A stretch of DNA of 64,000 nt from Bolinopsis microptera (Eukaryota; Ctenophora; Tentaculata; Lobata; Bolinopsidae), in the NCBI RefSeq assembly GCF_026151205.1, contig NC_087081.1, positions 14,499,340-14,563,339 on the forward strand, given 5' to 3'. The position numbers and the translations under genes were made by a program. Of this stretch, positions 1-64,000 are shown one piece after another (position 1 is the stretch's first letter; every line of letters starts with the position of its first letter). The notes under the pieces are model-generated. The model was given only the letters and a program-made list of their open reading frames with translations. It was not told the origin of the DNA and made no database searches.

Positions 1-394
1 GATTACATTACACACAGGGCCTTGTAAATGTAATGTGTAACACTTTACAGGCGACAGCAAACAAAAACAAAAGCTTATAACATGGGTGAAACAGGACACC
101 ACACGTGTACGATCTCAGCCGCGCAGTATCACAACAGTCAATAGTTCAAAGGGTCCTGGACCCCCAAATCGAGGCAAATCATAATAGATTACCTGTAGTG
201 GGATGCGCACGATGTGCTTTGTAACGTTTACAATTAACTATGTGTTAAAACTGCGCGGCTGAGTAGTCCAGAGGTAGGATTGGACTCCCTACAACACAAA
301 ATTTCACGAAGATCATGTTTGCGCTTACATTAAAAGTATGATAGTAAACGAAGACCTTTATATTGCGATTTGTTATTTCCTATAAACACTATTT
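1..394. other. No gene recognised
   Basis: AT-rich DNA with no open frame of note, no convincing RNA gene and no repeat that I could match elsewhere in the window. It ends where a partial palindromic-head repeat begins. Confidence 0.5.
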
Positions 395-1500
395 GACCAA
401 AACCCATAATCATGGGTAGAGTGGACCGCTGCCAGTGTCTCTCTTTCCCAAACAAAAGGAAATGATATTAATTTGATTGACCGTTCTCAAATGCAAAATG
501 ATACCGAGAATGAAATCGGTCGAAATATAAACTGATATTTTCATTATAATAAGGAGGAAGTTTCAACGATTTCGAAATTTTTCCTTTAAAAACATTTCCT
601 TGTGTTTAGGTAAGCATATTGGTCCATCACTGACTGAATATACCACTTAATACTCATTCAAGTTGATATTAAATTCATATATAATGACATTAAACTGTCG
701 TGGCAAAGCAAAATTTGTTGGAAATCACGAATGAGCAAAATTCTCACCTTTCGCACGTGCAAACTTTGAGCAGACGTTGCATGCGCATCCAATATTGAAT
801 CGCCGTAAATTTTTGCATGTAATTGTTTTATATATAGTTTGATAAGCATGCAAAGTTTCAAAGTATTTCAAGAAGAACTGTAATCACAACGGCACTCTCA
901 AGTTGACAGAAAATGACGAAAACAGCAATTTTCAGTGATTTTAGCAATTTTCTATCAATTTGGGCGTGTCCCCACGTGTGCAACTTTTCGATTTTCAACT
1001 TTAAAACTAGCCTAATGCACAATTTATACCTATAGGAAGCAGAACTGAGCTCCACAACCCAAGGAATGGCCCAACACCAAAGAATACTAAATCGCAAAAT
1101 TGACGTTTTTATAAAATAATTCTTCAAAAAAGCACAAACTTCAATGACAAATATCTTTATGAAGGAGCAAGCTAGAAAAAACTTTCCGGTAGATTTTCAG
1201 AATGCTTGAACAATTATCTAAGATGAAAATTTCCTCAGATTTTGAATAAAATTACTCCTTAATGGGTTAAAATTAATTTTAAAAGTTATTACTTTGTCAA
1301 AAATCAAGTTTTAAAAACGGTTAACTTGATGACGTCATCAAGGGGTGTTTATGACGTCAAATAAATTTTTTATACAATGTAAACTAAAGGGTAAACAATT
1401 ATTTGCAAGACCTGTGGTCGGAAATGGCTGTATCTTTTATACTTTTGAATCTATGGACACTTAAATACAGGCTACAATTGACTGGCAAAGCGTCTATCCC
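395..1500 (+). repeat. Partial copy of palindromic-head repeat (family X)
   Basis: Begins with only the left half of the palindrome that heads the full copy next door (TTTGACCAAAACCCATAATC), then carries the same body: the cacgtgcaaactttgagc block, the gtccccacgtgtgcaac block, a gatgacgtcatcaa palindrome and an agcgtctat end. It stops about 30 bases before the full copy starts, so the body is present twice in tandem. The open frames here code for nothing recognisable. Confidence 0.7.
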
Positions 1501-1530
1501 TGAATATATATGTATATCTGTATGTATGTA

Positions 1531-1857
1531 TTTGACCAAAACCCATAATCATGGGTAGAGTGAACCGCTGCCTGTGTCTCTCTTTTCCAAACAAAAGGAA
1601 ATGATATTAATTTGAGGAACCGTCCGCAAATGCAAATTGATACCGAGAATGAAATCGGTCGCTCGCTTTTCCCATTCATTCACGGCTTACGAATTGTAAT
1701 AAAGCTTATTAAATGGGAAAAGCGAGCGACCGATTTCATTCTCGGTATTAATTTGCATTTGCGGACGGTTCCTCAAATTAATATCATTTCCTTTTGTTTG
1801 GAAAAGAGAGACACAGGCAGCGGTTCACTCTACCCATGATTATGGGTTTTGGTCAAA
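1531..1857. repeat. 327-bp near-perfect palindrome
   Basis: Starts TTTGACCAAAACCCATAATC and ends with its reverse complement. The arms of about 150 bp meet around a short centre near aagctt. The same palindrome, also 327 bp, ends the inverted copy at 55931-56257. Open frames inside it are palindrome artefacts. Confidence 0.85.
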
Positions 1858-3302
1858 TATCATCTCTTTTTGATTATAATGTCAGGATAATTTACACAGT
1901 CGAAACTTCATTAATAAAGAGGTAATTTCAACGATTTCGAAATTCTGCCTTTAAAAACGTTTCCTTGTGTTTAGGTAGGTATATCTGTCGATAACCGACT
2001 GAATATGGCACTTTTTACTCATTCAAGTTGGCATTAAATTCATATATAATGCCATTTAAATATTGTGGGAAAGCAGAATATATTCGAAATCACGAATGAG
2101 CAAAATTCTCACCTTTCGCACGTGCAAACTTTGAGCGGACGTTGCGTGCGCATCCAATATTGAATCACCATAAATTTTTGCATAGTGATATTTAATATAT
2201 AGTTTGATAAGCATACAAAGTTTCAGAAGATTTCATTAAGAACTTGGATCACAACGGGACTCCAAAGTTGATAAAAATCGTGAAAATCAAAATTTTTAGT
2301 GATTTTAGCTATTTTAAATGAATTTGGGCGTGTCCCCACGTGTGCAACTTTTCGATTTTTAACTTTAAAACTAGCCTATAACACAATTTACACCTTTAAG
2401 AAGCAAAATTGAGCTCCACAACTCAAGGGATGGCCCAACACCAGAGAATACTAATTCACAACTTTTGTGTTTTTATAAAATTATTCTTCAAAAAAGCACT
2501 AACTTCAATAGCAAATATCTTTATGAAGGAGCAAGATAGGAAAATTTTCCGGTAGATTTTCGGAATGCTTGAACAATTATCTAAGGTGAAAATGTCCTCA
2601 GAATTTGAATAAAATTACTTCTTAATGGTTTAAAATCGATTTGAAAAGTTCTTACTTTGTCAAAAATCAAGTTTTAAAAACACTTAACTTGATGACGTCA
2701 TCAAGTGATGATGATGAAGTTAAATTATTTTTCAATACAATGTAAACTAAAGCTTAAACGATTATCTTTAAAACCTGTGGTTCGAGATGACTGTATCGTT
2801 TATAATTTCGAATCTACGGACACTTAAATGTAGGCTACAATTGACTGCAAAAAGCGTCTATATATAGTATATATCTTCACGACAATCTGTTGTAAAACAG
2901 GGGTTCCAGAAAACCCACTTCACGATACTCCTGAAACATGAAATTTTTTTACAGTCGATTTGGAAGAGGTCTAGACGCCCTGCAAAGTTTCAGATCTCTA
3001 ACTTAATTTTAACATGGTTTTTAAAGCACCTGAATATGGCGATTTTGGGTTTTTTACCTTATTTCGTATAACATGCTGGCGCGCGTATTTTGCGCAAATT
3101 TATTAAGAACTTCCACATAACTATTTCTTATTCCTGTCATCTTTAACATTGAATTAGAATGTTTTGAACTTAAATATACCTGCTGAACTACTTTCGATGA
3201 GTCTTAATGCCTGGAAAACAATAAAGGGGATATAATAGTATAGGGGGTAAATAGTGTTGTGAATATAAGGGCAACGGTTATGCTTGCCAACATTGTGATA
3301 TG
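1531..3302 (+). mobile_element. Full copy of palindromic-head element (family X)
   Basis: About 1.77 kb. It has a 327-bp palindromic head, a body with a TGACGTCA motif and a tail ending in the small hairpin ATGCTTGCCAACAT followed by GTGAT. A second full copy of about 1.76 kb lies in opposite orientation at 54497-56257 inside the gene B array, where no target duplication is visible. A palindromic 5' end, a 3' hairpin and no target duplication resemble Helentron-type or other rolling-circle non-autonomous elements. That class is an inference; the repeat itself is seen directly. No protein is encoded. Confidence 0.7.
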
Positions 3303-3645
3303 TCCCGACAATCTGTCGTAAAACAGGGGTTCTAGAAAACCCATTTCCCGATGCTCCTGAAACCTGAAACTTTTTTTGCAGTCAATTTGGTCAACGTCTA
3401 GACGCCCTGAAAAATTTCAGATCTCTAACTCAATTTTAACATGGTTTTTAGGGCACCTGAATATGGCGATTTTGGGTTTTTTACCGAATTTCGTATAACA
3501 GTGCTGGCGAGTATTTTATGCAAATTTCTTAAAAATCTGAACATAACTATTTTTTATTCCTGTCATCTTTGACATCAAATTAGAATGGTTTGAACTAAAA
3601 ATAAATCTGCTGAACGAGTTCCGATGAGTCTTGATGCCTGGAAAA

Positions 3646-3708
3646 CTCCGGCTGGAGGCGGCGGCCTTCGGCCGCCGCCTCCGGCCGGAGTGCACGCTTC
3701 GCGTGCAC
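3646..3708. repeat. GC-rich double hairpin
   Basis: Two adjacent perfect hairpins in otherwise AT-rich DNA. The first (3646-3690) has a GGCGGCGGCC stem closed by a TTCG loop with an outer CTCCGGC/GCCGGAG stem. The second (3690-3708) is GTGCACGCTTCGCGTGCAC. The sister tail at about 3215 lacks both. Confidence 0.85.
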
Positions 3709-3731
3709 AAAAGAGGCTTGTAACGTGTACC

Positions 3732-3801
3732 AAAGGGGGTATAATAGTAAAAGGGGTATAATAGTAAAGGGGGTATAATAGTAAAGGGGGTATAATAGTA
3801 A
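3732..3801 (+). repeat. Tandem repeat, about 17-bp unit
   Basis: Four to five copies of a unit close to aaagggggtataatagt. The sister tail carries it once or twice as a degenerate version, so this is a local expansion. Confidence 0.8.
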
Positions 3802-3933
3802 ATGGGGAACATAGTATACCCACAATAAATGCAACGGTCGTGCTTGCCAACACTGTGATTACTAATTCTATTTTAAGCACCAGCCACCAGATATAATAAT
3901 AATTTAAAGGCGTCCACGGACGCCTGGACGCCC

Positions 3934-4519
3934 TCAATAGCCGCCTCTGTTATGATGTGCCCAGTTTTGAAGACTGCTAATATCCCGCTGGAGCAACCAA
4001 TGGTCATCCTGAGACGTGATTCTACACCATAGTTTTGTATCATCAGCATACATGGTTATATTTGTTTCCGGTGACAAATCATCTGTAATGTCATTAAGAA
4101 ATAGTATAAATAAAGTTGGCCCTAAAATTGAGCCCTGGTGGACACCTGATCTTACCTGACAGGGAGTAGACATTTTATTTCCAATGACAACCCTTTGGTA
4201 TCTATTTTCAAGGTAACACTTGAAGAATCTCAGGAGAGATGCATCAAAGTTATATTGTTCTTTGAGCTTTAACAGAATTATGTCGTGGTTGACAGAATCA
4301 AAAGCTTTTTGGAAATCAAAGTAAATTATGTCAGTGCGAACATTGTCATTGAGAGATAGGGCTATTAAGCTGTCACAGAAATTTACTAGCTGAGTTGTGC
4401 CGGATTTTCTACTCATAAACCCATTTTGACGTGGATCAATAAGATGTTCACATCGATTGAACAATTCATCCCGGATTACTTTTTCGTAAATTTTCATAAT
4501 AATACTTGTCAGAGAAATT
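3934..4519 (-). pseudogene. LINE reverse transcriptase fragment (3' part)
   Basis: The minus-strand frame shows Jockey/CR1-type reverse transcriptase motifs: ISLTSIIMKIYEKVI, FDFQKAFDSVNHDI (motif A), SGVHQGSILGPTLF (motif B) and the catalytic MYADDTKLW (motif C). The thumb and C-terminal end are missing. The upstream half of the same domain lies at 6191-6418, beyond the fold-back transposon that split it. If that insertion is ignored, the fragments meet exactly at the conserved NYRPISLTS motif. It is a dead copy. Confidence 0.85.
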
Positions 4520-6190
4520 GGTTCTTTTGCGATAGTCAAAACGCGACAACTAGCGCTGGATGGCGACAACTAGCGCTATCCAGCGCTAGTTGTCGCCATC
4601 CAGCGCTAGTTGTCGCTATCCAGCGCTGGAAAACGCTGGCCAGCGCAAAATATATATGTTCGATAATTGTCGCTATCCAGCGCTAGTTGTCGCCATCCAG
4701 CGCTAGTTGTCGCCATCCAGCGCTAGTTGTCGCTATCCAGCGCTAGTTGTCGCTGGCTATGCGACACTGTCGCACGCGATAGTTTGCGATGGCCAGCGCA
4801 ACTGGCCATCGCAGAAAACAGTTCGATAACTAGCGCTGGATAGCGACAACTAGCGCTGGATAGCGACAACTAGCGCTGGCCAGCGCTGGCCAGCACTAAG
4901 CGATAGCCAGCGCTGGCCAGCGCTGGCCATCGATATCCAGCGCAAAATGTTTGCGCTATTACTCGTCAGCTAGCGCTGGCCAGCGCTAGCCAGCGCTAAC
5001 CATCGCTAGCCAGCGCTAACCATCGCTAGCCAGCGCTAACCATCGCTAGCCAGCGCTGGCCAGCGCTAGCTGACGAGTAATATCGCAACTATATTGCGCT
5101 GGCCAGCGCTGGCTGACGAGTAATACTAATACTAATATCGAGCGTGCTAAATCACTCTACAGTCGATCTTCGAGATTGTTCTAAAAGGGCCCCCGATGGT
5201 TGTAACCAACTTCAATCGATGTATTTTCGGACGCTAATTCCGAATCAACCCCCATGGGCCCATGACATATGGTTAAAATGCTCTCCTGACGAGATATTGG
5301 CGAAAAACTGTACATGTATCGATCACGTGATATGACCGTATAAGGAAGTTAGTCTAATTTCTCGTTATTATTAGGGTTTCAGCATATGTTTTTGTTTAGG
5401 ATTGGGTTAGGGTTAGGGTTGGGATCAGATTAGAGGGTTAAACTTAAGGTTTCGAAAAGTCGTTCAGAACCAGCTAGAGTCAGAGAATGGGTTAAAAAAG
5501 TCACGTGACAGTCGAGTGTAAGGTGATTAATCATCATCCGACTAATATCGCAAGTATATGATTTTGATACATTGCGCTGGCTAGCGCTGGTTAGCGCTGG
5601 CTAGCGCTGGTTAGCGCTGGCTAGCGCTGGTTAGCGACAACTAGCGCTGGCTAGCGCTGGTTAGCGACAACTAGCACTGGCTAGCGCTGGTTAGCGACAA
5701 CTAGCGCTGGCTAGCGCTGGCTAGCGATGGTTAGCGCTGGCCAGCGCTAGCTGACGAGTAATAGCGCAAAAATTTTGCGCTGGATATCGATGGCCAGCGC
5801 TGGCCAGCGCTGGCTATCGCTTAGCGCTGGCCAGCGCTAGTTGTCGCTATCCAGCGCTAGTTGTCGCTATCCAGCGCTAGTTATCGAACTGTTTTCTGCG
5901 ATGGCCAGTTGCGCTGGCCATCGCAAACTATCGCGTGCGACAGTGTCGCATAGCCAGCGACAACTAGCGCTGGATAGCGACAACTAGCGCTGGATGGCGA
6001 CAATTAGCGCTGGATGGCGACAACTAGCGCTGGATAGCGACAATTATCGAACATATATATTTTGCGCTTGCCAGCGATATCCAGCGCTGGATAGCGACAA
6101 CTAGCGCTGGATGGCGACAACTAGCGCTGGATAGCGCTAGTTGTCGCCATCCAGCGCTAGTTGTCGCGTTTTGACTATCGCAAAAGAACC
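4520..6190. mobile_element. Fold-back DNA transposon built of GCGCTGG repeats
   Basis: A 1,671-bp element flanked by the 8-bp direct repeat GAGAAATT (4512-4519 and 6191-6198). Its termini are inverted repeats of about 40 bp starting GGTTCTTTTGCGATAG. Both arms, about 600 bp each, consist of short palindromic motifs around tagcgctgg/ccagcgcta, broken by shared blocks such as gctgacgagtaata. The centre (about 5131-5575) is non-repetitive and includes two to three TTAGGG units near 5404. No transposase is encoded. An 8-bp duplication fits hAT- or P-like mobilisation, but the superfamily is not proven. Confidence 0.85.
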
Positions 6191-6418
6191 GAGAAATTGG
6201 CCTATAGTTTTAAATTCAGTTTTAGAGCCTTTTTTATGAACTGGAACAACATTTGCCATTTTCCAATCTGCTGGAATACATCCTGTTTTATAAAAGGCTT
6301 CAAAAAGGATGGCAAGAGGCTTAGACAGGCTCACTGGCTCACTGAACATTACTTTGATTTGATTTGAAACCTTTACAAAATAGCAAGTATACAAATGTAC
6401 AGCAAATCGAACAAACAT
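6191..6418 (-). pseudogene. LINE reverse transcriptase fragment (N-terminal part)
   Basis: Minus-strand frame with the conserved start of a LINE RT domain: LAILFEAFYKTGCIPADWK and ANVVPVHKKGSKTEF. A one-base shift just before the junction moves the NYRP motif into the neighbouring frame. It continues across the fold-back element into 3934-4519. Its upstream side is cut by an ORF1-bearing segment at 6440-7690. Confidence 0.8.
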
Positions 6419-6439
6419 ATAAAATGGGCCGAAATGTAT

Positions 6440-7690
6440 AAATGCTAAAAAGCGTGGGTCAGTGGAACAAGTACAGAGGACAACTTTAAAAACAGGAGTT
6501 TTTGGCCGCCCAAAGTCTTAATAACATCACCTCCACCTAGTAATAAAATGATGAAATGTGAAAAGTGTGAAACAATCAAAAAAAATGTATGTATACAATA
6601 TAATTACCTCTCAAATACAGAGAACGTCCGAAAATTCTCGAGATACACCTACATAATATACTGATCAGTGTCCGAGAGACATGAATTACGTCATGGTGTC
6701 TTCTTAACACGGCTACAGACCTTCCCGTTAAGGATGTAGTGTTCGAGATGAGTCTGTTCAGCCCTTTTCTTCTTCAGGTCAGTTACCAGGTTCTTCCTTG
6801 CTGCACGCTCTTCACTGGATCTATGAGGACAAATCCATACATCTTTGTGTGCCTCAGCCAGCCTCAGTCTCCCTGTTTTCATCAGAATCTGCTGTTGAGC
6901 TTGGGACGGTGATCTTGACTGATCGGGTAGCCGTACCTGGCCTCTTCCAGCCGACTCTTGTCGCTTCGAAATGAGGTTTCTCCCCGATCTCCTCCAATAC
7001 TGCGGTTACCAGAGCTGGAGGCTGTTCTTCCTCCTCTTCTTTCAGCCCAAACACTATCAGATTCTTGCTTCTGTCCTCCTCTGCAGGCACACTCTTCATC
7101 ACATTCTTCAGAATTTTACTGTTGCAGACCGTACCACTTATGCTGTTCTTTTGTACAGCTGCACTGTAGCTCTTAATACCTAACTCCACTGTTGTTTGTA
7201 CTGTCTTTTCAACCGACGTCTTAAACAACTATACTATATTTGTTTGTCCTTCTGCACCAGCAGCTGGTCCTGCAGCCTGATCACCTTTTCCTTGTCTGTT
7301 AGCGCTACCGTCTTGAGGCACTCAATGATTTCCATCATAGTGCTCATCTGCTTACTCTGCCGCCGTAAGAGGTCTTTTATAAATAGCCGGAGCCATTAAT
7401 ATTTCTTTGTCCATATCTCCACGAATGTCGATGTCGTCCACTTCCAGTTCTTTTGCCATCGTAGTGAACCATCTATCAACACAGCCCTCTACATCTTCCT
7501 TTTCTTCATAATTGAAATCCTTGATTTTCTTCTGAGATCGGGTCAAATTCAGATCATCCTCAATGGTGTACTTGTATAGTAAATTTGTACAACTACACAC
7601 GCAAAGGCTAAGTACGCGGTAGCAGCAAACTGAAATTATCTCTAAGTTACGAAAGATAAGAGAGCTCGATAATTGCAAAGTAAGCTACAC
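6440..7690 (-). pseudogene. LINE ORF1 remnant lying inside the ORF2 relic
   Basis: Two overlapping minus-strand frames form the back half of a LINE ORF1. One has the RRM-type core RSKNLIVFGLKEEEEEQP and ends in EATRVGW. The next continues with DVWICPHRSSEERAARK, the usual basic C-terminal block of such proteins. The more upstream part (about 7350-7450) has an acidic stretch but no clear domain. It lies in the same orientation as the flanking ORF2 fragments and separates their linker from their RT, so it is probably a nested insertion or rearrangement. Confidence 0.65.
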
Positions 7691-7704
7691 ACACTACACA
7701 CACT

Positions 7705-8160
7705 TTAAAATTTTTCCTTGGATGTCGTCGCGGCCCCTTGCGCTTTACTTGAATCAATATTTTCAAGTAAACCTTTGATTTTCTGTTCGTTAAAATGTTC
7801 ATTGAATAACTCACACTGTCCCTGCGGATCGGACCATAGGCAACTATTGTAGCTGACTGTTTCAGGAATGCGATGAGAGTTTGATTTAGATTTCACAAAT
7901 GACCAGAACTTTTTGTTAATAAGATTTCTATTATCATCATTATAAATTTTAAATATTTATTTGGATTAGAAGACTGTTTCCATTCGTCATGAAGTCGTTC
8001 CTTTTTTCTACATAAATCAAAGACATCTGAGTCAAACCATGGGGGTTGAAATTCATCGGAGACAGATATCTTAGGAATATGGGAATTTCAATGAGAAGTG
8101 AATATAGTATTGGAAACTGAACAGGCCTCTTACCAATAAGTAGATGTTCCCAGTTTTCAG
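7705..8160 (-). pseudogene. LINE ORF2 endonuclease-RT linker fragment
   Basis: On the minus strand the frames give PWFDSDVFDLCRKKERLHDE, then FWSFVKSKSNSHRIPETV and CELFNEHFNEQKIKG. This is the linker seen between the endonuclease and RT of CR1/Jockey-type LINEs, ending at a degenerate SKA-G motif. The endonuclease is absent. It probably belongs to the same element as 6191-6418 and 3934-4519. Confidence 0.7.
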
Positions 8161-9109
8161 AATTTAGTGCATTATTTTAAGGGGGGGGGGGGGGGGGGGG
8201 CAATGGGTATTTTTTTGTGAAACTTGATTTCGAGATAGCAGTTGACCAACAAACTAAGACCAGTGACCGAACTTTTGAGGGGGTCCCGGACCCCAACCGC
8301 CAAACGGTGCGCGCAGGGCAGCCACGCCCATATTTGGTCCAAATTAGGCCAAATTTAGCCAAATACCCTGAACATGCCCAAAACCCAAGTTTTAAAAAAT
8401 TTGGCGGCCAAATTCCAAAATTATATTACAGAAATTCAGAATTTTGCCACCAAATTTTTTTGAGGACTAAATCAAAAATCCCTTCTTAAAATAAGGTCGA
8501 AATACGATTTCGAGTCGATTCCAAAAATTTCAAGCAAAAATTTTGAAAACTGATTGAGTTGTTACAATTTTAATAAGATCAATTCCGCGAATATCGCAAA
8601 CCGAGATATGGGCAATTTAGTTCATTTTTTGTGGTTTTTTCGCCTTAGTATCCACATTTAAACAGATATAAAGCTATAACTTACAGAGAATATGTTAAAG
8701 ATAAATAATTAATCTACTTCAGTTAAACAAAAATTTCAACTTTATGCAATTTATTACAGAGTAAACAAGTTTACAATAAATCAATTTGATATTTAAAGGA
8801 ATCCTAATTCAATGTGTAGTACTAGTGTGGTTGTCACTCTTTAAATAGATTAGATATAGGTTGACGGGTCAAAGGAGTGTGCGTGCTGTTCGCTATTGCT
8901 CACACCAAACGGCAACCTAGTAAATGTTTTGTATGGACACCGGTCTCCATCACGATACAAAATTAGGATTGTAGAATTTATTGTATAACTTTTAGTGCAG
9001 TGGAGGTAGCGGCGTGGTGCATTAATAGCGGCGTGGTGCATTAATAGAGCTATCATCCCAAGTTTATAACTACTGGGAAAGATTAGATAAAATGGAGACA
9101 TGCCTTCAA
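8161..9109. other. No gene recognised; 20-base poly(G) tract
   Basis: Starts with a run of 20 G at 8181-8200. The rest is AT-rich apart from a GC-richer stretch at 8280-8340. A 19-bp direct duplication (agcggcgtggtgcattaat) lies at about 9008-9045. The open frames show no family resemblance. Confidence 0.5.
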
Positions 9110-10111
9110 AGAGCAACGCAGCCTCAGTCTTTCTTGGAACACCAACATAGAGACTGCACGGTCGGTTCTAAACCAACTCAATGGACATCAACTCGAACTC
9201 TCACCTTCACAAATCAAAGAAGCGATGCGTTCCAACTTCAGACAGATGTGGAACACTGAAAGATGGAACAACAGGAAACTAACGTTCTACAATACCATAA
9301 AGATGAGTTTTGGGCTTTGGCAATGAGCAGTACCTCAATATGAACCTGTCGCACGCTAAATCCAAAAAGCTGGCACAATTCAGATCAAGCTCACACAATT
9401 TCAATATTGAGACTGGACGTCATGGAACCCACACAAGAAACCAGATCGTACCTCGGATATGTAAAGCTTGCTCAACAGAGGACATGGACATGCTCGAAAA
9501 TTTCGCTGAAATGCCATCCTTTGACCCCATCATCGAAGATGAGGTACACGTCCTCCGGACCTGCTCCCTGTATGAAGACTACCGACACCGCTTCAGTCAG
9601 AGAGCCAAAACCTGTCTTTCCGCTAACTTAGAGGGGCTATTCACAGATGCCAGCCTTATAAGAGAGACAGCGAGGTTCCTGGTGAGAGCAAACAACAGGC
9701 GTTTCCCGAAGAAGGAAGTCACTAAGAAGGATCTGCTGAAGTCCAGCTGTAAAGTCCCCGCTACACCTCAACGGAACTCCTCTGTGGATACGTGATGGTC
9801 AAGTCGAGCTTCATTTCATTTTGACACTGAACTGTTGATATTCGGTTACTAATTCATATCATCATATCATATCATTTTGGAACATGCTCATGGGAATTAA
9901 ATTATTTTATTCGCACTTGTTTCATTTTCGACAAAGATGTGACGAAGTTAAATTTTTATGATTTTTTAAATTTTTATTTTAAGAACACTCTTGCACATTA
10001 TTTATTTATTTATTTCTTTATTGATGTATAGTCAAGACGTGAGTGTTAGGGCTTTCATTGACAAATTTATGTTTAATCCTGTTTAATCCTGTTTAATCCT
10101 GTTTAATCCTG
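9110..10111 (+). pseudogene. 5'-truncated LINE, C-terminal end and 3' tail
   Basis: Encodes the last part of a LINE ORF2 related to the intact copy at 60100-63678. Shared motifs are KLAQFRSSSHNFNIETGRH, the cysteine motif CKACSTEDMD and EDEVHVLRTC. A frame change near 9315 separates the part containing RKLTFYNTIKMSFG from the rest, and the frame ends at 9795. The 3' untranslated region ends in about four copies of gtttaatcct, the same tail as the intact LINE, and abuts a Helitron remnant. Confidence 0.8.
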
Positions 10112-10393
10112 TATCTGTATCATTTTACTGACACCACGGCATCAACTTTAACACGACTTTCCGCAAAAACCGTAAAAATATACAACTTAAACTTTTTTTA
10201 CTGGTTCAAATGCTTTAATGGCCTTCAAATCAGCATGAAATAATGAAAAATTGACCAAGGAATAAGAATTTTAGTGCCAAAAATTTGAACCCCCAAGTGG
10301 TGTCAAAAACGCGAATCAAATAGGTAATAATTATTTTAGGTGATAATTATTTTACTGGTAATCTTTTTTTGCTCTTATGAGTGGGTCAATCAT

Positions 10394-10477
10394 TTATTTT
10401 TAATTGTAGTTGACGAAGTGTGAGTCTCCACTCAGTGTGTGGAGACTCTCACTTCGTCAACTACAATTAAAAATAAA
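10394..10477. repeat. Hairpin within the Helitron remnant
   Basis: Inverted repeat with arms of about 37 bp (ttatttttaattgtagttga ... and complement) closed by a short loop around ctcagtgtgtg. A perfect stem of this length could be extruded or be an inserted hairpin element. Confidence 0.8.
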
Positions 10478-10595
10478 TAATTATTTTAGTAATAATTATT
10501 TTAGTAATAATTATTTTAGTAATAATTATTTTAGTAATAATTATTTTAGTAATAATTATTTTAGTAATAATTATTTTAGTAATAATTATTTTAGT
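10476..10595 (+). repeat. Eight copies of a 15-bp repeat
   Basis: Eight exact copies of aataattattttagt. The compact Helitron at 59158-59175 has a single copy, so this is a minisatellite born from the Helitron sequence. The NNYFS peptide repeat it would encode is a by-product. Confidence 0.9.
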
Positions 10596-10750
10596 CTCTT
10601 GAGTCTTGACACCACTTTAGGGTTACACGGGTTCCTGCTCGTACTTATAACGAATGCAAAATAACAGAACAGTAACAATGCATTATGATAGGCTTAGCTG
10701 TATAATATGTTATTATGTGTAATATGTTTTCTATATTATTATATTAATAG

Positions 10751-11236
10751 GTTGGATTCCACCACCTGATGCCAGAGTTGACGATTTCATGTGGATGGGA
10801 TTAGACTGGAACATAGAACCCTTCCCTGCAAAAATAACTGTAGAATACAAAAAGTATCTGGCAACTATTGATATTACTGAAAACTTCGCATTCGTTTTGT
10901 ATTTTTACTCTGGGCAGGATTTTATGGGTTGGCTCTCATTGTTTAACCAAGTGTCAAGAAATAATCAATACTTTCTTGGAAATTGCTCTCCGACAAGTAC
11001 TGACCACCCTTTTCAACTCCTTTCTGGTACAGAGAATGTATGGCGACTAACACTGGACAGAACATCTGGTATCAGACTAGCAGCATACGTTAATGACGTT
11101 GAGGTGGTGGACGTACTATTCACAGACTCTGTGTGTACTAGCAGCCACTATAAACAAAATTGGAGTAAAGACGTGACAAGGATGACAGTTTATTACTCTG
11201 ATGCAGAAAACCTCTTCTACAGAGTTTTAACGCCAG
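10751..11236 (+). CDS. Gene A exon: N-terminal extracellular domain
   Basis: 162 codons, phase 1 at both ends (acceptor attaatag, donor ccag|gtaatt). The C-terminal half has VWRLTLDRTSGIRLAAYVND, a short Cys-containing segment, then a WSKDVTR motif and DAENLFYRVL. This resembles an unnamed domain of cnidarian and lower-deuterostome secreted proteins, with the pattern NGVEVLNY..FSDS...C..W..DV..I.F...D.AS..YR. That match is from memory and should be tested. It is not Ig-like. Confidence 0.75.
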
Positions 11237-14200
11237 GTAATTAAGTAATTAAGGTAATTAAGTTAGAAAGCGAATTATAAATTACATAAAAAGTAGACAC
11301 AAACCTATTTATTAGTATTGATACTGCTTTATAAGTTTATAGCATTAAGTTCATTTAGGTAGAAGTTCACTAAGACCGCACCAAGTTGACTGATTCCTAT
11401 CTGCACACATGTGGGGCATAAGGGGTGATTATGGAATTTTATGACCTAAATAAAGTTGAAATATGGGAATAAAAGTAGATTGACGCTAATTACAATCAAA
11501 AGACAAAAGTCAAAATTAAATATATAATTGTGCAAAGTTTGTCATTTTGTAAGGTATCTTGTTCCGCCATAATGACCCCCATCATAGTGTCCTGCACCGC
11601 CGTATTCTCTTCAACCTGTGTACAGTTCTAGTTTAGTATGTTAAGGATTTGTTAAATGTTAACTTTGAATCCATTCGAAAATAAATTGATAATCAGGTCA
11701 AATAGTTTATAATTTAATTGTTTCCTAAGTTTTTGTGTACGATCATATGTGTTTTAAACTATTTTAGCAACTACAATTAAATACATTTATTGAGGACGTT
11801 ACAGAAGGAATACATTTAATACAGTTTGAGTAGTCCTCACTATCCTCACGTCTAAAAACAGTATTTCTCTTGTCGCTAATATAATAGGCTACAGGTGATG
11901 AACTAAATTTTGACATAATCAACATTTTCAGGCATCACTCCAGTTACACCTAAAACAGCCACTACTGCTGTGGCTCAGACACTGACTTGTAATATAAAAC
12001 TAAATGATTCTACAGCTGTTACTGTATCATGGATGGATAAAGATGGTACAGCAATAGAACATGATAACGGAGGATACACTATCACGCAGGGAACAGTGGA
12101 CGGTAACAATATCCAGAAATCTACTCTGACCATCACAGCTGCTACACTACAAGCACTGACTACAACTTCACCCGTGATATGGAAGTGTGCAGCTACACTC
12201 CCAGACACAGAGCAGTCCACTGTCGAAGATATCACTGTCACTTTCCTAATTTTAGGTTTGTACCTTGGAGCATCGGTGTAAAAAACGAGCCTAAACTATT
12301 AAATTGCATACTTTTTGGAATCTTAGAGACGTCACTTTAATAATATTAAAAAAGCATAGTCAGCTAATAAAAATTTGTTAATAAGAAATTGGTTCTTCAG
12401 GTGTACAAGCTAAGGGCAGTGAAGTTCTCCAAGACACAGAAGCTACAATATCTTGTGTAGTAAGTGGCTTGACTAAGCAGCTAGACGCAGTAACATGGGA
12501 GAAACCTAGTTCGGGTGGTGATATAACTCACGGTACTGACAGTTATCAAATTGACGTTGGTACTTACGTATCTGACACCAACAGTCAAACTACAATTTTG
12601 ACCATACCTGCTGGTGAAAACACAGCTGATGCTGTTTATACATGTGTCATTCAATGTGACGAGCATGGAAAAACATCAGCGTTTCCACAAAGGACTGATG
12701 TCAACTCGAATGTTTTCAGTGGGTATACTAATATTAACTTGATATAGATGTTTAGACATTCAACATTTATTTTGTAAGGAATAACTGTTCTAATTTCTAT
12801 AACTATTCTACTGGTTTTAGTTATAACTACATGTAAAAATATTTCAAATATCAAATGTTTTGTGAGTTTGAAAGGATCAAATCATTTCAGCTGTCGATCC
12901 AGTTACACCTAAGAAAGCCACCATTGCTGTGGCTCAGACACTGACTTGTAATATCGGAAAAGTGTTTAAAGATGTCACTGTGTCGTGGAAGGATAAGGAT
13001 GGGGGTGATATAATAACCGGAGGAGGGTACACCATCGAACAGGGATCAGCTGACTCTAATACCAAAATTCAGACATCAACTTTGGCCATAGACGTTGCCA
13101 CTCTTGCAACTGTAGCTAATGAGGGTTCACCCGTGACATACCAATGTGCTGCGGAATCTAAAGAATATCCGGATTCAGCAACATCTACTTACAAAGATGT
13201 CGTTGTCAGCTTCTTTACTTTTGGTAAGTTTATTAGGACTTGGGAGGTTTTTCATATTCACAATGAATGATGATTTCTAATTGAAACGATAAACGTCCAT
13301 TGTTGGTATGTAGTAAAACACCATGGGATCTAATTTGGTTAGTGCATAAAGTTCATAGATTCAGAACCCGTACAAAACTGTTAAAAATGGGTTACACTAC
13401 TTCATTTTAATTGACTGATTGTTTCAGGTGTAAACGTTAAGGGTAGTGAAGTGCTGACAAACACAGAAGCTACAATATCTTGTGTAGTAACTGGCTTGAC
13501 TAAGAAGCTGGACGCAGTAACATGGGAAAAACCTAGTTCGGGTGGTGATATAACTCACGGTACTGACAGTTATCAAATTGATGTTGGAACTTACGTATCT
13601 GACACCAACAGTCAAACTACAATTTTGACCATACCTGCTGGTGAAAACACAGCTGATGCTGTTTATACATGTGTCATTCAATGTGACGAACATGGAAAAA
13701 CATCAGCGTCTCCACAAAGGACTGATGTCGACTCGAATGTTTTCAGTGAGTAATCTCGATAAAGTTTGAGAACCACAACGTATATAACGAGGTATTCTTT
13801 GAATATAGCAGCACTACTCTTTTTAATTTAGGTTATTTTAGTTATAACTACATGAAAAAAGATTTCAACATATCAAATGTTTTGTGAGTTTGAAATGTTT
13901 AAATCATTTTAGCCGTCGATCCAGTTACACCTAAGAAAGCCACCATTGCTGTGGCTCAGACACTGACTTGTAATATCGGGAAAGTGTTTAAAGATGTCAC
14001 TGTGTCGTGGAAGGATAAGGATGGGGGTGATATAATAACCGGAGGAGGGTACACCATCGAACAGGGATCAGCTGACTCTAATACCAAAATTCAGACATCA
14101 ACTCTGGCCATAGACGTTGCCACTCTTGCAACTGTAGCTAATGAGGGTTCACCCGTGACATACCAATGTGCTGCGGAATCTAAAGAATATCCGGATTCAG

Positions 14201-17200
14201 CAACATCTACATACAAAGATGTCGTTGTCAGCCTCCTTACTTTTGGTAAGTTTATTAGGACTTGGGAGGATTTTCATATTCAAAATGAATGATGATTTCT
14301 AATTGAAACGATAATAGTCCATTGTTGGTATGTAGTAAAACACCATGGGATCTAATTTGGTTAGTGCAGAAAGTTCATAGATTCAGAACCCGTACAAAAC
14401 TGTTAAAAATGGGTTACACTACTTCATTTTAATTGACTGATTGTTTCAGGTGTAAACGTTAAGGGTAGTGAAGTGCTGACAAACACAGAAGCTACAATAT
14501 CTTGTGTAGTAACTGGCTTGACTAAGAAGCTGGACGCAGTAACATGGGAAAAACCTAGTTCGGGTGGTGATATAACTCACAGTACTGAAAGTTATCAGAT
14601 TGCCGTCGGTACTTACGATTCTGACACCAACAGTCAAACTACAATTTTGACCATACCTGCTGCTGAAAACACAGCTGATGCTGTTTATACATGTGTCATT
14701 CAATGTGACGAGCATGGAAAAACATCAGCGTCTCCACAAAGGACTGATGTCAACTCAAATGTTTTCAGTGAGTAATCTCGATAAAGTTTGAGAACCACAA
14801 TGTATATAACGAGGTATTCTTTGAATATAGCAGCAGCACTCTTTTTAATTTAGGTTATTTTAGTTATAACTACATGTAAAAAGATTTCAACATATCAAAT
14901 GTTTTGTGAGTTTGAAAGGATTAAATCATTTCAGCTGTCGATCCAGTTACACCTAAGAAAGCCACCATTGCTGTGGCTCAGACACTGACTTGTAATATCG
15001 GAGAAGTGGCTAAAGATGTCACTGTGTCGTGGAAGGATAAGGATGGGGGTGATATAACAACTGGAGGAGGGTACACCATCGAACAGGGATCAGCTGACTC
15101 TAATACCAAAATTCAGACATCAACTCTGGCCATAGACGTTGCCACTCTTGCAACTGTAGCTAATGAGGGTTCACCCGTGACATACCAATGTGCTGCGGAA
15201 TCTAAAGAATATCCGGATTCAGCAACATCTACTTACAAAGATGTCGTTGTCAGCTTCTTTACTTTTGGTAAGTTTATTAGGACTTGGGAGGTTTTTCATA
15301 TTCACAATGAATGATGATTTCTAATTGAAACGATAAACGTCCATTGTTGGTATGTAGTAAAACACCATGGGATCTAATTTGGTTAGTGCAGAAAGTTCAT
15401 AGATTCAGAACCCGTACAAAACTGTTAAAAATGGGTTACACTACTTCATTTTAAATGACTGATTGTTTCAGGTGTAAACGTTAAGGGTAGTGAAGTGCTG
15501 ACAAACACAGAAGCTACAATATCTTGTGTAGTAACTGGCTTGACTAAGAAGCTGGACGCAGTAACATGGGAAAAACCTAGTTCGGGTGATGTTATAACTC
15601 ACAGTACTGAAAGTTATCAGATTGCCGTCGGTACTTACGATTCTGGGTCCAACAGTCAAACTACAATTTTGACCATACCTGCTGGTGAAAACACAGCTGA
15701 TGCTGTTTATACATGTGTCATTCAATGTGACGAGCATGGAAAAACATCAGCGTCTCAACAAAGGACTGATGTCAATTCGAACGTTTTCAGTGAGTTTACT
15801 AATAATAATATAAATATCAACTTAAAATAGATGTATAAAAATGTAACATTTTTATTTTGAAAGGACTAACCGTTCTAATTTCTATAACTATATAACTACT
15901 GGATTTTCTAAAAGTCGGTTAAGCTAATGTTATAAAAGTGATTTTGAAACTTTATCTCAAAATATTTTAGCTATCACTCCTGTTGACTCGGAAGCGACCA
16001 CTACTGTAGATCAGACTTTCTTCTGCAATATCGGAGATGTATCTACAGCTGTTACTGTATTATGGAAGGATAAAGATGGTAACCCAGTAGAAAACGGAAA
16101 CGGATACACAATCACTAAAGGGTCAATTAACGAAGGAAGCAAAATCCAGGAATCTTCTCTGACCATCACAGCTGCTACGTTAAAAGCACTGACTCCAACG
16201 TCAACCTTGATATGGAAGTGTGCAGCTAAATCTTTACAATACCCTGACTCAAAGCAGTCCACATTCAAAGATCTTACCGTCAATTTCCTTAGTAAGAACT
16301 TAATTCCGATTCATCATTCGCATAAAATCATGATTAACTTTCTGGGATCAAAATTGTAATCTAAAATCGTACATTTTTAATTGTAAGTTCGATGTCGACT
16401 GTCGAGCCGTCAGCGGATATTTATGTCTGATATGATAGCTATATGAAAGAATGGGTCATTTAGAAGCATTGTAGTTATTCAACATTCTAACAATCTATTC
16501 CCCGGAATAGCGGCGGAAATTTCACCTTCAAAGAAAAACCTATATTCAATGGACCCACACTCCATAAGTTGTACATTCAGTAATCTCTTGGAACAGAAAA
16601 CTGTAGAGTGGTCGACTGCAACATCTGTGGATGATTTGAACTTAGACCCGGTCCAAGGAATACTTCAGGGCACTTCCCAGACGTCAAGTTTACAACTTTC
16701 TAGCGCTCAATTGGTAAAGTTGAAAGCTGCTGGTGGTGATAACCCAGAGCACATATTTACTTGTAAAATATTTGCTGACCCTTCAAAAACTCCAATTATC
16801 GCCACGCAGACTGTCAATATTTACACTCCAGGTAAATTGATACTTTTGAACATGGTATTTGACCAAACATTTTGTGCACCTACTTGAGTACTATTGTTTT
16901 TCAATACTCAAAAAGTATTGATCCAATTAACAATTTCATGATGACAGGACCCAATATATAATTGAAAAACTACTTCTATTCTCAGTTGCTGCAGAATCAA
17001 TGGAAAACATTTACTCGGTAGACAGCACTCATGAAATCAGCTGTGTTTTTACTGAGATTCTAAGTCAAGTAGATGTAACTTGGAATGTACCAACAGTGTT
17101 GTCAGATATGGGGAATCTGGATAAATATAAAACACAGGGCACATACGACAAAATAGTTTCTCAATCGTCAACGTTCACTCTTACAAACGATCAGATTTTG

Positions 17201-20200
17201 AAATTGAAAGCTACAAGTGCTACTGACCCATCCCATGTATTTAATTGTGAAATCACCATTGGAACTTCAAAATCGGTCTTTACAGCATCACAGACAATCA
17301 ACATATACACCCCAGGTAAATTATTGGTGTTCTATATTTTATTTGGCCACCTAAACTAATTTTATGTCAGATGGTGACCCATTTAACATACAAAAGCAAC
17401 GATTAATTGACCATAAAAAGTACAAATATAGCAATAAATGCTTTCCGATCTGCCTCTTCCCTAACCTTTAAAGTCTTTCCTGAAACATCTCATTAAGCTG
17501 TTCAGGGGGTTCATATCTTTCGAAACTAAACACATAAATGTTTAAACGTGTTTAAACACTGTTATAATTCGAACTCTCCTAAAATCTATTGTTCATGTAT
17601 GCACATTTAAGACATCAAAATGACATAACACTATAACAGAGGATGTTCCTGATATATACAGGATTATATAGGGTTCATACCGAATTATATCAAATGTTGA
17701 TTTGATCACACACATTTTTGACATGCTTATCTGAAATCAAATCATTAAATGATTTAGGACAAACATTTGCTACATACTAAGATTAACTTCCGATTCAGTC
17801 GCAACAATTGATGTACCTGCTGTGGATATATACTCAGTGGATAAAGCCCAAACAATTACCTGTGTCTTGTCGGAGGTGCACAGCAAAGTAAATGTAATGT
17901 GGACCACCGCTGGACTTGATCCATTAAACAATATCGAGCAGGGCGAACACTCTGGCACAACGCAAACCTCCAAACTTGAACTATCAACCAACCAGATTCA
18001 AGCACTTAAAGCTGCCAATGACCAAGACCCAGCACATTTGATCACTTGTAAAATTACAGTGGGCGATACTCCTACTGACTATATAGCAACTGAGACTGTC
18101 AACATCTACACACCAGGTAACTTTCTTTCACTAGTTTTAGTTTTGCCCCACTGATGTTCATGTGGCAGAAACCTTCATGTTTTCATCATCTTAAACACAC
18201 GAAGACTTTTAATTATCACTATAGTGCCTATAGAAATGCTACAATACATCTGGTGGACAATATAATTATAATCACGCTTTCTTCAGATGCGACAATCGAA
18301 CCAACCACCATAATAGATGTTTACACTGTGGATCCTTATATACTTAATTGTGTTTTCACTGAAGTGATCAAACAGGTTGATGTAAGCTGGATCATAGGTA
18401 CCAAAGTAGTTAATTTCGGATTCATCAGTATTGAGCAGGGTACCTACAAAGACCATTCCCAAACTTCAACAATGACATTAACAAGCTCTCAACTGACAAA
18501 ATTGAAGGCAGCTGATAAGAACGACCCTACTCATGAATTTACATGTAAAATCACTGTGGGTGATACTTCGACAGATTATACAACTACACAAACGGCAAAG
18601 ATTTACACTCCGGGTAAGTTATTGGCAACATGATGAAGTGATTCATTGTTGGTCTGATCATCATTGGTCTGATCATCCTTTACTTTGGATTAATCAATAA
18701 TCCAATAACTGTTGATCAGCTTTGCAAAAAGAAAAACTTCCGAATTGCAGATTTTTCCTTACCTATCATACAATATTTTTAGGTCAGTCAATAGATTAAG
18801 ACCAAATAGAATTATTTTGGAATTACAGACCCAATTGGATTATCAAAATACAACTCATTTATATAAATAATTTAAGCAATAGGCATATCCATCATTAGCT
18901 CAACATCACTCTATGACTCTAATGTATATTCAATTAAAAAATATATATTTCAATTGACATAAGAAATTAAATGATAATTTTTAGATGTATCTTAATCTGA
19001 ACATATAGCCGCTCATAGCATGCTTTATAAGCCCCGAATCAAACACTTTTGATTTTGAACATTGTTTCGATATAAATATGATGCCCTCTTTCAGTTGCAA
19101 CTATCAAAATTCAAAACGCCGAGGAATATTCAATGCACAATCATGAAATAAGCTGTGAGTTAAGTGATGTGCCAGAACAGTTCCAAGTTGTCTGGAGCAC
19201 ATCAACGCAAGCTACCAATATGAAGGACTTGGGTGGTGATCAAGGAGAACAGGACGGCACTACACAAACTTCAGTGTTAACACTTTCCAGTGCCCAGCTT
19301 GTGGAATTGAAAGGTGTGAAAGCGGATCATATCTTTACATGCGCAATAGATGTTGGAAAGGGAACAGTTAAAACCCCTGTTATTGCAACTCAGACTTTAA
19401 CTATCTTCACACCAGGTGGGGTTTATAAAGTTTAACATAGACATTTTTAGCGCCATCGCTGCCAAAAAAGCCTCTTACGAATTTGTTAAGAGGGACAGGT
19501 TCTTGAAGTGGCAGATCATACAAATTATTTTATTTCACTTTCTGCAAAAAGGTTGAGATCTAACCCTCAGTTTTGGCAGATGTATTGTTAAAGACAAGTG
19601 TTAAATACTTGAATTGTATACATTTTTATTTTGACTTTGAAAAATTAAAAATTATCATTTTTATCACCAAAGCAAAACGCGTCTTTGATATTCCACCATT
19701 CTTACAGAGGCTACGATTACACCAGCGACCAGGAGTGTTTTTACAACACAGACAGCAGCTATACAATGCGTTTTAACAGAGCTTCTGGGTGAAGTGAACA
19801 CTCAGTGGACAACGTCCACTAATATTCCTGATTTGGGGTTAAATCCCTCAGATGGGTCTTTCCAGGACACAACCCAACAATCAATTTTACCACTTTCGAG
19901 TGTTCAATTGGGAAAGCTCAAGACAGAAGGTGAAAATGATCCAGCTCATGTCTTTACCTGTAAAATCGTTGTGGGATATAAAGATACAGAATTTACTGCA
20001 AGTGCAACTCAAACAATCAATATCTACGATCCTGGTAAGCTGAATTTATAATTAATTTATAATTAATTTATAATTAATTTATAATTAATTTATAATTAAT
20101 TTATAATTAATTTATAATTAATTCTAATTTATAATTAATTCTAATTTATAATTAATTCTAATTTATAATTAATTCTACGTATGACAAATACATGTGATTA

Positions 20201-23200
20201 ACAATATATATCATAATATGTACAAAGTAATTTTCTGGTGATGGTAATTAGAAATACTTGCTTACGTAGAGTTACAATTTAATCATTCTACATAATATGT
20301 AGAATGATTAAATTTTAACTCTACTATATTAAATTAGTGTCATAAATCAAGCGTAATACCCACTTATCTACAGTGAAGTACAAGGTTACAGTTTCAATAC
20401 TAAATGGAGCTACCGCTGGAACAGCTGATGCACAATACATCAAAATCAAGGGAACCAACGGAGAAACTGATGAGTTGCAATGCGATACTGACTTTGATGT
20501 AAACGATCAAGACGTGACTTGTACAGTTGAAAGTTCAGACGACATCGGACACTACGAATGTATACTGTGGAGGACAGCTGGCACCGACGATTGGAGCTTT
20601 ACAAAAGTTATTAAGTTATTAGAATTAATGTTTATCAAAGGAGGGTTCGAACTATTTATTAAATATATATCATATATAGATATCTACATCACCTGATCAA
20701 CATTCCTTTTTCATAGGTAAACTTGCACAATAATATTCAAGGCCGTACCCCGAAATTACTGGAACAAACTATTAGTATTAGGGGCCATCCATTTAGGAGG
20801 TCCGCCAAAATCGCAGATTTTCAGATTTACTAAACTTCAACCCAAAAGTGTATAGCCCCATATAATTTTAACCCCAACTACAACATCTATAATAATGATT
20901 TATTTATGAGCTAACAGTGAAATGTTGCAGCTTAAGATGTCAATTGACGATGAAGATCAGCCTGATTATACACCGTTTAATGCCGATGGGTACGAAACAT
21001 TAGAAAACAGTGAGACAAAAGAATTTTGTATCGGAAGTAAGTAACTGAAACCTAATATTAAATATTTGCACCCAAGATAATCAATACTTAAAATAAAATG
21101 TATCTCCATGTGTATCAAACGGTATTAAAACATACAAAAAGTAGTTCAGACTTCAAATAGTAGTTTCCGGACGAAAAATACCATGCTTACAGCACATCAT
21201 TCGGGAACTCATATTTTGCTCCTTTAACAGATCACTTTACAATAAACAAATTAAATTCGGATCTTTAGTGGCTACGATAACACATCCGACGATGGACTTG
21301 TACACAATGGACGACAATCACGTCATTACTTGCGCCATAGCCCACATCAGAGAGAAAATAGTTGGCGTTTCATGGACTACAGATTCGAAAACCGACAACA
21401 TTTACAGCCCTGAAGACGGTACTTTTTCCGAATCAGCATTCACTCAAAATTCAGAACTGGCCCTGTCAAGTACTCAGCTGACTGCCTTAAAGGATGTAGC
21501 TGATACTGTAACATTTACATGTTCCATCATTGTTGGAGATAACAATAAGAAAGTTTCTGCAACCCAAACCATCAACGTATTTACTCCAAGTAAGTTACCT
21601 CGGTGATTGGAATTTACCCGCGAAGACATTATTTGAATCGTTTCACAATTTACAATTTACATTGATGAGTATCCAATGTAAAAAGCATCTATGCTAATCA
21701 GATTTGATTTTTGAGCTAGAGACTTAAGTTTAATACGATCGCCGTGATTTTAATTCCGCTGAAATTTAAGTAAATATTATTGCAGGTGTTAAAATAACCC
21801 CGACAACAACGACTGTTTATACAGTAGACGATCACACTATCAGTTGTGTAATTGATGGAACTGAAACTGTTGTCAGTGATGTTGCTTGGTCAACCTCCAC
21901 AGTAACAAGTCTCTCCTTTGTTGGACAAGATGGCAATCGCGACGCTCAAGGTTCACAAACATCAACACTTGCACTATCAAGTGATCAACTTGCAACAGTT
22001 AAGTCCGCTGGAAGAAGTGGTCCTACTCACACATTTACCTGTAAGATCACTGTGGGTACCACAGAATTTACAGCCACACAGACTATTAGTATTTACAATC
22101 CAGGTAAAGTCAAAAATTCATAGTTCATATTCTTTGCTAACATTTTCATCTCTTGCAACCTAAAGACTATTCGCTTCCTTTCAACGAGTACAACAGCTCA
22201 AGTTTCTATGGTCTATCAATATATGTTTTTTCTTTATTTAACCACTTTTCAGCTGTTGCCATTTCACCCTCAACTGATATTGTGTACTCAATGGACTCTC
22301 ATTCGATAGACTGTGTACTTAGTGACATTCCAAGCCAAGTAGCTAATGTGGCATGGAATACCGCTACAAATGCTGCGAACTTGGATTTAAATCCTCAAGA
22401 CGGAGTAATCCAAGGAACCACCCAAACCTCAACATTATCCCTTTCAAGTGCTCAATTGGTAAAGCTGAAGGCAGAAAGTGGTAACAATTTAGATCACATC
22501 TTCACATGTAAAATAACCGTAGGAGTTTCAAAGAAAGAAGTGACAGCGACACAAACTGTCAGTATTTACACCCCAGGTGACTTCACTCTCACAAAAGTGT
22601 AAAGAATAGGTCATGTTGCATTTTGAAAATGTCAATAGGTCAAATTAGATAAATCATTGTTTCAGAAGTCAAAGAGATTATGATAACATTTAAATACATT
22701 TTCATTTATTTTTTGCAACAAAAATTACAAATTTTAATTTACCAACCGTCCAGGTGTTGCAATTTCACCTACTTCCCTCAACCTCCTCTCTCTGGATACA
22801 CACACCATTAATTGCATCATAAGCGATATCAATGCTCAAATAAACAAAGTCGAATGGACAACTACAACTAAAGACCAAGACCTAGGACTGAGTCCTCAAG
22901 ATGGAGTTATCCAAGGAACAACACAAACGTCCACATTAGCTCTATCCAGTGCTCAATTGACCAAGCTGAAGAGTGCCGGTGGAGGTAACCGTGAGCACAT
23001 TTTCACCTGCAGGATTGCAGTAGGGGACTCTAGCACACTTGTCATGGCAACACAATCTATTAACATTTATACTCCAGGTAGGAATTTCGACGTTGCAACA
23101 ATATATTACAGTTTAAACCAAAAGACATGATTCAGACTAAAATTAATTTGACGATATCATAATATTTCATACTTGAATGGGGCCACCTACGTTTGACCTT

Positions 23201-26200
23201 CTGAAATTTGTTTCATCATCTTAATCGTTTTCAGCTGTCGCCGTTTCACCCTCAACTGAAATAGTGTACACGATGGATTCTCATTCTATCAACTGTGTAT
23301 TGAGTGACATCCCAAGTCAGATAACAGATGTAAAATGGAATACAAAATATGATGCGAACCTCGATTTAAAACCTAAAGACGGAGTAATCCAAGGAACTAC
23401 TCAAACCTCATCATTATCCCTTTCAAGTGCTCAATTAGTAAAATTAAAAGCAGCTCATGGTGGTGAGAATCCAGGTCACATCTTCACGTGTGAAATCAAA
23501 GTTGGAACTAAAGCATTTACTGTGGGAGCAGAACAAACAATTAATATCTACACCCCAGGTAAACAACAAACTTACATATGTTTCAATAAATATACATATG
23601 AGTATTGCTGAAAGCACAGTGTAAGGCCTACACGGACCGCCTCTAACTAGCCAATCCCTGTTTACATGCCGTGTAGCAGGGGACTAGATAGAGCTAAACT
23701 AGTAAGCGGGGCATAGCCAATACACTGTACTCCCATCATTGAGTATATTTCCAACCAAAAGGAAAATTTCCTTGTGTTTGGAATCTACTAAGACGAAAGT
23801 TGTGCAATCCAGCGAAATTCCGAAGAATCATTCCAGTAGACTAGGCGCATTGCAACCACAGCTACGGATATACATATGTCTCAATAAACATACATCTCAA
23901 CATAGATCTATCATTTCTTTTTCGTAATTTTTATTTCAACTGTACAATGTATTGATATGCTACCAAGTACATGATTATATTTTCAGTCCATCTAAAGTCA
24001 GATTACCTGATAAATATCTCAATTAATTGAAATGTTAACATCTATTCCCATGATATTTCATAAATCCTGACTCTTACTAATCGTTCATTCAGTGGCTGCG
24101 ATCGTTCCTCAAACTGATAATGTGTACTCCATGGACTCCCACAAAATCAGCTGTGTTCTAAGTGACATCCCGAGTCAAGTCAGCGGTGTGGAATGGGTAA
24201 CTGACTCAAATACAGCCAATGTTTACAGCGCTGAAGATGGAACTATCGTAGGAACGTCCCAAACTTCATCATTATCCCTCTCAAGCACCCAGCTGACAAA
24301 TTTAAAAAGAAACGGAGACATTACCACGTTTACTTGTACGATATTAGTTGGTGATCAGAAAACTGCAGTGTCAGCAACCCAAGCCCTTACTGTATTTGCT
24401 CCAAGTTAGTATTCGTTCACAGTCAATGCATATTCTTAAAGTGCTGTTATAACCCTATTCTTTACTCCAATTACATGTTAAAAACAGTAACTCGCAAATA
24501 TAAATAGAATAGTTCAAAAGAACAGCTATACCGTCGTAGGCCACCCTAGCCAAGCCTCGCAAGATAAAGCAAAATAAAATATAAAATTGTATCAGAATAT
24601 ACAATTAAGTGATTCGTTTTCTGCAAAGTGTTAAAAAAGATTAAAACGGGTAAAAATTACACCATCTAGGTGCTGCTATCTCACCCAAATTGGTAGATCT
24701 GGTCACTGGAAGCTCACACGTTATCAGTTGTGTGTTAACTGATTTGAAAAGTCAACTCAGCACCGTACAATGGTCCACAACTTCCAACACCAATAATGTG
24801 TATAGTGCTACAGAAGGAGCTTTCTCCGCAAAATCTCAAACGTCTACTCTGAGTTTATCAAGCGAACAGATAGCTGCTCTGAGAAGTGTCGGCGCTTCTC
24901 ACACCCTTACTTGTGCGACTACTGTGGGAGATACGAAATCAACTATTACAGCTACACAGACTATCGATATATCCTACAAAGGTTGGATATATTAGTTGCT
25001 CTCTTTATTCATCATGTTCTTATTTAGTTATTCAGTGGGTCCAGGGGTGTGATTTGTGAATGATAACCCCTGGAGATATCCTTTATTGATTGGCAATTGT
25101 TCTAAGTAACAAATCGGCCTTTCATCATTTGCTATTTCATTTCACGACAATTTCTTCCATAAGACGGAATATCCAAAGTCGTATTGGCTAGTATAGTGGG
25201 GTAACAAGAAATTAAATTAGTTAAATTACTTTGAACTGTTTGATTTAAATGTTTAATCCCTCAGACTGTGTACTACCGAGTGTAAGCAAAATAAGTTTGT
25301 TAAGTGGGGGTTCACTCAACCACGGAAATTTTGTATCGAATCTTGCTTGTGATCAGTCTACGATCGCTGGCAAACCTAATCTCCTTATCGGAGGAACAAG
25401 CGTGAAGTGCAACGACGGAAACCTGGAGTACTCTGGACAATCTACGTATCAGCCACAATGTTTAGGTAATATGAAAATATTATCTGTTAATTTTATTAGA
25501 CTCCATTTTGTTGAATGACTTTGGATTTCTGTTATCTGGATAAAAGTAAATTGCTTTGACTTTGAATGGTCTTCACTCCAGACCCTTTCCAAACAAAATA
25601 TTTGGATAATTAAAATTTGATGTTTACCAGAATTATTTTCAGGAAGTGAGTATTGAACACCAGGTGCCAGTTTTGTGTCATTTCCGGAATTATATAAATG
25701 TAAACTGTTAATCCAAGTAAAATTAATTTCTGTTACAAATTTTCCGATATCTGATCGAAAAAGAAATTGTAACTTCTTAAAATTTTGTACTATTCCTTCA
25801 ACCTTTCAACAACATTCTGATTTGCGACCATTATATGGTGTATACCTAAATATTGCTATATATCAGACGAGTCTAAAAGCACATCATATTATTAACATTA
25901 ATGTTCTTATCAGTATTATTATTAACTTTAATCAACCGTTATATGTTCTTCGAACTTCACTATAATACAGACCATGGTTAGTGATTAATTATGTGACTTG
26001 TTGCATTAATATATAATGCTATAAAAGTATTCCATCATTCAGTGACCGATAATATGGCCCCCGAGAGGATTCAAATTGGTGAAACTTCTACAATAACCTG
26101 CAAAGTTGGACCTACACCTTTCACGATTACCTCTCTGACTATGAGCATTGGCGACAAATCTATTGGAGTGGATAATACACCCACAGTTATGAAGGGGACT

Positions 26201-29200
26201 GCTGCCCCCGGTTTGTGGAATGCTACAGATTTCCAAAATATTTATATTTGTAATGGACAGAATCATCCATTAGTCAACAAGCATGTGCATGTTATACATG
26301 GGTGCCTGAAAATGCTCTTATCATACAATTACATCATTTCGGCTGAGAACTTGATTAATATGTACAAAAAACAAAGCATCCGAATCTTCAAAAACTATAA
26401 TTAGTACAAATATTATGCTCTTGTTGGAGGTAATTACTATTCTTACAAATTCTTTGCAGGTAGTACAACAAATTCTTGCCCTTCAAGCCACCCATATGCT
26501 TTCAAAAGCGGGGCCGACTGCTGTGCCCACCCGGCTGAAGACAATAATGGAGGTGTTGATACTTGTGACGGAGGTCCGATAGGTTATCATAGTACTTGCT
26601 GTCTCAACTCTGCATCAGATTCATGCCCTTCTGCTCCCTGCAGCAACTATGGTCAGTGATCTTTATTTAGTTATCTAGGAGTGAATTTCTTAATTTAAGC
26701 TAATTGTCGAAACTGGTATGTATATCAGTAGTAAACACTGTTACAAATAGAGCCTCACAAATTGTTTCCCTCTTTTTTAAAATACTACATGGTTGACAGA
26801 CACACTTACCCTTTTCATACTACAAATTATTTCACACACATTTTCTATTCCGAAAATTACGACGTGAATCTTCCATTCAGGTCTAATGCCCGCGACTGCA
26901 GTCTTTTCAAGCTCAGAATTCACGGTGCGTGGAAGTGAGAAAATCAATAACAAGGATGTCAAATGCACTTACACAGTCAAAGACTACGGATACACGGAGT
27001 CAACGAAAACTGTCAAATCGTATTTAACTGGTGAGTAAACTATCACGTTAAGCAGATAAGATGCATCCAATTTTTGAAGTAACCGACGAAATTAATTATA
27101 CGTACCTAAATATTTTTTTCAGGTATTAAATCACACAAATTGGACTATCCTGGAAATTACTTTGAAAGTGACGCAGAAGGTGGTGCATTCACTGAAAATG
27201 CGATTCTCTTTGTTGAGGTTACACAGCTGGCAAAATAGGCGGAAGTAGGAATTAGCCATGAACCAGAATTCTTCTGTTCACATTTATTGCCGATCACTAA
27301 GATAATATTAATACGTATTAGAATTTCAGCTCTCTGCAAGGGTATTCATATTGGGCATTCTATAAAGCTATAACAGAAATCATATGTACTTATAACACCC
27401 TTATATAACTTTAACTCTGAATAAAGATTTGCAGGTGTACGTTGCAGATGGCGTTGATAAGATAGATGCTAGCTGGACGGACGACCAGGCAGCAACAGTA
27501 CCTTGGTCCAACACATGGGTTAAGAGTGGTGTCCAAACTGGTATCACGGTATGTTACACGTGAGATTTTCAACAATTTAAGGCTCACATAAATGCTACAA
27601 CGTGAAAATAAGGATACTTTGACAAGTTGTCTATGACTATAGCAGCTCAATCATCAAAATAATCTTTTCAGCAAATGTACAGCTCAAATGTTCCCGAAGC
27701 TTTGAAGAAAGTTGGAACCATAACTTTTAACGCTGAGTATGCTCAAACAGCTAAAGCAGATTTCCGATTCATATTACCAGTGAAAGGTATGCAAATAGCA
27801 AAGCAGTAACAGCTTAAAGTACTGTAGGTCATACACACACATGACACTTACATTAATTAATTTTTTGGCATCTAAAACCTCGCAGGAATAACCCTATATA
27901 TGGCTATCTTGTTTAAATCGATCTCAAGAATTTTATTTTATTTCGGGATGACTATTTAATCAGACAGACTCATGGCTCAGAAAAATTTGAACTCTTATAG
28001 GTTACGACAAAAACTTGCTTAAGCTTCTTCATAAGGATGATCGTTGAACTTTAACCCGGCCGAGAAATCGTTTACGAACCTAACAAAGCAACAGCGGCTA
28101 CGCCCGATACATGGGCAATCAAGAGATCTGATTTTGGCTTATTTTTATTTTTAAATTGGTCATATAACGAATATTTTTGAAAAAATTCAAATCCTATTTG
28201 CTCAGGAATTGAAAAAAAAAGCGATCTTGAAAATAATTCTAATATTTATTTTGTGAATAGGGAGTAAATACTATTCTCTGCTCACCATTTTGAAGATCGA
28301 ATAATTGCCAATTAGTTGAATTTATATTTTATCCACTTTTGTGATACCCATAAATCACGACAAAACCCTTCTTTCAGAGTTTTGCAAAATCTCAGACCTA
28401 AAGGCAGTAGAAGGTGGAACTTGGAGCCCATCAGAAAGGGTCGACTTTATGTCTTTCGCTACCTTGACTTGTAAAGACAATTCGTATATTGAGGGTGATG
28501 GTTTGACGCAATGTGTTGGTAAATCAGGCACGGACGAGAGTATGTTCGACATCACAACTTACCCCCAGTGTATTGGTAAATTCAAACTCTGCTGATTCAA
28601 TCTTAAACTCCTCCAAATTCAAAAAATACTTGTTTTCATCCGGTACGACCGGCCCTGAAGTGTTGTATACTCATTACACATTTATTCGATCATTGAGGGA
28701 TCATACGAATATGTATAAGCCAGGAAATGCATTCCGTTAATGCTTGTAATGGAATCCACGCTTTAAATATCGTCTTAATCTTTCAGAACGTAAAACGGAG
28801 TTGAGGTGTGGAGAACTGAAAGCAACCCCTGATGGAAAAGTGGTTTTTGGAGGAAGTGACACTGCTCAATATGTCTGTGACTATGGCTATAAGCTGGTTG
28901 GAGAAGATAAGGTAATCTTGTCACATTACATGCGCATTAATTAAGGGGAGATACACCAAAACCGTTTTTGCTCCGAACATCGATTTTATTTTATATTATT
29001 TTTAAATAGACAAAAAGAATAAGATTGTACACCTTCAAAAATTTTTAAAAATATTCCCTCATCGAGAAAAAAAAATATTTTTCTTTTTCGAAAATTTTTA
29101 AAATTTGGAGAAGTCTGTCACTGTAATACCGATAGTTCGGCCATTTAAAAAGTTGTTTGGCTGATTTTTTTACTGAACATTACTTACACTCCGTACTAGA

Positions 29201-32200
29201 AGCCATTGAAAGGATTATATAATTGAACAATAAATGACCAAGTTACAGACCGAACAAGGTGAAAAAAGAAAAATTGGGATTTTTGCCTACCACCAAAGTT
29301 GTACATTTCACCACCCGCCCAGGTCATCAGATATCGCTTCAAAAATTCTTGTGAGTGTAGTTGATGATCATGGCAAGCTTTTTGGAACCGGATTTTTCTC
29401 AATTTTGAGTTTTAAGCTATGCAATGTGGCCTCAAACGACTTAGTAAAATTCATCGTAAAAAAGGGCAAAAAGGCAGATTTAAGGCTTAAAATACCTATA
29501 ACTCAAAAAGTATCAGTTTTTTTGAAATAATTTTTACAGGATCGTAATCAGCTTGGTAAGACGAATCTTTTAGTACGACATTTATAATATTCAAAGCCAC
29601 AAAATTTGTAAAAATATGTGTACAATTTGTACAAAATGTATACAAGGGGGGACCCTTGTGTTCGAGCTAGAAAATTATTTAAGACAATTTGTCTTCTAAA
29701 AGCACCTATTTGGTACTAAAAGATTCGTCTTACCAAGCTGATTACGATCCTGTAAAAATTATTTCAAAAAACTGATACTTTTTGAGTTATAGGTATTTTA
29801 AGCCTTAAATCTGCCTTTTTTGCCCTTTTTTACGATGAATTTTACTAAGTCGTTTGAGGCCACATTGCATAGCTTAAAACTCAAAATTGAGAAAAATCCG
29901 GTTCCAAAAAGCTTGCCATGATCATCAACTACACTCACAAGAATTTTTGAAGCGATATCTGATGACCTGGGCGGGTGGTGAAATGTACAACTTTGGTGGT
30001 AGGCAAAAATCCCAATTTTTCTTTTTTCACCTTGTTCGGTCTGTAACTTGATCATTTATTGTTCAATTATATAATCCTTTCAATGGCTTCTAGTACGGAG
30101 TGTAAGTAATGTTCAGTAAAAAAATCAGCCAAACAACTTTTTAAATGGCCGAACTATCGGTATTACAGTGACAGACTTCTCCAAATTTTAAAAATTTTCG
30201 AAAAAGAAAAATATTTTTTTTCTCGATGAGGGAATATTTTTAAAAATTTTTGAAGGTGTACAATCTTATTCTTTTTGTCTATTTAAAAATAATATAAAAT
30301 AAAATCGATGTTCGGAGCAAAAACGGTTTTGGTGTATCTCCCCTTAACATGTACATAATTGCTGGCCGATTCATACATAAAATTTAAGCTGGCACTGCCA
30401 GACAAACAAGTATATTTTAATCCGCGAGAAGTGTCTCCTCTGTTTGACTATGATTGGTATTTTGCCATATTTTGGTCATGATTTTAAGTCAGTTACTGAT
30501 CGAAATTCGAAGTGATCTGGTGATTACTTTGAAGCCTTTTAATTGATCTTTACTGAGTGAAACAATTTAGTTACATTATGTAAGTTGTAACCAAAACACT
30601 TTTCATCATCTAATAGCTATTTTCATAGGCGTACTCATGCGACAAGGAAACTGGACAGTGGTCTATTATTACAACAGAAAATCCTGACGGGGAGCCACCG
30701 ATATGTCAAGGTTCGTTTTCTATCGGTAACCCTGAATAAGAACCCCTCTATTCTAAAAAAGATTGGGGGAAAATTCCCCGTCTATTTGTTATTAAAACAA
30801 TATTTACCTTGAATTTCATTTCTATACTAACCTTGTGATCTGGAAACTACGATTTTCTGTTAAATTCATCCTATCCTAAGACTTTTTTTGCATACGAAAT
30901 CGTGTAACTCAAAAACATTGTACAAACAAAAACAAGAAAATAACAATAACATACCGTGCACAAAAATTTTGTCTTAGACTAAGTATTATAATAACCCTTT
31001 GATCGTTTGATATTAGACTTCAGAGTTGCTTTTTCAGCCTTTATTTCCTTTTTTAATGACGTAAAAATACGTCTAAATAACGTAAAAACCTTTCAGAGCT
31101 AATCGCTGCCAGTTCGAGGAAAGTAGCTATTGAGCTTACAATGAAAGCTGGAGGTGCAATTAACTGTCAAGACGCCACTATTCGGAATTTGGTTAGAGAC
31201 GGACTTACAAACAAATTAGAGGCCATTGGAAGTCTGCGGTGTACAACATCTCTAAACTGTAAATTCGAAGACTTCTCCTGCTCTTACGACACAGCTGCAA
31301 GTTCTGTTACCCTGAAATTCACACTAAACCAGATTGCGAATCTGATGGACAAAGACATATTAGACGGCGACGTGGAGAGGATAAAGGCTAGCGCCTTTGT
31401 ATCATTCGAAATTAACACAGCAAGGAAACGTGCTGTTATCCTCATTAATGGAGCCGTTGTAAAAAAAGCAGAGACTGAAACAGCATGTCCAGCAAAATCT
31501 ATCATGATCAATGATGAGTGCAGCGTGTGTTCACCTGGTTACGGACTTAACAGTGCCAAGGATGCATGCATGATCTGTAACTTTGGATCCTGGAGTACAG
31601 GGGGATACACGTCCTGTAATCTGTGTGTTAGCTCCACACTGACAACTCAACTGATGGGAGCAACCAATTCCATCAGCTGTATTCCTAAGACAGATGTCTG
31701 TGTGGTTGGTGGTACTCTCAGTCTCAACGGCAATCTCTTTCCACCCACAGGTTCAAGAGTGATACAAACCACTATTATCACAGGAGTTTGTCCAAGTGGA
31801 ACCAATCAAGAGTTTCGAGTAAGCGACCGATTCTCGTGCAACCAGGAAAAATATCCTATTTGCTACGGTAAGTATTTCGATTGATATGGACGACAAACTG
31901 ACAAACATTTATCAAGCATCTGTCAATGAAAATAAAAGAGTGAGAATATTGATAATTCTCATGTTCTTATGAAAGCTTTGGATGTATGATTAATATCGTT
32001 GACTCGATTACACGACCCCTAAACCACTTTCAGAGATGTGTAATTTGGCAAAGTACAACAAAACCGATCTGGAAGACAGAAACATCAAGAATGATTTCAA
32101 CAAAAGGTGGATGTATCACAACGAACCTATCAAAATAACCTGTCTTAACGATTACGAATACAAGAAAGGCAATAGACCCGAATCCAAAACTTTTACTTGT

Positions 32201-33629
32201 GATGATGGGGAGATTGACATTGGACATTGCAAAAGTTAGTACATTCAACCAACTGTTTTAATACAAATCAGCAGTTTTACCAGAAAGTAAATTTAGTTAT
32301 TTATATTGTGATAGTCTACGATCGAAACCTGTGTGTGTGTGTGAATAATAGTAAGTACAAATATTATCTACAGGGGGGGGGGGGGGGGGCAAATGTTAGT
32401 ACACAAACGTCGGGGTTTATTTCTGAGTGACTGATTGAAATAATACTTTCTGGTATGACATTTGAGGAGTACATCAAATCAAATAATAACGATGTTATAA
32501 TAAACAATATCATTGATTACGTGGTACCTGGTACCACTACCAGGTGATTTGATTGACAGTTGACAGTAGATCCGCACTATTGTATCAATATGGGAATTAT
32601 ACAGAAAGCCCAATTATGATTTCGTAGGCTAGACGCTATCACACGATTACTCCACCAATTTTGTTGACGAGATTAACAAATTATTTGATAACTTTGTTAT
32701 TTTGAATCTGTTTCGCGTCATCTTTTCAGATTATATTCCACATTCAATTACTTATTGCGATATCGTAAAATGGAGTTTCTAGAATTTTGCAAACACGAGT
32801 ATAAGCTATTCGATGTTGATTGGGTGTGGCCTCTAAAAATCTAATTTACAAATTTTGATAACGGATTCTTCGGCTAAATATTTATAGTATAAAAGTATTT
32901 GCAAAGTTAAAGTAACCAATATTTTATAAGACCCAATGTATGTGTAGTGACTTTGCCCCCCCCCCCCCCTCCCTGCTGGTTATTACGTGCAATGTGCGTA
33001 GATAATAAAACGTGTACGTTCGCGTTTCTGGGGCAGCATAAAAATAACTCTTCAGATTATATATAATTGTTTGTTGGATTAGCTATTTTGATATAAATAG
33101 AGTGAAACAACTATTAATACTTTAATAGAAGATAACCCTACAACATCGTTCAATCAATTTCAGAAATAGTCGATGAAGTGTTAATTACAGTGACAGTTAT
33201 CATCGTCATCATAGTCCTGGCATTCTTAGTTCTTGTCATATTGTTCACTCTAAAGAGAAAGGGGAAAATCCAAACGAAGAGGTTTGTTAAGTTTTATTAT
33301 ACTACTTTTAGCGTCTAAACAATTACTCATTACTGTCATGAAAATGTAACTAGGTCGGTCCGAGCTAATAGTTGTTACCAGACCTGCTGCGCACGACTAT
33401 TAGCTCGGTCTCACCTATTAGCTCGGACCTAGTTACATTTTCATGACAGTTATAATAACTGTAAAATCAAAAAATTCAGCTTTAAAATTGTTAAATAGCA
33501 CAAAAAGCCAAACATTATTAACATCATGTTTCCAGAAACAAGAAAACCCAAGAAATAGAAATGGGAAGCAAACCGACAAGAAGCACATACATCGTTGAAA
33601 ACAGTGGCGTTATTGAGACAGAAAACTAG
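10751..33629 (+). CDS. Gene A: giant multi-Ig/PLAT/sushi transmembrane protein (5' end missing)
   Basis: Forty-two exons join with matching splice phases into 3,542 codons plus a stop, open from the first exon onwards. Order: an N-terminal domain (first 162 residues); five type-a and four type-b Ig-like domains, mostly alternating; six type-c Ig-like domains; a PLAT domain split over two exons; seven more type-c domains; sushi; another Ig-like exon; a small Cys-rich domain; a domain spread over four exons; two sushi modules; a 257-residue exon with degenerate Ephrin-receptor-like repeats; sushi; a transmembrane helix; and a short tail. It is a type I surface protein. No initiator or signal-peptide exon was found, so the start lies upstream. 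Almost all junctions are phase 1, so most modules can be skipped or duplicated in frame. Recognition or adhesion is an inference from domains. Exon skipping and extra unseen exons are possible. Confidence 0.85.
11932..12255 (+). CDS. Gene A exon: Ig-like domain type a, copy 1
   Basis: 108 codons, phase 1-1. Ig pattern: LTCNI (B-strand Cys), VTVSWMDKDG (C-strand Trp), STLTITAATL (E strand) and VIWKCAA (F-strand Cys). More diverged than copies 2-4. Confidence 0.85.
12401..12718 (+). CDS. Gene A exon: Ig-like domain type b, copy 1
   Basis: 106 codons, phase 1-1 (tcttcag acceptor, TTCA|gtgggt donor). Cys in ATISCVV, Trp in AVTWEKPSSGGD, TTILTIPAGENTADAVYTC carries the E-F region. It differs from copy 2 by only a few residues (LQDTE for LTNTE, SGLTKQ for TGLTKK). 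Confidence 0.88.
12891..13223 (+). CDS. Gene A exon: Ig-like type a, copy 2
   Basis: 111 codons, phase 1-1. First of three copies spaced exactly 1,022 bp apart. Core motifs LTCNIGKVFKDVTVSWKDKD, TLAIDVATL and VTYQCAAES. Confidence 0.92.
13428..13745 (+). CDS. Gene A exon: Ig-like type b, copy 2
   Basis: 106 codons, phase 1-1. Cys-Trp-Cys core as in copy 1. This copy keeps the ITHGTDSYQIDVGTYVSD variant that it shares with copy 1. Confidence 0.92.
13913..14245 (+). CDS. Gene A exon: Ig-like type a, copy 3
   Basis: 111 codons, identical in protein to copy 2 except at the extreme C-terminal end (SLL for SFF). The flanking introns are nearly identical too. Confidence 0.92.
14450..14767 (+). CDS. 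Gene A exon: Ig-like type b, copy 3
   Basis: 106 codons. Carries a cluster of substitutions (ITHSTESYQIAVGTYDSD, PAAENT) relative to copy 2, shared with copy 4, so variation is concentrated in the C'-D region while the rest is homogenised. Confidence 0.92.
14935..15267 (+). CDS. Gene A exon: Ig-like type a, copy 4
   Basis: 111 codons. Differs from copies 2-3 in the B-C loop (GEVAKD for GKVFKD) and at ITT for IIT. Phase 1-1. Confidence 0.92.
15472..15789 (+). CDS. Gene A exon: Ig-like type b, copy 4
   Basis: 106 codons, phase 1-1. Carries GDVITHSTES and YDSGSNSQ variants. The downstream intron leaves the 1,022-bp repeat pattern, marking the end of the tandem duplication. Confidence 0.9.
15971..16291 (+). 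CDS. Gene A exon: Ig-like type a, copy 5
   Basis: 107 codons, phase 1-1. A diverged type-a domain (FCNIGDVSTAVTVLWKDKDG, LTITAATLKAL, LIWKCAAKS) closer to copy 1 than to copies 2-4. Copies 1 and 5 therefore bracket the recently expanded block. Confidence 0.87.
16511..16831 (+). CDS. Gene A exon: Ig-like type c, domain 1
   Basis: 107 codons, phase 1-1. First type-c domain: SISCTFSNL, VEWSTAT, QTSSLQLSSAQLVKL, HIFTCKI, QTVNIYTPG. The acceptor ggaatag is weaker than its neighbours. Confidence 0.87.
16986..17315 (+). CDS. Gene A exon: Ig-like type c, domain 2
   Basis: 110 codons, phase 1-1. EISCVFTEIL, VDVTWNVPT, STFTLTNDQILKLKA, HVFNCEI, QTINIYTPG. Confidence 0.88.
17799..18116 (+). CDS. Gene A exon: Ig-like type c, domain 3
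   Basis: 106 codons, phase 1-1 after a 483-base intron with nothing notable in it. TITCVLSEV, VNVMWTTAG, KLELSTNQIQALKA, HLITCKI. Confidence 0.88.
18287..18613 (+). CDS. Gene A exon: Ig-like type c, domain 4
   Basis: 109 codons, phase 1-1. ILNCVFTEVIKQVDVSWII, STMTLTSSQLTKLKA, HEFTCKI. The open frame runs upstream through the short intron, but the cttcag acceptor and domain phase set the start. Confidence 0.87.
19095..19415 (+). CDS. Gene A exon: Ig-like type c, domain 5
   Basis: 107 codons, phase 1-1. EISCELSDV, FQVVWSTST, SVLTLSSAQLVELK, HIFTCAI, QTLTIFTPG. Confidence 0.88.
19708..20034 (+). CDS. Gene A exon: Ig-like type c, domain 6
   Basis: 109 codons, phase 1-1 (cttacag acceptor, CCTG|gtaagc donor). 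AIQCVLTELLGEVNTQWTTS, SILPLSSVQLGKLK, HVFTCKI. Last Ig-like domain before the PLAT insertion. Confidence 0.87.
20043..20323. repeat. Intronic AT-rich tandem repeat and hairpin
   Basis: 20043-20176 holds tandem copies of tttataattaa-type units. 20267-20323 is a hairpin with arms near tagagttacaatttaatcat. Both lie in the intron before the PLAT exons. Confidence 0.8.
20374..20606 (+). CDS. Gene A exon: PLAT domain, first half
   Basis: Starts in phase 1 and ends in phase 0 at aaaa|gttatt, a weak donor chosen because it joins in frame with 20931. PLAT-type features: YKVTVSILNGATAGTADAQY, IKIKGTNGETDELQC, a DIGHYECILW core and WSF. In polycystins and lipoxygenases this beta-sandwich binds membranes or partner proteins. 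It interrupts the Ig series. Confidence 0.78.
20931..21036 (+). CDS. Gene A exon: PLAT domain, second half
   Basis: Phase 0 in, phase 1 out (CGGAA|gtaagt). Adds LKMSIDDEDQ and ends in KEFCIG, completing the last strand. No open frame from an ATG marks it. It was placed by splice phase and by the missing part of the domain. Confidence 0.7.
21269..21589 (+). CDS. Gene A exon: Ig-like type c, domain 7
   Basis: 107 codons, phase 1-1. VITCAIAHI, VGVSWTTDS, SELALSSTQLTALKD, VTFTCSI, QTINVFTPS. First Ig-like domain after the PLAT. Confidence 0.88.
21786..22103 (+). CDS. Gene A exon: Ig-like type c, domain 8
   Basis: 106 codons, phase 1-1, lacking an internal ATG near its start and so easily missed. 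TISCVIDG, VAWSTST, STLALSSDQLATVKS, HTFTCKI, QTISIYNPG. Confidence 0.87.
22253..22576 (+). CDS. Gene A exon: Ig-like type c, domain 9
   Basis: 108 codons, phase 1-1. SIDCVLSDIPSQVANVAWNT, STLSLSSAQLVKLKA, HIFTCKI. Very like domain 11 at 23235, a probable local duplication. Confidence 0.9.
22754..23077 (+). CDS. Gene A exon: Ig-like type c, domain 10
   Basis: 108 codons, phase 1-1. TINCIISDINAQINKVEWTT, STLALSSAQLTKLKS, HIFTCRI, QSINIYTPG. Confidence 0.88.
23235..23558 (+). CDS. Gene A exon: Ig-like type c, domain 11
   Basis: 108 codons, phase 1-1. SINCVLSDIPSQITDVKWNT, SSLSLSSAQLVKLKA, HIFTCEI. The 534-base intron that follows contains open frames but no domain. Confidence 0.9.
24093..24404 (+). 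CDS. Gene A exon: Ig-like type c, domain 12
   Basis: 104 codons, phase 1-1 (CCAA|gttagt donor). KISCVLSDIPSQVSGVEWVT, SSLSLSSTQLTNLK, TTFTCTI. Confidence 0.88.
24670..24981 (+). CDS. Gene A exon: Ig-like type c, domain 13
   Basis: 104 codons, phase 1-1. VISCVLTDLKSQLSTVQWST, STLSLSSEQIAALRS, HTLTCAT, QTIDISYKG. Last of the main Ig series. Confidence 0.88.
25265..25465 (+). CDS. Gene A exon: sushi (CCP) domain 1
   Basis: 67 codons, phase 1-1. Four cysteines in sushi spacing: DCVLPSV, FVSNLACDQ, SVKCNDG and YQPQCLG. The domain normally mediates protein-protein contacts at the cell surface. Confidence 0.8.
26043..26301 (+). CDS. Gene A exon: additional Ig-like domain
   Basis: STITCKVG and NIYICNG supply the two Ig cysteines, but the usual Trp is absent. 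The end is uncertain. A phase-2 donor catgg|gtgcct fits an acceptor at 26463. Alternatively a phase-1 donor in atttgtaatgg would fit an acceptor at 26459. Confidence 0.65.
26464..26651 (+). CDS. Gene A exon: small Cys-rich domain
   Basis: About 63 residues with ten cysteines, beginning SCPSSHPYAF, then DCCAHP, DTCDGG, STCCLN and SCPSAPCSNYG. The order CP..PYAF..G..CC recurs in invertebrate secreted proteins, but I cannot give it a firm name. The donor is phase 1 (TATG|gtcagt). The start may be 26460. Confidence 0.7.
26881..27030 (+). CDS. Gene A exon: linker or Ig-like piece
   Basis: 50 codons, phase 1-1 (ccattcag acceptor, ACTG|gtgagt donor). It has a single Cys in VKCTYTVKDYGY and no domain I can name. 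Short, supported by splice sites and phase. Confidence 0.6.
27123..27217 (+). CDS. Gene A exon: unknown domain, part 1
   Basis: Phase 1 in, phase 0 out at TTGAG|gttaca. Without this donor the frame stops at TAG 20 bases on. Contains AEGGAFTENAILFVE. Confidence 0.55.
27435..27548 (+). CDS. Gene A exon: unknown domain, part 2
   Basis: 38 codons, phase 0-0 (atttgcag acceptor, ATCACG|gtatgt donor). Reads VYVADGVDKIDASWTDDQ. Together with its neighbours it may form one beta-rich module of about 110 residues. Confidence 0.6.
27672..27786 (+). CDS. Gene A exon: unknown domain, part 3
   Basis: Phase 0 in, phase 1 out (GAAAG|gtatgc). Reads VPEALKKVGTITFNAEYAQT and ends in DFRFILPVKG. No family recognised. 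Confidence 0.6.
28378..28575 (+). CDS. Gene A exon: sushi (CCP) domain 2
   Basis: 66 codons, phase 1-1. Cysteines in EFCKISDL, ATLTCKDN, LTQCVG and YPQCIG. Confidence 0.8.
28787..28911 (+). CDS. Gene A exon: sushi (CCP) domain 3, first half
   Basis: Phase 1 in, phase 0 out (GATAAG|gtaatc). LRCGELKATPDG and AQYVCDYGYKLVG are the front of a sushi module. The other half is 1.7 kb away across a fold-back transposon. Confidence 0.78.
28945..30343. mobile_element. TTAA-flanked fold-back element in gene A intron
   Basis: 1,399 bp bounded by TTAA on both sides (28941-28944, 30344-30347). The two arms of about 632 bp (28945-29576 and 29713-30343) are near-perfect inverted copies starting GGGGAGATACACC around a 136-bp loop. 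The TTAA duplication fits piggyBac- or Kolobok-type mobilisation, but no transposase is encoded. It splits a sushi domain's intron. The two mirror-image open frames in the arms are not genes. Confidence 0.88.
30629..30710 (+). CDS. Gene A exon: sushi (CCP) domain 3, second half
   Basis: Phase 0 in, phase 1 out. AYSCDKETGQWS and PICQG supply the last two cysteines with the usual W between them. Confidence 0.78.
31097..31867 (+). CDS. Gene A exon: juxtamembrane region with Ephrin-receptor-like repeats and sushi
   Basis: Largest exon, 257 codons, phase 1-1. The first 125 residues or so (VAIELTMKAGG, LNQIANLMDKDI) form an unnamed alpha/beta-looking region, possibly SEA-like. Then come two degenerate GCC2/GCC3-type repeats (CSVCSPGYGL and CNFGSWSTGGYTSCNLC). 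The end is a sushi-like part (DVCVVGGTLS to YPICYG). The Ephrin-receptor-like repeats are the module amplified in gene B downstream. Confidence 0.8.
32034..32234 (+). CDS. Gene A exon: sushi (CCP) domain 5
   Basis: 67 codons, phase 1-1. MCNLAKYNK, IKITCLNDYEYKKG, FTCDDGEI and GHCKS: four cysteines in order, the last extracellular module before the membrane. Confidence 0.8.
32235..33163 (+). other. Gene A intron with poly(G) and poly(C) tracts
   Basis: 929-base intron. It holds a run of 17 G (32373-32389) and one of 14 C (32956-32969), both unusual in this AT-rich locus. No coding signal seen. Confidence 0.7.
33164..33281 (+). CDS. Gene A exon: transmembrane segment
   Basis: Phase 1 in, phase 2 out (AAGAG|gtttgt). 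After VDEVL comes an uninterrupted hydrophobic run of about 25 residues (ITVTVIIVIIVLAFLVLVIL), then the basic stop-transfer LKRKGKIQTKR. Gene A is therefore a single-pass type I protein. Confidence 0.92.
33332..33450. repeat. Small hairpin element in the last gene A intron
   Basis: Inverted repeat with arms starting actgtcatgaaaatgtaact, plus three internal copies of an agctcgg/ccgagct motif. Looks like a miniature fold-back element of about 119 bp. Confidence 0.8.
33536..33629 (+). CDS. Gene A last exon: cytoplasmic tail and stop
   Basis: Phase 2 in (tttccag acceptor), ends at TAG 33627-33629. About 30 residues finishing RSTYIVENSGVIETEN. One tyrosine, but no ITIM (no hydrophobic residue at +3), ITAM or PDZ-type end. 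Signalling would need a partner protein. Confidence 0.88.
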
Positions 33630-33706
33630 ATACCATGCATTTTATAAGGGACTTTAATAAGTTTTTATTTTATTGCAAATCTCTCTTGTGACCATATTTT
33701 CAATTT

Positions 33707-33712
33707 AATAAA
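33707..33712 (+). promoter_or_regulatory. Poly(A) signal of gene A
   Basis: AATAAA 78 bases after the stop codon, followed by T-rich and TG-containing sequence. A plausible end of the gene A transcript. Confidence 0.7.
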
Positions 33713-35185
33713 AATGGACCTGTAATTTGATTAAAACAGTAGAAGTCCATAAATACATGATGTTACATCTTCATGACAGTAAGTTTATAATTTTTATAAT
33801 CAATTATTGCAGTATAGCAAAATGTGCATATTCAACAGATATGCTAATGTAAATATACACTATTAAACTATAACATTGATGTTATCACATTTTTCGTGGC
33901 GTTTGAAAATGCTTCTGTTTTTCTCATTTTTCCAAATTCATCGTAACATAAGTACAATTTTGCCGCTAACATACAGGGACCCTCAATGACTCGAGCCTTC
34001 ATCAAAACGCTTAAAACCTGGAGTTTTACTTTTTATTTTTATTTCCTACGAAAATTGTACAAACGAAATGTTTGTATAAATGGGTATTATAATTGTATGA
34101 TTTTTTCATTCAGCTAAAAGCTTATTAATGCTTTTCAAACAAAGTTCCAAAGAATTCTTCATGTAGTGCATCCTGGGTTCGGACAGGATATGCCCGTTTA
34201 AAATATTTCCATCACGTTACATTACATAATTCTGAAACATATATTATATTTACAATAAATTATGCAATATCACAACATTACAATCAACAAAATAAATCGA
34301 ATCACAGAAACAAAATAAATTTATGATAAACAAAATAACTAAAGATATTGACATACTGCAATTTTAACCTCCAATTATTTTCATCCTTGAACTTCGTCAT
34401 TATTGTCTTTTTATCATCAGCAGATAGAACTACCCTTTCGTCATGGCTGGTAAATATGTTTGAGTAAAAATTGTGATAGGGCAATGTTACAACATTCGAA
34501 GAATAAAATAAAATTATACATTGTGAACATGAATGTGAATGCACATACATCATTACAACAAGAAATGGGGTCAAACTTCTTATCTGGGCGAAATACAGTG
34601 CGTTTAGAACTGCTGTACTGTGGTCCAATTGTCGCTTTGTATTAGGATAGCTTCCGGGATGTTGTGCTAATGTGACACCTGCAAACGTCCATACTTACAA
34701 GACTTGAATAAACAATCTCAAAGTGTAACAGGGATGCACGTTTGTCAGGGTGCAAGTTCGTTCACATGATACTGCCGACGCTAGAACAAACATCTTCACG
34801 GAAAAGCATTGCACTGTAAAGATAACATCTAGACAGTATTTTGCATATTCGTTCATCGGTCGATACAATTGGTACAACGTGGTAATTGTTCTCGCCTTAC
34901 TCCCTACGTGTTACGTGATTATTATCAAGTTTCGCCATGTAAGCTGATTGGGACCAGATTCTTGTGCTTCATCCTTAATCTAGCTTGCAGTTTTACTTTT
35001 AGACGGCAGAACGTCATAAAATCTCGTCAATCTGCTGGACGAAGTCTTTAATGCCATTTAATTTTATCATGTAAGAGAATTATTATATATTTATTTCATG
35101 AAATGAGAATAGAGTATATCACAACCGTACCCGTGTTGGAGTCAATGACAAAATGGTTTCTTTTGACTATCCCTCCTGTAACACA
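33713..35185. other. Intergenic, nothing recognised
   Basis: AT-rich DNA downstream of gene A. Only short unrelated open frames and no repeat that matches elsewhere in the window. Confidence 0.5.
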
Positions 35186-35957
35186 CAGGGTGGGCCAAAA
35201 GTCAGTGTGCAAATTAAACGTTGGCCTTAATAGCTCAGTCACTGAGTGCCCAATTGAAATACTTCCTTCTGGTATGACTTAGTACCACCACTGGTTCGAG
35301 GAATTTGTCAACTCGAAAAATATTCGCGTTCATTTTTTTCAAATGGAGGTTCATTTTCACATTTATTTGATAGTTTGGATAGTCGGATCAAGCTAAATGT
35401 TATTGAATTGTGTTTGGCCATTCGAATTACGTTTGTCCTGAAAGAATAAGAACTGTAGCTTCTCAGATGACCGAGATATGAAGCATAACGAGTTTATTCA
35501 TTACGTGTGATCAGGTGATTGGTTTACCTAATCACGTGATAAGGTGACCCCGTTAACTACCCCGTTAAACATTATGGGAATTGTTAAGGGTGCCCAATTA
35601 AGGTGTTGTGTCACGGTGTCACATAATCACCTAGTCAATTTTGTTAACGAGATACACAAAATGCTTGATAACTTCGTCATTTCTAATCCGTTTTGCCTCA
35701 TGTTTTCAGATCATATGCAACATTTGATAATCTACCGTCTCTAAAAAAATTAGGCGTTCAGCATGTTCAAAGAAAACAATATAGGTGTTTTAATATTGAA
35801 TGGGCGTGGTCTAAAATATTCGAATTTTCAAATTTTGACGACGGAATCCTCGAACCAGTAAGTACAGTATGCCAACTGCAAAGCAACAGCTCTCAAATAT
35901 AAAACACGGCGGAGGTATAAGACCCAACGTTTGCACACTGACTTTTGGCCCACCCTG
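35186..35957. mobile_element. Mariner-like MITE, copy 1
   Basis: 772 bp with terminal inverted repeats CAGGGTGGGCCAAAAGTC. A second, very similar 766-bp copy lies at 41839-42604. The right side has TA, while the left flank reads CA, so the TA duplication has been lost here. The IS630/Tc1/mariner group is inferred from the termini and from TA at copy 2. No transposase. Confidence 0.8.
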
Positions 35958-38006
35958 TACTTTTCACTTATAAAGCCCAGCCTAAATATTCTTTGTGATC
36001 TGTTATAGCACTTTCGCGAAGGTTTCTTCGCCCAAAAGCCTGAAGCTCACTGCTCAGTACATACTCATAATATCAAAATATTCAATTCATTATTATTGAA
36101 TCCAATCTAATTCAAATGACTCAAATATCTAATTCAAAAATTTAATTCAAATATTTAATTCAAATATTTAATTCAAATATTTAATTCAATCACGTGGTTA
36201 GGTGAAAGCACATGGTTAGGAGAAGTCTTAAGATACTTTCCATGATCACCGGCAATGAACTATAAACACATCATGCTTGATATCTCGGTTATAATCTTAA
36301 ATGACTAGCTAGAGCGTCCACAGGTGAAGTATGCGCTCATTTAGTGCCACTCTCCTACTGCTAATGTGTCTACAGACCTAGAAAACACTTTTACCATCGG
36401 CTGGCTAAAGTTGAACTTGGAAATAAGACAGGATATTGTGTCGCACTAGAATACGCTACCTGGATCATAGTACGATTGCCGTTTAATACCAAGTCTTCCA
36501 AGAAGGTGATTTGGACATCATCAAATGGTCAACTGCATCAGAATGACCACATCCTCATTCGCTCCAAATGGCAGAAACTGTGAGTCATAGTCATGGCCAT
36601 TAAAATAAGTTTATAACAATGTCGATATTTTGGTAAATGTCTAGCTTTCTGTCAGAAAATAAATTTATGGTTTCTGTAGGGGGTAATTAGATATAAATTA
36701 CAGTACAGCTGTACTTACACCCACATTCACAAGCATGCAATGATGCAAGCTCACCTGGTCCAATGAGCGGGAACCTGGGAACAAGCTCTGATGACGTCAT
36801 AGTCACGTGACCTCAGGCTCATAATCACGTGACCTCAGACCCAATCAATTGGGTTCTGGCCTGGTCAGCCCCCTGTCACCCGATCTTGAGGTGACGTACG
36901 ACACCTCGTTAACCCAATCAATGTCTGGAAGGCTGCAAATTGTCACATGCTAAACTCACAAGGGTCTTACAGAGTTGTGCGAGATGACGATACATAGAGG
37001 CCGCAGAAATATGACGATTACCAGATCCTGGTGGGACCTTAGCGATCCATGATATCATGAGAGGCCCAAGAGTCATACACTAAACCATCAGTATAATCAA
37101 TCTGACCACTGGATTGTGGAGGCAACCCTCAAGCTGTTATTAAGGGCCAACATCACCTGGCCCAAAGTTATAAAGCATCATTAAAAAATGATGCGCCGAC
37201 GTCAGCGGCCTTCCAACCAGAGCTCCAGGACAAGTTCAATACCTTTATGTTCATTTAAATTATAAGAAAATTAAATCTCATTCTTAATGATTGTGGGGAT
37301 TATTTTTTTGTTTATTATAGTGGTTTGACTTTTGAATCGTTTAATCCGTTTAATCCGTTGAATACCTTTATGGACCAAGAAAACGAGTTGGATGACTTTG
37401 TCCAACACAACATGATAAGCCAAAGACGATTTACAGAAATGTTTTGAAAGCTCCTGCTAAATGGTTTGATTTAGTTCCTCGGGCACAATGAGAGGTTAAG
37501 TGCGCTTTGCGAAGTTGACAATTATAGTGGTGATACGTTGGTTGTCAAATTTGTCGTCGACGGAGAGGTATACATATTAGAATATTGCCTTCTTATTTGC
37601 ACAATGGCTGAAACTGTCCGAGAAAGTGCAAGACAGTCTCATATTCATCACGCACATAAGACATTCGAAATTCATGTTTTAACTGTTTACTCTACTCCTC
37701 AGTTAGAGAAAAATGTAACTTCCATCCCAAACTGACCTAGCCGGTTTTCTATCCATTAAAACTCTAGACCCTACAAAATTTACTGCCACAGCAAGAGCAA
37801 TCCATTCAATTCTCACTGGAATACAAGGAATACAAGGAATACAAGGAATATGAATACAAGGAATACAAATTTAAAATCTTAAGCTACAATAATAACTGTT
37901 AAGATAATAACAATATCATAAGATTTGAATTTATTATATTAATATAACTTAAACTAAAGTGAAAAATAAAAATTTTGACAAAAAAAATATATTTTGTTTA
38001 CTTACT
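35958..38006. other. Intergenic, nothing recognised
   Basis: Contains short tandem repeats: atttaattcaaat at about 36108-36190, gtttaatcc at 37338-37356 and gaatacaag at 37820-37870. The region 36700-37250 is somewhat GC-richer. No open frame shows a known domain. Confidence 0.5.
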
Positions 38007-38745
38007 TTACTTTGGGCGATCCTCAATCGAAATCCCATTCACTGTCTGCCTCCACACGTCTCGATCGCACATAACAGTTCGAAGGTCGTCTAACTGGAGC
38101 CCAGTGTCACGAGCTACTACGTCCAGGAAGGTGAGTGGTCTCCTTCCACGGCCCGATTGGGCAAGTCGCACGGGGAGGATAGTGGAGATAACTTGGTCAG
38201 AAGCTCTCATGCAATGCCCAGCAAATCTGGAACGCCTCGACGCAACCACTGAGGCAATAGATGGAAGGTTGCCATAGATCTGCTTGAGGGTTGGATGCTT
38301 CTTCCACGAGATGTTCTTGGCCTTCATTAAAAGACGGGTGTAGCATCCGTTGAGGCGTTTCTCAAGCTGCTTGTTTATGGTCCATGTCTCTGATCCATAG
38401 AGCAATACTGGTTCGACACAGGCTCTAAAGAACTTGACTTTCAGTTGTTCGGAAATGCCAGAGGACCAGACTTTTTGCAGTTTAATACAGGCTGACCAGG
38501 CCATTCCTTTCCTTGTGTTGAAATCCTTTCTACTGTCCGCAATGAAAGAGCCGAGGTATTTAAAGTCATCAACCTGTTTAATCTGGCGGCCTGAGATAGA
38601 ATGTAAGTCGACAGTGTCAGGGATATTGATGGTCATGAACTCGGTCTTAGAAGCATTCATAGCAAGACCAACTTGTTTACAGTCGCCTTGGTAATGCTCT
38701 AATGCTTGAGCCAGGCCACTTTGCACTCGTTGTTGCGCGAAAAGA
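38007..38745 (-). pseudogene. LINE (RTE-like) C-terminal fragment
   Basis: Minus-strand frame with the end of an RT and its C-terminal region: VGLAMNASKTEFMTIN, DDFKYLGSFI, LLYGSETWTINKQLEKRLNG, RRSRFAGHCMR and FLDVVARDTG. This order is typical of RTE/CRE-like LINE ends in animals. 5'-truncated, lacking the catalytic DD motif. It abuts a different LINE fragment on its upstream side. Confidence 0.8.
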
Positions 38746-38749
38746 AACA

Positions 38750-39459
38750 AAAGCGCTGGTAGTGGCAAATGTAGCAACGACTCTCGTGAGGTGGACTTGA
38801 CTTTCATTCGTGATTAATTCAATGATTTCACTGTTGTTGCTGATGAATTTGAGGACGTTTGCTCCAGGGATGATAGTGCAAACAGAATAAGATGTCGCAG
38901 ATGGTTTGATTGAATTTGATATGATTGACTGGATCTTGTCTAGGACTTTTCGCCTCGATGCAGCGTTAAGATCACAATGGTTAAGGAAGTGATCTTCATT
39001 CTCAATAATACCAGAACCTAAGACTATATTGCACCAGGAGCATATTCGCTCATCGCGAGGAGTTTTATTATATCGGCCAAGTTCAATTTCTAGTCGATGT
39101 GCACTGATCCGCAGTCTTGTGATATTAGCACGGTCTGCATATTTAATGACAATGTCTAGGTAATACTCTTTGTTAAATTTGGATTTTAGGTCACAATAGA
39201 ATTCTAATTTCCGAGAAGTGTTGATACAGGACCTCCAATATTCTCTAAAGCTACATTTCAAAGTTTTAGTAATGACGTGTGGTGTGAATATTTTACTCCC
39301 GATGGGCTGTGTTGCAGTTGATTGCGGAGGAATTCGTTTCTTGAAACCGTTGTGAATAAGAAAGTCCTCTTTTGGTGGTTTTGCGATACTCGGGTTTCTT
39401 TCGAAAATGTGAACGAACAATATACAGCCTACTATAACTATAAGAGCCCAGATTTCCAC
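38750..39459 (-). pseudogene. Second LINE C-terminal fragment
   Basis: Minus-strand frame with RLRISAHRLEIELGRYNK, the zinc-knuckle-like CSWCN and ENEDHFLNHC. The arrangement matches the C-terminal tail of the LINE at 60100-63678 and the remnant at 9110, but the sequence is diverged. The first 70 residues or so (starting MEIWALIVIVGCIL) are not LINE-like and are probably a chance extension. Confidence 0.7.
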
Positions 39460-39745
39460 TCTAATACTGGCCAGTGCATAATGCTATAAGACCTCAAAAT
39501 AAAATTTCAGAATTACAACTATTGTGTACTCAATAAAGTAATTACCACTTTTGAATCCTTGTATCCTTGTATCCTAGGACATGCACTGGTGTCTTTCGCG
39601 AACATTTTCTTTGTAATTAGTGTTTATTTACGTGACCTGTGAAAGTTTATTTGTAAAGATAAGAAAATGATCACCAATAACTAACTCACTACTCAGTAAA
39701 GGAAGGTTTCTTATCTGTTATCTAAAGAAGTCACGCAGCTTTGCA
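39460..39745 (+). other. Upstream region of gene B
   Basis: AT-rich, with a short tccttgta tandem near 39556. The promoter and 5' untranslated region of gene B should lie here, but I see no convincing TATA box or initiator. Confidence 0.4.
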
Positions 39746-39812
39746 ATGGGGACAAACCTTGTCCGAACTGGCTTGCTATGTTTCCTTCTGTTTGGGATAG
39801 TCCACTGTGAAG
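39746..39812 (+). CDS. Gene B exon 1: signal peptide
   Basis: ATG at 39746 opens MGTNLVRTGLLCFLLFGIVH, a short positive start, a hydrophobic core and a likely cleavage near HCE. The donor GAAG|gtaagt is phase 1, and the split codon joins the first repeat exon to give E-D-C. Chosen as the start because it is the only signal-like ATG with the right phase upstream of the array. Confidence 0.85.
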
Positions 39813-42800
39813 GTAAGTGCGTATTATGAAAAGGCGCGTACTATATCTCCGCAAATTTTGAAGCACTGAATGACGTGCAAGAGTCAAAATTTGATTTTTC
39901 TCGTTGGATGGTGAGATGTAAGATATACAAGGGGCCATTCATAAAAGTAAGCCTGTGAAATCCGTTGAGTATATTATATACTCACATCTTAAGCCAAAAA
40001 TTATTTTTCATAAAACAGGCAATCCTGAATCCACGAATCTTAACTCGTAAGCAGAGCCTCAGGATACAATTTGCCTCATATTTTGGGCTCACTAGCTCAA
40101 ACATTTTGCTCACTGAAACTAAGTCTCGACTTAGCGAATCTACGTTTTGACTACATTGGATTACGATCAAATTATACGTATATATAAAGTGAGTATAAAG
40201 GTACGCAGATCTAGTGTTTCCGCTCTTATCTTTCGGTGTATGACCACTTGGATTACAATTTATACATGTCGTGAACCGAAATTTTAACTCTATTTTTACA
40301 CAAAAAAGAGTTAATCGATAAAATTCTTACAATCATAAGACCGATTTTGCCCGCTGCGGCATTACCTCATTACTACGCCACACGCGTACTGTCCTGTGAT
40401 GCTTATCTTTTGTTAAGTTTTACTATCGCATTACCAAGTTTGATACTCCTATTTGTATTTTGTATACGGATATCGTTGTATTAATCAGATAGGAGATAAA
40501 CCACCATTTAAACTCAGTGTGAAAGTAGAAATGATAGACTACTCACAATAGAGGTGCCGCTAAGGGCATCCTTTATAAATTGACAGAACGCGGGCACAGT
40601 TGATCGGGATCACTCTGAGCTGTATTCACGTTCAGAGCTTTTCTTATAACCTTCCTCTTATTATCTTGTTATATCCTGCACTGTAAGGCATCACTTTCTC
40701 ATTGCATATCATGCCTCTGGGCCAGCCATTGTTTATGATTACGAACAGCGTGCTATAATATACATATCAAAAGTGATATGGGACCTCAAGGATAAAAATA
40801 TTGACTATAGCATAGACCGGAAGATAATATAAGCGATAGACTGAAATACTGATGTCAACAAGAAAAGTTTAGTAATTGTACAATTAGTACTACTTTAAGT
40901 TTATGAGGTCCCATCGCAGATGCTGGAAAGAAATTCCTGTGAATCAAATGCAACTATTGTATGTGAACACCCGCACACACTTTGACACTTATCCAATATT
41001 CAAATAAAAGCAAACTATCCCTAAAAGGTTACTTCGAATTTTAGGCTGCTCGCCAGCGGCTCAAACTTGCAACTAATATTTTACTAAACTCGACTATACT
41101 TGCAGAAGATTGTATCGCGGGCCAGTTTCTGGATCAGACAAATGGCTGTACAGACTGTCCGGCAGATGAATGGAGTGCAGCAGCAAACACAGCTGCTTCC
41201 TGCACTGCCTGTCCAACTGGAAAAGAGGTAGCCACTGGAAAAGGAACACAAGAAAGTGACTGTACATGGAGTAAGTTGTTGTTTCCTAACAAGAATTGCG
41301 CCCCGTGTTTCGTTTTGGCGGACATTAGATTTCCGTTCACTATAACTATAAATATAAGCTCCAATCAGCTCACTTCATAATAATAATATTGATACACATC
41401 AGTACACTATACTACGCATGCCACGTACAAATTGGGCTTATAACCTAATACTATACATAGCATAGTATACATTAAAATACACTCGCGCCGCGCATTCATT
41501 GACAGGCTAGCTATATACGTTACATCATATCTCCCCAAGCAATACTCGCGCGCTGCACTGCGCGCTAGTTCTCTAGTTGTCATGGTAACGGACGGAAAGA
41601 ATGATACCATATCTAAACCCACCTACAACTATCTCCAAAATCCACGTTTTTCTGCAAAATTAAAAACGTCCATTCGTAACCTTTCACTATTGCCTTTTTA
41701 CAAAAGGGTGAACGGAAAAAATTGGTGGGACCAAAGGGATTCATCCTGAAATTTATGTTAATCTTAGAAATGCAATAATGTATGCAAATAAACATAGACT
41801 GAAACACTGACGTCAACAAGCAAAGTAAAGTAATTGTACAGGGTGGGCCAAAAGTCAGTGTGCAAACGTTTGCCTTAATAGCTCAGTCACTGAGTGCCCA
41901 ATTGAAATACTTCCTTCTGGTATGACTTAGTACCACCACTGGTTCGAGGAATTTGTCAACTCGAAAAATATTCGCGTTCATTTTTTTCAAATGGAGGTTC
42001 ATTTTCACATTTTTTTGATAGTTTGGATAATCGGATCAAGCTAAATGTTATTGAATTGTGTTTGGCCATTCGAATTACGTTTGTCATGAAAGAATTAGAA
42101 CTGTAGCTTCTCAGATGACCGAGATATGAAGCATAACAAGCTTGTTCATTACGTGTGATCAGGTGATTGGTTAACCTAATCACGTGATAAGGTGACCCCG
42201 TTAACTACCCCGTTAAACATTATGGGAATTGTTAAGGGTGCCCAATTAAGGTGTCGTGTCACGGTGTCACATAATCACCCAGTCAATTTGTTAACAAGAT
42301 ACACAAAATGCTTGTTAACTTCGTCATTTCTAATCCGTTTTGCCTCATTTTTTCAGATCATATGCAACATTTGATTATCTACCGTCTCTAAAAAAATTAG
42401 GCGTTCAGGATTTTCAGAGAAAACAATATAGGTGTTTTAATATTGAATGGGCGTGGTCTGAAATATTCGAATTTTCAAATTTTGACGACGGAATCCTCGA
42501 ACCAGTAAGTACAGTATGCCATCTGCAAAGCAACAGCTCTCAAATATAAAACTCAGCGGAGGTATAAGACCCAACGTTTGCACACTGACTTTTGGCCCAC
42601 CCTGTACAATTAATACTACTTTACGTTTATGAGGTCCCATCACAGATGCTCGAAAGGAATTTCTGTGATTCAAATGCAACTATTGTATGTGAACACCCGC
42701 ACACACTTTGACACTTATCCAATATTCAAATAAAAGCAAACCATCCCTAAAAAGCTAAAAGGGTACTTCGAATTTTAGGCTGCTCGCCAGCGGCTCAAAC

Positions 42801-45800
42801 TTGCAACTAATATTTTACTAAACTCGACTATACTTGCAGAAGATTGTATCGCGGGCCAGTTTCTGGATCAGACAAATGGCTGTACAGACTGTCCGGCAGA
42901 TGAATGGAGTGCAGCAGCAAACACAGCTACTACCTGCACTGCCTGTCCAACTGGAAAAGAGGTAGCCACTGGAAAAGGAACACAAGAAAGTGACTGTACA
43001 TGGAGTAAGTTGTTGTTTCCTAAAAATTGGTGTGACCAAAGGGATTCATCCTGAAATTTATGTTAATCTTAGAAATGCAATAATGTATGCGAATAAACAT
43101 AGACTGAAATACTGACGTCAACAAGCAAAGTTTAGTCATTGTACAATTATGTTACTGTACGTTTATGGGGTCCCATCACAGATGCTCGAAAGGAATTTCT
43201 GTGAATCAAATGCAACTATTGTATGTGAACACCCGCACACACTTTGACACTTATCCAATATTCAAATAAAAGCAAACCATCCCTAAAAGGGTACTTCGAA
43301 TTTTAGGCTGCTCGACAGCGGCTCAAACTTGCAACTAATATTTTACTAAATTCGACTATACTTGCAGAAGATTGTATTGCGGGCCAGTTTCTGGATCAGA
43401 CAAATGGCTGTACAGACTGTCCGGCAGATGAATGGAGTGCAGCAGCAAACACAGCTACTACCTGCACTGCCTGTCCAACTGGAAAAGAGGTAGCCACTGG
43501 AAAAGGAACACAAGAAAGTGACTGTACATGGAGTAAGTTGTTGTTTCCTAAAAATTGGTGTGACCAAAGGGATTCATCCTGAAATTTATGTTAATCTTAG
43601 AAATGCAATAATGTATGCAAATAAACATAGACTGAAACACTGACGTCAACAAGCAAAGTTTAGTAATTGTACAATTAATACTACTTTACGTTTATGAGGT
43701 CCCATCACAGATGCTCGAAAGGAATTTCTGTGATTCAAATGCAACTATTGTATGTGAACACCCGCACACACTTTGACACTTATCCAATATTCAAATAAAA
43801 GCAAACCATCCCTAAAAGGGTACTTCGAATTTTAGGCTGCTCGCCAGCGGCTCAAACTTGCAACTAATATTTGACTAAACTCGACTATACTTGCAGAAGA
43901 TTGTATTGCGGGCCAGTTTCTGGATCAGACAAATGGCTGTACAGACTGTCCGGCAGATGAATGGAGTGCAGCAGCAAACACAGCTACTACCTGCACTGCC
44001 TGTCCAACTGGAAAAGAGGTAGCCACTGGAAAAGGAACACAAGAAAGTGACTGTACATGGAGTAAGTTGTTGTTTCCTAAAAATTGGTGTGACCAAAGGG
44101 ATTCATCCTGAAATTTATGTTAATCTTAGAAATGCAATAATGTATGCAAATAAACATAGACTGAAACACTGACGTCAACAAGCAAAGTTTAGTCATTGTA
44201 CAATTATGTTACTGTACGTTTATGGGGTCCCATCACAGATGCTCGAAAGGAATTTCTGTGAATCAAATGCAACTATTGTATGTGAACACCCGCACACACT
44301 TTGACACTTATCCAATATTCAAATAAAAGCAAACCATCCCTAAAAGGGTACTTCGAATTTTAGGCTGCTCGACAGCGGCTCAAACTTGCAACTAATATTT
44401 GACTAAACTCGACTATACTTGCAGAAGATTGTATTGCGGGCCAGTTTCTGGATCAGACAAATGGCTGTACAGACTGTCCGGCAGATGAATGGAGTGCAGC
44501 AGCAAACACAGCTACTACCTGCACTGCCTGTCCAACTGGAAAAGAGGTAGCCACTGGAAAAGGAACACAAGAAAGTGACTGTACATGGAGTAAGTTGTTG
44601 TTTCCTAAAAATTGGTGTGACCAAAGGGATTCATCCTGAAATTTATGTTAATCTTAGAAATGCAATAATGTATGCAAATAAACATAGACTGAAACACTGA
44701 CGTCAACAAGCAAAGTTTAGTAATTGTACAATTAATACTACTTTACGTTTATGAGGTCCCATCACAGATGCTCGAAAGGAATTTCTGTGATTCAAATGCA
44801 ACTATTGTATGAACACCCGCACACACTTTGACACTTATCCAATATTCAAATAAAAGCAAACCATCCCTAAAAGGGTACTTCGAATTTTAGGCTGCTCGCC
44901 AGCGGCTCAAACTTGCAACTAATATTTGACTAAACTCGACTATACTTGCAGAAGATTGTATTGCGGGCCAGTTTCTGGATCAGACAAATGGCTGTACAGA
45001 CTGTCCGGCAGATGAATGGAGTGCAGCAGCAAACACAGCTACTACCTGCACTGCCTGTCCAACTGGAAAAGAGGTAGCCACTGGAAAAGGAACACAAGAA
45101 AGTGACTGTACATGGAGTAAGTTGTTGTTTCCTAAAATTTGGTGGGACCAAAGGGATTCATCCTGAAATTTATGTTAATCTTAGAAATGCAATAATGTAT
45201 GCGAATAAACATAGACTGAAACACTGACGTCAACAAGCAAAGTTTAGTAATTGTACAATTAATACTACTTTACGTTTATGAGGTCCCATCACAGATGCTC
45301 GAAAGGAATTTCTGTGATTCAAATGCATGTGAACACCCGCACACACTTTGACACTTATCCAATATTCAAATAAAAGCAAACCATCCCTAAAAGGGTACTT
45401 CGAATTTTAGGCTGCTCGCCAGCGGCTCAAACTTGCAACTAATATTTGACTAAACTCGACTATACTTGCAGAAGATTGTATTGCGGGCCAGTTTCTGGAT
45501 CAGACAAATGGCTGTACAGACTGTCCGGCAGATGAATGGAGTGCAGCAGCAAACACAGCTACTACCTGCACTGCCTGTCCAACTGGAAAAGAGGTAGCCA
45601 CTGGAAAAGGAACAAAAGAAAGTGACTGCACATGGAGTAAGTTGTTCTTTCCTAAAACTTGGAGGGACCAAAGGGATTCATCCTGACATTTATGTTAATC
45701 TTAGAAATGCAATAATGTATGCGAATAAACATAGACTGAAATACTGACATCAACAAGAAAAGTTTATTAATTGTACAATTAGTTAATTCCCAAAAATTTG

Positions 45801-48800
45801 GGCGACAAAAAATTTGAGCGGGCCTCTCGCCCAAATTTTTCGCAGACCAAATTAATTGCATAAATCTTTTCCGTCTGCTAAATTTTTTGCTAACCAAACT
45901 TTTGGCATTTGGCCTGTGGCCCTGAAATCTATAGAAAGATGGCTTTTTCTTCATATCCAAGTGAAATAATATTTGAAATTTTAATTTACTAAACTGCTTA
46001 AACTTGTTGAAGATTCCGGACCAACTTTGCAATCCCTTCAAAACAAGGCTGAAAAGGCTCGTGAGCGCATCAGGAAAACCCACCAAAAGAAAATTCAGTT
46101 TCATCTCAACAAACAGGGAACAGAAGCCAACCCTCCTTCTTCAAATTCCAAACGCAAGAAGTGGAGAAAAGCATCTGCCGAAAAGAAGAAGGCCAGGCGC
46201 AAACGCTACCAGAAAAACAAGCAGAACCGGAAAAAGTTATGGTTGGAACAGAGAGTCAAGGAGATATCGTCCACAGTTGTGAGAAATCTCTCCCATGTAG
46301 AAGTCCCCGATATAGCATTTTTGTATCTGGCCAAAGGCTTGAACTTTGTGGAAAGTAAAAAGGCAAGTAAGGAAGACCTTCAGTATGACACCAAAGAGTT
46401 CTTACGTAAAGTTTCATGGAAGGCGTTCTTTCATGATAACCCAACTGAGAACAATAGTTTCAACGAAGACGAACATCCTGGCTTAAGGATACCTTCAAGA
46501 AGGCATCCTGAGTACAGCAACCCGCTCTTTGATGAAATAAAAACAAAACTGATGGGTTTCGTAAACAGCTTCATGCCTGCTGACCCAAAGTCTAACCTGA
46601 CACCAGCAGAGAGGAGAGGGAAGAGATGGATTTTGAAAAATATAGAAGATGAGAACATCTTTGTCACCAAAGCTGACAAAGGAGGATCGACCTTGATTCT
46701 TGACTATAAGGAAGCTGTGGAATGTGTTCAAAGGAACTTAGGAGATAGAGAGAACTTTGCTCATTCCCAAATGTCAGTTGAAGAGAAAATGACAGATGTG
46801 AAGAATAATGTTAAGGATGCAGTTCTTCTGGCTTTATCAGAGGGGAAAATCACAGAAAAAGACAAGAAACTCATTACTGGACTTAATGAAAATAATAACC
46901 AAATGCATGCACAATGCACATGTATTCAAACCAGTAGTCCCTTATGTCTACCCTCTATTTAAGCTACACAAATTAAGTCCACAACAGATTGAGGAGAAAA
47001 TGGTTCCCCCTACCAGGCTTGTCCATGCCACTAAGGAAGGCCCCCTTTACAGGCTAGAAAAGTGGGTTAGCCCATACCTAACAGATATAAGTAGGATTTA
47101 TTGCCAACAGGAGTTTCTCCTGGATACACCAGACCTTCTCAGTAACATAAAAAACCTTAATGAATCTGCAGACATGTCAAAATATAGCACCATCAACTTG
47201 TTTACTTTAGACGTGATCAGTCTGTATCCAAGCATAAAACCTGAAATAGCTATGTCTGCATTGGAACATGCCCTGAACGGTAGTGCTATGATTGATAAAC
47301 GAAAGGCTATTCTGAAAACATTCACGGAGATTATCTTCACAAACTCCTTTGTCACTTTTCAAGAAAATGTGTACACAGGCAAAAAGGGTATCCCAACTGG
47401 AAATTGTATTTCGCGTCAAGTCGCTGATATCATGCTTCATTGGGTGCTATTCATCAACATCTGGCCTGAAATGATACAGCTATGGAGTCTTATTTTATTC
47501 TGGCGACGCTTCATCGACGATGTCTTTGGAATTTGGAAGGGCTACAGGAGGCAATTTGATCTTTTTGTGTCGAAACTAAATGAAGCCGCAAAACGATTTG
47601 GAATTCAGTTCGGTGATTGCCAGTTTGGCAAATCAGTTAACTACTTGGATGTAGAACTCTCACTGGGGGAGAACAACAACATCTACTACAGACTATTTAA
47701 GAAAGAGACTGATGCCAGGCTTTACCTTAATACTGATAGTTTCCACCCAAACCACGTCTTTAAATCAGTAGTATTCTCACAGATGATCCGAGTGATCAAG
47801 CGAAATTCGCAGGATCACACATGTGTGGAGGACCTGGAGGAACTGAAAGAAGACCTAATGAAAAGTGGACACAAGGAGGGGACCTTAACGGAAACAGAGC
47901 CTGAAGCAGTCTTGAGGTCAATAGAACACGATTTGTATGAGAGGGAAGATAAGAAGCCAATCACTGACAAAGTTGTCTTTTCAGTGAAATTTTTCAAAGA
48001 GGTCACTGAACTTAGGAAGTTGGTACACACTACTAGTGAGGACATCAAACAATTATGCGGAGACGTACAGATATTGTTTGCACTACGTAAACAGCCATCT
48101 ATAGGCAAAACAGTAGTGCGCAATAGAAAACTCAGTTCGTGCTCCGAAACGGATTCTTTCACCGTCAGCCAAAACTGTGGCGGAGAGGCTGTGCAACCTG
48201 TCCCCAACTGTTCAACTCCAACGAAGTTATCACTGTCAATGGTTTGGATTTAACTCTGGATTTCCGGTTGACATGTAAGGACAGCAATATAATTTATGTC
48301 GCCCAATGCCAAATTTGTAATAAACTTCCCCAGAGCCTGAAAGACGACACCTATTTCGGCCAAACAGTTTCTCCATTTCATATCAGAATGAATGGACACA
48401 GAAACAAGTTTAAAATTGATAATGAATTGTCATTTGAGAAGTCGGCATGCATTGTTTTCTAGCGCATAAATCTGATTTCACTATGGGAGTTTTTAAATTA
48501 GGTGTAGTAAGAAAAGTCCGACCAACAGCACTTGATAGAGAAGAGAGCATTCTTATTTCAAAATTTAGAACTAATATTTTTGGGTTAAATAGGATTGTAG
48601 TTACTCGCTGAATAATCTGTTATGCTCTACCTAGCACATTGAGCTCTTTAGTAAAGTTTCAGATTAAAAACTGTTTTGAATTTTCAAGTTGTTAACTTTT
48701 AAATTGCTTTCATTAGTCTAACCTAATTTTATTTTTATAGGCTAGTGATGTAAATATACGAAGAATTCACCTATATTTGTGCTGTCTTACTATGTGTCCA

Positions 48801-51800
48801 AACCAAATTGAATTTACTAATCTGTCATTCATGGCTTGACCAAGTAAAAAGGCTTATATTTTAAATGAAGAGAAATGACTGGAATAGCTAACAGCTACTA
48901 ATAAAACAAATGGCTAGAGGTACGGATAGCTAGAGATTTAAACAAGATCTGCAAATGGATTATCATCCACCGTAAAGTCTGATCTACAAGCATCAGTTAT
49001 ACCCGACTTCTCAAAGCCTTTCCTTATGTCATCTGGCCTCCCTTTTAAATATACAAAAAGTTCGTTGATCCAACGAGCGTGTACTTCACGGATCACTGTC
49101 AAGCGGGTATCAATTTTCACATTGTCTGATGAAACTCCTCCATTGAGCTGACACACTATGTTTTTCGCGTACCAATCTTCGTACTTATTGCGCATGAATT
49201 TCTTAGCCAGTCCATTGATAGATATGTCCAGGGGCTGTAGATGATGGGTCATATTAGCTGGAACTTTCTGTAGGATGCAGTTGTTGGCTGTCATCAGATC
49301 TTTTAGTGTCTGTGTGTGTTGGGCCCGAAACACATCTGATATCAGTAGCGCTTTCTGCTCAGGGTTGTTGATGGAGGCTCGAACTGATTCTATGTGGGGA
49401 AGAAGGATTTTCTCAAAGAACTGGACACTGGTCAGGGTATTAGAAAGCAAAATGACTGGAATAATAAGGAATAATAATGAACTGAGGCAAATATCTAACT
49501 GAAATTTTAGTGGAAAATCGTTCATTTTTCGAAGAATTTGTGCCCAAATTTTCGGTCGCCCAAATGAGTTCAAATTTTCTGCCCAAATTTTTCGGGCTCA
49601 AATAAATTGTGCTCAATATAATGGCACACAAATTTTTGGGAACTAAGGTACTTTACGTTTATGAGGTCCCATCACAGATGCTCGAAAGGAATTTCTGTGA
49701 ATCAAATGCAACTATTGTATGTGAACACCCGCACACACTTTGACACTTATCCAATATTCAAGTAAAAGCAAACCATCCCTAAAAGGGTACTTCGAATTTT
49801 AGGCTGCTCGCCAGCGGCTCAAACTTGCAACTAATATTTGACTAAACTCGACTATACTTGCAGAAGATTGTATTGCGGGCCAGTTTCTGGATCAGACAAA
49901 TGGCTGTACAGACTGTCCGGCAGATGAATGGAGTGCAGCAGCAAACACAGCTACTACCTGCACTGCCTGTCCAACTGGAAAAGAGGTAGCCACTGGAAAA
50001 GGAACACAAGAAAGTGACTGTACATGGAGTAAGTTGTTGTTTCCTAAAATTTGGTGGGACCAAAGGGATTCATCCTGAAATTTATGTTAATCTTAGAAAT
50101 GCAATAATGTATGCGAATAAACATAGACTGAAACACTGACGTCAACAAGCAAAGTTTAGTAATTGTACAATTAATACTACTTTACGTTTATGAGGTCCCA
50201 TCACAGATGCTCGAAAGGAATTTCTGTGATTCAAATGCAACTATTGTATGTGAACACCCGCACACACTTTGACACTTATCCAATATTCAAATAAAAGCAA
50301 ACCATCCCTAAAAGGGTACTTCGAATTTTAGGCTGCTCGCCAGCGGCTCAAACTTGCAACTAATATTTGACTAAACTCGACTATACTTGCAGAAGATTGT
50401 ATTGCGGGCCAGTTTCTGGATCAGACAAATGGCTGTACAGACTGTCCGGCAGATGAATGGAGTGCAGCAGCAAACACAGCTACTACCTGCACTGCCTGTC
50501 CAACTGGAAAAGAGGTAGCCACTGGAAAAGGAACACAAGAAAGTGACTGTACATGGAGTAAGTTGTTGTTTCCTAAAATTTGGTGGGACCAAAGGGATTC
50601 ATCCTGAAATTTATGTTAATCTTAGAAATGCAATAATGTATGCGAATAAACATAGACTGAAACACTGACGTCAACAAGCAAAGTTTAGTAATTGTACAAT
50701 CAATACTACTTTACGTTTATGAGGTCCCATCACAGATGCTCGAAAGGAATTTCTGTGATTCAATTCAAATGCATGTGAACACCCGCACACACTTTGACAC
50801 TTATCCAATATTCAAATAAAAGCAAACCATCCCTAAAAGGGTACTTCGAATTTTAGGCTGCTCGCCAGCGGCTCAAACTTGCAACTAATATTTGACTAAA
50901 CTCGACTATACTTGCAGAAGATTGTATTGCGGGCCAGTTTCTGGATCAGACAAATGGCTGTACAGACTGTCCGGCAGATGAATGGAGTGCAGCAGCAAAC
51001 ACAGCTACTACCTGCACTGCCTGTCCAACTGGAAAAGAGGTAGCCACTGGAAAAGGAACAAAAGAAAGTGACTGCACATGGAGTAAGTTGTTCTTTCCTA
51101 AAACTTGGAGGGACCAAAGGGATTCATCCTGAAATTTATGTTAATCTTAGAAATGCAATAATGTATGCAAATAAACATAGACTGAAACACTGACGTCAAC
51201 AAGCAAAGTTTAGTAATTGTACAATCAATACTACTTTACGTTTATGAGGTCCCATCACAGATGCTCGAAAAGAATTTCTGTGATTCAAATGCATGTGAAC
51301 ACCCGCACACACTTTGACACTTATCCAATATTCAAATAAAAGCAAACCATCCCTAAAAGGGTACTCCGAATTTTAGGCTGCTCGCCAGCGGCTCAAACTT
51401 GCAACTAATATTTGACTAAACTCGACTATACTTGCAGAAGATTGTATTGCGGGCAAGTTTCTGGATCAGACAAATGGCTGTACAGACTGTCCGGCAGATG
51501 AATGGAGTGCAGCAGCAAACACAGGTACTACCTGCACTGCCTGTCCAACTGGAAAAGAGGTAGCCACTGGAAAAGGAACAAAAGAAAGTGACTGCACATG
51601 GAGTAAGTTGTTCTTTCCTAAAACTTGGAGGGACCAAAGGGATTCATCCTGACATTTATGTTAATCTTAGAAATGCAATAATGCATGCGAATAAACATAG
51701 ACTGAAATACTGACGTCAACAAGCAAAGTTTAGTAATTGTACAATTAATACTACTTTACGTTTATGAGGTCCCATCACAGATGCTCGAAAGGAATTTCTG

Positions 51801-54800
51801 TGATTCAAATGCAACTATTGTATGTGAACACCCGCACACACTTTGACACTTATCCAATATTCAAATAAAAGCAAACCATCCCTAAAAGGGTACTTCGAAT
51901 TTTAGGCTGCTCGCCAGCGGCTCAAACTTGCAACTAATATTTGACTAAACTCGACTATACTTGCAGAAGATTGTATTGCGGGCCAGTTTCTGGATCAGAC
52001 AAATGGCTGTACAGACTGTCCGGCAGATGAATGGAGTGCAGCAGCAAACACAGCTACTACCTGCACTGCCTGTCCAACTGGAAAAGAGGTAGCCACTGGA
52101 AAAGGAACACAAGAAAGTGACTGCACATGGAGTAAGTTGTTCTTTCCTAAAACTTGGAGGGACCAAAGGGATTCATCCTGAAATTTATGTTAATCTTAGA
52201 AATGCAATAATGTATGCGAATAAACATAGACTGAAATACTGACATCAACAAGAAAAGTTTATTAATTGTACAATTAGTACTACTTTACGTTTATGAGGTC
52301 CCATCACAGATGCTCGAAAGGAATTTCTGTGAATCAAATGCAACTATTGTATGTGAACACCCGCACACACTTTGACACTTATCCAATATTCAAATAAAAG
52401 CAAACCATCCCTAAAAGGGTACTTCGAATTTTAGGCTGCTCGCCAGCGGCTCAAACTTGCAACTGATATTTGACTAAACTCGACTATACTTGCAGAAATT
52501 GTATTGCGGGCCAGTTTCTGGATCAGACAAATGGCTGTACAGACTGTCCGGCAGATGAATGGAGTGCAGCAGCAAACACAGCTACTACCTGCACTGCCTG
52601 TCCAACTGGAAAAGAGGTAGCCACTGGAAAAGGAACAAAAGAAAGTGACTGCACATGGAGTAAGTTGTTCTTTCCTAAAACTTGGAGGGACCAAAGGGAT
52701 TCATCCTGAAATTTATGTTAATCTTAGAAATGCAATAGTGTATGCGAATAAACATAGACTGAAATACTGACATCAACAAGAAAAGTTTATTAATTGTACA
52801 ATTAGTACTACTTTACGTTTATGAGGTCCCATCACAGATGCTCGAAAGGAATTTCTGTGAATCAAATGCAACTATTGTATGTGAACACCCGCACACACTT
52901 TGACACTTATCCAATATTCAAGTAAAAGCAAACCATCCCTAAAAGGGTACTTCGAATTTTAGGCTGCTCGCCAGCGGCTCAAACTTGCAACTAATATTTG
53001 ACTAAACTCGACTATACTTGCAGAAAATTGTATTGCGGGCCAGTTTCTGGATCAGACAAATGGCTGTACAGACTGTCCGGCAGATGAATGGAGTGCAGCA
53101 GCAAACACAGCTACTACCTGTACTGCCTGTCCAACTGGAAAAGAGGTAGCCACTGGAAAAGGAACAAAAGAAAGTGACTGCACATGGAGTAAGTTGTTCT
53201 TTCCTAAAACTTGGAGGGACCAAAGGGATTCATCCTAAAATTTATGTTAATCTTAGAAATGCAATAGTGTATGCTTATAAACATAGACTGAAATACTGAC
53301 ATCAACAAGAAAAGTTTATTAATTGTACAATTAGTACTACTTTACGTTTATGAGGTCCCATCACAGATGCTCGAAAGGAATTTCTGTGAATCAAATGCAA
53401 CTATTGTATGTGAACACCCGCACACACTTTGACACTTATCCAATATTCAAATAAAAGCAAACCATCCCTAAAAGGGTACTTCGAATTTTAGGCTGCTCGC
53501 CAGCGGCTCAAACTTGCAACTGATATTTGACTAAACTCGACTATACTTGCAGAAAATTGTATTGCGGGCCAGTTTCTGGATCAGACAAATGGCTGTACAG
53601 ACTGTCCGGCAGATGAATGGAGTGCAGCAGCAAACACAGCTACTACCTGCACTGCCTGTCCAACTGGAAAAGAGGTAGCCACTGGAAAAGGAACAAAAGA
53701 AAGTGACTGCACATGGAGTAAGTTGTTCTTTCCTAAAACTTGGAGGGACCAAAGGGATTCATCCTAAAATTTATGTTAATCTTAGAAATGCAATAGTGTA
53801 TGCGAATAAACATAGACTGAAATACTGACATCAACAAGAAAAGTTTATTAATTGTACAATTAGTACTACTTTACGTTTATGAGGTCCCATCACAGATGCT
53901 CGAAAGGAATTTCTGTGAATCAAATGCAACTATTGTATGTGAACACCCGCACACACTTTGACACTTATCCAATATTCAAGTAAAAGCAAACCATCCCTAA
54001 AAGGGTACTTCGAATTTTAGGCTGCTCGCCAGCGGCTCAAACTTGCAACTAATATTTGACTAAACTAGACTATACTTGCAGAAAATTGTATTGCGGGCCA
54101 GTTTCTGGATCAGACAAATGGCTGTACAGACTGTCCGGCAGATGAATGGAGTGCAGCAGCAAACACAGCTACTACCTGTACTGCCTGTCCAACTGGAAAA
54201 GAGGTAGCCACTGGAAAAGGAACAAAAGAAAGTGACTGCACATGGAGTAAGTTGTTCTTTCCTAAAACTTGGAGGGACCAAAGGGATTCATCCTAAAATT
54301 TATGTTAATCTTAGAAATGCAATAGTGTATGCGAATAAACATAGACTGAAATACTGACATCAACAAGAAAAGTTTATTAATTGTACAATTAGTACTACTT
54401 TACGTTTATGAGGTCCCATCACAGATGCTCGAAAGGAATTTCTGTGAATCAAATACAACTATTGTATGTGAACACCCGCACACACTTTGACAATTATCAC
54501 AATGCTGGCAAGCATTACCGTCGCCCTTATATTCACAATACTATTTACCCCCTATACTAGTATATCCCCTTTATTGTTTTCCAGGCATTAAGACTCATCA
54601 AAAGTAGTTCAGCAGGTATATTTAAGTTCAAAACATTCTAATTCAATGTTAAGGATGACAGGAATAAGAAATAGTTATGTGGAGGTTTTTAAGAAATTTG
54701 CGCAAAATACGCGCCAGCATGTTATACGAAATTAGGTAAAAAACCCAAAATCGCCATATTCAGGTGCCTTAAAAACCATGTTAAAATTGAGTTAGAGATC

Positions 54801-57800
54801 TGAAACTTTGCAGGGCGTCTAGACCTTGTCCAAATCGACTGTTAAAAAAATTTCATGTGTCAGGAGTATCGGGAAGTGGGTTTTCTGGAACCCCTGTTTT
54901 ACAACAGATTGTCGTGAAGTATATATATATATATATTATATATATATAGACGCTTTTGCAGTCAATTGTAGCCTACATTTAAGTGTCCGTAGATTCAAAA
55001 GTATAAAAGATACAGTCATTTCGAACCTCAGGTTTTAAAGATAATTGTTTATACTTTAGTTTACATTATATCAAAAAATAATTTATCTTCATCATCATCA
55101 CTTGATGACGTCATCAAATTAAGTGTTTTTAAAACTTGATTTTTGACAAAGTAACAACTTTTCAAATCGATTTTAAACCATTAAGGAGTAATTTTATTCA
55201 AAATCGGAGGAAATTTTTACCTTAGATAATTGTTCAAGCATTCTGAAAATCTACCGGAAAAGTTTCTTACTTTGCTCCTTCATAAAGATATTCGCTATTG
55301 AAGTAATTGCTTTTTTGAAGAATAATTTTATAAAAACACAAAAGTTGTGAATTAGTATTCTCTGGTGTTGGGCCATCCCTTGGGTTGTGGAGCTCAATTT
55401 TGCCTTTTAAAGGTCTAAATTGTGTTATAGGCTAGTTTTAAAGTTAAAAATCAAAAAGTTGCACACGTGGGGACACGCCCAATTTGATAGAAAATTGCTA
55501 AAATTACTGAAAATTGCTGTTTTCACCATTTTTATCAACTTTGGAGTCCCGTTGTGATCCAAGTTCTATATGAAATCTTCTGAAACTTTGCATGCTTATT
55601 AAACTATATATAAAGTACTGCTATGCAAAAATTTACGGTGATTCATTATTGTTTCCGCATGCAGCGTCCGCTCAAAGTTTGCACGTGCGAAAGGTGAGAA
55701 TTTTGCTCATTCGTGATTTCGAATAAATTCTGCTTTCCCACGATATTTAAATGGCATTATATATGAATTTAATGCCAACTTGAATGAGTAAAAAGTGCCA
55801 TATTCAGTCAGATAAAATTTCGAAATCGATGAAATTACCTCCTAATTATTAATATGAATATTAATGAAGTTATGAGTTTACATTTCGGCTTTGTAAATTA
55901 TCCTGACATTATAATCAAAAAGAGATGATATTTGACCAAAACCCATAATCATAGGTAGAGTGTACCGCTGCCAGTGTCTCTCTTTTCCAAACAAAAGGAA
56001 ATGATATTAATTTGAATAACCGTCCGCAAATGCAAATTGATACCGATAATGAAATCGGTCGCTCGCTTTTTCCATTCGATCACGGCTTACGAATTGTAAT
56101 AAAGCTTATTGATTGGAAAAAGCGAGCGACCGATTTCATTCTCGGTATCAATTTGCATTTGCGGACAGTTATTCAAATTAATATCATTTCCTTTTGTTTG
56201 GAAAAGAGAGACACTGGCAGCGGTACACTCTACCCATGATTATGGGTTTTGGTCAAATCCAATATTCAAATAAAAGCAAACCATCCCTAAAAGGGTACTT
56301 CGAATTTTAGGCTGCTCGCCAGCGGCTCAAACTTGCAACTAATATTTGACTAAACTCGACTATACTTGCAGAAGATTGTATTGCGGGCCAGTTTCTGGAT
56401 CAGACAAATGGCTGTACAGACTGTCCGGCAGATGAATGGAGTGCAGCAGCAAACACAGCTACTACATGCACTGCCTGTCCAACTGGAAAAGAGGTAGCCA
56501 CTGGAAAAGGAACACAAGAAAGTGACTGTACATGGAGTAAGTTGTTGTTTCCTAAAAATTAGTGGGACCAAAGGGATTCATCCTGAAATTTATGTTAATC
56601 TTAGAAATGCAATAATGTATGTAAATAAACATAGACTGAAACACTGACGTCAACAAGAAAAGTTTAGTAATTGTACAATTAATACTACTTTACGTTTATG
56701 AGGTCCCATCACAGATGCTCGAAAGGAATTTCTGTGATTCAAATGCAACTATTGTATGTGAACACCCGCACACACTTTGACACTTATCCAATATTCAAAT
56801 AAAAGCAAACCATCCCTAAAAGGGTATTTCGAATTTTAGGCTGCTCGCCAGCGGCTCAAACTTGCAACTAATATTTGATTAAACTCGACTATACTTTCAG
56901 AAGATTGTATTGCGGGCCAGTTTCTGGATCAGACAAATGGCTGTACAGACTGTCCGGCAGATGAATGGAGTGCAGCAGCAAACACAGCTACTACCTGCAC
57001 TGCCTGTCCAACTGGAAAAGAGGTAGCCACTGGAAAAGGAACACAAGAAAGTGACTGTACATGGAGTAAGTTGTTGTTTCCTAAAAATTAGTGGGACCAA
57101 AGGGATTCATCCTGAAATTTATGTTAATCTTAGAAATGCAATAATGTATGTCAATAAACATAGACTGAAACACTGACATCAACAAGCAAAGTTTAGTAAT
57201 TGTACAATTAATACTACTTTACGTTTATGAGGTCCCATCACAGATGCTCGAAAGGAATTTCTGTGATTCAAATGCAACTATTGTATGTGAACACCCGCAC
57301 ACACTTTGACAATTATCCAATATTCAAATAAAAGCAAACCATCCCTAAAAGGGTATTTCGAATTTTAGGCTGCTCGCCAGCGGCTCAAACTTGCAACTAA
57401 TATTTGACTAAACTCGACTATACTTGCAGAAGATTGTATTGCGGGCCAGTTTCTGGATCAGACAAATGGCTGTACAGACTGTCCGGCAGATGAATGGAGT
57501 GCAGCAGCAAACACAGCTACTACCTGCACTGCCTGTCCAACTGGAAAAGAGGTAGCCACTGGAAAAGGAACAAAAGAAAGTGACTGCACATGGAGTAAGT
57601 TGTTCTTTCCTAAAACTTTGAGGGACCAAAGGGATTCATCCTGAAATTTATGTTAGTTTTAGCAATGCAATAATGTATGCGAATAAACATAGACTAAAAT
57701 ACTGATATCAACAAGAAAAGTTTAGTAATTGTACAATTAGTACTACTTTACATTTATGAGGTCCCATCACAGATGCTCGAAAGGAATTTCTGTGATTCAA

Positions 57801-59494
57801 ATGCAACTATTGTATGTGAACACCCGAACACACTTTGACAATTATCCAATATTCAAATAAAAGCAAACCATCCCTAAAAGGGTATTTCGAATTTTAGGCT
57901 GCTCGCCAGCGGCTCAAACTTGCAACTAATATTTGACTAAACTCGACTATACTTGCAGAAGATTGTATTGCGGGCCAGTTTCTGGATCAGACAAATGGCT
58001 GTACAGACTGTCCGGCAGATGAATGGAGTGCAGCAGCAAACACAGCTACTACCTGCACTGCCTGTCCAACTGGAAAAGAGGTAGCCACTGGAAAAGGAAC
58101 AAAAGAAAGTGACTGCACATGGAGTAAGTTGTTCTTTCCTAAAACTTTGAGGGACCAAAGGGATGCATTTTGAAATTTATGTTAGTTTTAGCAATGCAAT
58201 AATGTATGCGAATAAACATAGACTAAAATACTGATATCAACAAGAAAATTTTAGTAATTGTACAATTAGTACTACTTTACATTTATGAGGTCCCATCACA
58301 GTTGCTCGAAAGGAATTTCTGTGATTCAAATGCAACTATTGTATGTGAACACCCGCACACACTTTGACAATTATCCAATATTCAAATAAAAGCAAACCAT
58401 CCCTAAAAGGGTATTTTGAATTTGAGGCTGCTCGCCAGCGGCTCAAACTTGCAACTAATATTTGACTAAACTCGACTATACTTGCAGAAGATTGTATTGC
58501 GGGCCAGTTTCTGGATCAGACAAATGGCTGTACAGACTGTCCGGCAGATGAATGGAGTGCAGCAGCAAACACAGCTACTACCTGCACTGCCTGTCCAACT
58601 GGAAAAGAGGTAGCCACTGGAAAAGGAACAAAAGAAAGTGACTGTACATGGAGTAAGTTGTTGTTTCTTAAAAATTAGTGGGACCAAAGGGATTCATCCT
58701 GAAATTTATGTTAATCTTAGAAATGCAATAATGTATGTGAATAAACATAGACTGAAACACTGACGTCAACAAGCAAAGTTTAATAATTGTACAATTAATA
58801 CTACTTTACGTTTATGAGGTCCCATCACAGATGCTCGAAAGGAATTTCTGTGATTCCAATGCAACTATTGTATGTGAACACCCGCACACACTTTGACACT
58901 TATCTAATATCTTACTATATATAAAGCGAGACGATATATATGTATATATCCGTGCCATTTTACTGACACCTCGGCATCAACTTTAACGCAACTTTCCACA
59001 AAAACCGTAAAAGATATACAACTGAACCTTTTTTGACTGGGTCAAATGCTTTAATGGCCTTCAAATCAGCATGAAAAAATAAAAAATTGGCCAAGGAATA
59101 ATAATTTTAGTGCCCAAAATTTGGACTCCCAAGTGGTGTCAAAAACGCGAAATAAATAGGTAATAATTATTTTAGTCTCTCGAGTCTTGACACCACTTTA
59201 GGGTTAGACGGGTTCCTGCTAGTTCAAATAAAAGCAAACCATCCCTAAAAGGGTACTTCGAATTTTAGGCTGCTCGCCAGCGGCTCAAACTTGCAACTAA
59301 TATTTGACTAAACTCGACTATACTCGCAGAAGACTGTATTGCGGGCCAGTTTCTGGATCAGACAAATGGCTGTACAGACTGTCCGGCAGATGAATGGAGT
59401 GCAGCAGCAAACACAGCTACTACCTGCACTGCCTGTCCAACTGGAAAAGAGGTAGCCACTGGAAAAAGAACACAAGAAAGTGACTGTACATGGA
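39746..59494 (+). CDS. Gene B: signal peptide plus 22 tandem Ephrin-receptor-like repeats (3' end outside window)
   Basis: A signal-peptide exon followed by 22 exons of 165 bp (one of 164), all phase 1-1, each coding one 55-residue module with six cysteines. Spliced in order they give a secreted or surface protein of more than 1,200 residues, whose C-terminal part is beyond the window. The repeats are almost identical, and so are the introns between them, so the array is young or being homogenised. Repeat 13 has a one-base deletion. It must be skipped, or it ends translation at a TAG at 52618. The module belongs to the GCC2/GCC3 (Ephrin-receptor-like) group by cysteine spacing. Degenerate repeats of this type also occur near the membrane in gene A, 8 kb upstream. 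Function unknown; adhesion or recognition is inferred. Confidence 0.83.
41106..41270 (+). CDS. Gene B repeat exon 1
   Basis: 55 codons. Module: DCIAGQF, NGCTDCPADEW, SCTACPTGKEV and SDCTW. This copy has AAS where most have ATT before the fourth cysteine and is the most diverged in its upstream intron, as expected of the array edge. Confidence 0.92.
41839..42604. mobile_element. Mariner-like MITE, copy 2, inside the array
   Basis: 766 bp with CAGGGTGGGCCAAAAGTC termini and a clean TA duplication (41837-41838, 42605-42606). Removing it restores the array sequence aattgTAcaatt. Confidence 0.9.
42840..43004 (+). CDS. Gene B repeat exon 2
   Basis: Standard module, TATTCTACP form. Pairs with exon 3 as a two-unit block that is repeated as exons 4-5. 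Confidence 0.93.
43368..43532 (+). CDS. Gene B repeat exon 3
   Basis: Standard module. The upstream intron has the attatgttactgtacg and ctcgacagcgg variants that recur before exon 5. Confidence 0.93.
43897..44061 (+). CDS. Gene B repeat exon 4
   Basis: Standard module, same protein as exon 2. The upstream intron matches that of exon 2 (attaatactactttacg). Confidence 0.93.
44425..44589 (+). CDS. Gene B repeat exon 5
   Basis: Standard module. Its upstream intron shares the rare variants of exon 3. Confidence 0.93.
44952..45116 (+). CDS. Gene B repeat exon 6
   Basis: Standard module with GTQESDC. The upstream intron has lost four bases in the ctattgtatgtgaac block. Confidence 0.93.
45472..45636 (+). 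CDS. Gene B repeat exon 7
   Basis: First copy with GTKESDC (K for Q) and a silent tgcaca change. This K form dominates the following block. A composite transposon follows in the next intron. Confidence 0.93.
46000..48462 (+). pseudogene. Penelope-like retroelement (RT plus GIY-YIG), frameshifted
   Basis: Three overlapping frames form one PLE polyprotein. The first, to 46962, has a basic N-terminal region (KKKARRKRYQKNKQNRKK) and the conserved ENIFVTKADKGGSTLILDYK. The second (from about 46900 to 48253) is the RT: YPLFKLHKLSP, LFTLDVISLYPSIKPEIA (motif A), KKGIPTGNCIS (motif B), RRFIDDVFGIW (motif C) and FHPNHVFKSVVFSQMIRV. The third (to 48462) has the GIY-YIG-type nuclease IIYVAQCQIC, DTYFGQT and FHIRMNGHRNKF. 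Frame changes near 46905 and 48230 make it inactive. RT with a GIY-YIG domain is diagnostic of Penelope-like elements. Confidence 0.88.
48938..49573 (-). pseudogene. Pogo/Tigger-type DDE transposase fragment
   Basis: Minus-strand frame matching the catalytic C-terminal half of DDE_1 (CENP-B/pogo family) transposases: KALLISDVFRAQHTQTLKDL, LQKVPANMTHHLQPLDISIN and KKFMRNKYEDWYA, then a tail with RWINELFVYL. Two catalytic aspartates (in ISDVF and QPLDIS) are visible. The N-terminal DNA-binding part and first catalytic Asp are missing, and the frame runs straight into the terminal inverted repeat, so it is an internally deleted copy. Confidence 0.82.
49864..50028 (+). CDS. Gene B repeat exon 8
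   Basis: Standard module with GTQESDC, resuming right after the composite transposon. Confidence 0.93.
50393..50557 (+). CDS. Gene B repeat exon 9
   Basis: Standard module, protein identical to exon 8. Confidence 0.93.
50918..51082 (+). CDS. Gene B repeat exon 10
   Basis: Standard module with GTKESDC. The upstream intron has the shortened aaatgcatgtgaac form also seen before exons 7 and 11. Confidence 0.93.
51438..51602 (+). CDS. Gene B repeat exon 11
   Basis: Module with two private changes: IAGKF for IAGQF and NTGTTC for NTATTC. GTKESDC form. Confidence 0.93.
51967..52131 (+). CDS. Gene B repeat exon 12
   Basis: Hybrid of the two forms: GTQESDC with the tgcaca codon and ttctttcc downstream intron otherwise linked to GTKESDC, which looks like gene conversion or unequal crossover inside the exon. 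Confidence 0.92.
52496..52659 (+). pseudogene. Gene B repeat exon 13, one-base deletion
   Basis: 164 instead of 165 bp: the start reads cag|aaattgt where others have cag|aagattgt or cag|aaaattgt. Splice sites are intact. If included, the frame shifts and ends at TAG 52618-52620 within the exon. If skipped, the protein continues in frame. A sequencing or assembly error is the alternative. Confidence 0.88.
53024..53188 (+). CDS. Gene B repeat exon 14
   Basis: Standard module with NC in place of DC at the first cysteine (aaaattgt) and a silent tgtact. Pairs with exon 16. Confidence 0.93.
53553..53717 (+). CDS. Gene B repeat exon 15
   Basis: Module with NC at the first cysteine. The intron variant aactgatattt upstream is shared with exon 13. 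Confidence 0.93.
54082..54246 (+). CDS. Gene B repeat exon 16
   Basis: Module with NC, identical to exon 14 including its silent change and the caagtaaaagc intron variant. Followed by a family X insertion. Confidence 0.93.
54497..56257 (-). mobile_element. Family X element inserted in the array, inverted
   Basis: About 1.76 kb, the reverse complement of 1531-3302, with the tail hairpin aatgctggcaagcatt at its left and the 327-bp palindrome at its right. Flanks read aattatc and ccaatattc. Uninterrupted units read acttatccaatattc, so there is no target duplication longer than one base. Confidence 0.85.
55931..56257. repeat. 327-bp palindrome, second copy
   Basis: Same length and termini as 1531-1857 with scattered substitutions. 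The palindrome is maintained in both, which points to a functional end. Confidence 0.85.
56372..56536 (+). CDS. Gene B repeat exon 17
   Basis: Standard module, GTQESDC. First exon after the family X insertion. Confidence 0.93.
56901..57065 (+). CDS. Gene B repeat exon 18
   Basis: Standard module. The acceptor reads actttcag rather than acttgcag, still a good splice site. Confidence 0.93.
57430..57594 (+). CDS. Gene B repeat exon 19
   Basis: Standard module, GTKESDC. The downstream intron carries ttagttttagcaatgc, shared only with exon 20. Confidence 0.93.
57959..58123 (+). CDS. Gene B repeat exon 20
   Basis: Same module as exon 19, with near-identical flanks, so exons 19-20 are a very recent duplicate. 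Confidence 0.93.
58488..58652 (+). CDS. Gene B repeat exon 21
   Basis: Module with GTKESDC and the tgtaca codon: again a hybrid of the two forms. The next intron holds a Helitron. Confidence 0.93.
58910..59222 (+). mobile_element. Non-autonomous Helitron
   Basis: 313 bp starting TCTTACTATATATAAAGCGA and ending GGGTTCCTGCTAG, inserted between A and T (flanks ctaata and ttcaaat). Uninterrupted units read caatattcaaat, so there is no target duplication. It has an 11-12 bp terminal stem (aagtggtgtcaa/ttgacaccactt). The 5' TC, 3' CTAG and A^T insertion are the Helitron signature. Confidence 0.85.
59330..59494 (+). CDS. Gene B repeat exon 22 (last in window)
   Basis: Module with GKRTQESDC (R for G) and an agactgt start. 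Its acceptor is ctcgcag. The gene must continue beyond the LINE and Helitron that fill the rest of the window. Confidence 0.92.
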
Positions 59495-59783
59495 GTAAGT
59501 TGTTGTTTCCTAAAAATTAGTGGGACCAAAGGGATTCATCCTGAAATTTATGTTAATCTTAGAAATGCAATAATGTATGTGAATAAACATAGACTGAAAC
59601 ACTGACGTCAACAAGCAAAGTTTAGTAATTGTACAATTAATACTACTTTACGTTTATGAGGTCCCATCACAGATGCTCGAAAGGAATTTCTGTGATTCAA
59701 ATGCAACTATTGTATGTGAACACCCGCACACACTTTGACACTTATCTAATATCTTACTATATATAAAGCGAGACGATATATGC

Positions 59784-60107
59784 TTCTCAGCGCTGATACC
59801 CTCCTCTAATGACTCTTATATCAATGACAGGTTACGTATCATCAACGAGGAGATCAGAAACCATATAACTTGGCTCCACAACCACAAGCCGGAAGTCAAA
59901 GATAGGATCTTCACCTTCACAAATGAGAAGATTGGCGACCAAAGCACTTATTCGCCCAGCACAGGCTTCAAACTCAGTCAGAGAGGCCAAAACATGCTCT
60001 GGCTTCGCCTCAGGGAAGGTCTGAGGAAGACATTACGCCTCCCCCGATTAAGTTACCACGAGGGCAACAAAGCAAGACGCAGCACTAACAGGTATAGCGA
60101 TGACTAA
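59784..60107 (+). pseudogene. LINE ORF1, C-terminal end (5'-truncated)
   Basis: In-frame from the element's 5' junction to TAA at 60105-60107: YINDRLRIINEEIRNHITW, FTFTNEKIGDQS, STGFKLSQRGQNMLWLRL and LPRLSYHEGNKARRS. The arrangement resembles the end of an esterase-type ORF1, but that is tentative. Its stop overlaps the ORF2 start by eight bases (ATGACTAA). Confidence 0.65.
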
Positions 60108-63100
60108 ATCTACATCAAAGAGGTCCCGGCACTCCCTTAGGTTCCTGTGTTGGAACATCAACCACTCTCGGGACAAAACTGAAGGACCTAAAGTCGACAT
60201 ACCCGAAATCCAAGATCTCTTCAAAAGCCACGATATCTTTGCACTGCAAGAAACTAAAGGGGAGATTAACTTTAGTAACTACTGCTGCTTTAACTCAAAC
60301 CGAAAGGGGTCAAATTCTGGTGGTGTCTGTATTGGAGTCCATAAAAGCCTACAAGCCGGTGTAACTCATGTCCAGATGAACGCCTCGGAGGACATCGTTG
60401 TAGTTAAGCTGAAAGCCAACTATTTTGATCTTGAGAGGAACACCTATTTAGTTAATGTATACGACTCTCCAACCAATGGTTCTTTCAAGAAGCGGAGAAG
60501 AGATATAGAAACTGAAGTCAGCAACTCAACTCTAGAACACCTCCAAGAATTCCTGGCAGATATACCGCTCAGCGAGGATGTCATTCTTCTCGGTGACTTT
60601 AACGCTAGAACTGGCACAATGGATGACATGATGTCTGACAATAGACACCTGAAAGACTACGAACTTAACGCCCATTACTGCAAACAGCTGACGAAACGCA
60701 ACAACTCGGACCTTAAGCTGAACACAAACGGGCGACCCTTCATCGAACTCCTGCAAACAACTGGTCTAGTCATTCTCAATGGTAGGACCCTGGGTGACAT
60801 TTTTGGTGCACCCACTTGTATTCAACGCCACGGTGTTAGCACTGTTGACTATATCTGCGTATCCACGAGTCTCCACGATAAAATTCGCCAACTCAAAATC
60901 GAGAGCATATCCCAGTACTCCGATCACAGGCCACTCTCTATGACTATCTCTACCAATCACCTAAAGAGGTTCTCTACCAGTAATGACACTAAAGACATCC
61001 AGGATGCACCCAAATCCTTCAAATGGAACAGATCAGAGAATCTCTCTGCCGACTCAGCAACCCAGTTTCGCTCGGCACAGAATGATCAGACATTTAAGGA
61101 CAAAATAGAACACCTCCTTAACCAACCAGCGAACACAGCAGACGAAGCAACACGGCTCAATAGAGATTTGGTCGCAACATACCACAACCTTGCGAATTCA
61201 GTTACTACAACCAAACGTGGAACACGTACTAACAAGAAAAAATGGTTTGATCTTAACTGCAGGCGTGCGAAAAGTGCGGCTAGTAGAGCTGACAGGAATG
61301 CAAATCGCAACCCACACAGCAATTTCCTTCGCAATCAGCACTTTCTCAAAAAAAAGGAGTACCGGGCTATTAAGAGCACGAAAAAGGGGAAATATCTGTT
61401 CGAGATGAATCAAAAGATAAACGAAAGTGGTAATGTTAACTGGGCGGCGCTCAAGCAACTGTCCGAACAACACAAAGATGAAGAGCCATTTGACATTTAT
61501 GATCTTCTCCTCTTTCATAAATTTTTTAACGACCTTTACAACCGTAAGTGTAGTAAGAATCACCACGCAGATGATGACGTCGTCTCTACTCCCACAACCG
61601 ACGAGCTGCTGAACACTAAAAACCTAGTCGACAGTTTGAATCGAGACTTCACCTTACAGGAGACAAAAGATGCGATCAAGAAACTGAAGAACAACAAGAG
61701 TGTGTCCGATGACCTGATATCAAACGAGATGCTGAAAAACTCCAACGAGCAACTCCAACTTGTTCTAGTTAAGCTTTTTAATGCCTGTCTTCAGTGCGGA
61801 ACCTACCCTTGGAACAACTCTATCACCACTCCACTCCATAAAAAGGGTGACCGTCAGAACCCCGATAACTATCGGGCCATTACCATTGGCAGCTGTCTTG
61901 GCAAGCTATTTTCGAACTTGCTCCTTAAACGGCTGATAGAATTTAGGGAAATAGCTTGTCCCGACCGACCGTATCAACTGGGATTCAGGAGTGGAGCACA
62001 ATGTAATGACCACTTGCTCACCCTGAACACTATCATAGAGAAATATGTCAAAAAAGAGAAGAAGCGACTATTTGCCTGCTTCGTCGATTATCGGAAGGCG
62101 TTTGACAGTGTATGCAGGGATGCACTTCTGTTCAAACTGGGCAACATGGGTCTCTCAGGCAATTTCTTCACTTGCATCAGCCACATGTATAACAACTCGT
62201 CAACCCGAGTTAAGCTGATCCAAAAGCTCTCCGCTGCTATCGACGTTACCATCGGCACAGAACAAGGGCACCCGATGTCCCCTGAGCTCTTCAAAGTTTA
62301 TATCCACGAGCTTTCCATCAGACTGGAACAAATCGAAGAGTTGAATGTCCCAATTTTAAACGGCATCAAAGTAAGCCACCTCCTATGGGCTGACGACTTA
62401 GTCCTCCTAGCACTTGACGCGTTCAGCCTACAATCGTTGCTGAATTGCTTGCACGACTATGCAGAAAAATGGGAGTTATCAGTTAACATCGACAAAACCA
62501 GTGTGATGGTCTTCAATACAAGCTCACGAACACTTAAATGTTCTTATGGCTTTAAACTAGGAAGCCTGGACATTATACCAGTAAAAAGATACTGCTATCT
62601 CGGAATCCAATTCTCTCTGAATGGATCGTTTAAGCAAGCTATCGACGAACTTAGGAAGAAAGCTCTACGCTCATTCTTCTCAATGAGGCGAATTATCAAC
62701 ACGAAAGCGCTCACTACCAGCACGATGCTTAAACTCATCGATAGTCTAGTAAAGCCTGTAGCGACCTATGCATGTCCCGTCTGGCTCTCATCAACAAACA
62801 TCGTAAAGGCTATTCTGTCGAAAAAAGAAGAAGTGAGCCTGCCTAAATCTGCAGCTAAAGATCCGCTCGAAACAACTCATCTGAAGATTCTCAAATGGAT
62901 ACTAGGCGTTCACAAGAAAGCTAATAACAACTTCTGCTATGGTGACACTGGTAGAACCCCCTGGACAGTTACCGTCATTCCCCAATGTTTAGCTTACTTC
63001 CATCGGGCATCCCTGGCGGTAGAAGGTAACGTGAACACTCTTTTGCACCACACCTTTCAAGAGCAAAAGCTACTGAATCTAACCTGGTATGATGCGTGGT

Positions 63101-63678
63101 CAACTATTGCCAAGATGAGTACAGTCTCCAAGCCGCAGTTATCACCCACCCTAGACGCTTGTGAGTACATACATGAGACATTTGTTGACCATTGGAAGAG
63201 AGATCTCCTCAACCAGCCCAAAATGTCTTTCTACACAGCGGTTAAATTCGAGTTTGGCGAAGAACCCTATTTACAGCTCCCCTGCCGGCTTAAAAGGGTC
63301 AATATTGCTAAACTCCGATCTAGCAGTCACGATCTTAGGATAGAAAAAGGTCGCTACACCAAAGATCAACTCAACACAGCTCTTAAAACGTGTCGCTTCT
63401 GCTGCTCCTCAGAAACGGATGTCATACGTTTTTTAGAGGAGCTCCCCTTCTTTGAAACTCCTATTCTAGAAACCGAAGACCACGTCCTAACTGAGTGCCC
63501 CTACTACCATCAACCCAGGTCCGACCTCTCTGACAACCTCAAAAGCCTGTTGATGCTAAAAGAATATGGAGCAATAATGAACTCACTCCATATAAAAGAG
63601 TTCGGGAAGTACCTTACAGACTCCTCAAATCTACGTAATCCTCCTAAAACGTCCCTTAACCCTCGCAAACAGATGTAG
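60100..63678 (+). CDS. LINE ORF2: endonuclease-reverse transcriptase, intact
   Basis: 1,192 residues without a stop. An AP-type endonuclease fills about the first 290 residues (RFLCWNINHSRD, ALQETKGE, LLGDFNARTG near 165, YSDHRPLSM near 280). The RT follows: PLHKKGDRQNPDNYRAITIG, CFVDYRKAFDSV, GTEQGHPMSPELF and the catalytic WADDLVLLA starting at residue 763. The C-terminal region has a CRFCC...HVLTECPYY zinc-knuckle motif near 1097-1140. It nicks target DNA and primes cDNA synthesis. The clade is not assigned; the C-terminal motif recurs in the relics at 9110 and 38750. The ATG at 60100 is preferred because it overlaps the ORF1 stop. A recently active copy, but 5'-truncated. Confidence 0.93.
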   Translation: MTKSTSKRSRHSLRFLCWNINHSRDKTEGPKVDIPEIQDLFKSHDIFALQETKGEINFSNYCCFNSNRKGSNSGGVCIGVHKSLQAGVTHVQMNASEDIVVVKLKANYFDLERNTYLVNVYDSPTNGSFKKRRRDIETEVSNSTLEHLQEFLADIPLSEDVILLGDFNARTGTMDDMMSDNRHLKDYELNAHYCKQLTKRNNSDLKLNTNGRPFIELLQTTGLVILNGRTLGDIFGAPTCIQRHGVSTVDYICVSTSLHDKIRQLKIESISQYSDHRPLSMTISTNHLKRFSTSNDTKDIQDAPKSFKWNRSENLSADSATQFRSAQNDQTFKDKIEHLLNQPANTADEATRLNRDLVATYHNLANSVTTTKRGTRTNKKKWFDLNCRRAKSAASRADRNANRNPHSNFLRNQHFLKKKEYRAIKSTKKGKYLFEMNQKINESGNVNWAALKQLSEQHKDEEPFDIYDLLLFHKFFNDLYNRKCSKNHHADDDVVSTPTTDELLNTKNLVDSLNRDFTLQETKDAIKKLKNNKSVSDDLISNEMLKNSNEQLQLVLVKLFNACLQCGTYPWNNSITTPLHKKGDRQNPDNYRAITIGSCLGKLFSNLLLKRLIEFREIACPDRPYQLGFRSGAQCNDHLLTLNTIIEKYVKKEKKRLFACFVDYRKAFDSVCRDALLFKLGNMGLSGNFFTCISHMYNNSSTRVKLIQKLSAAIDVTIGTEQGHPMSPELFKVYIHELSIRLEQIEELNVPILNGIKVSHLLWADDLVLLALDAFSLQSLLNCLHDYAEKWELSVNIDKTSVMVFNTSSRTLKCSYGFKLGSLDIIPVKRYCYLGIQFSLNGSFKQAIDELRKKALRSFFSMRRIINTKALTTSTMLKLIDSLVKPVATYACPVWLSSTNIVKAILSKKEEVSLPKSAAKDPLETTHLKILKWILGVHKKANNNFCYGDTGRTPWTVTVIPQCLAYFHRASLAVEGNVNTLLHHTFQEQKLLNLTWYDAWSTIAKMSTVSKPQLSPTLDACEYIHETFVDHWKRDLLNQPKMSFYTAVKFEFGEEPYLQLPCRLKRVNIAKLRSSSHDLRIEKGRYTKDQLNTALKTCRFCCSSETDVIRFLEELPFFETPILETEDHVLTECPYYHQPRSDLSDNLKSLLMLKEYGAIMNSLHIKEFGKYLTDSSNLRNPPKTSLNPRKQM

Positions 63679-63930
63679 TACTCGAACTTTATTTACTGGT
63701 TTACCTTAAATTATTATAGACGATCTTCTTTTATTTTCGTGAAATTGTAAACGGTTAAATTTTACTATTTTTAAATGATTCAGTTTTGATAATTTTATTT
63801 ATTCATTTATTCATTTATTCATTTATTCATTTATTCATTTATTCATTCTTGTATAGCCAAGACGAGTCCGTTAGTGTTCTCTCTGGTAATTTCATGTTTA
63901 ATCCTGTTTAATCCTGTTTAATCCTGTTTA
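63679..63930 (+). other. LINE 3' untranslated region and repeat tail
   Basis: Contains an attcattt tandem at about 63800-63845 and ends in about three copies of gtttaatcct instead of poly(A). The relic at 9110-10111 has the same tail. Confidence 0.85.
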
Positions 63931-64000
63931 TGTATATATCCGTGCCATTTTACTGACACCTCGGCATCAACTTTAACGCAACTTTCCACAAAAACCGTAA

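Follow-up and report, generated by a model that had tools for sequence, protein, structure and literature searches.

Tandem near-identical exon-intron units encoding an Ephrin-receptor-like module in the ctenophore Bolinopsis microptera, with related units on other contigs

The coding multi-exon VNTR KIV-2 of LPA is built of near-identical units, repeated in tandem, that comprise both exon and intron. Its 5.6-kb unit contains two exons and codes for an extracellular, disulphide-rich module, and 1 to about 40 copies occur per allele. PRDM9 zinc-finger arrays combine homogenised repeats with diversified contact positions; these lie in one exon, without introns. In Argiope, the MaSp2 genes, which encode silk proteins, have repeated exons, and their introns are reported to average 97.6% alike within a gene and to turn over rapidly between genes; homogenisation helped by the introns is proposed there (PMC9779670). 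In the SSSGP genes of the Hessian fly, non-coding parts, including an intron, are reported to be more conserved than coding parts, and positive selection combined with homogenisation is the proposed explanation (PMC2955719).

The locus described here lies in a window of 64,000 nucleotides on contig NC_087081.1 of Bolinopsis microptera, where a gene that we call gene B carries a tandem array of exons for a CRD module (labeled C10a; C1 to C13 are contigs). As in LPA KIV-2, the C10a units are near-identical, comprise both exon and intron, and code for a disulphide-rich module. The C10a unit, however, has a length of 0.53 kb and a single exon, its copy number comes from one assembly, and, unlike LPA KIV-2, it has related units on many chromosomes. 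C10a is a candidate coding multi-exon VNTR of the LPA KIV-2 kind on two findings, namely that exon and intron form the tandem unit and that gain or loss of a unit would preserve the reading frame for 21 of the 22 exons in the window. C10a also resembles Argiope MaSp2 in having near-identical introns within the gene (mean difference of 3.7% among 18 clean introns), but across the wider family the introns are alike between arrays as well and it is the exons that differ more (19 of 21 pairs of arrays), unlike the reported rapid turnover of MaSp2 introns (PMC9779670). Hessian fly SSSGP are described as complete genes of small size that mostly lie in a single cluster, whereas the arrays here consist of internal exons (PMC2955719). 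LPA KIV-2, Argiope MaSp2, and Hessian fly SSSGP each share part of the pattern. A literature search that covered the domain in cnidarians and ctenophores, arrays of tandem exons, and introns conserved beyond their exons, but reached few subscription journals and is weak evidence of absence, recognized no report of the full combination, and the word ‘ephrin’ is absent from the main text of a paper on ctenophore immune genes (PMC11797021).

The features of gene B and its array are as follows, in window positions.

39746..39812, plus strand: candidate first exon with signal peptide MGTNLVRTGLLCFLLFGIVHCE, ending in phase 1 before GTAAGT (donor at 39813 read by eye)
40836..41044, plus strand: part of an intron of the unit type (unit positions 321-528), lying before unit 1, from blastn
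41106..45636, plus strand: CRD exons 1-7, 165 nt each, starting at 41106, 42840, 43368, 43897, 44425, 44952, and 45472
41293-41716: second insertion in intron 1, 424 bp
41841..42602, unstranded: TIR transposon in intron 1, with TGTACA at each side
45786..49640, unstranded: 3.9-kb insertion in intron 7
49864..52131, plus strand: CRD exons 8-12, starting at 49864, 50393, 50918, 51438, and 51967
52496..52659, plus strand: CRD exon 13, 164 nt
53024..54246, plus strand: CRD exons 14-16, starting at 53024, 53553, and 54082
54504..56256, unstranded: insertion of 1.75 kb within intron 16; it contains a 151-bp hairpin whose arms are at 55930-56080 and 56108-56258
56372..58652, plus strand: CRD exons 17-21, starting at 56372, 56901, 57430, 57959, and 58488
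58911..59222, unstranded: 312-bp insertion in intron 21
59330..59494, plus strand: CRD exon 22, the final one inside the window (exons 23 and 24 are outside)
59782..63928, plus strand: ~4.15 kb containing a LINE (ORF 60052-63675, endonuclease and RVT_1 domains)

With the 528-bp unit as blastn query, 22 units were found at 41045-59752 within the window, and the matches spanning the whole unit have 93.8-99.2% identity. The array is real in the assembly and far beyond chance. The AG acceptor and GTAAGT donor are intact in all 22 window exons, and 21 of these have the length (165 nt), phase (1-1), and six cysteines that the initial annotation had ascribed to all 22. The exception is exon 13 (52496-52659), which has 164 nt, lacks one A in a run of A, and is frameshifted. 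Inclusion of exon 13 leads to a stop after 41 codons, and joining of exon 12 to exon 14 preserves the frame; the missing A is either a mutation or a sequence error. In-frame gain and loss, which had been proposed for every exon, likewise holds for the 21 exons of 165 nt and phase 1-1 but not for the one of 164 nt. Nor does the array end at 59494, as had been thought: two further exons are found past the window, at C10:14563661 and 14564187 (L001:320-484 and 849-1013), beyond a LINE nested in intron 22. C10a therefore totals 24 exon copies, 23 of them in frame, a count resting on one assembly. The identification of the module as Ephrin-receptor-like agrees with Pfam, as two tandem modules match Ephrin_rec_like (PF07699) at E 1.1e-6 and 28.8 bits, above the curated cut-off of 23.1.

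Insertions are present in five introns, those of units 1, 7, 16, 21, and 22. The intron 7 insertion has a plus-strand ORF (46802-48250) that is Penelope-like by eye and has no Pfam match, along with a minus-strand fragment of a DDE_1 transposase (Pfam, 1e-6). The 312-bp insertion occupies the same site in introns 21 and 22 (identity of 100% over 29 bp and 98.9% over 284 bp), and the LINE is nested within the intron 22 copy, which it split later. The transposon of intron 1 (41838-42607) has a 96% identical copy at window 35185-35960. No Rfam family reached threshold within the window.

An array of this kind may be an artefact of assembly, with units miscounted or made alike by short-read polishing with multi-mapping reads. 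The published B. microptera assembly is described as a wtdbg2 assembly of PacBio reads, with Pilon used for polishing (PMC10232365), and if it is the assembly to which the window belongs, this procedure is the likely one here as well. It could have changed copy number, left indels, and erased small differences among near-identical units. The frameshift of exon 13 in a run of A and three exons of 166-167 nt in the array on C3 are in keeping with such errors. Against this, the units carry distinct patterns of variants and private TE insertions, and the intron sequence of the unit is present at 15 of 17 other loci. Furthermore, two units of the window array differ by up to 10%, and a true divergence of this size would hardly be erased by polishing, because reads from such units would map uniquely; nor would polishing be likely to create exon differences of 10%. 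We consider an artefact improbable.

The introns had been taken to be as alike as the exons, but they are about twice as diverged: the mean pairwise difference in C10a is 1.7% for the 24 exons and 3.7% for the 18 clean introns (exon 13 was trimmed one base early in this comparison). The diversity profile, restricted to clean units and excluding units that adjoin insertions, likewise gave π of 0.011 for the exon and 0.038 for the intron in 13 units. Minimum changes per site number 10/126 nonsynonymous, 5/36 synonymous, and 63/364 in the intron, with nonsynonymous changes being fewer than intron changes (Fisher p=0.013), and the pairwise NG86 ratio of dN to dS between units is 0.46. The C10a exon appears to be constrained, with selection holding its variation to about half that of the intron. 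The transposon load of the introns and the one frameshift might be expected of a decayed or non-coding, satellite-like array holding a former exon, as might the stop-bearing module copies scattered on C4 (3.36-3.45 Mb) and the broken units in C12b, C3, C4, and C4b. However, all 22 window splice pairs are intact and the exons are less diverged than the introns (p=0.013), and decay is very improbable for C10a.

Several marks of exchange among units are evident in C10a. Neighboring units are more alike, and distance rises with separation (Mantel r=0.31, p=0.0006); the differences between units 3 and 5 and between units 6 and 8 are printed as 0 per mille; the two-unit blocks 2-3/4-5 and 13-14/15-16 look copied; and, in a four-gamete test of 630 pairs of informative columns, 133 fail. 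In trees of 66 units having both exon and intron, those 17 units of C10a whose introns are clean cluster together with either part (exon 97/94, intron 100/100). Neighbor similarity, the copying of two-unit blocks, and the TE insertion shared by units 21 and 22 point to unequal exchange and gene conversion. Of the two origins originally offered for the array, very recent or homogenized, the second agrees with these marks of exchange and conversion, while recency holds only in part, as units are up to 10% apart and introns hold nested TEs. The marks are those of exchange and conversion over some time rather than of a single recent burst.

In C10a, exon and intron repeat together as a unit of about 528 bp, one unit per module. 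Since the exons are phase 1-1 and repeat jointly with their introns, a misaligned crossover or conversion would add, remove, or overwrite units in frame, and misaligned crossover together with gene conversion would keep the units alike (concerted evolution). The unit is also a member of a dispersed family, with blocks that have most likely been copied between chromosomes as well, and between most arrays of this family exon divergence exceeds intron divergence.

Upstream of the array, a simple hydrophobicity scan of the 3 kb before unit 1 gave the ATG of exon 39746..39812 as the sole candidate start. Downstream and outside the window are 13 exons for Ig-like domains, a PLAT-like exon slightly under the Pfam cut-off, and a hydrophobic helix with lysines after it, which by eye was taken for a transmembrane segment. 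The signal-peptide exon from the scan and the hydrophobic segment with lysines read by eye are in accord with the earlier prediction of a surface protein. Of the other domains of an Eph receptor (ephrin-binding, FN3, kinase, and SAM), none was found in the subset of gene B exons scanned. Among five AlphaFold models of the CRD module, the best has a mean pLDDT of 89.5 and two are below 50; the modeled module matches thyroglobulin (TMq 0.76), the CRD of EphB2 (0.69), and TNFR-family CRDs (~0.5-0.6), none with E <0.001. An Ig-like exon was modeled with a pLDDT of 83.2, and its best structure match is Ig3 of MuSK (E 5e-4), with mostly Ig or antibody chains among the 50 matches listed. Pfam scores of the Ig-like exons are under the cut-off; 12 exons of gene B and two of gene A have in common C21, W35, and C86, the Cys-Trp-Cys core of Ig domains. 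The uniformity of the CRDs is special to the CRD block, as eleven of the Ig-like exons of gene B are only 40-71% identical to a twelfth.

Gene B probably encodes a large, predicted type I membrane protein whose CRD array is kept alike by concerted evolution. The most likely order is signal peptide, ~24 CRD modules, ~13 Ig-fold domains, further domains, and transmembrane segment. Points that weigh against this reading are the frameshifted exon, the two low-scoring CRD models, the want of a CRD structure match with E <0.001, and the negative signal-peptide scan of the upstream flanks fetched for 10 other arrays. We infer the full protein from the subset of exons that were scanned or modeled, and all gene B exons are presumed to be spliced together. 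The protein would form an extended stalk for binding or adhesion, and its copy number of modules would be expected to differ between individuals. A different use of the array, as a Dscam-like cluster of mutually exclusive alternative exons, might be imagined from the tandem arrangement and the uniform size and phase of the exons. But seven modules are 93-98% identical to one gene B module, and hardly any diversity would come from a choice among modules almost identical to one another; a run of many CRDs, by comparison, is an ordinary protein shape. A Dscam-like cluster is extremely improbable, and Dscam-type use was rejected for the window array, whose exons are nearly identical rather than diverse.

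Relatives of the module were sought by six-frame searches of the genome, in which 150 of 512 candidates were scored and, in a second search, 150 of 619. By our own count of the two lists, matches occur in at least about 28 places on 12 contigs (C1-C8 and C10-C13). The window intron is matched at least partly at 15 of 17 other loci (16 of 18 with the window gene included). The arrays on C6 and C7 have a spacing of ~279 bp and introns unlike that of the window, for which reason they were omitted when units were compared. The C7 and C6 loci (L009 and L010) have two alternating types of module and match each other at up to 97%, flanks included. The possibility that the unit itself is a transposon was not supported, as the 40 intron matches scored (of 353 candidates) are all in module arrays. 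Broken or partial units occur in C12b, C3, C4, C4b, C5a, C8, and C12c. In addition, scattered module copies, many with stop codons, extend over C4:3360028-3455000, apparently a decayed array.

The arrays differ in what follows them: LDL-receptor A domains lie downstream of the C13 array and Ig exons downstream of the window array, and we read the exons after C12a and C3 as CCP-like, although these have no Pfam match. The same hydrophobicity scan found no signal-peptide exon in the upstream flanks fetched for 10 other arrays, and the genes of these arrays are for this reason incomplete in our data. Copying between contigs is suggested by shared segments. C1 and C8 have 3.2 kb in common at 97.5%, including ~2 kb of flank, and C13 and C1 have ~0.3 kb of flank in common on each side, with 96-99% identity over matches that include array units. 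Identical exon DNA occurs across C3, C4, and C13, and also across C13, C1, and C8. Four of the first five exons of C13 equal the C1/C8 exon and the remaining one differs from it at 1 of 162 positions, while the last four match C3/C4 at 0-1 differences in 162 positions. The C13 array is a hybrid in which C1/C8-type units occur together with C3/C4-type units and a single intermediate one.

Exon difference exceeds intron difference in 19 of the 21 array pairs (one pair being on one contig), with ranges between arrays of 3.8-15.5% for exons and 1.1-10.5% for introns. The exceptions are C10a/C12a and C10a/C2. Within arrays, exons differ on average more than introns in C3, C13, and, to a slight extent, C12b; there is no exon excess in C10a, C12a, or C2, and the two means are equal in C4. 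For 18 clean units of C3, exon π is 0.047 and intron π 0.0075, a sixfold difference in the reverse order to that of C10a. Zero π is found in the 20 bp flanking the C3 exon on either side, to which splice constraint may contribute. Upstream of the exon, between unit positions of about -60 and -20, the intron is more variable than elsewhere in C3, C4, and C13.

Codon counts were based on 88 exons, consisting of those with a tblastn match to both ends and seven added by hand, with the broken or partial units of C12b, C3, C4, C4b, C5a, C8, and C12c falling outside this set. Five of the 88 were dropped (the frameshifted C10a exon, three C3 exons of 166-167 nt, and one C4 exon with a stop), and 83 were kept. 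Nonsynonymous changes are in excess of intron changes in C3 (Fisher p=8e-8) and in C3, C4, C13, C1, C11, and C8 taken together (p=5e-11), and show no excess in C12a and C12b (p=0.35 and 0.82). C13 has 13 nonsynonymous and no synonymous changes (p=0.03); its pairwise NG86 values are 0 synonymous and 6.4 nonsynonymous per pair, but such extreme pairwise values are not relied on, as the pairs are not independent. By conservative counts, nonsynonymous changes do not significantly exceed synonymous ones in the recent group (p=0.06 and 0.076), in C3 (p=0.2 and 0.42), or in all arrays (p=0.41 and 0.62).

What we claim for the family is limited to the excess of exon over intron divergence, some arrays excepted; positive selection on family exons is suggested. 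We do not regard such selection as shown, because of the p values of 0.06 and 0.076 and because in C3 an excess over intron changes is seen for synonymous changes too (6/37 vs. 18/370, p=0.015). Either selection maintains exon diversity against homogenization, or exchange acts more on introns. The latter, in which introns are homogenized more effectively than exons without positive selection, has a probability only a little short of even. It is favored by the synonymous excess over intron changes in C3 and by the non-significant nonsynonymous/synonymous excess in the recent group, C3, and all arrays. It is favored as well by C3 unit 3779, whose intron has 0 of 371 differences from that of a C13 unit while its exon differs from every C13 exon at 19 or more of 162 positions. 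On the other hand, intron and exon share one copied block, and identical introns beside differing exons in one block would, by this reasoning, require selection or exchange bounded by the exon; the 13 nonsynonymous against 0 synonymous changes of C13 (p=0.03) also speak for selection.

A more doubtful reading is exon shuffling, in which the near-identical introns on different chromosomes are a shared recombination substrate by which CRD variants are moved between receptor genes through ectopic conversion and selected to be diverse. C13 fits this reading, in that its first exons are C1/C8-type, its last are C3/C4-type, and its ~0.3-kb flanks match C1. Were it true, surface receptors would vary between individuals in both length and binding modules, for example in recognition of non-self or pathogens. 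Should the pattern be borne out, a single genome would contain numerous natural replicates of the same exon-intron unit; in some of them the unit is homogenized and constrained, and in others near-identical introns accompany diverse exons. This would make it possible to test directly how recombination and selection affect different parts of a repeat, and could lead to a receptor family about which little is known in ctenophores, a lineage that arose early among animals.

Some other features of the window and genome were noted. Gene A (window 10.7-32.3 kb) is a tandem paralogue of gene B, and stretches of it at 16458-32267 are collinear with their matches in the 3' part of gene B (78-97%). Gene A showed no CRD array. 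It has a tandem array of its own, with about three units of ~1.03 kb (window 12872-15795), each with two Ig exons, and these units are ~97% alike, introns included. At window 4574-6136, GC-rich blocks of 10-40 bp tandem repeats occur around AGCGCTGG, on one strand and then the other. In the genome, comparison of TRPM genes did not support a Nematostella origin, and searches for STING, GFP, and let-7 gave no matches, which does not imply that these are absent. Elsewhere in the genome, 32 matches to the glutamate-receptor ligand-binding family were found, 10 of them in open frames of at least 900 codons; four such loci that were searched against solved structures pointed to a ctenophore. For two of the four (L033 and L036), the best solved structure is that of Mnemiopsis leidyi ML032222a (E 9.7e-121 and 3.3e-74, respectively), and the first of the two is 70% identical to it over 136 residues; for the other two (L030 and L035), the best solved structures are kainate receptors.
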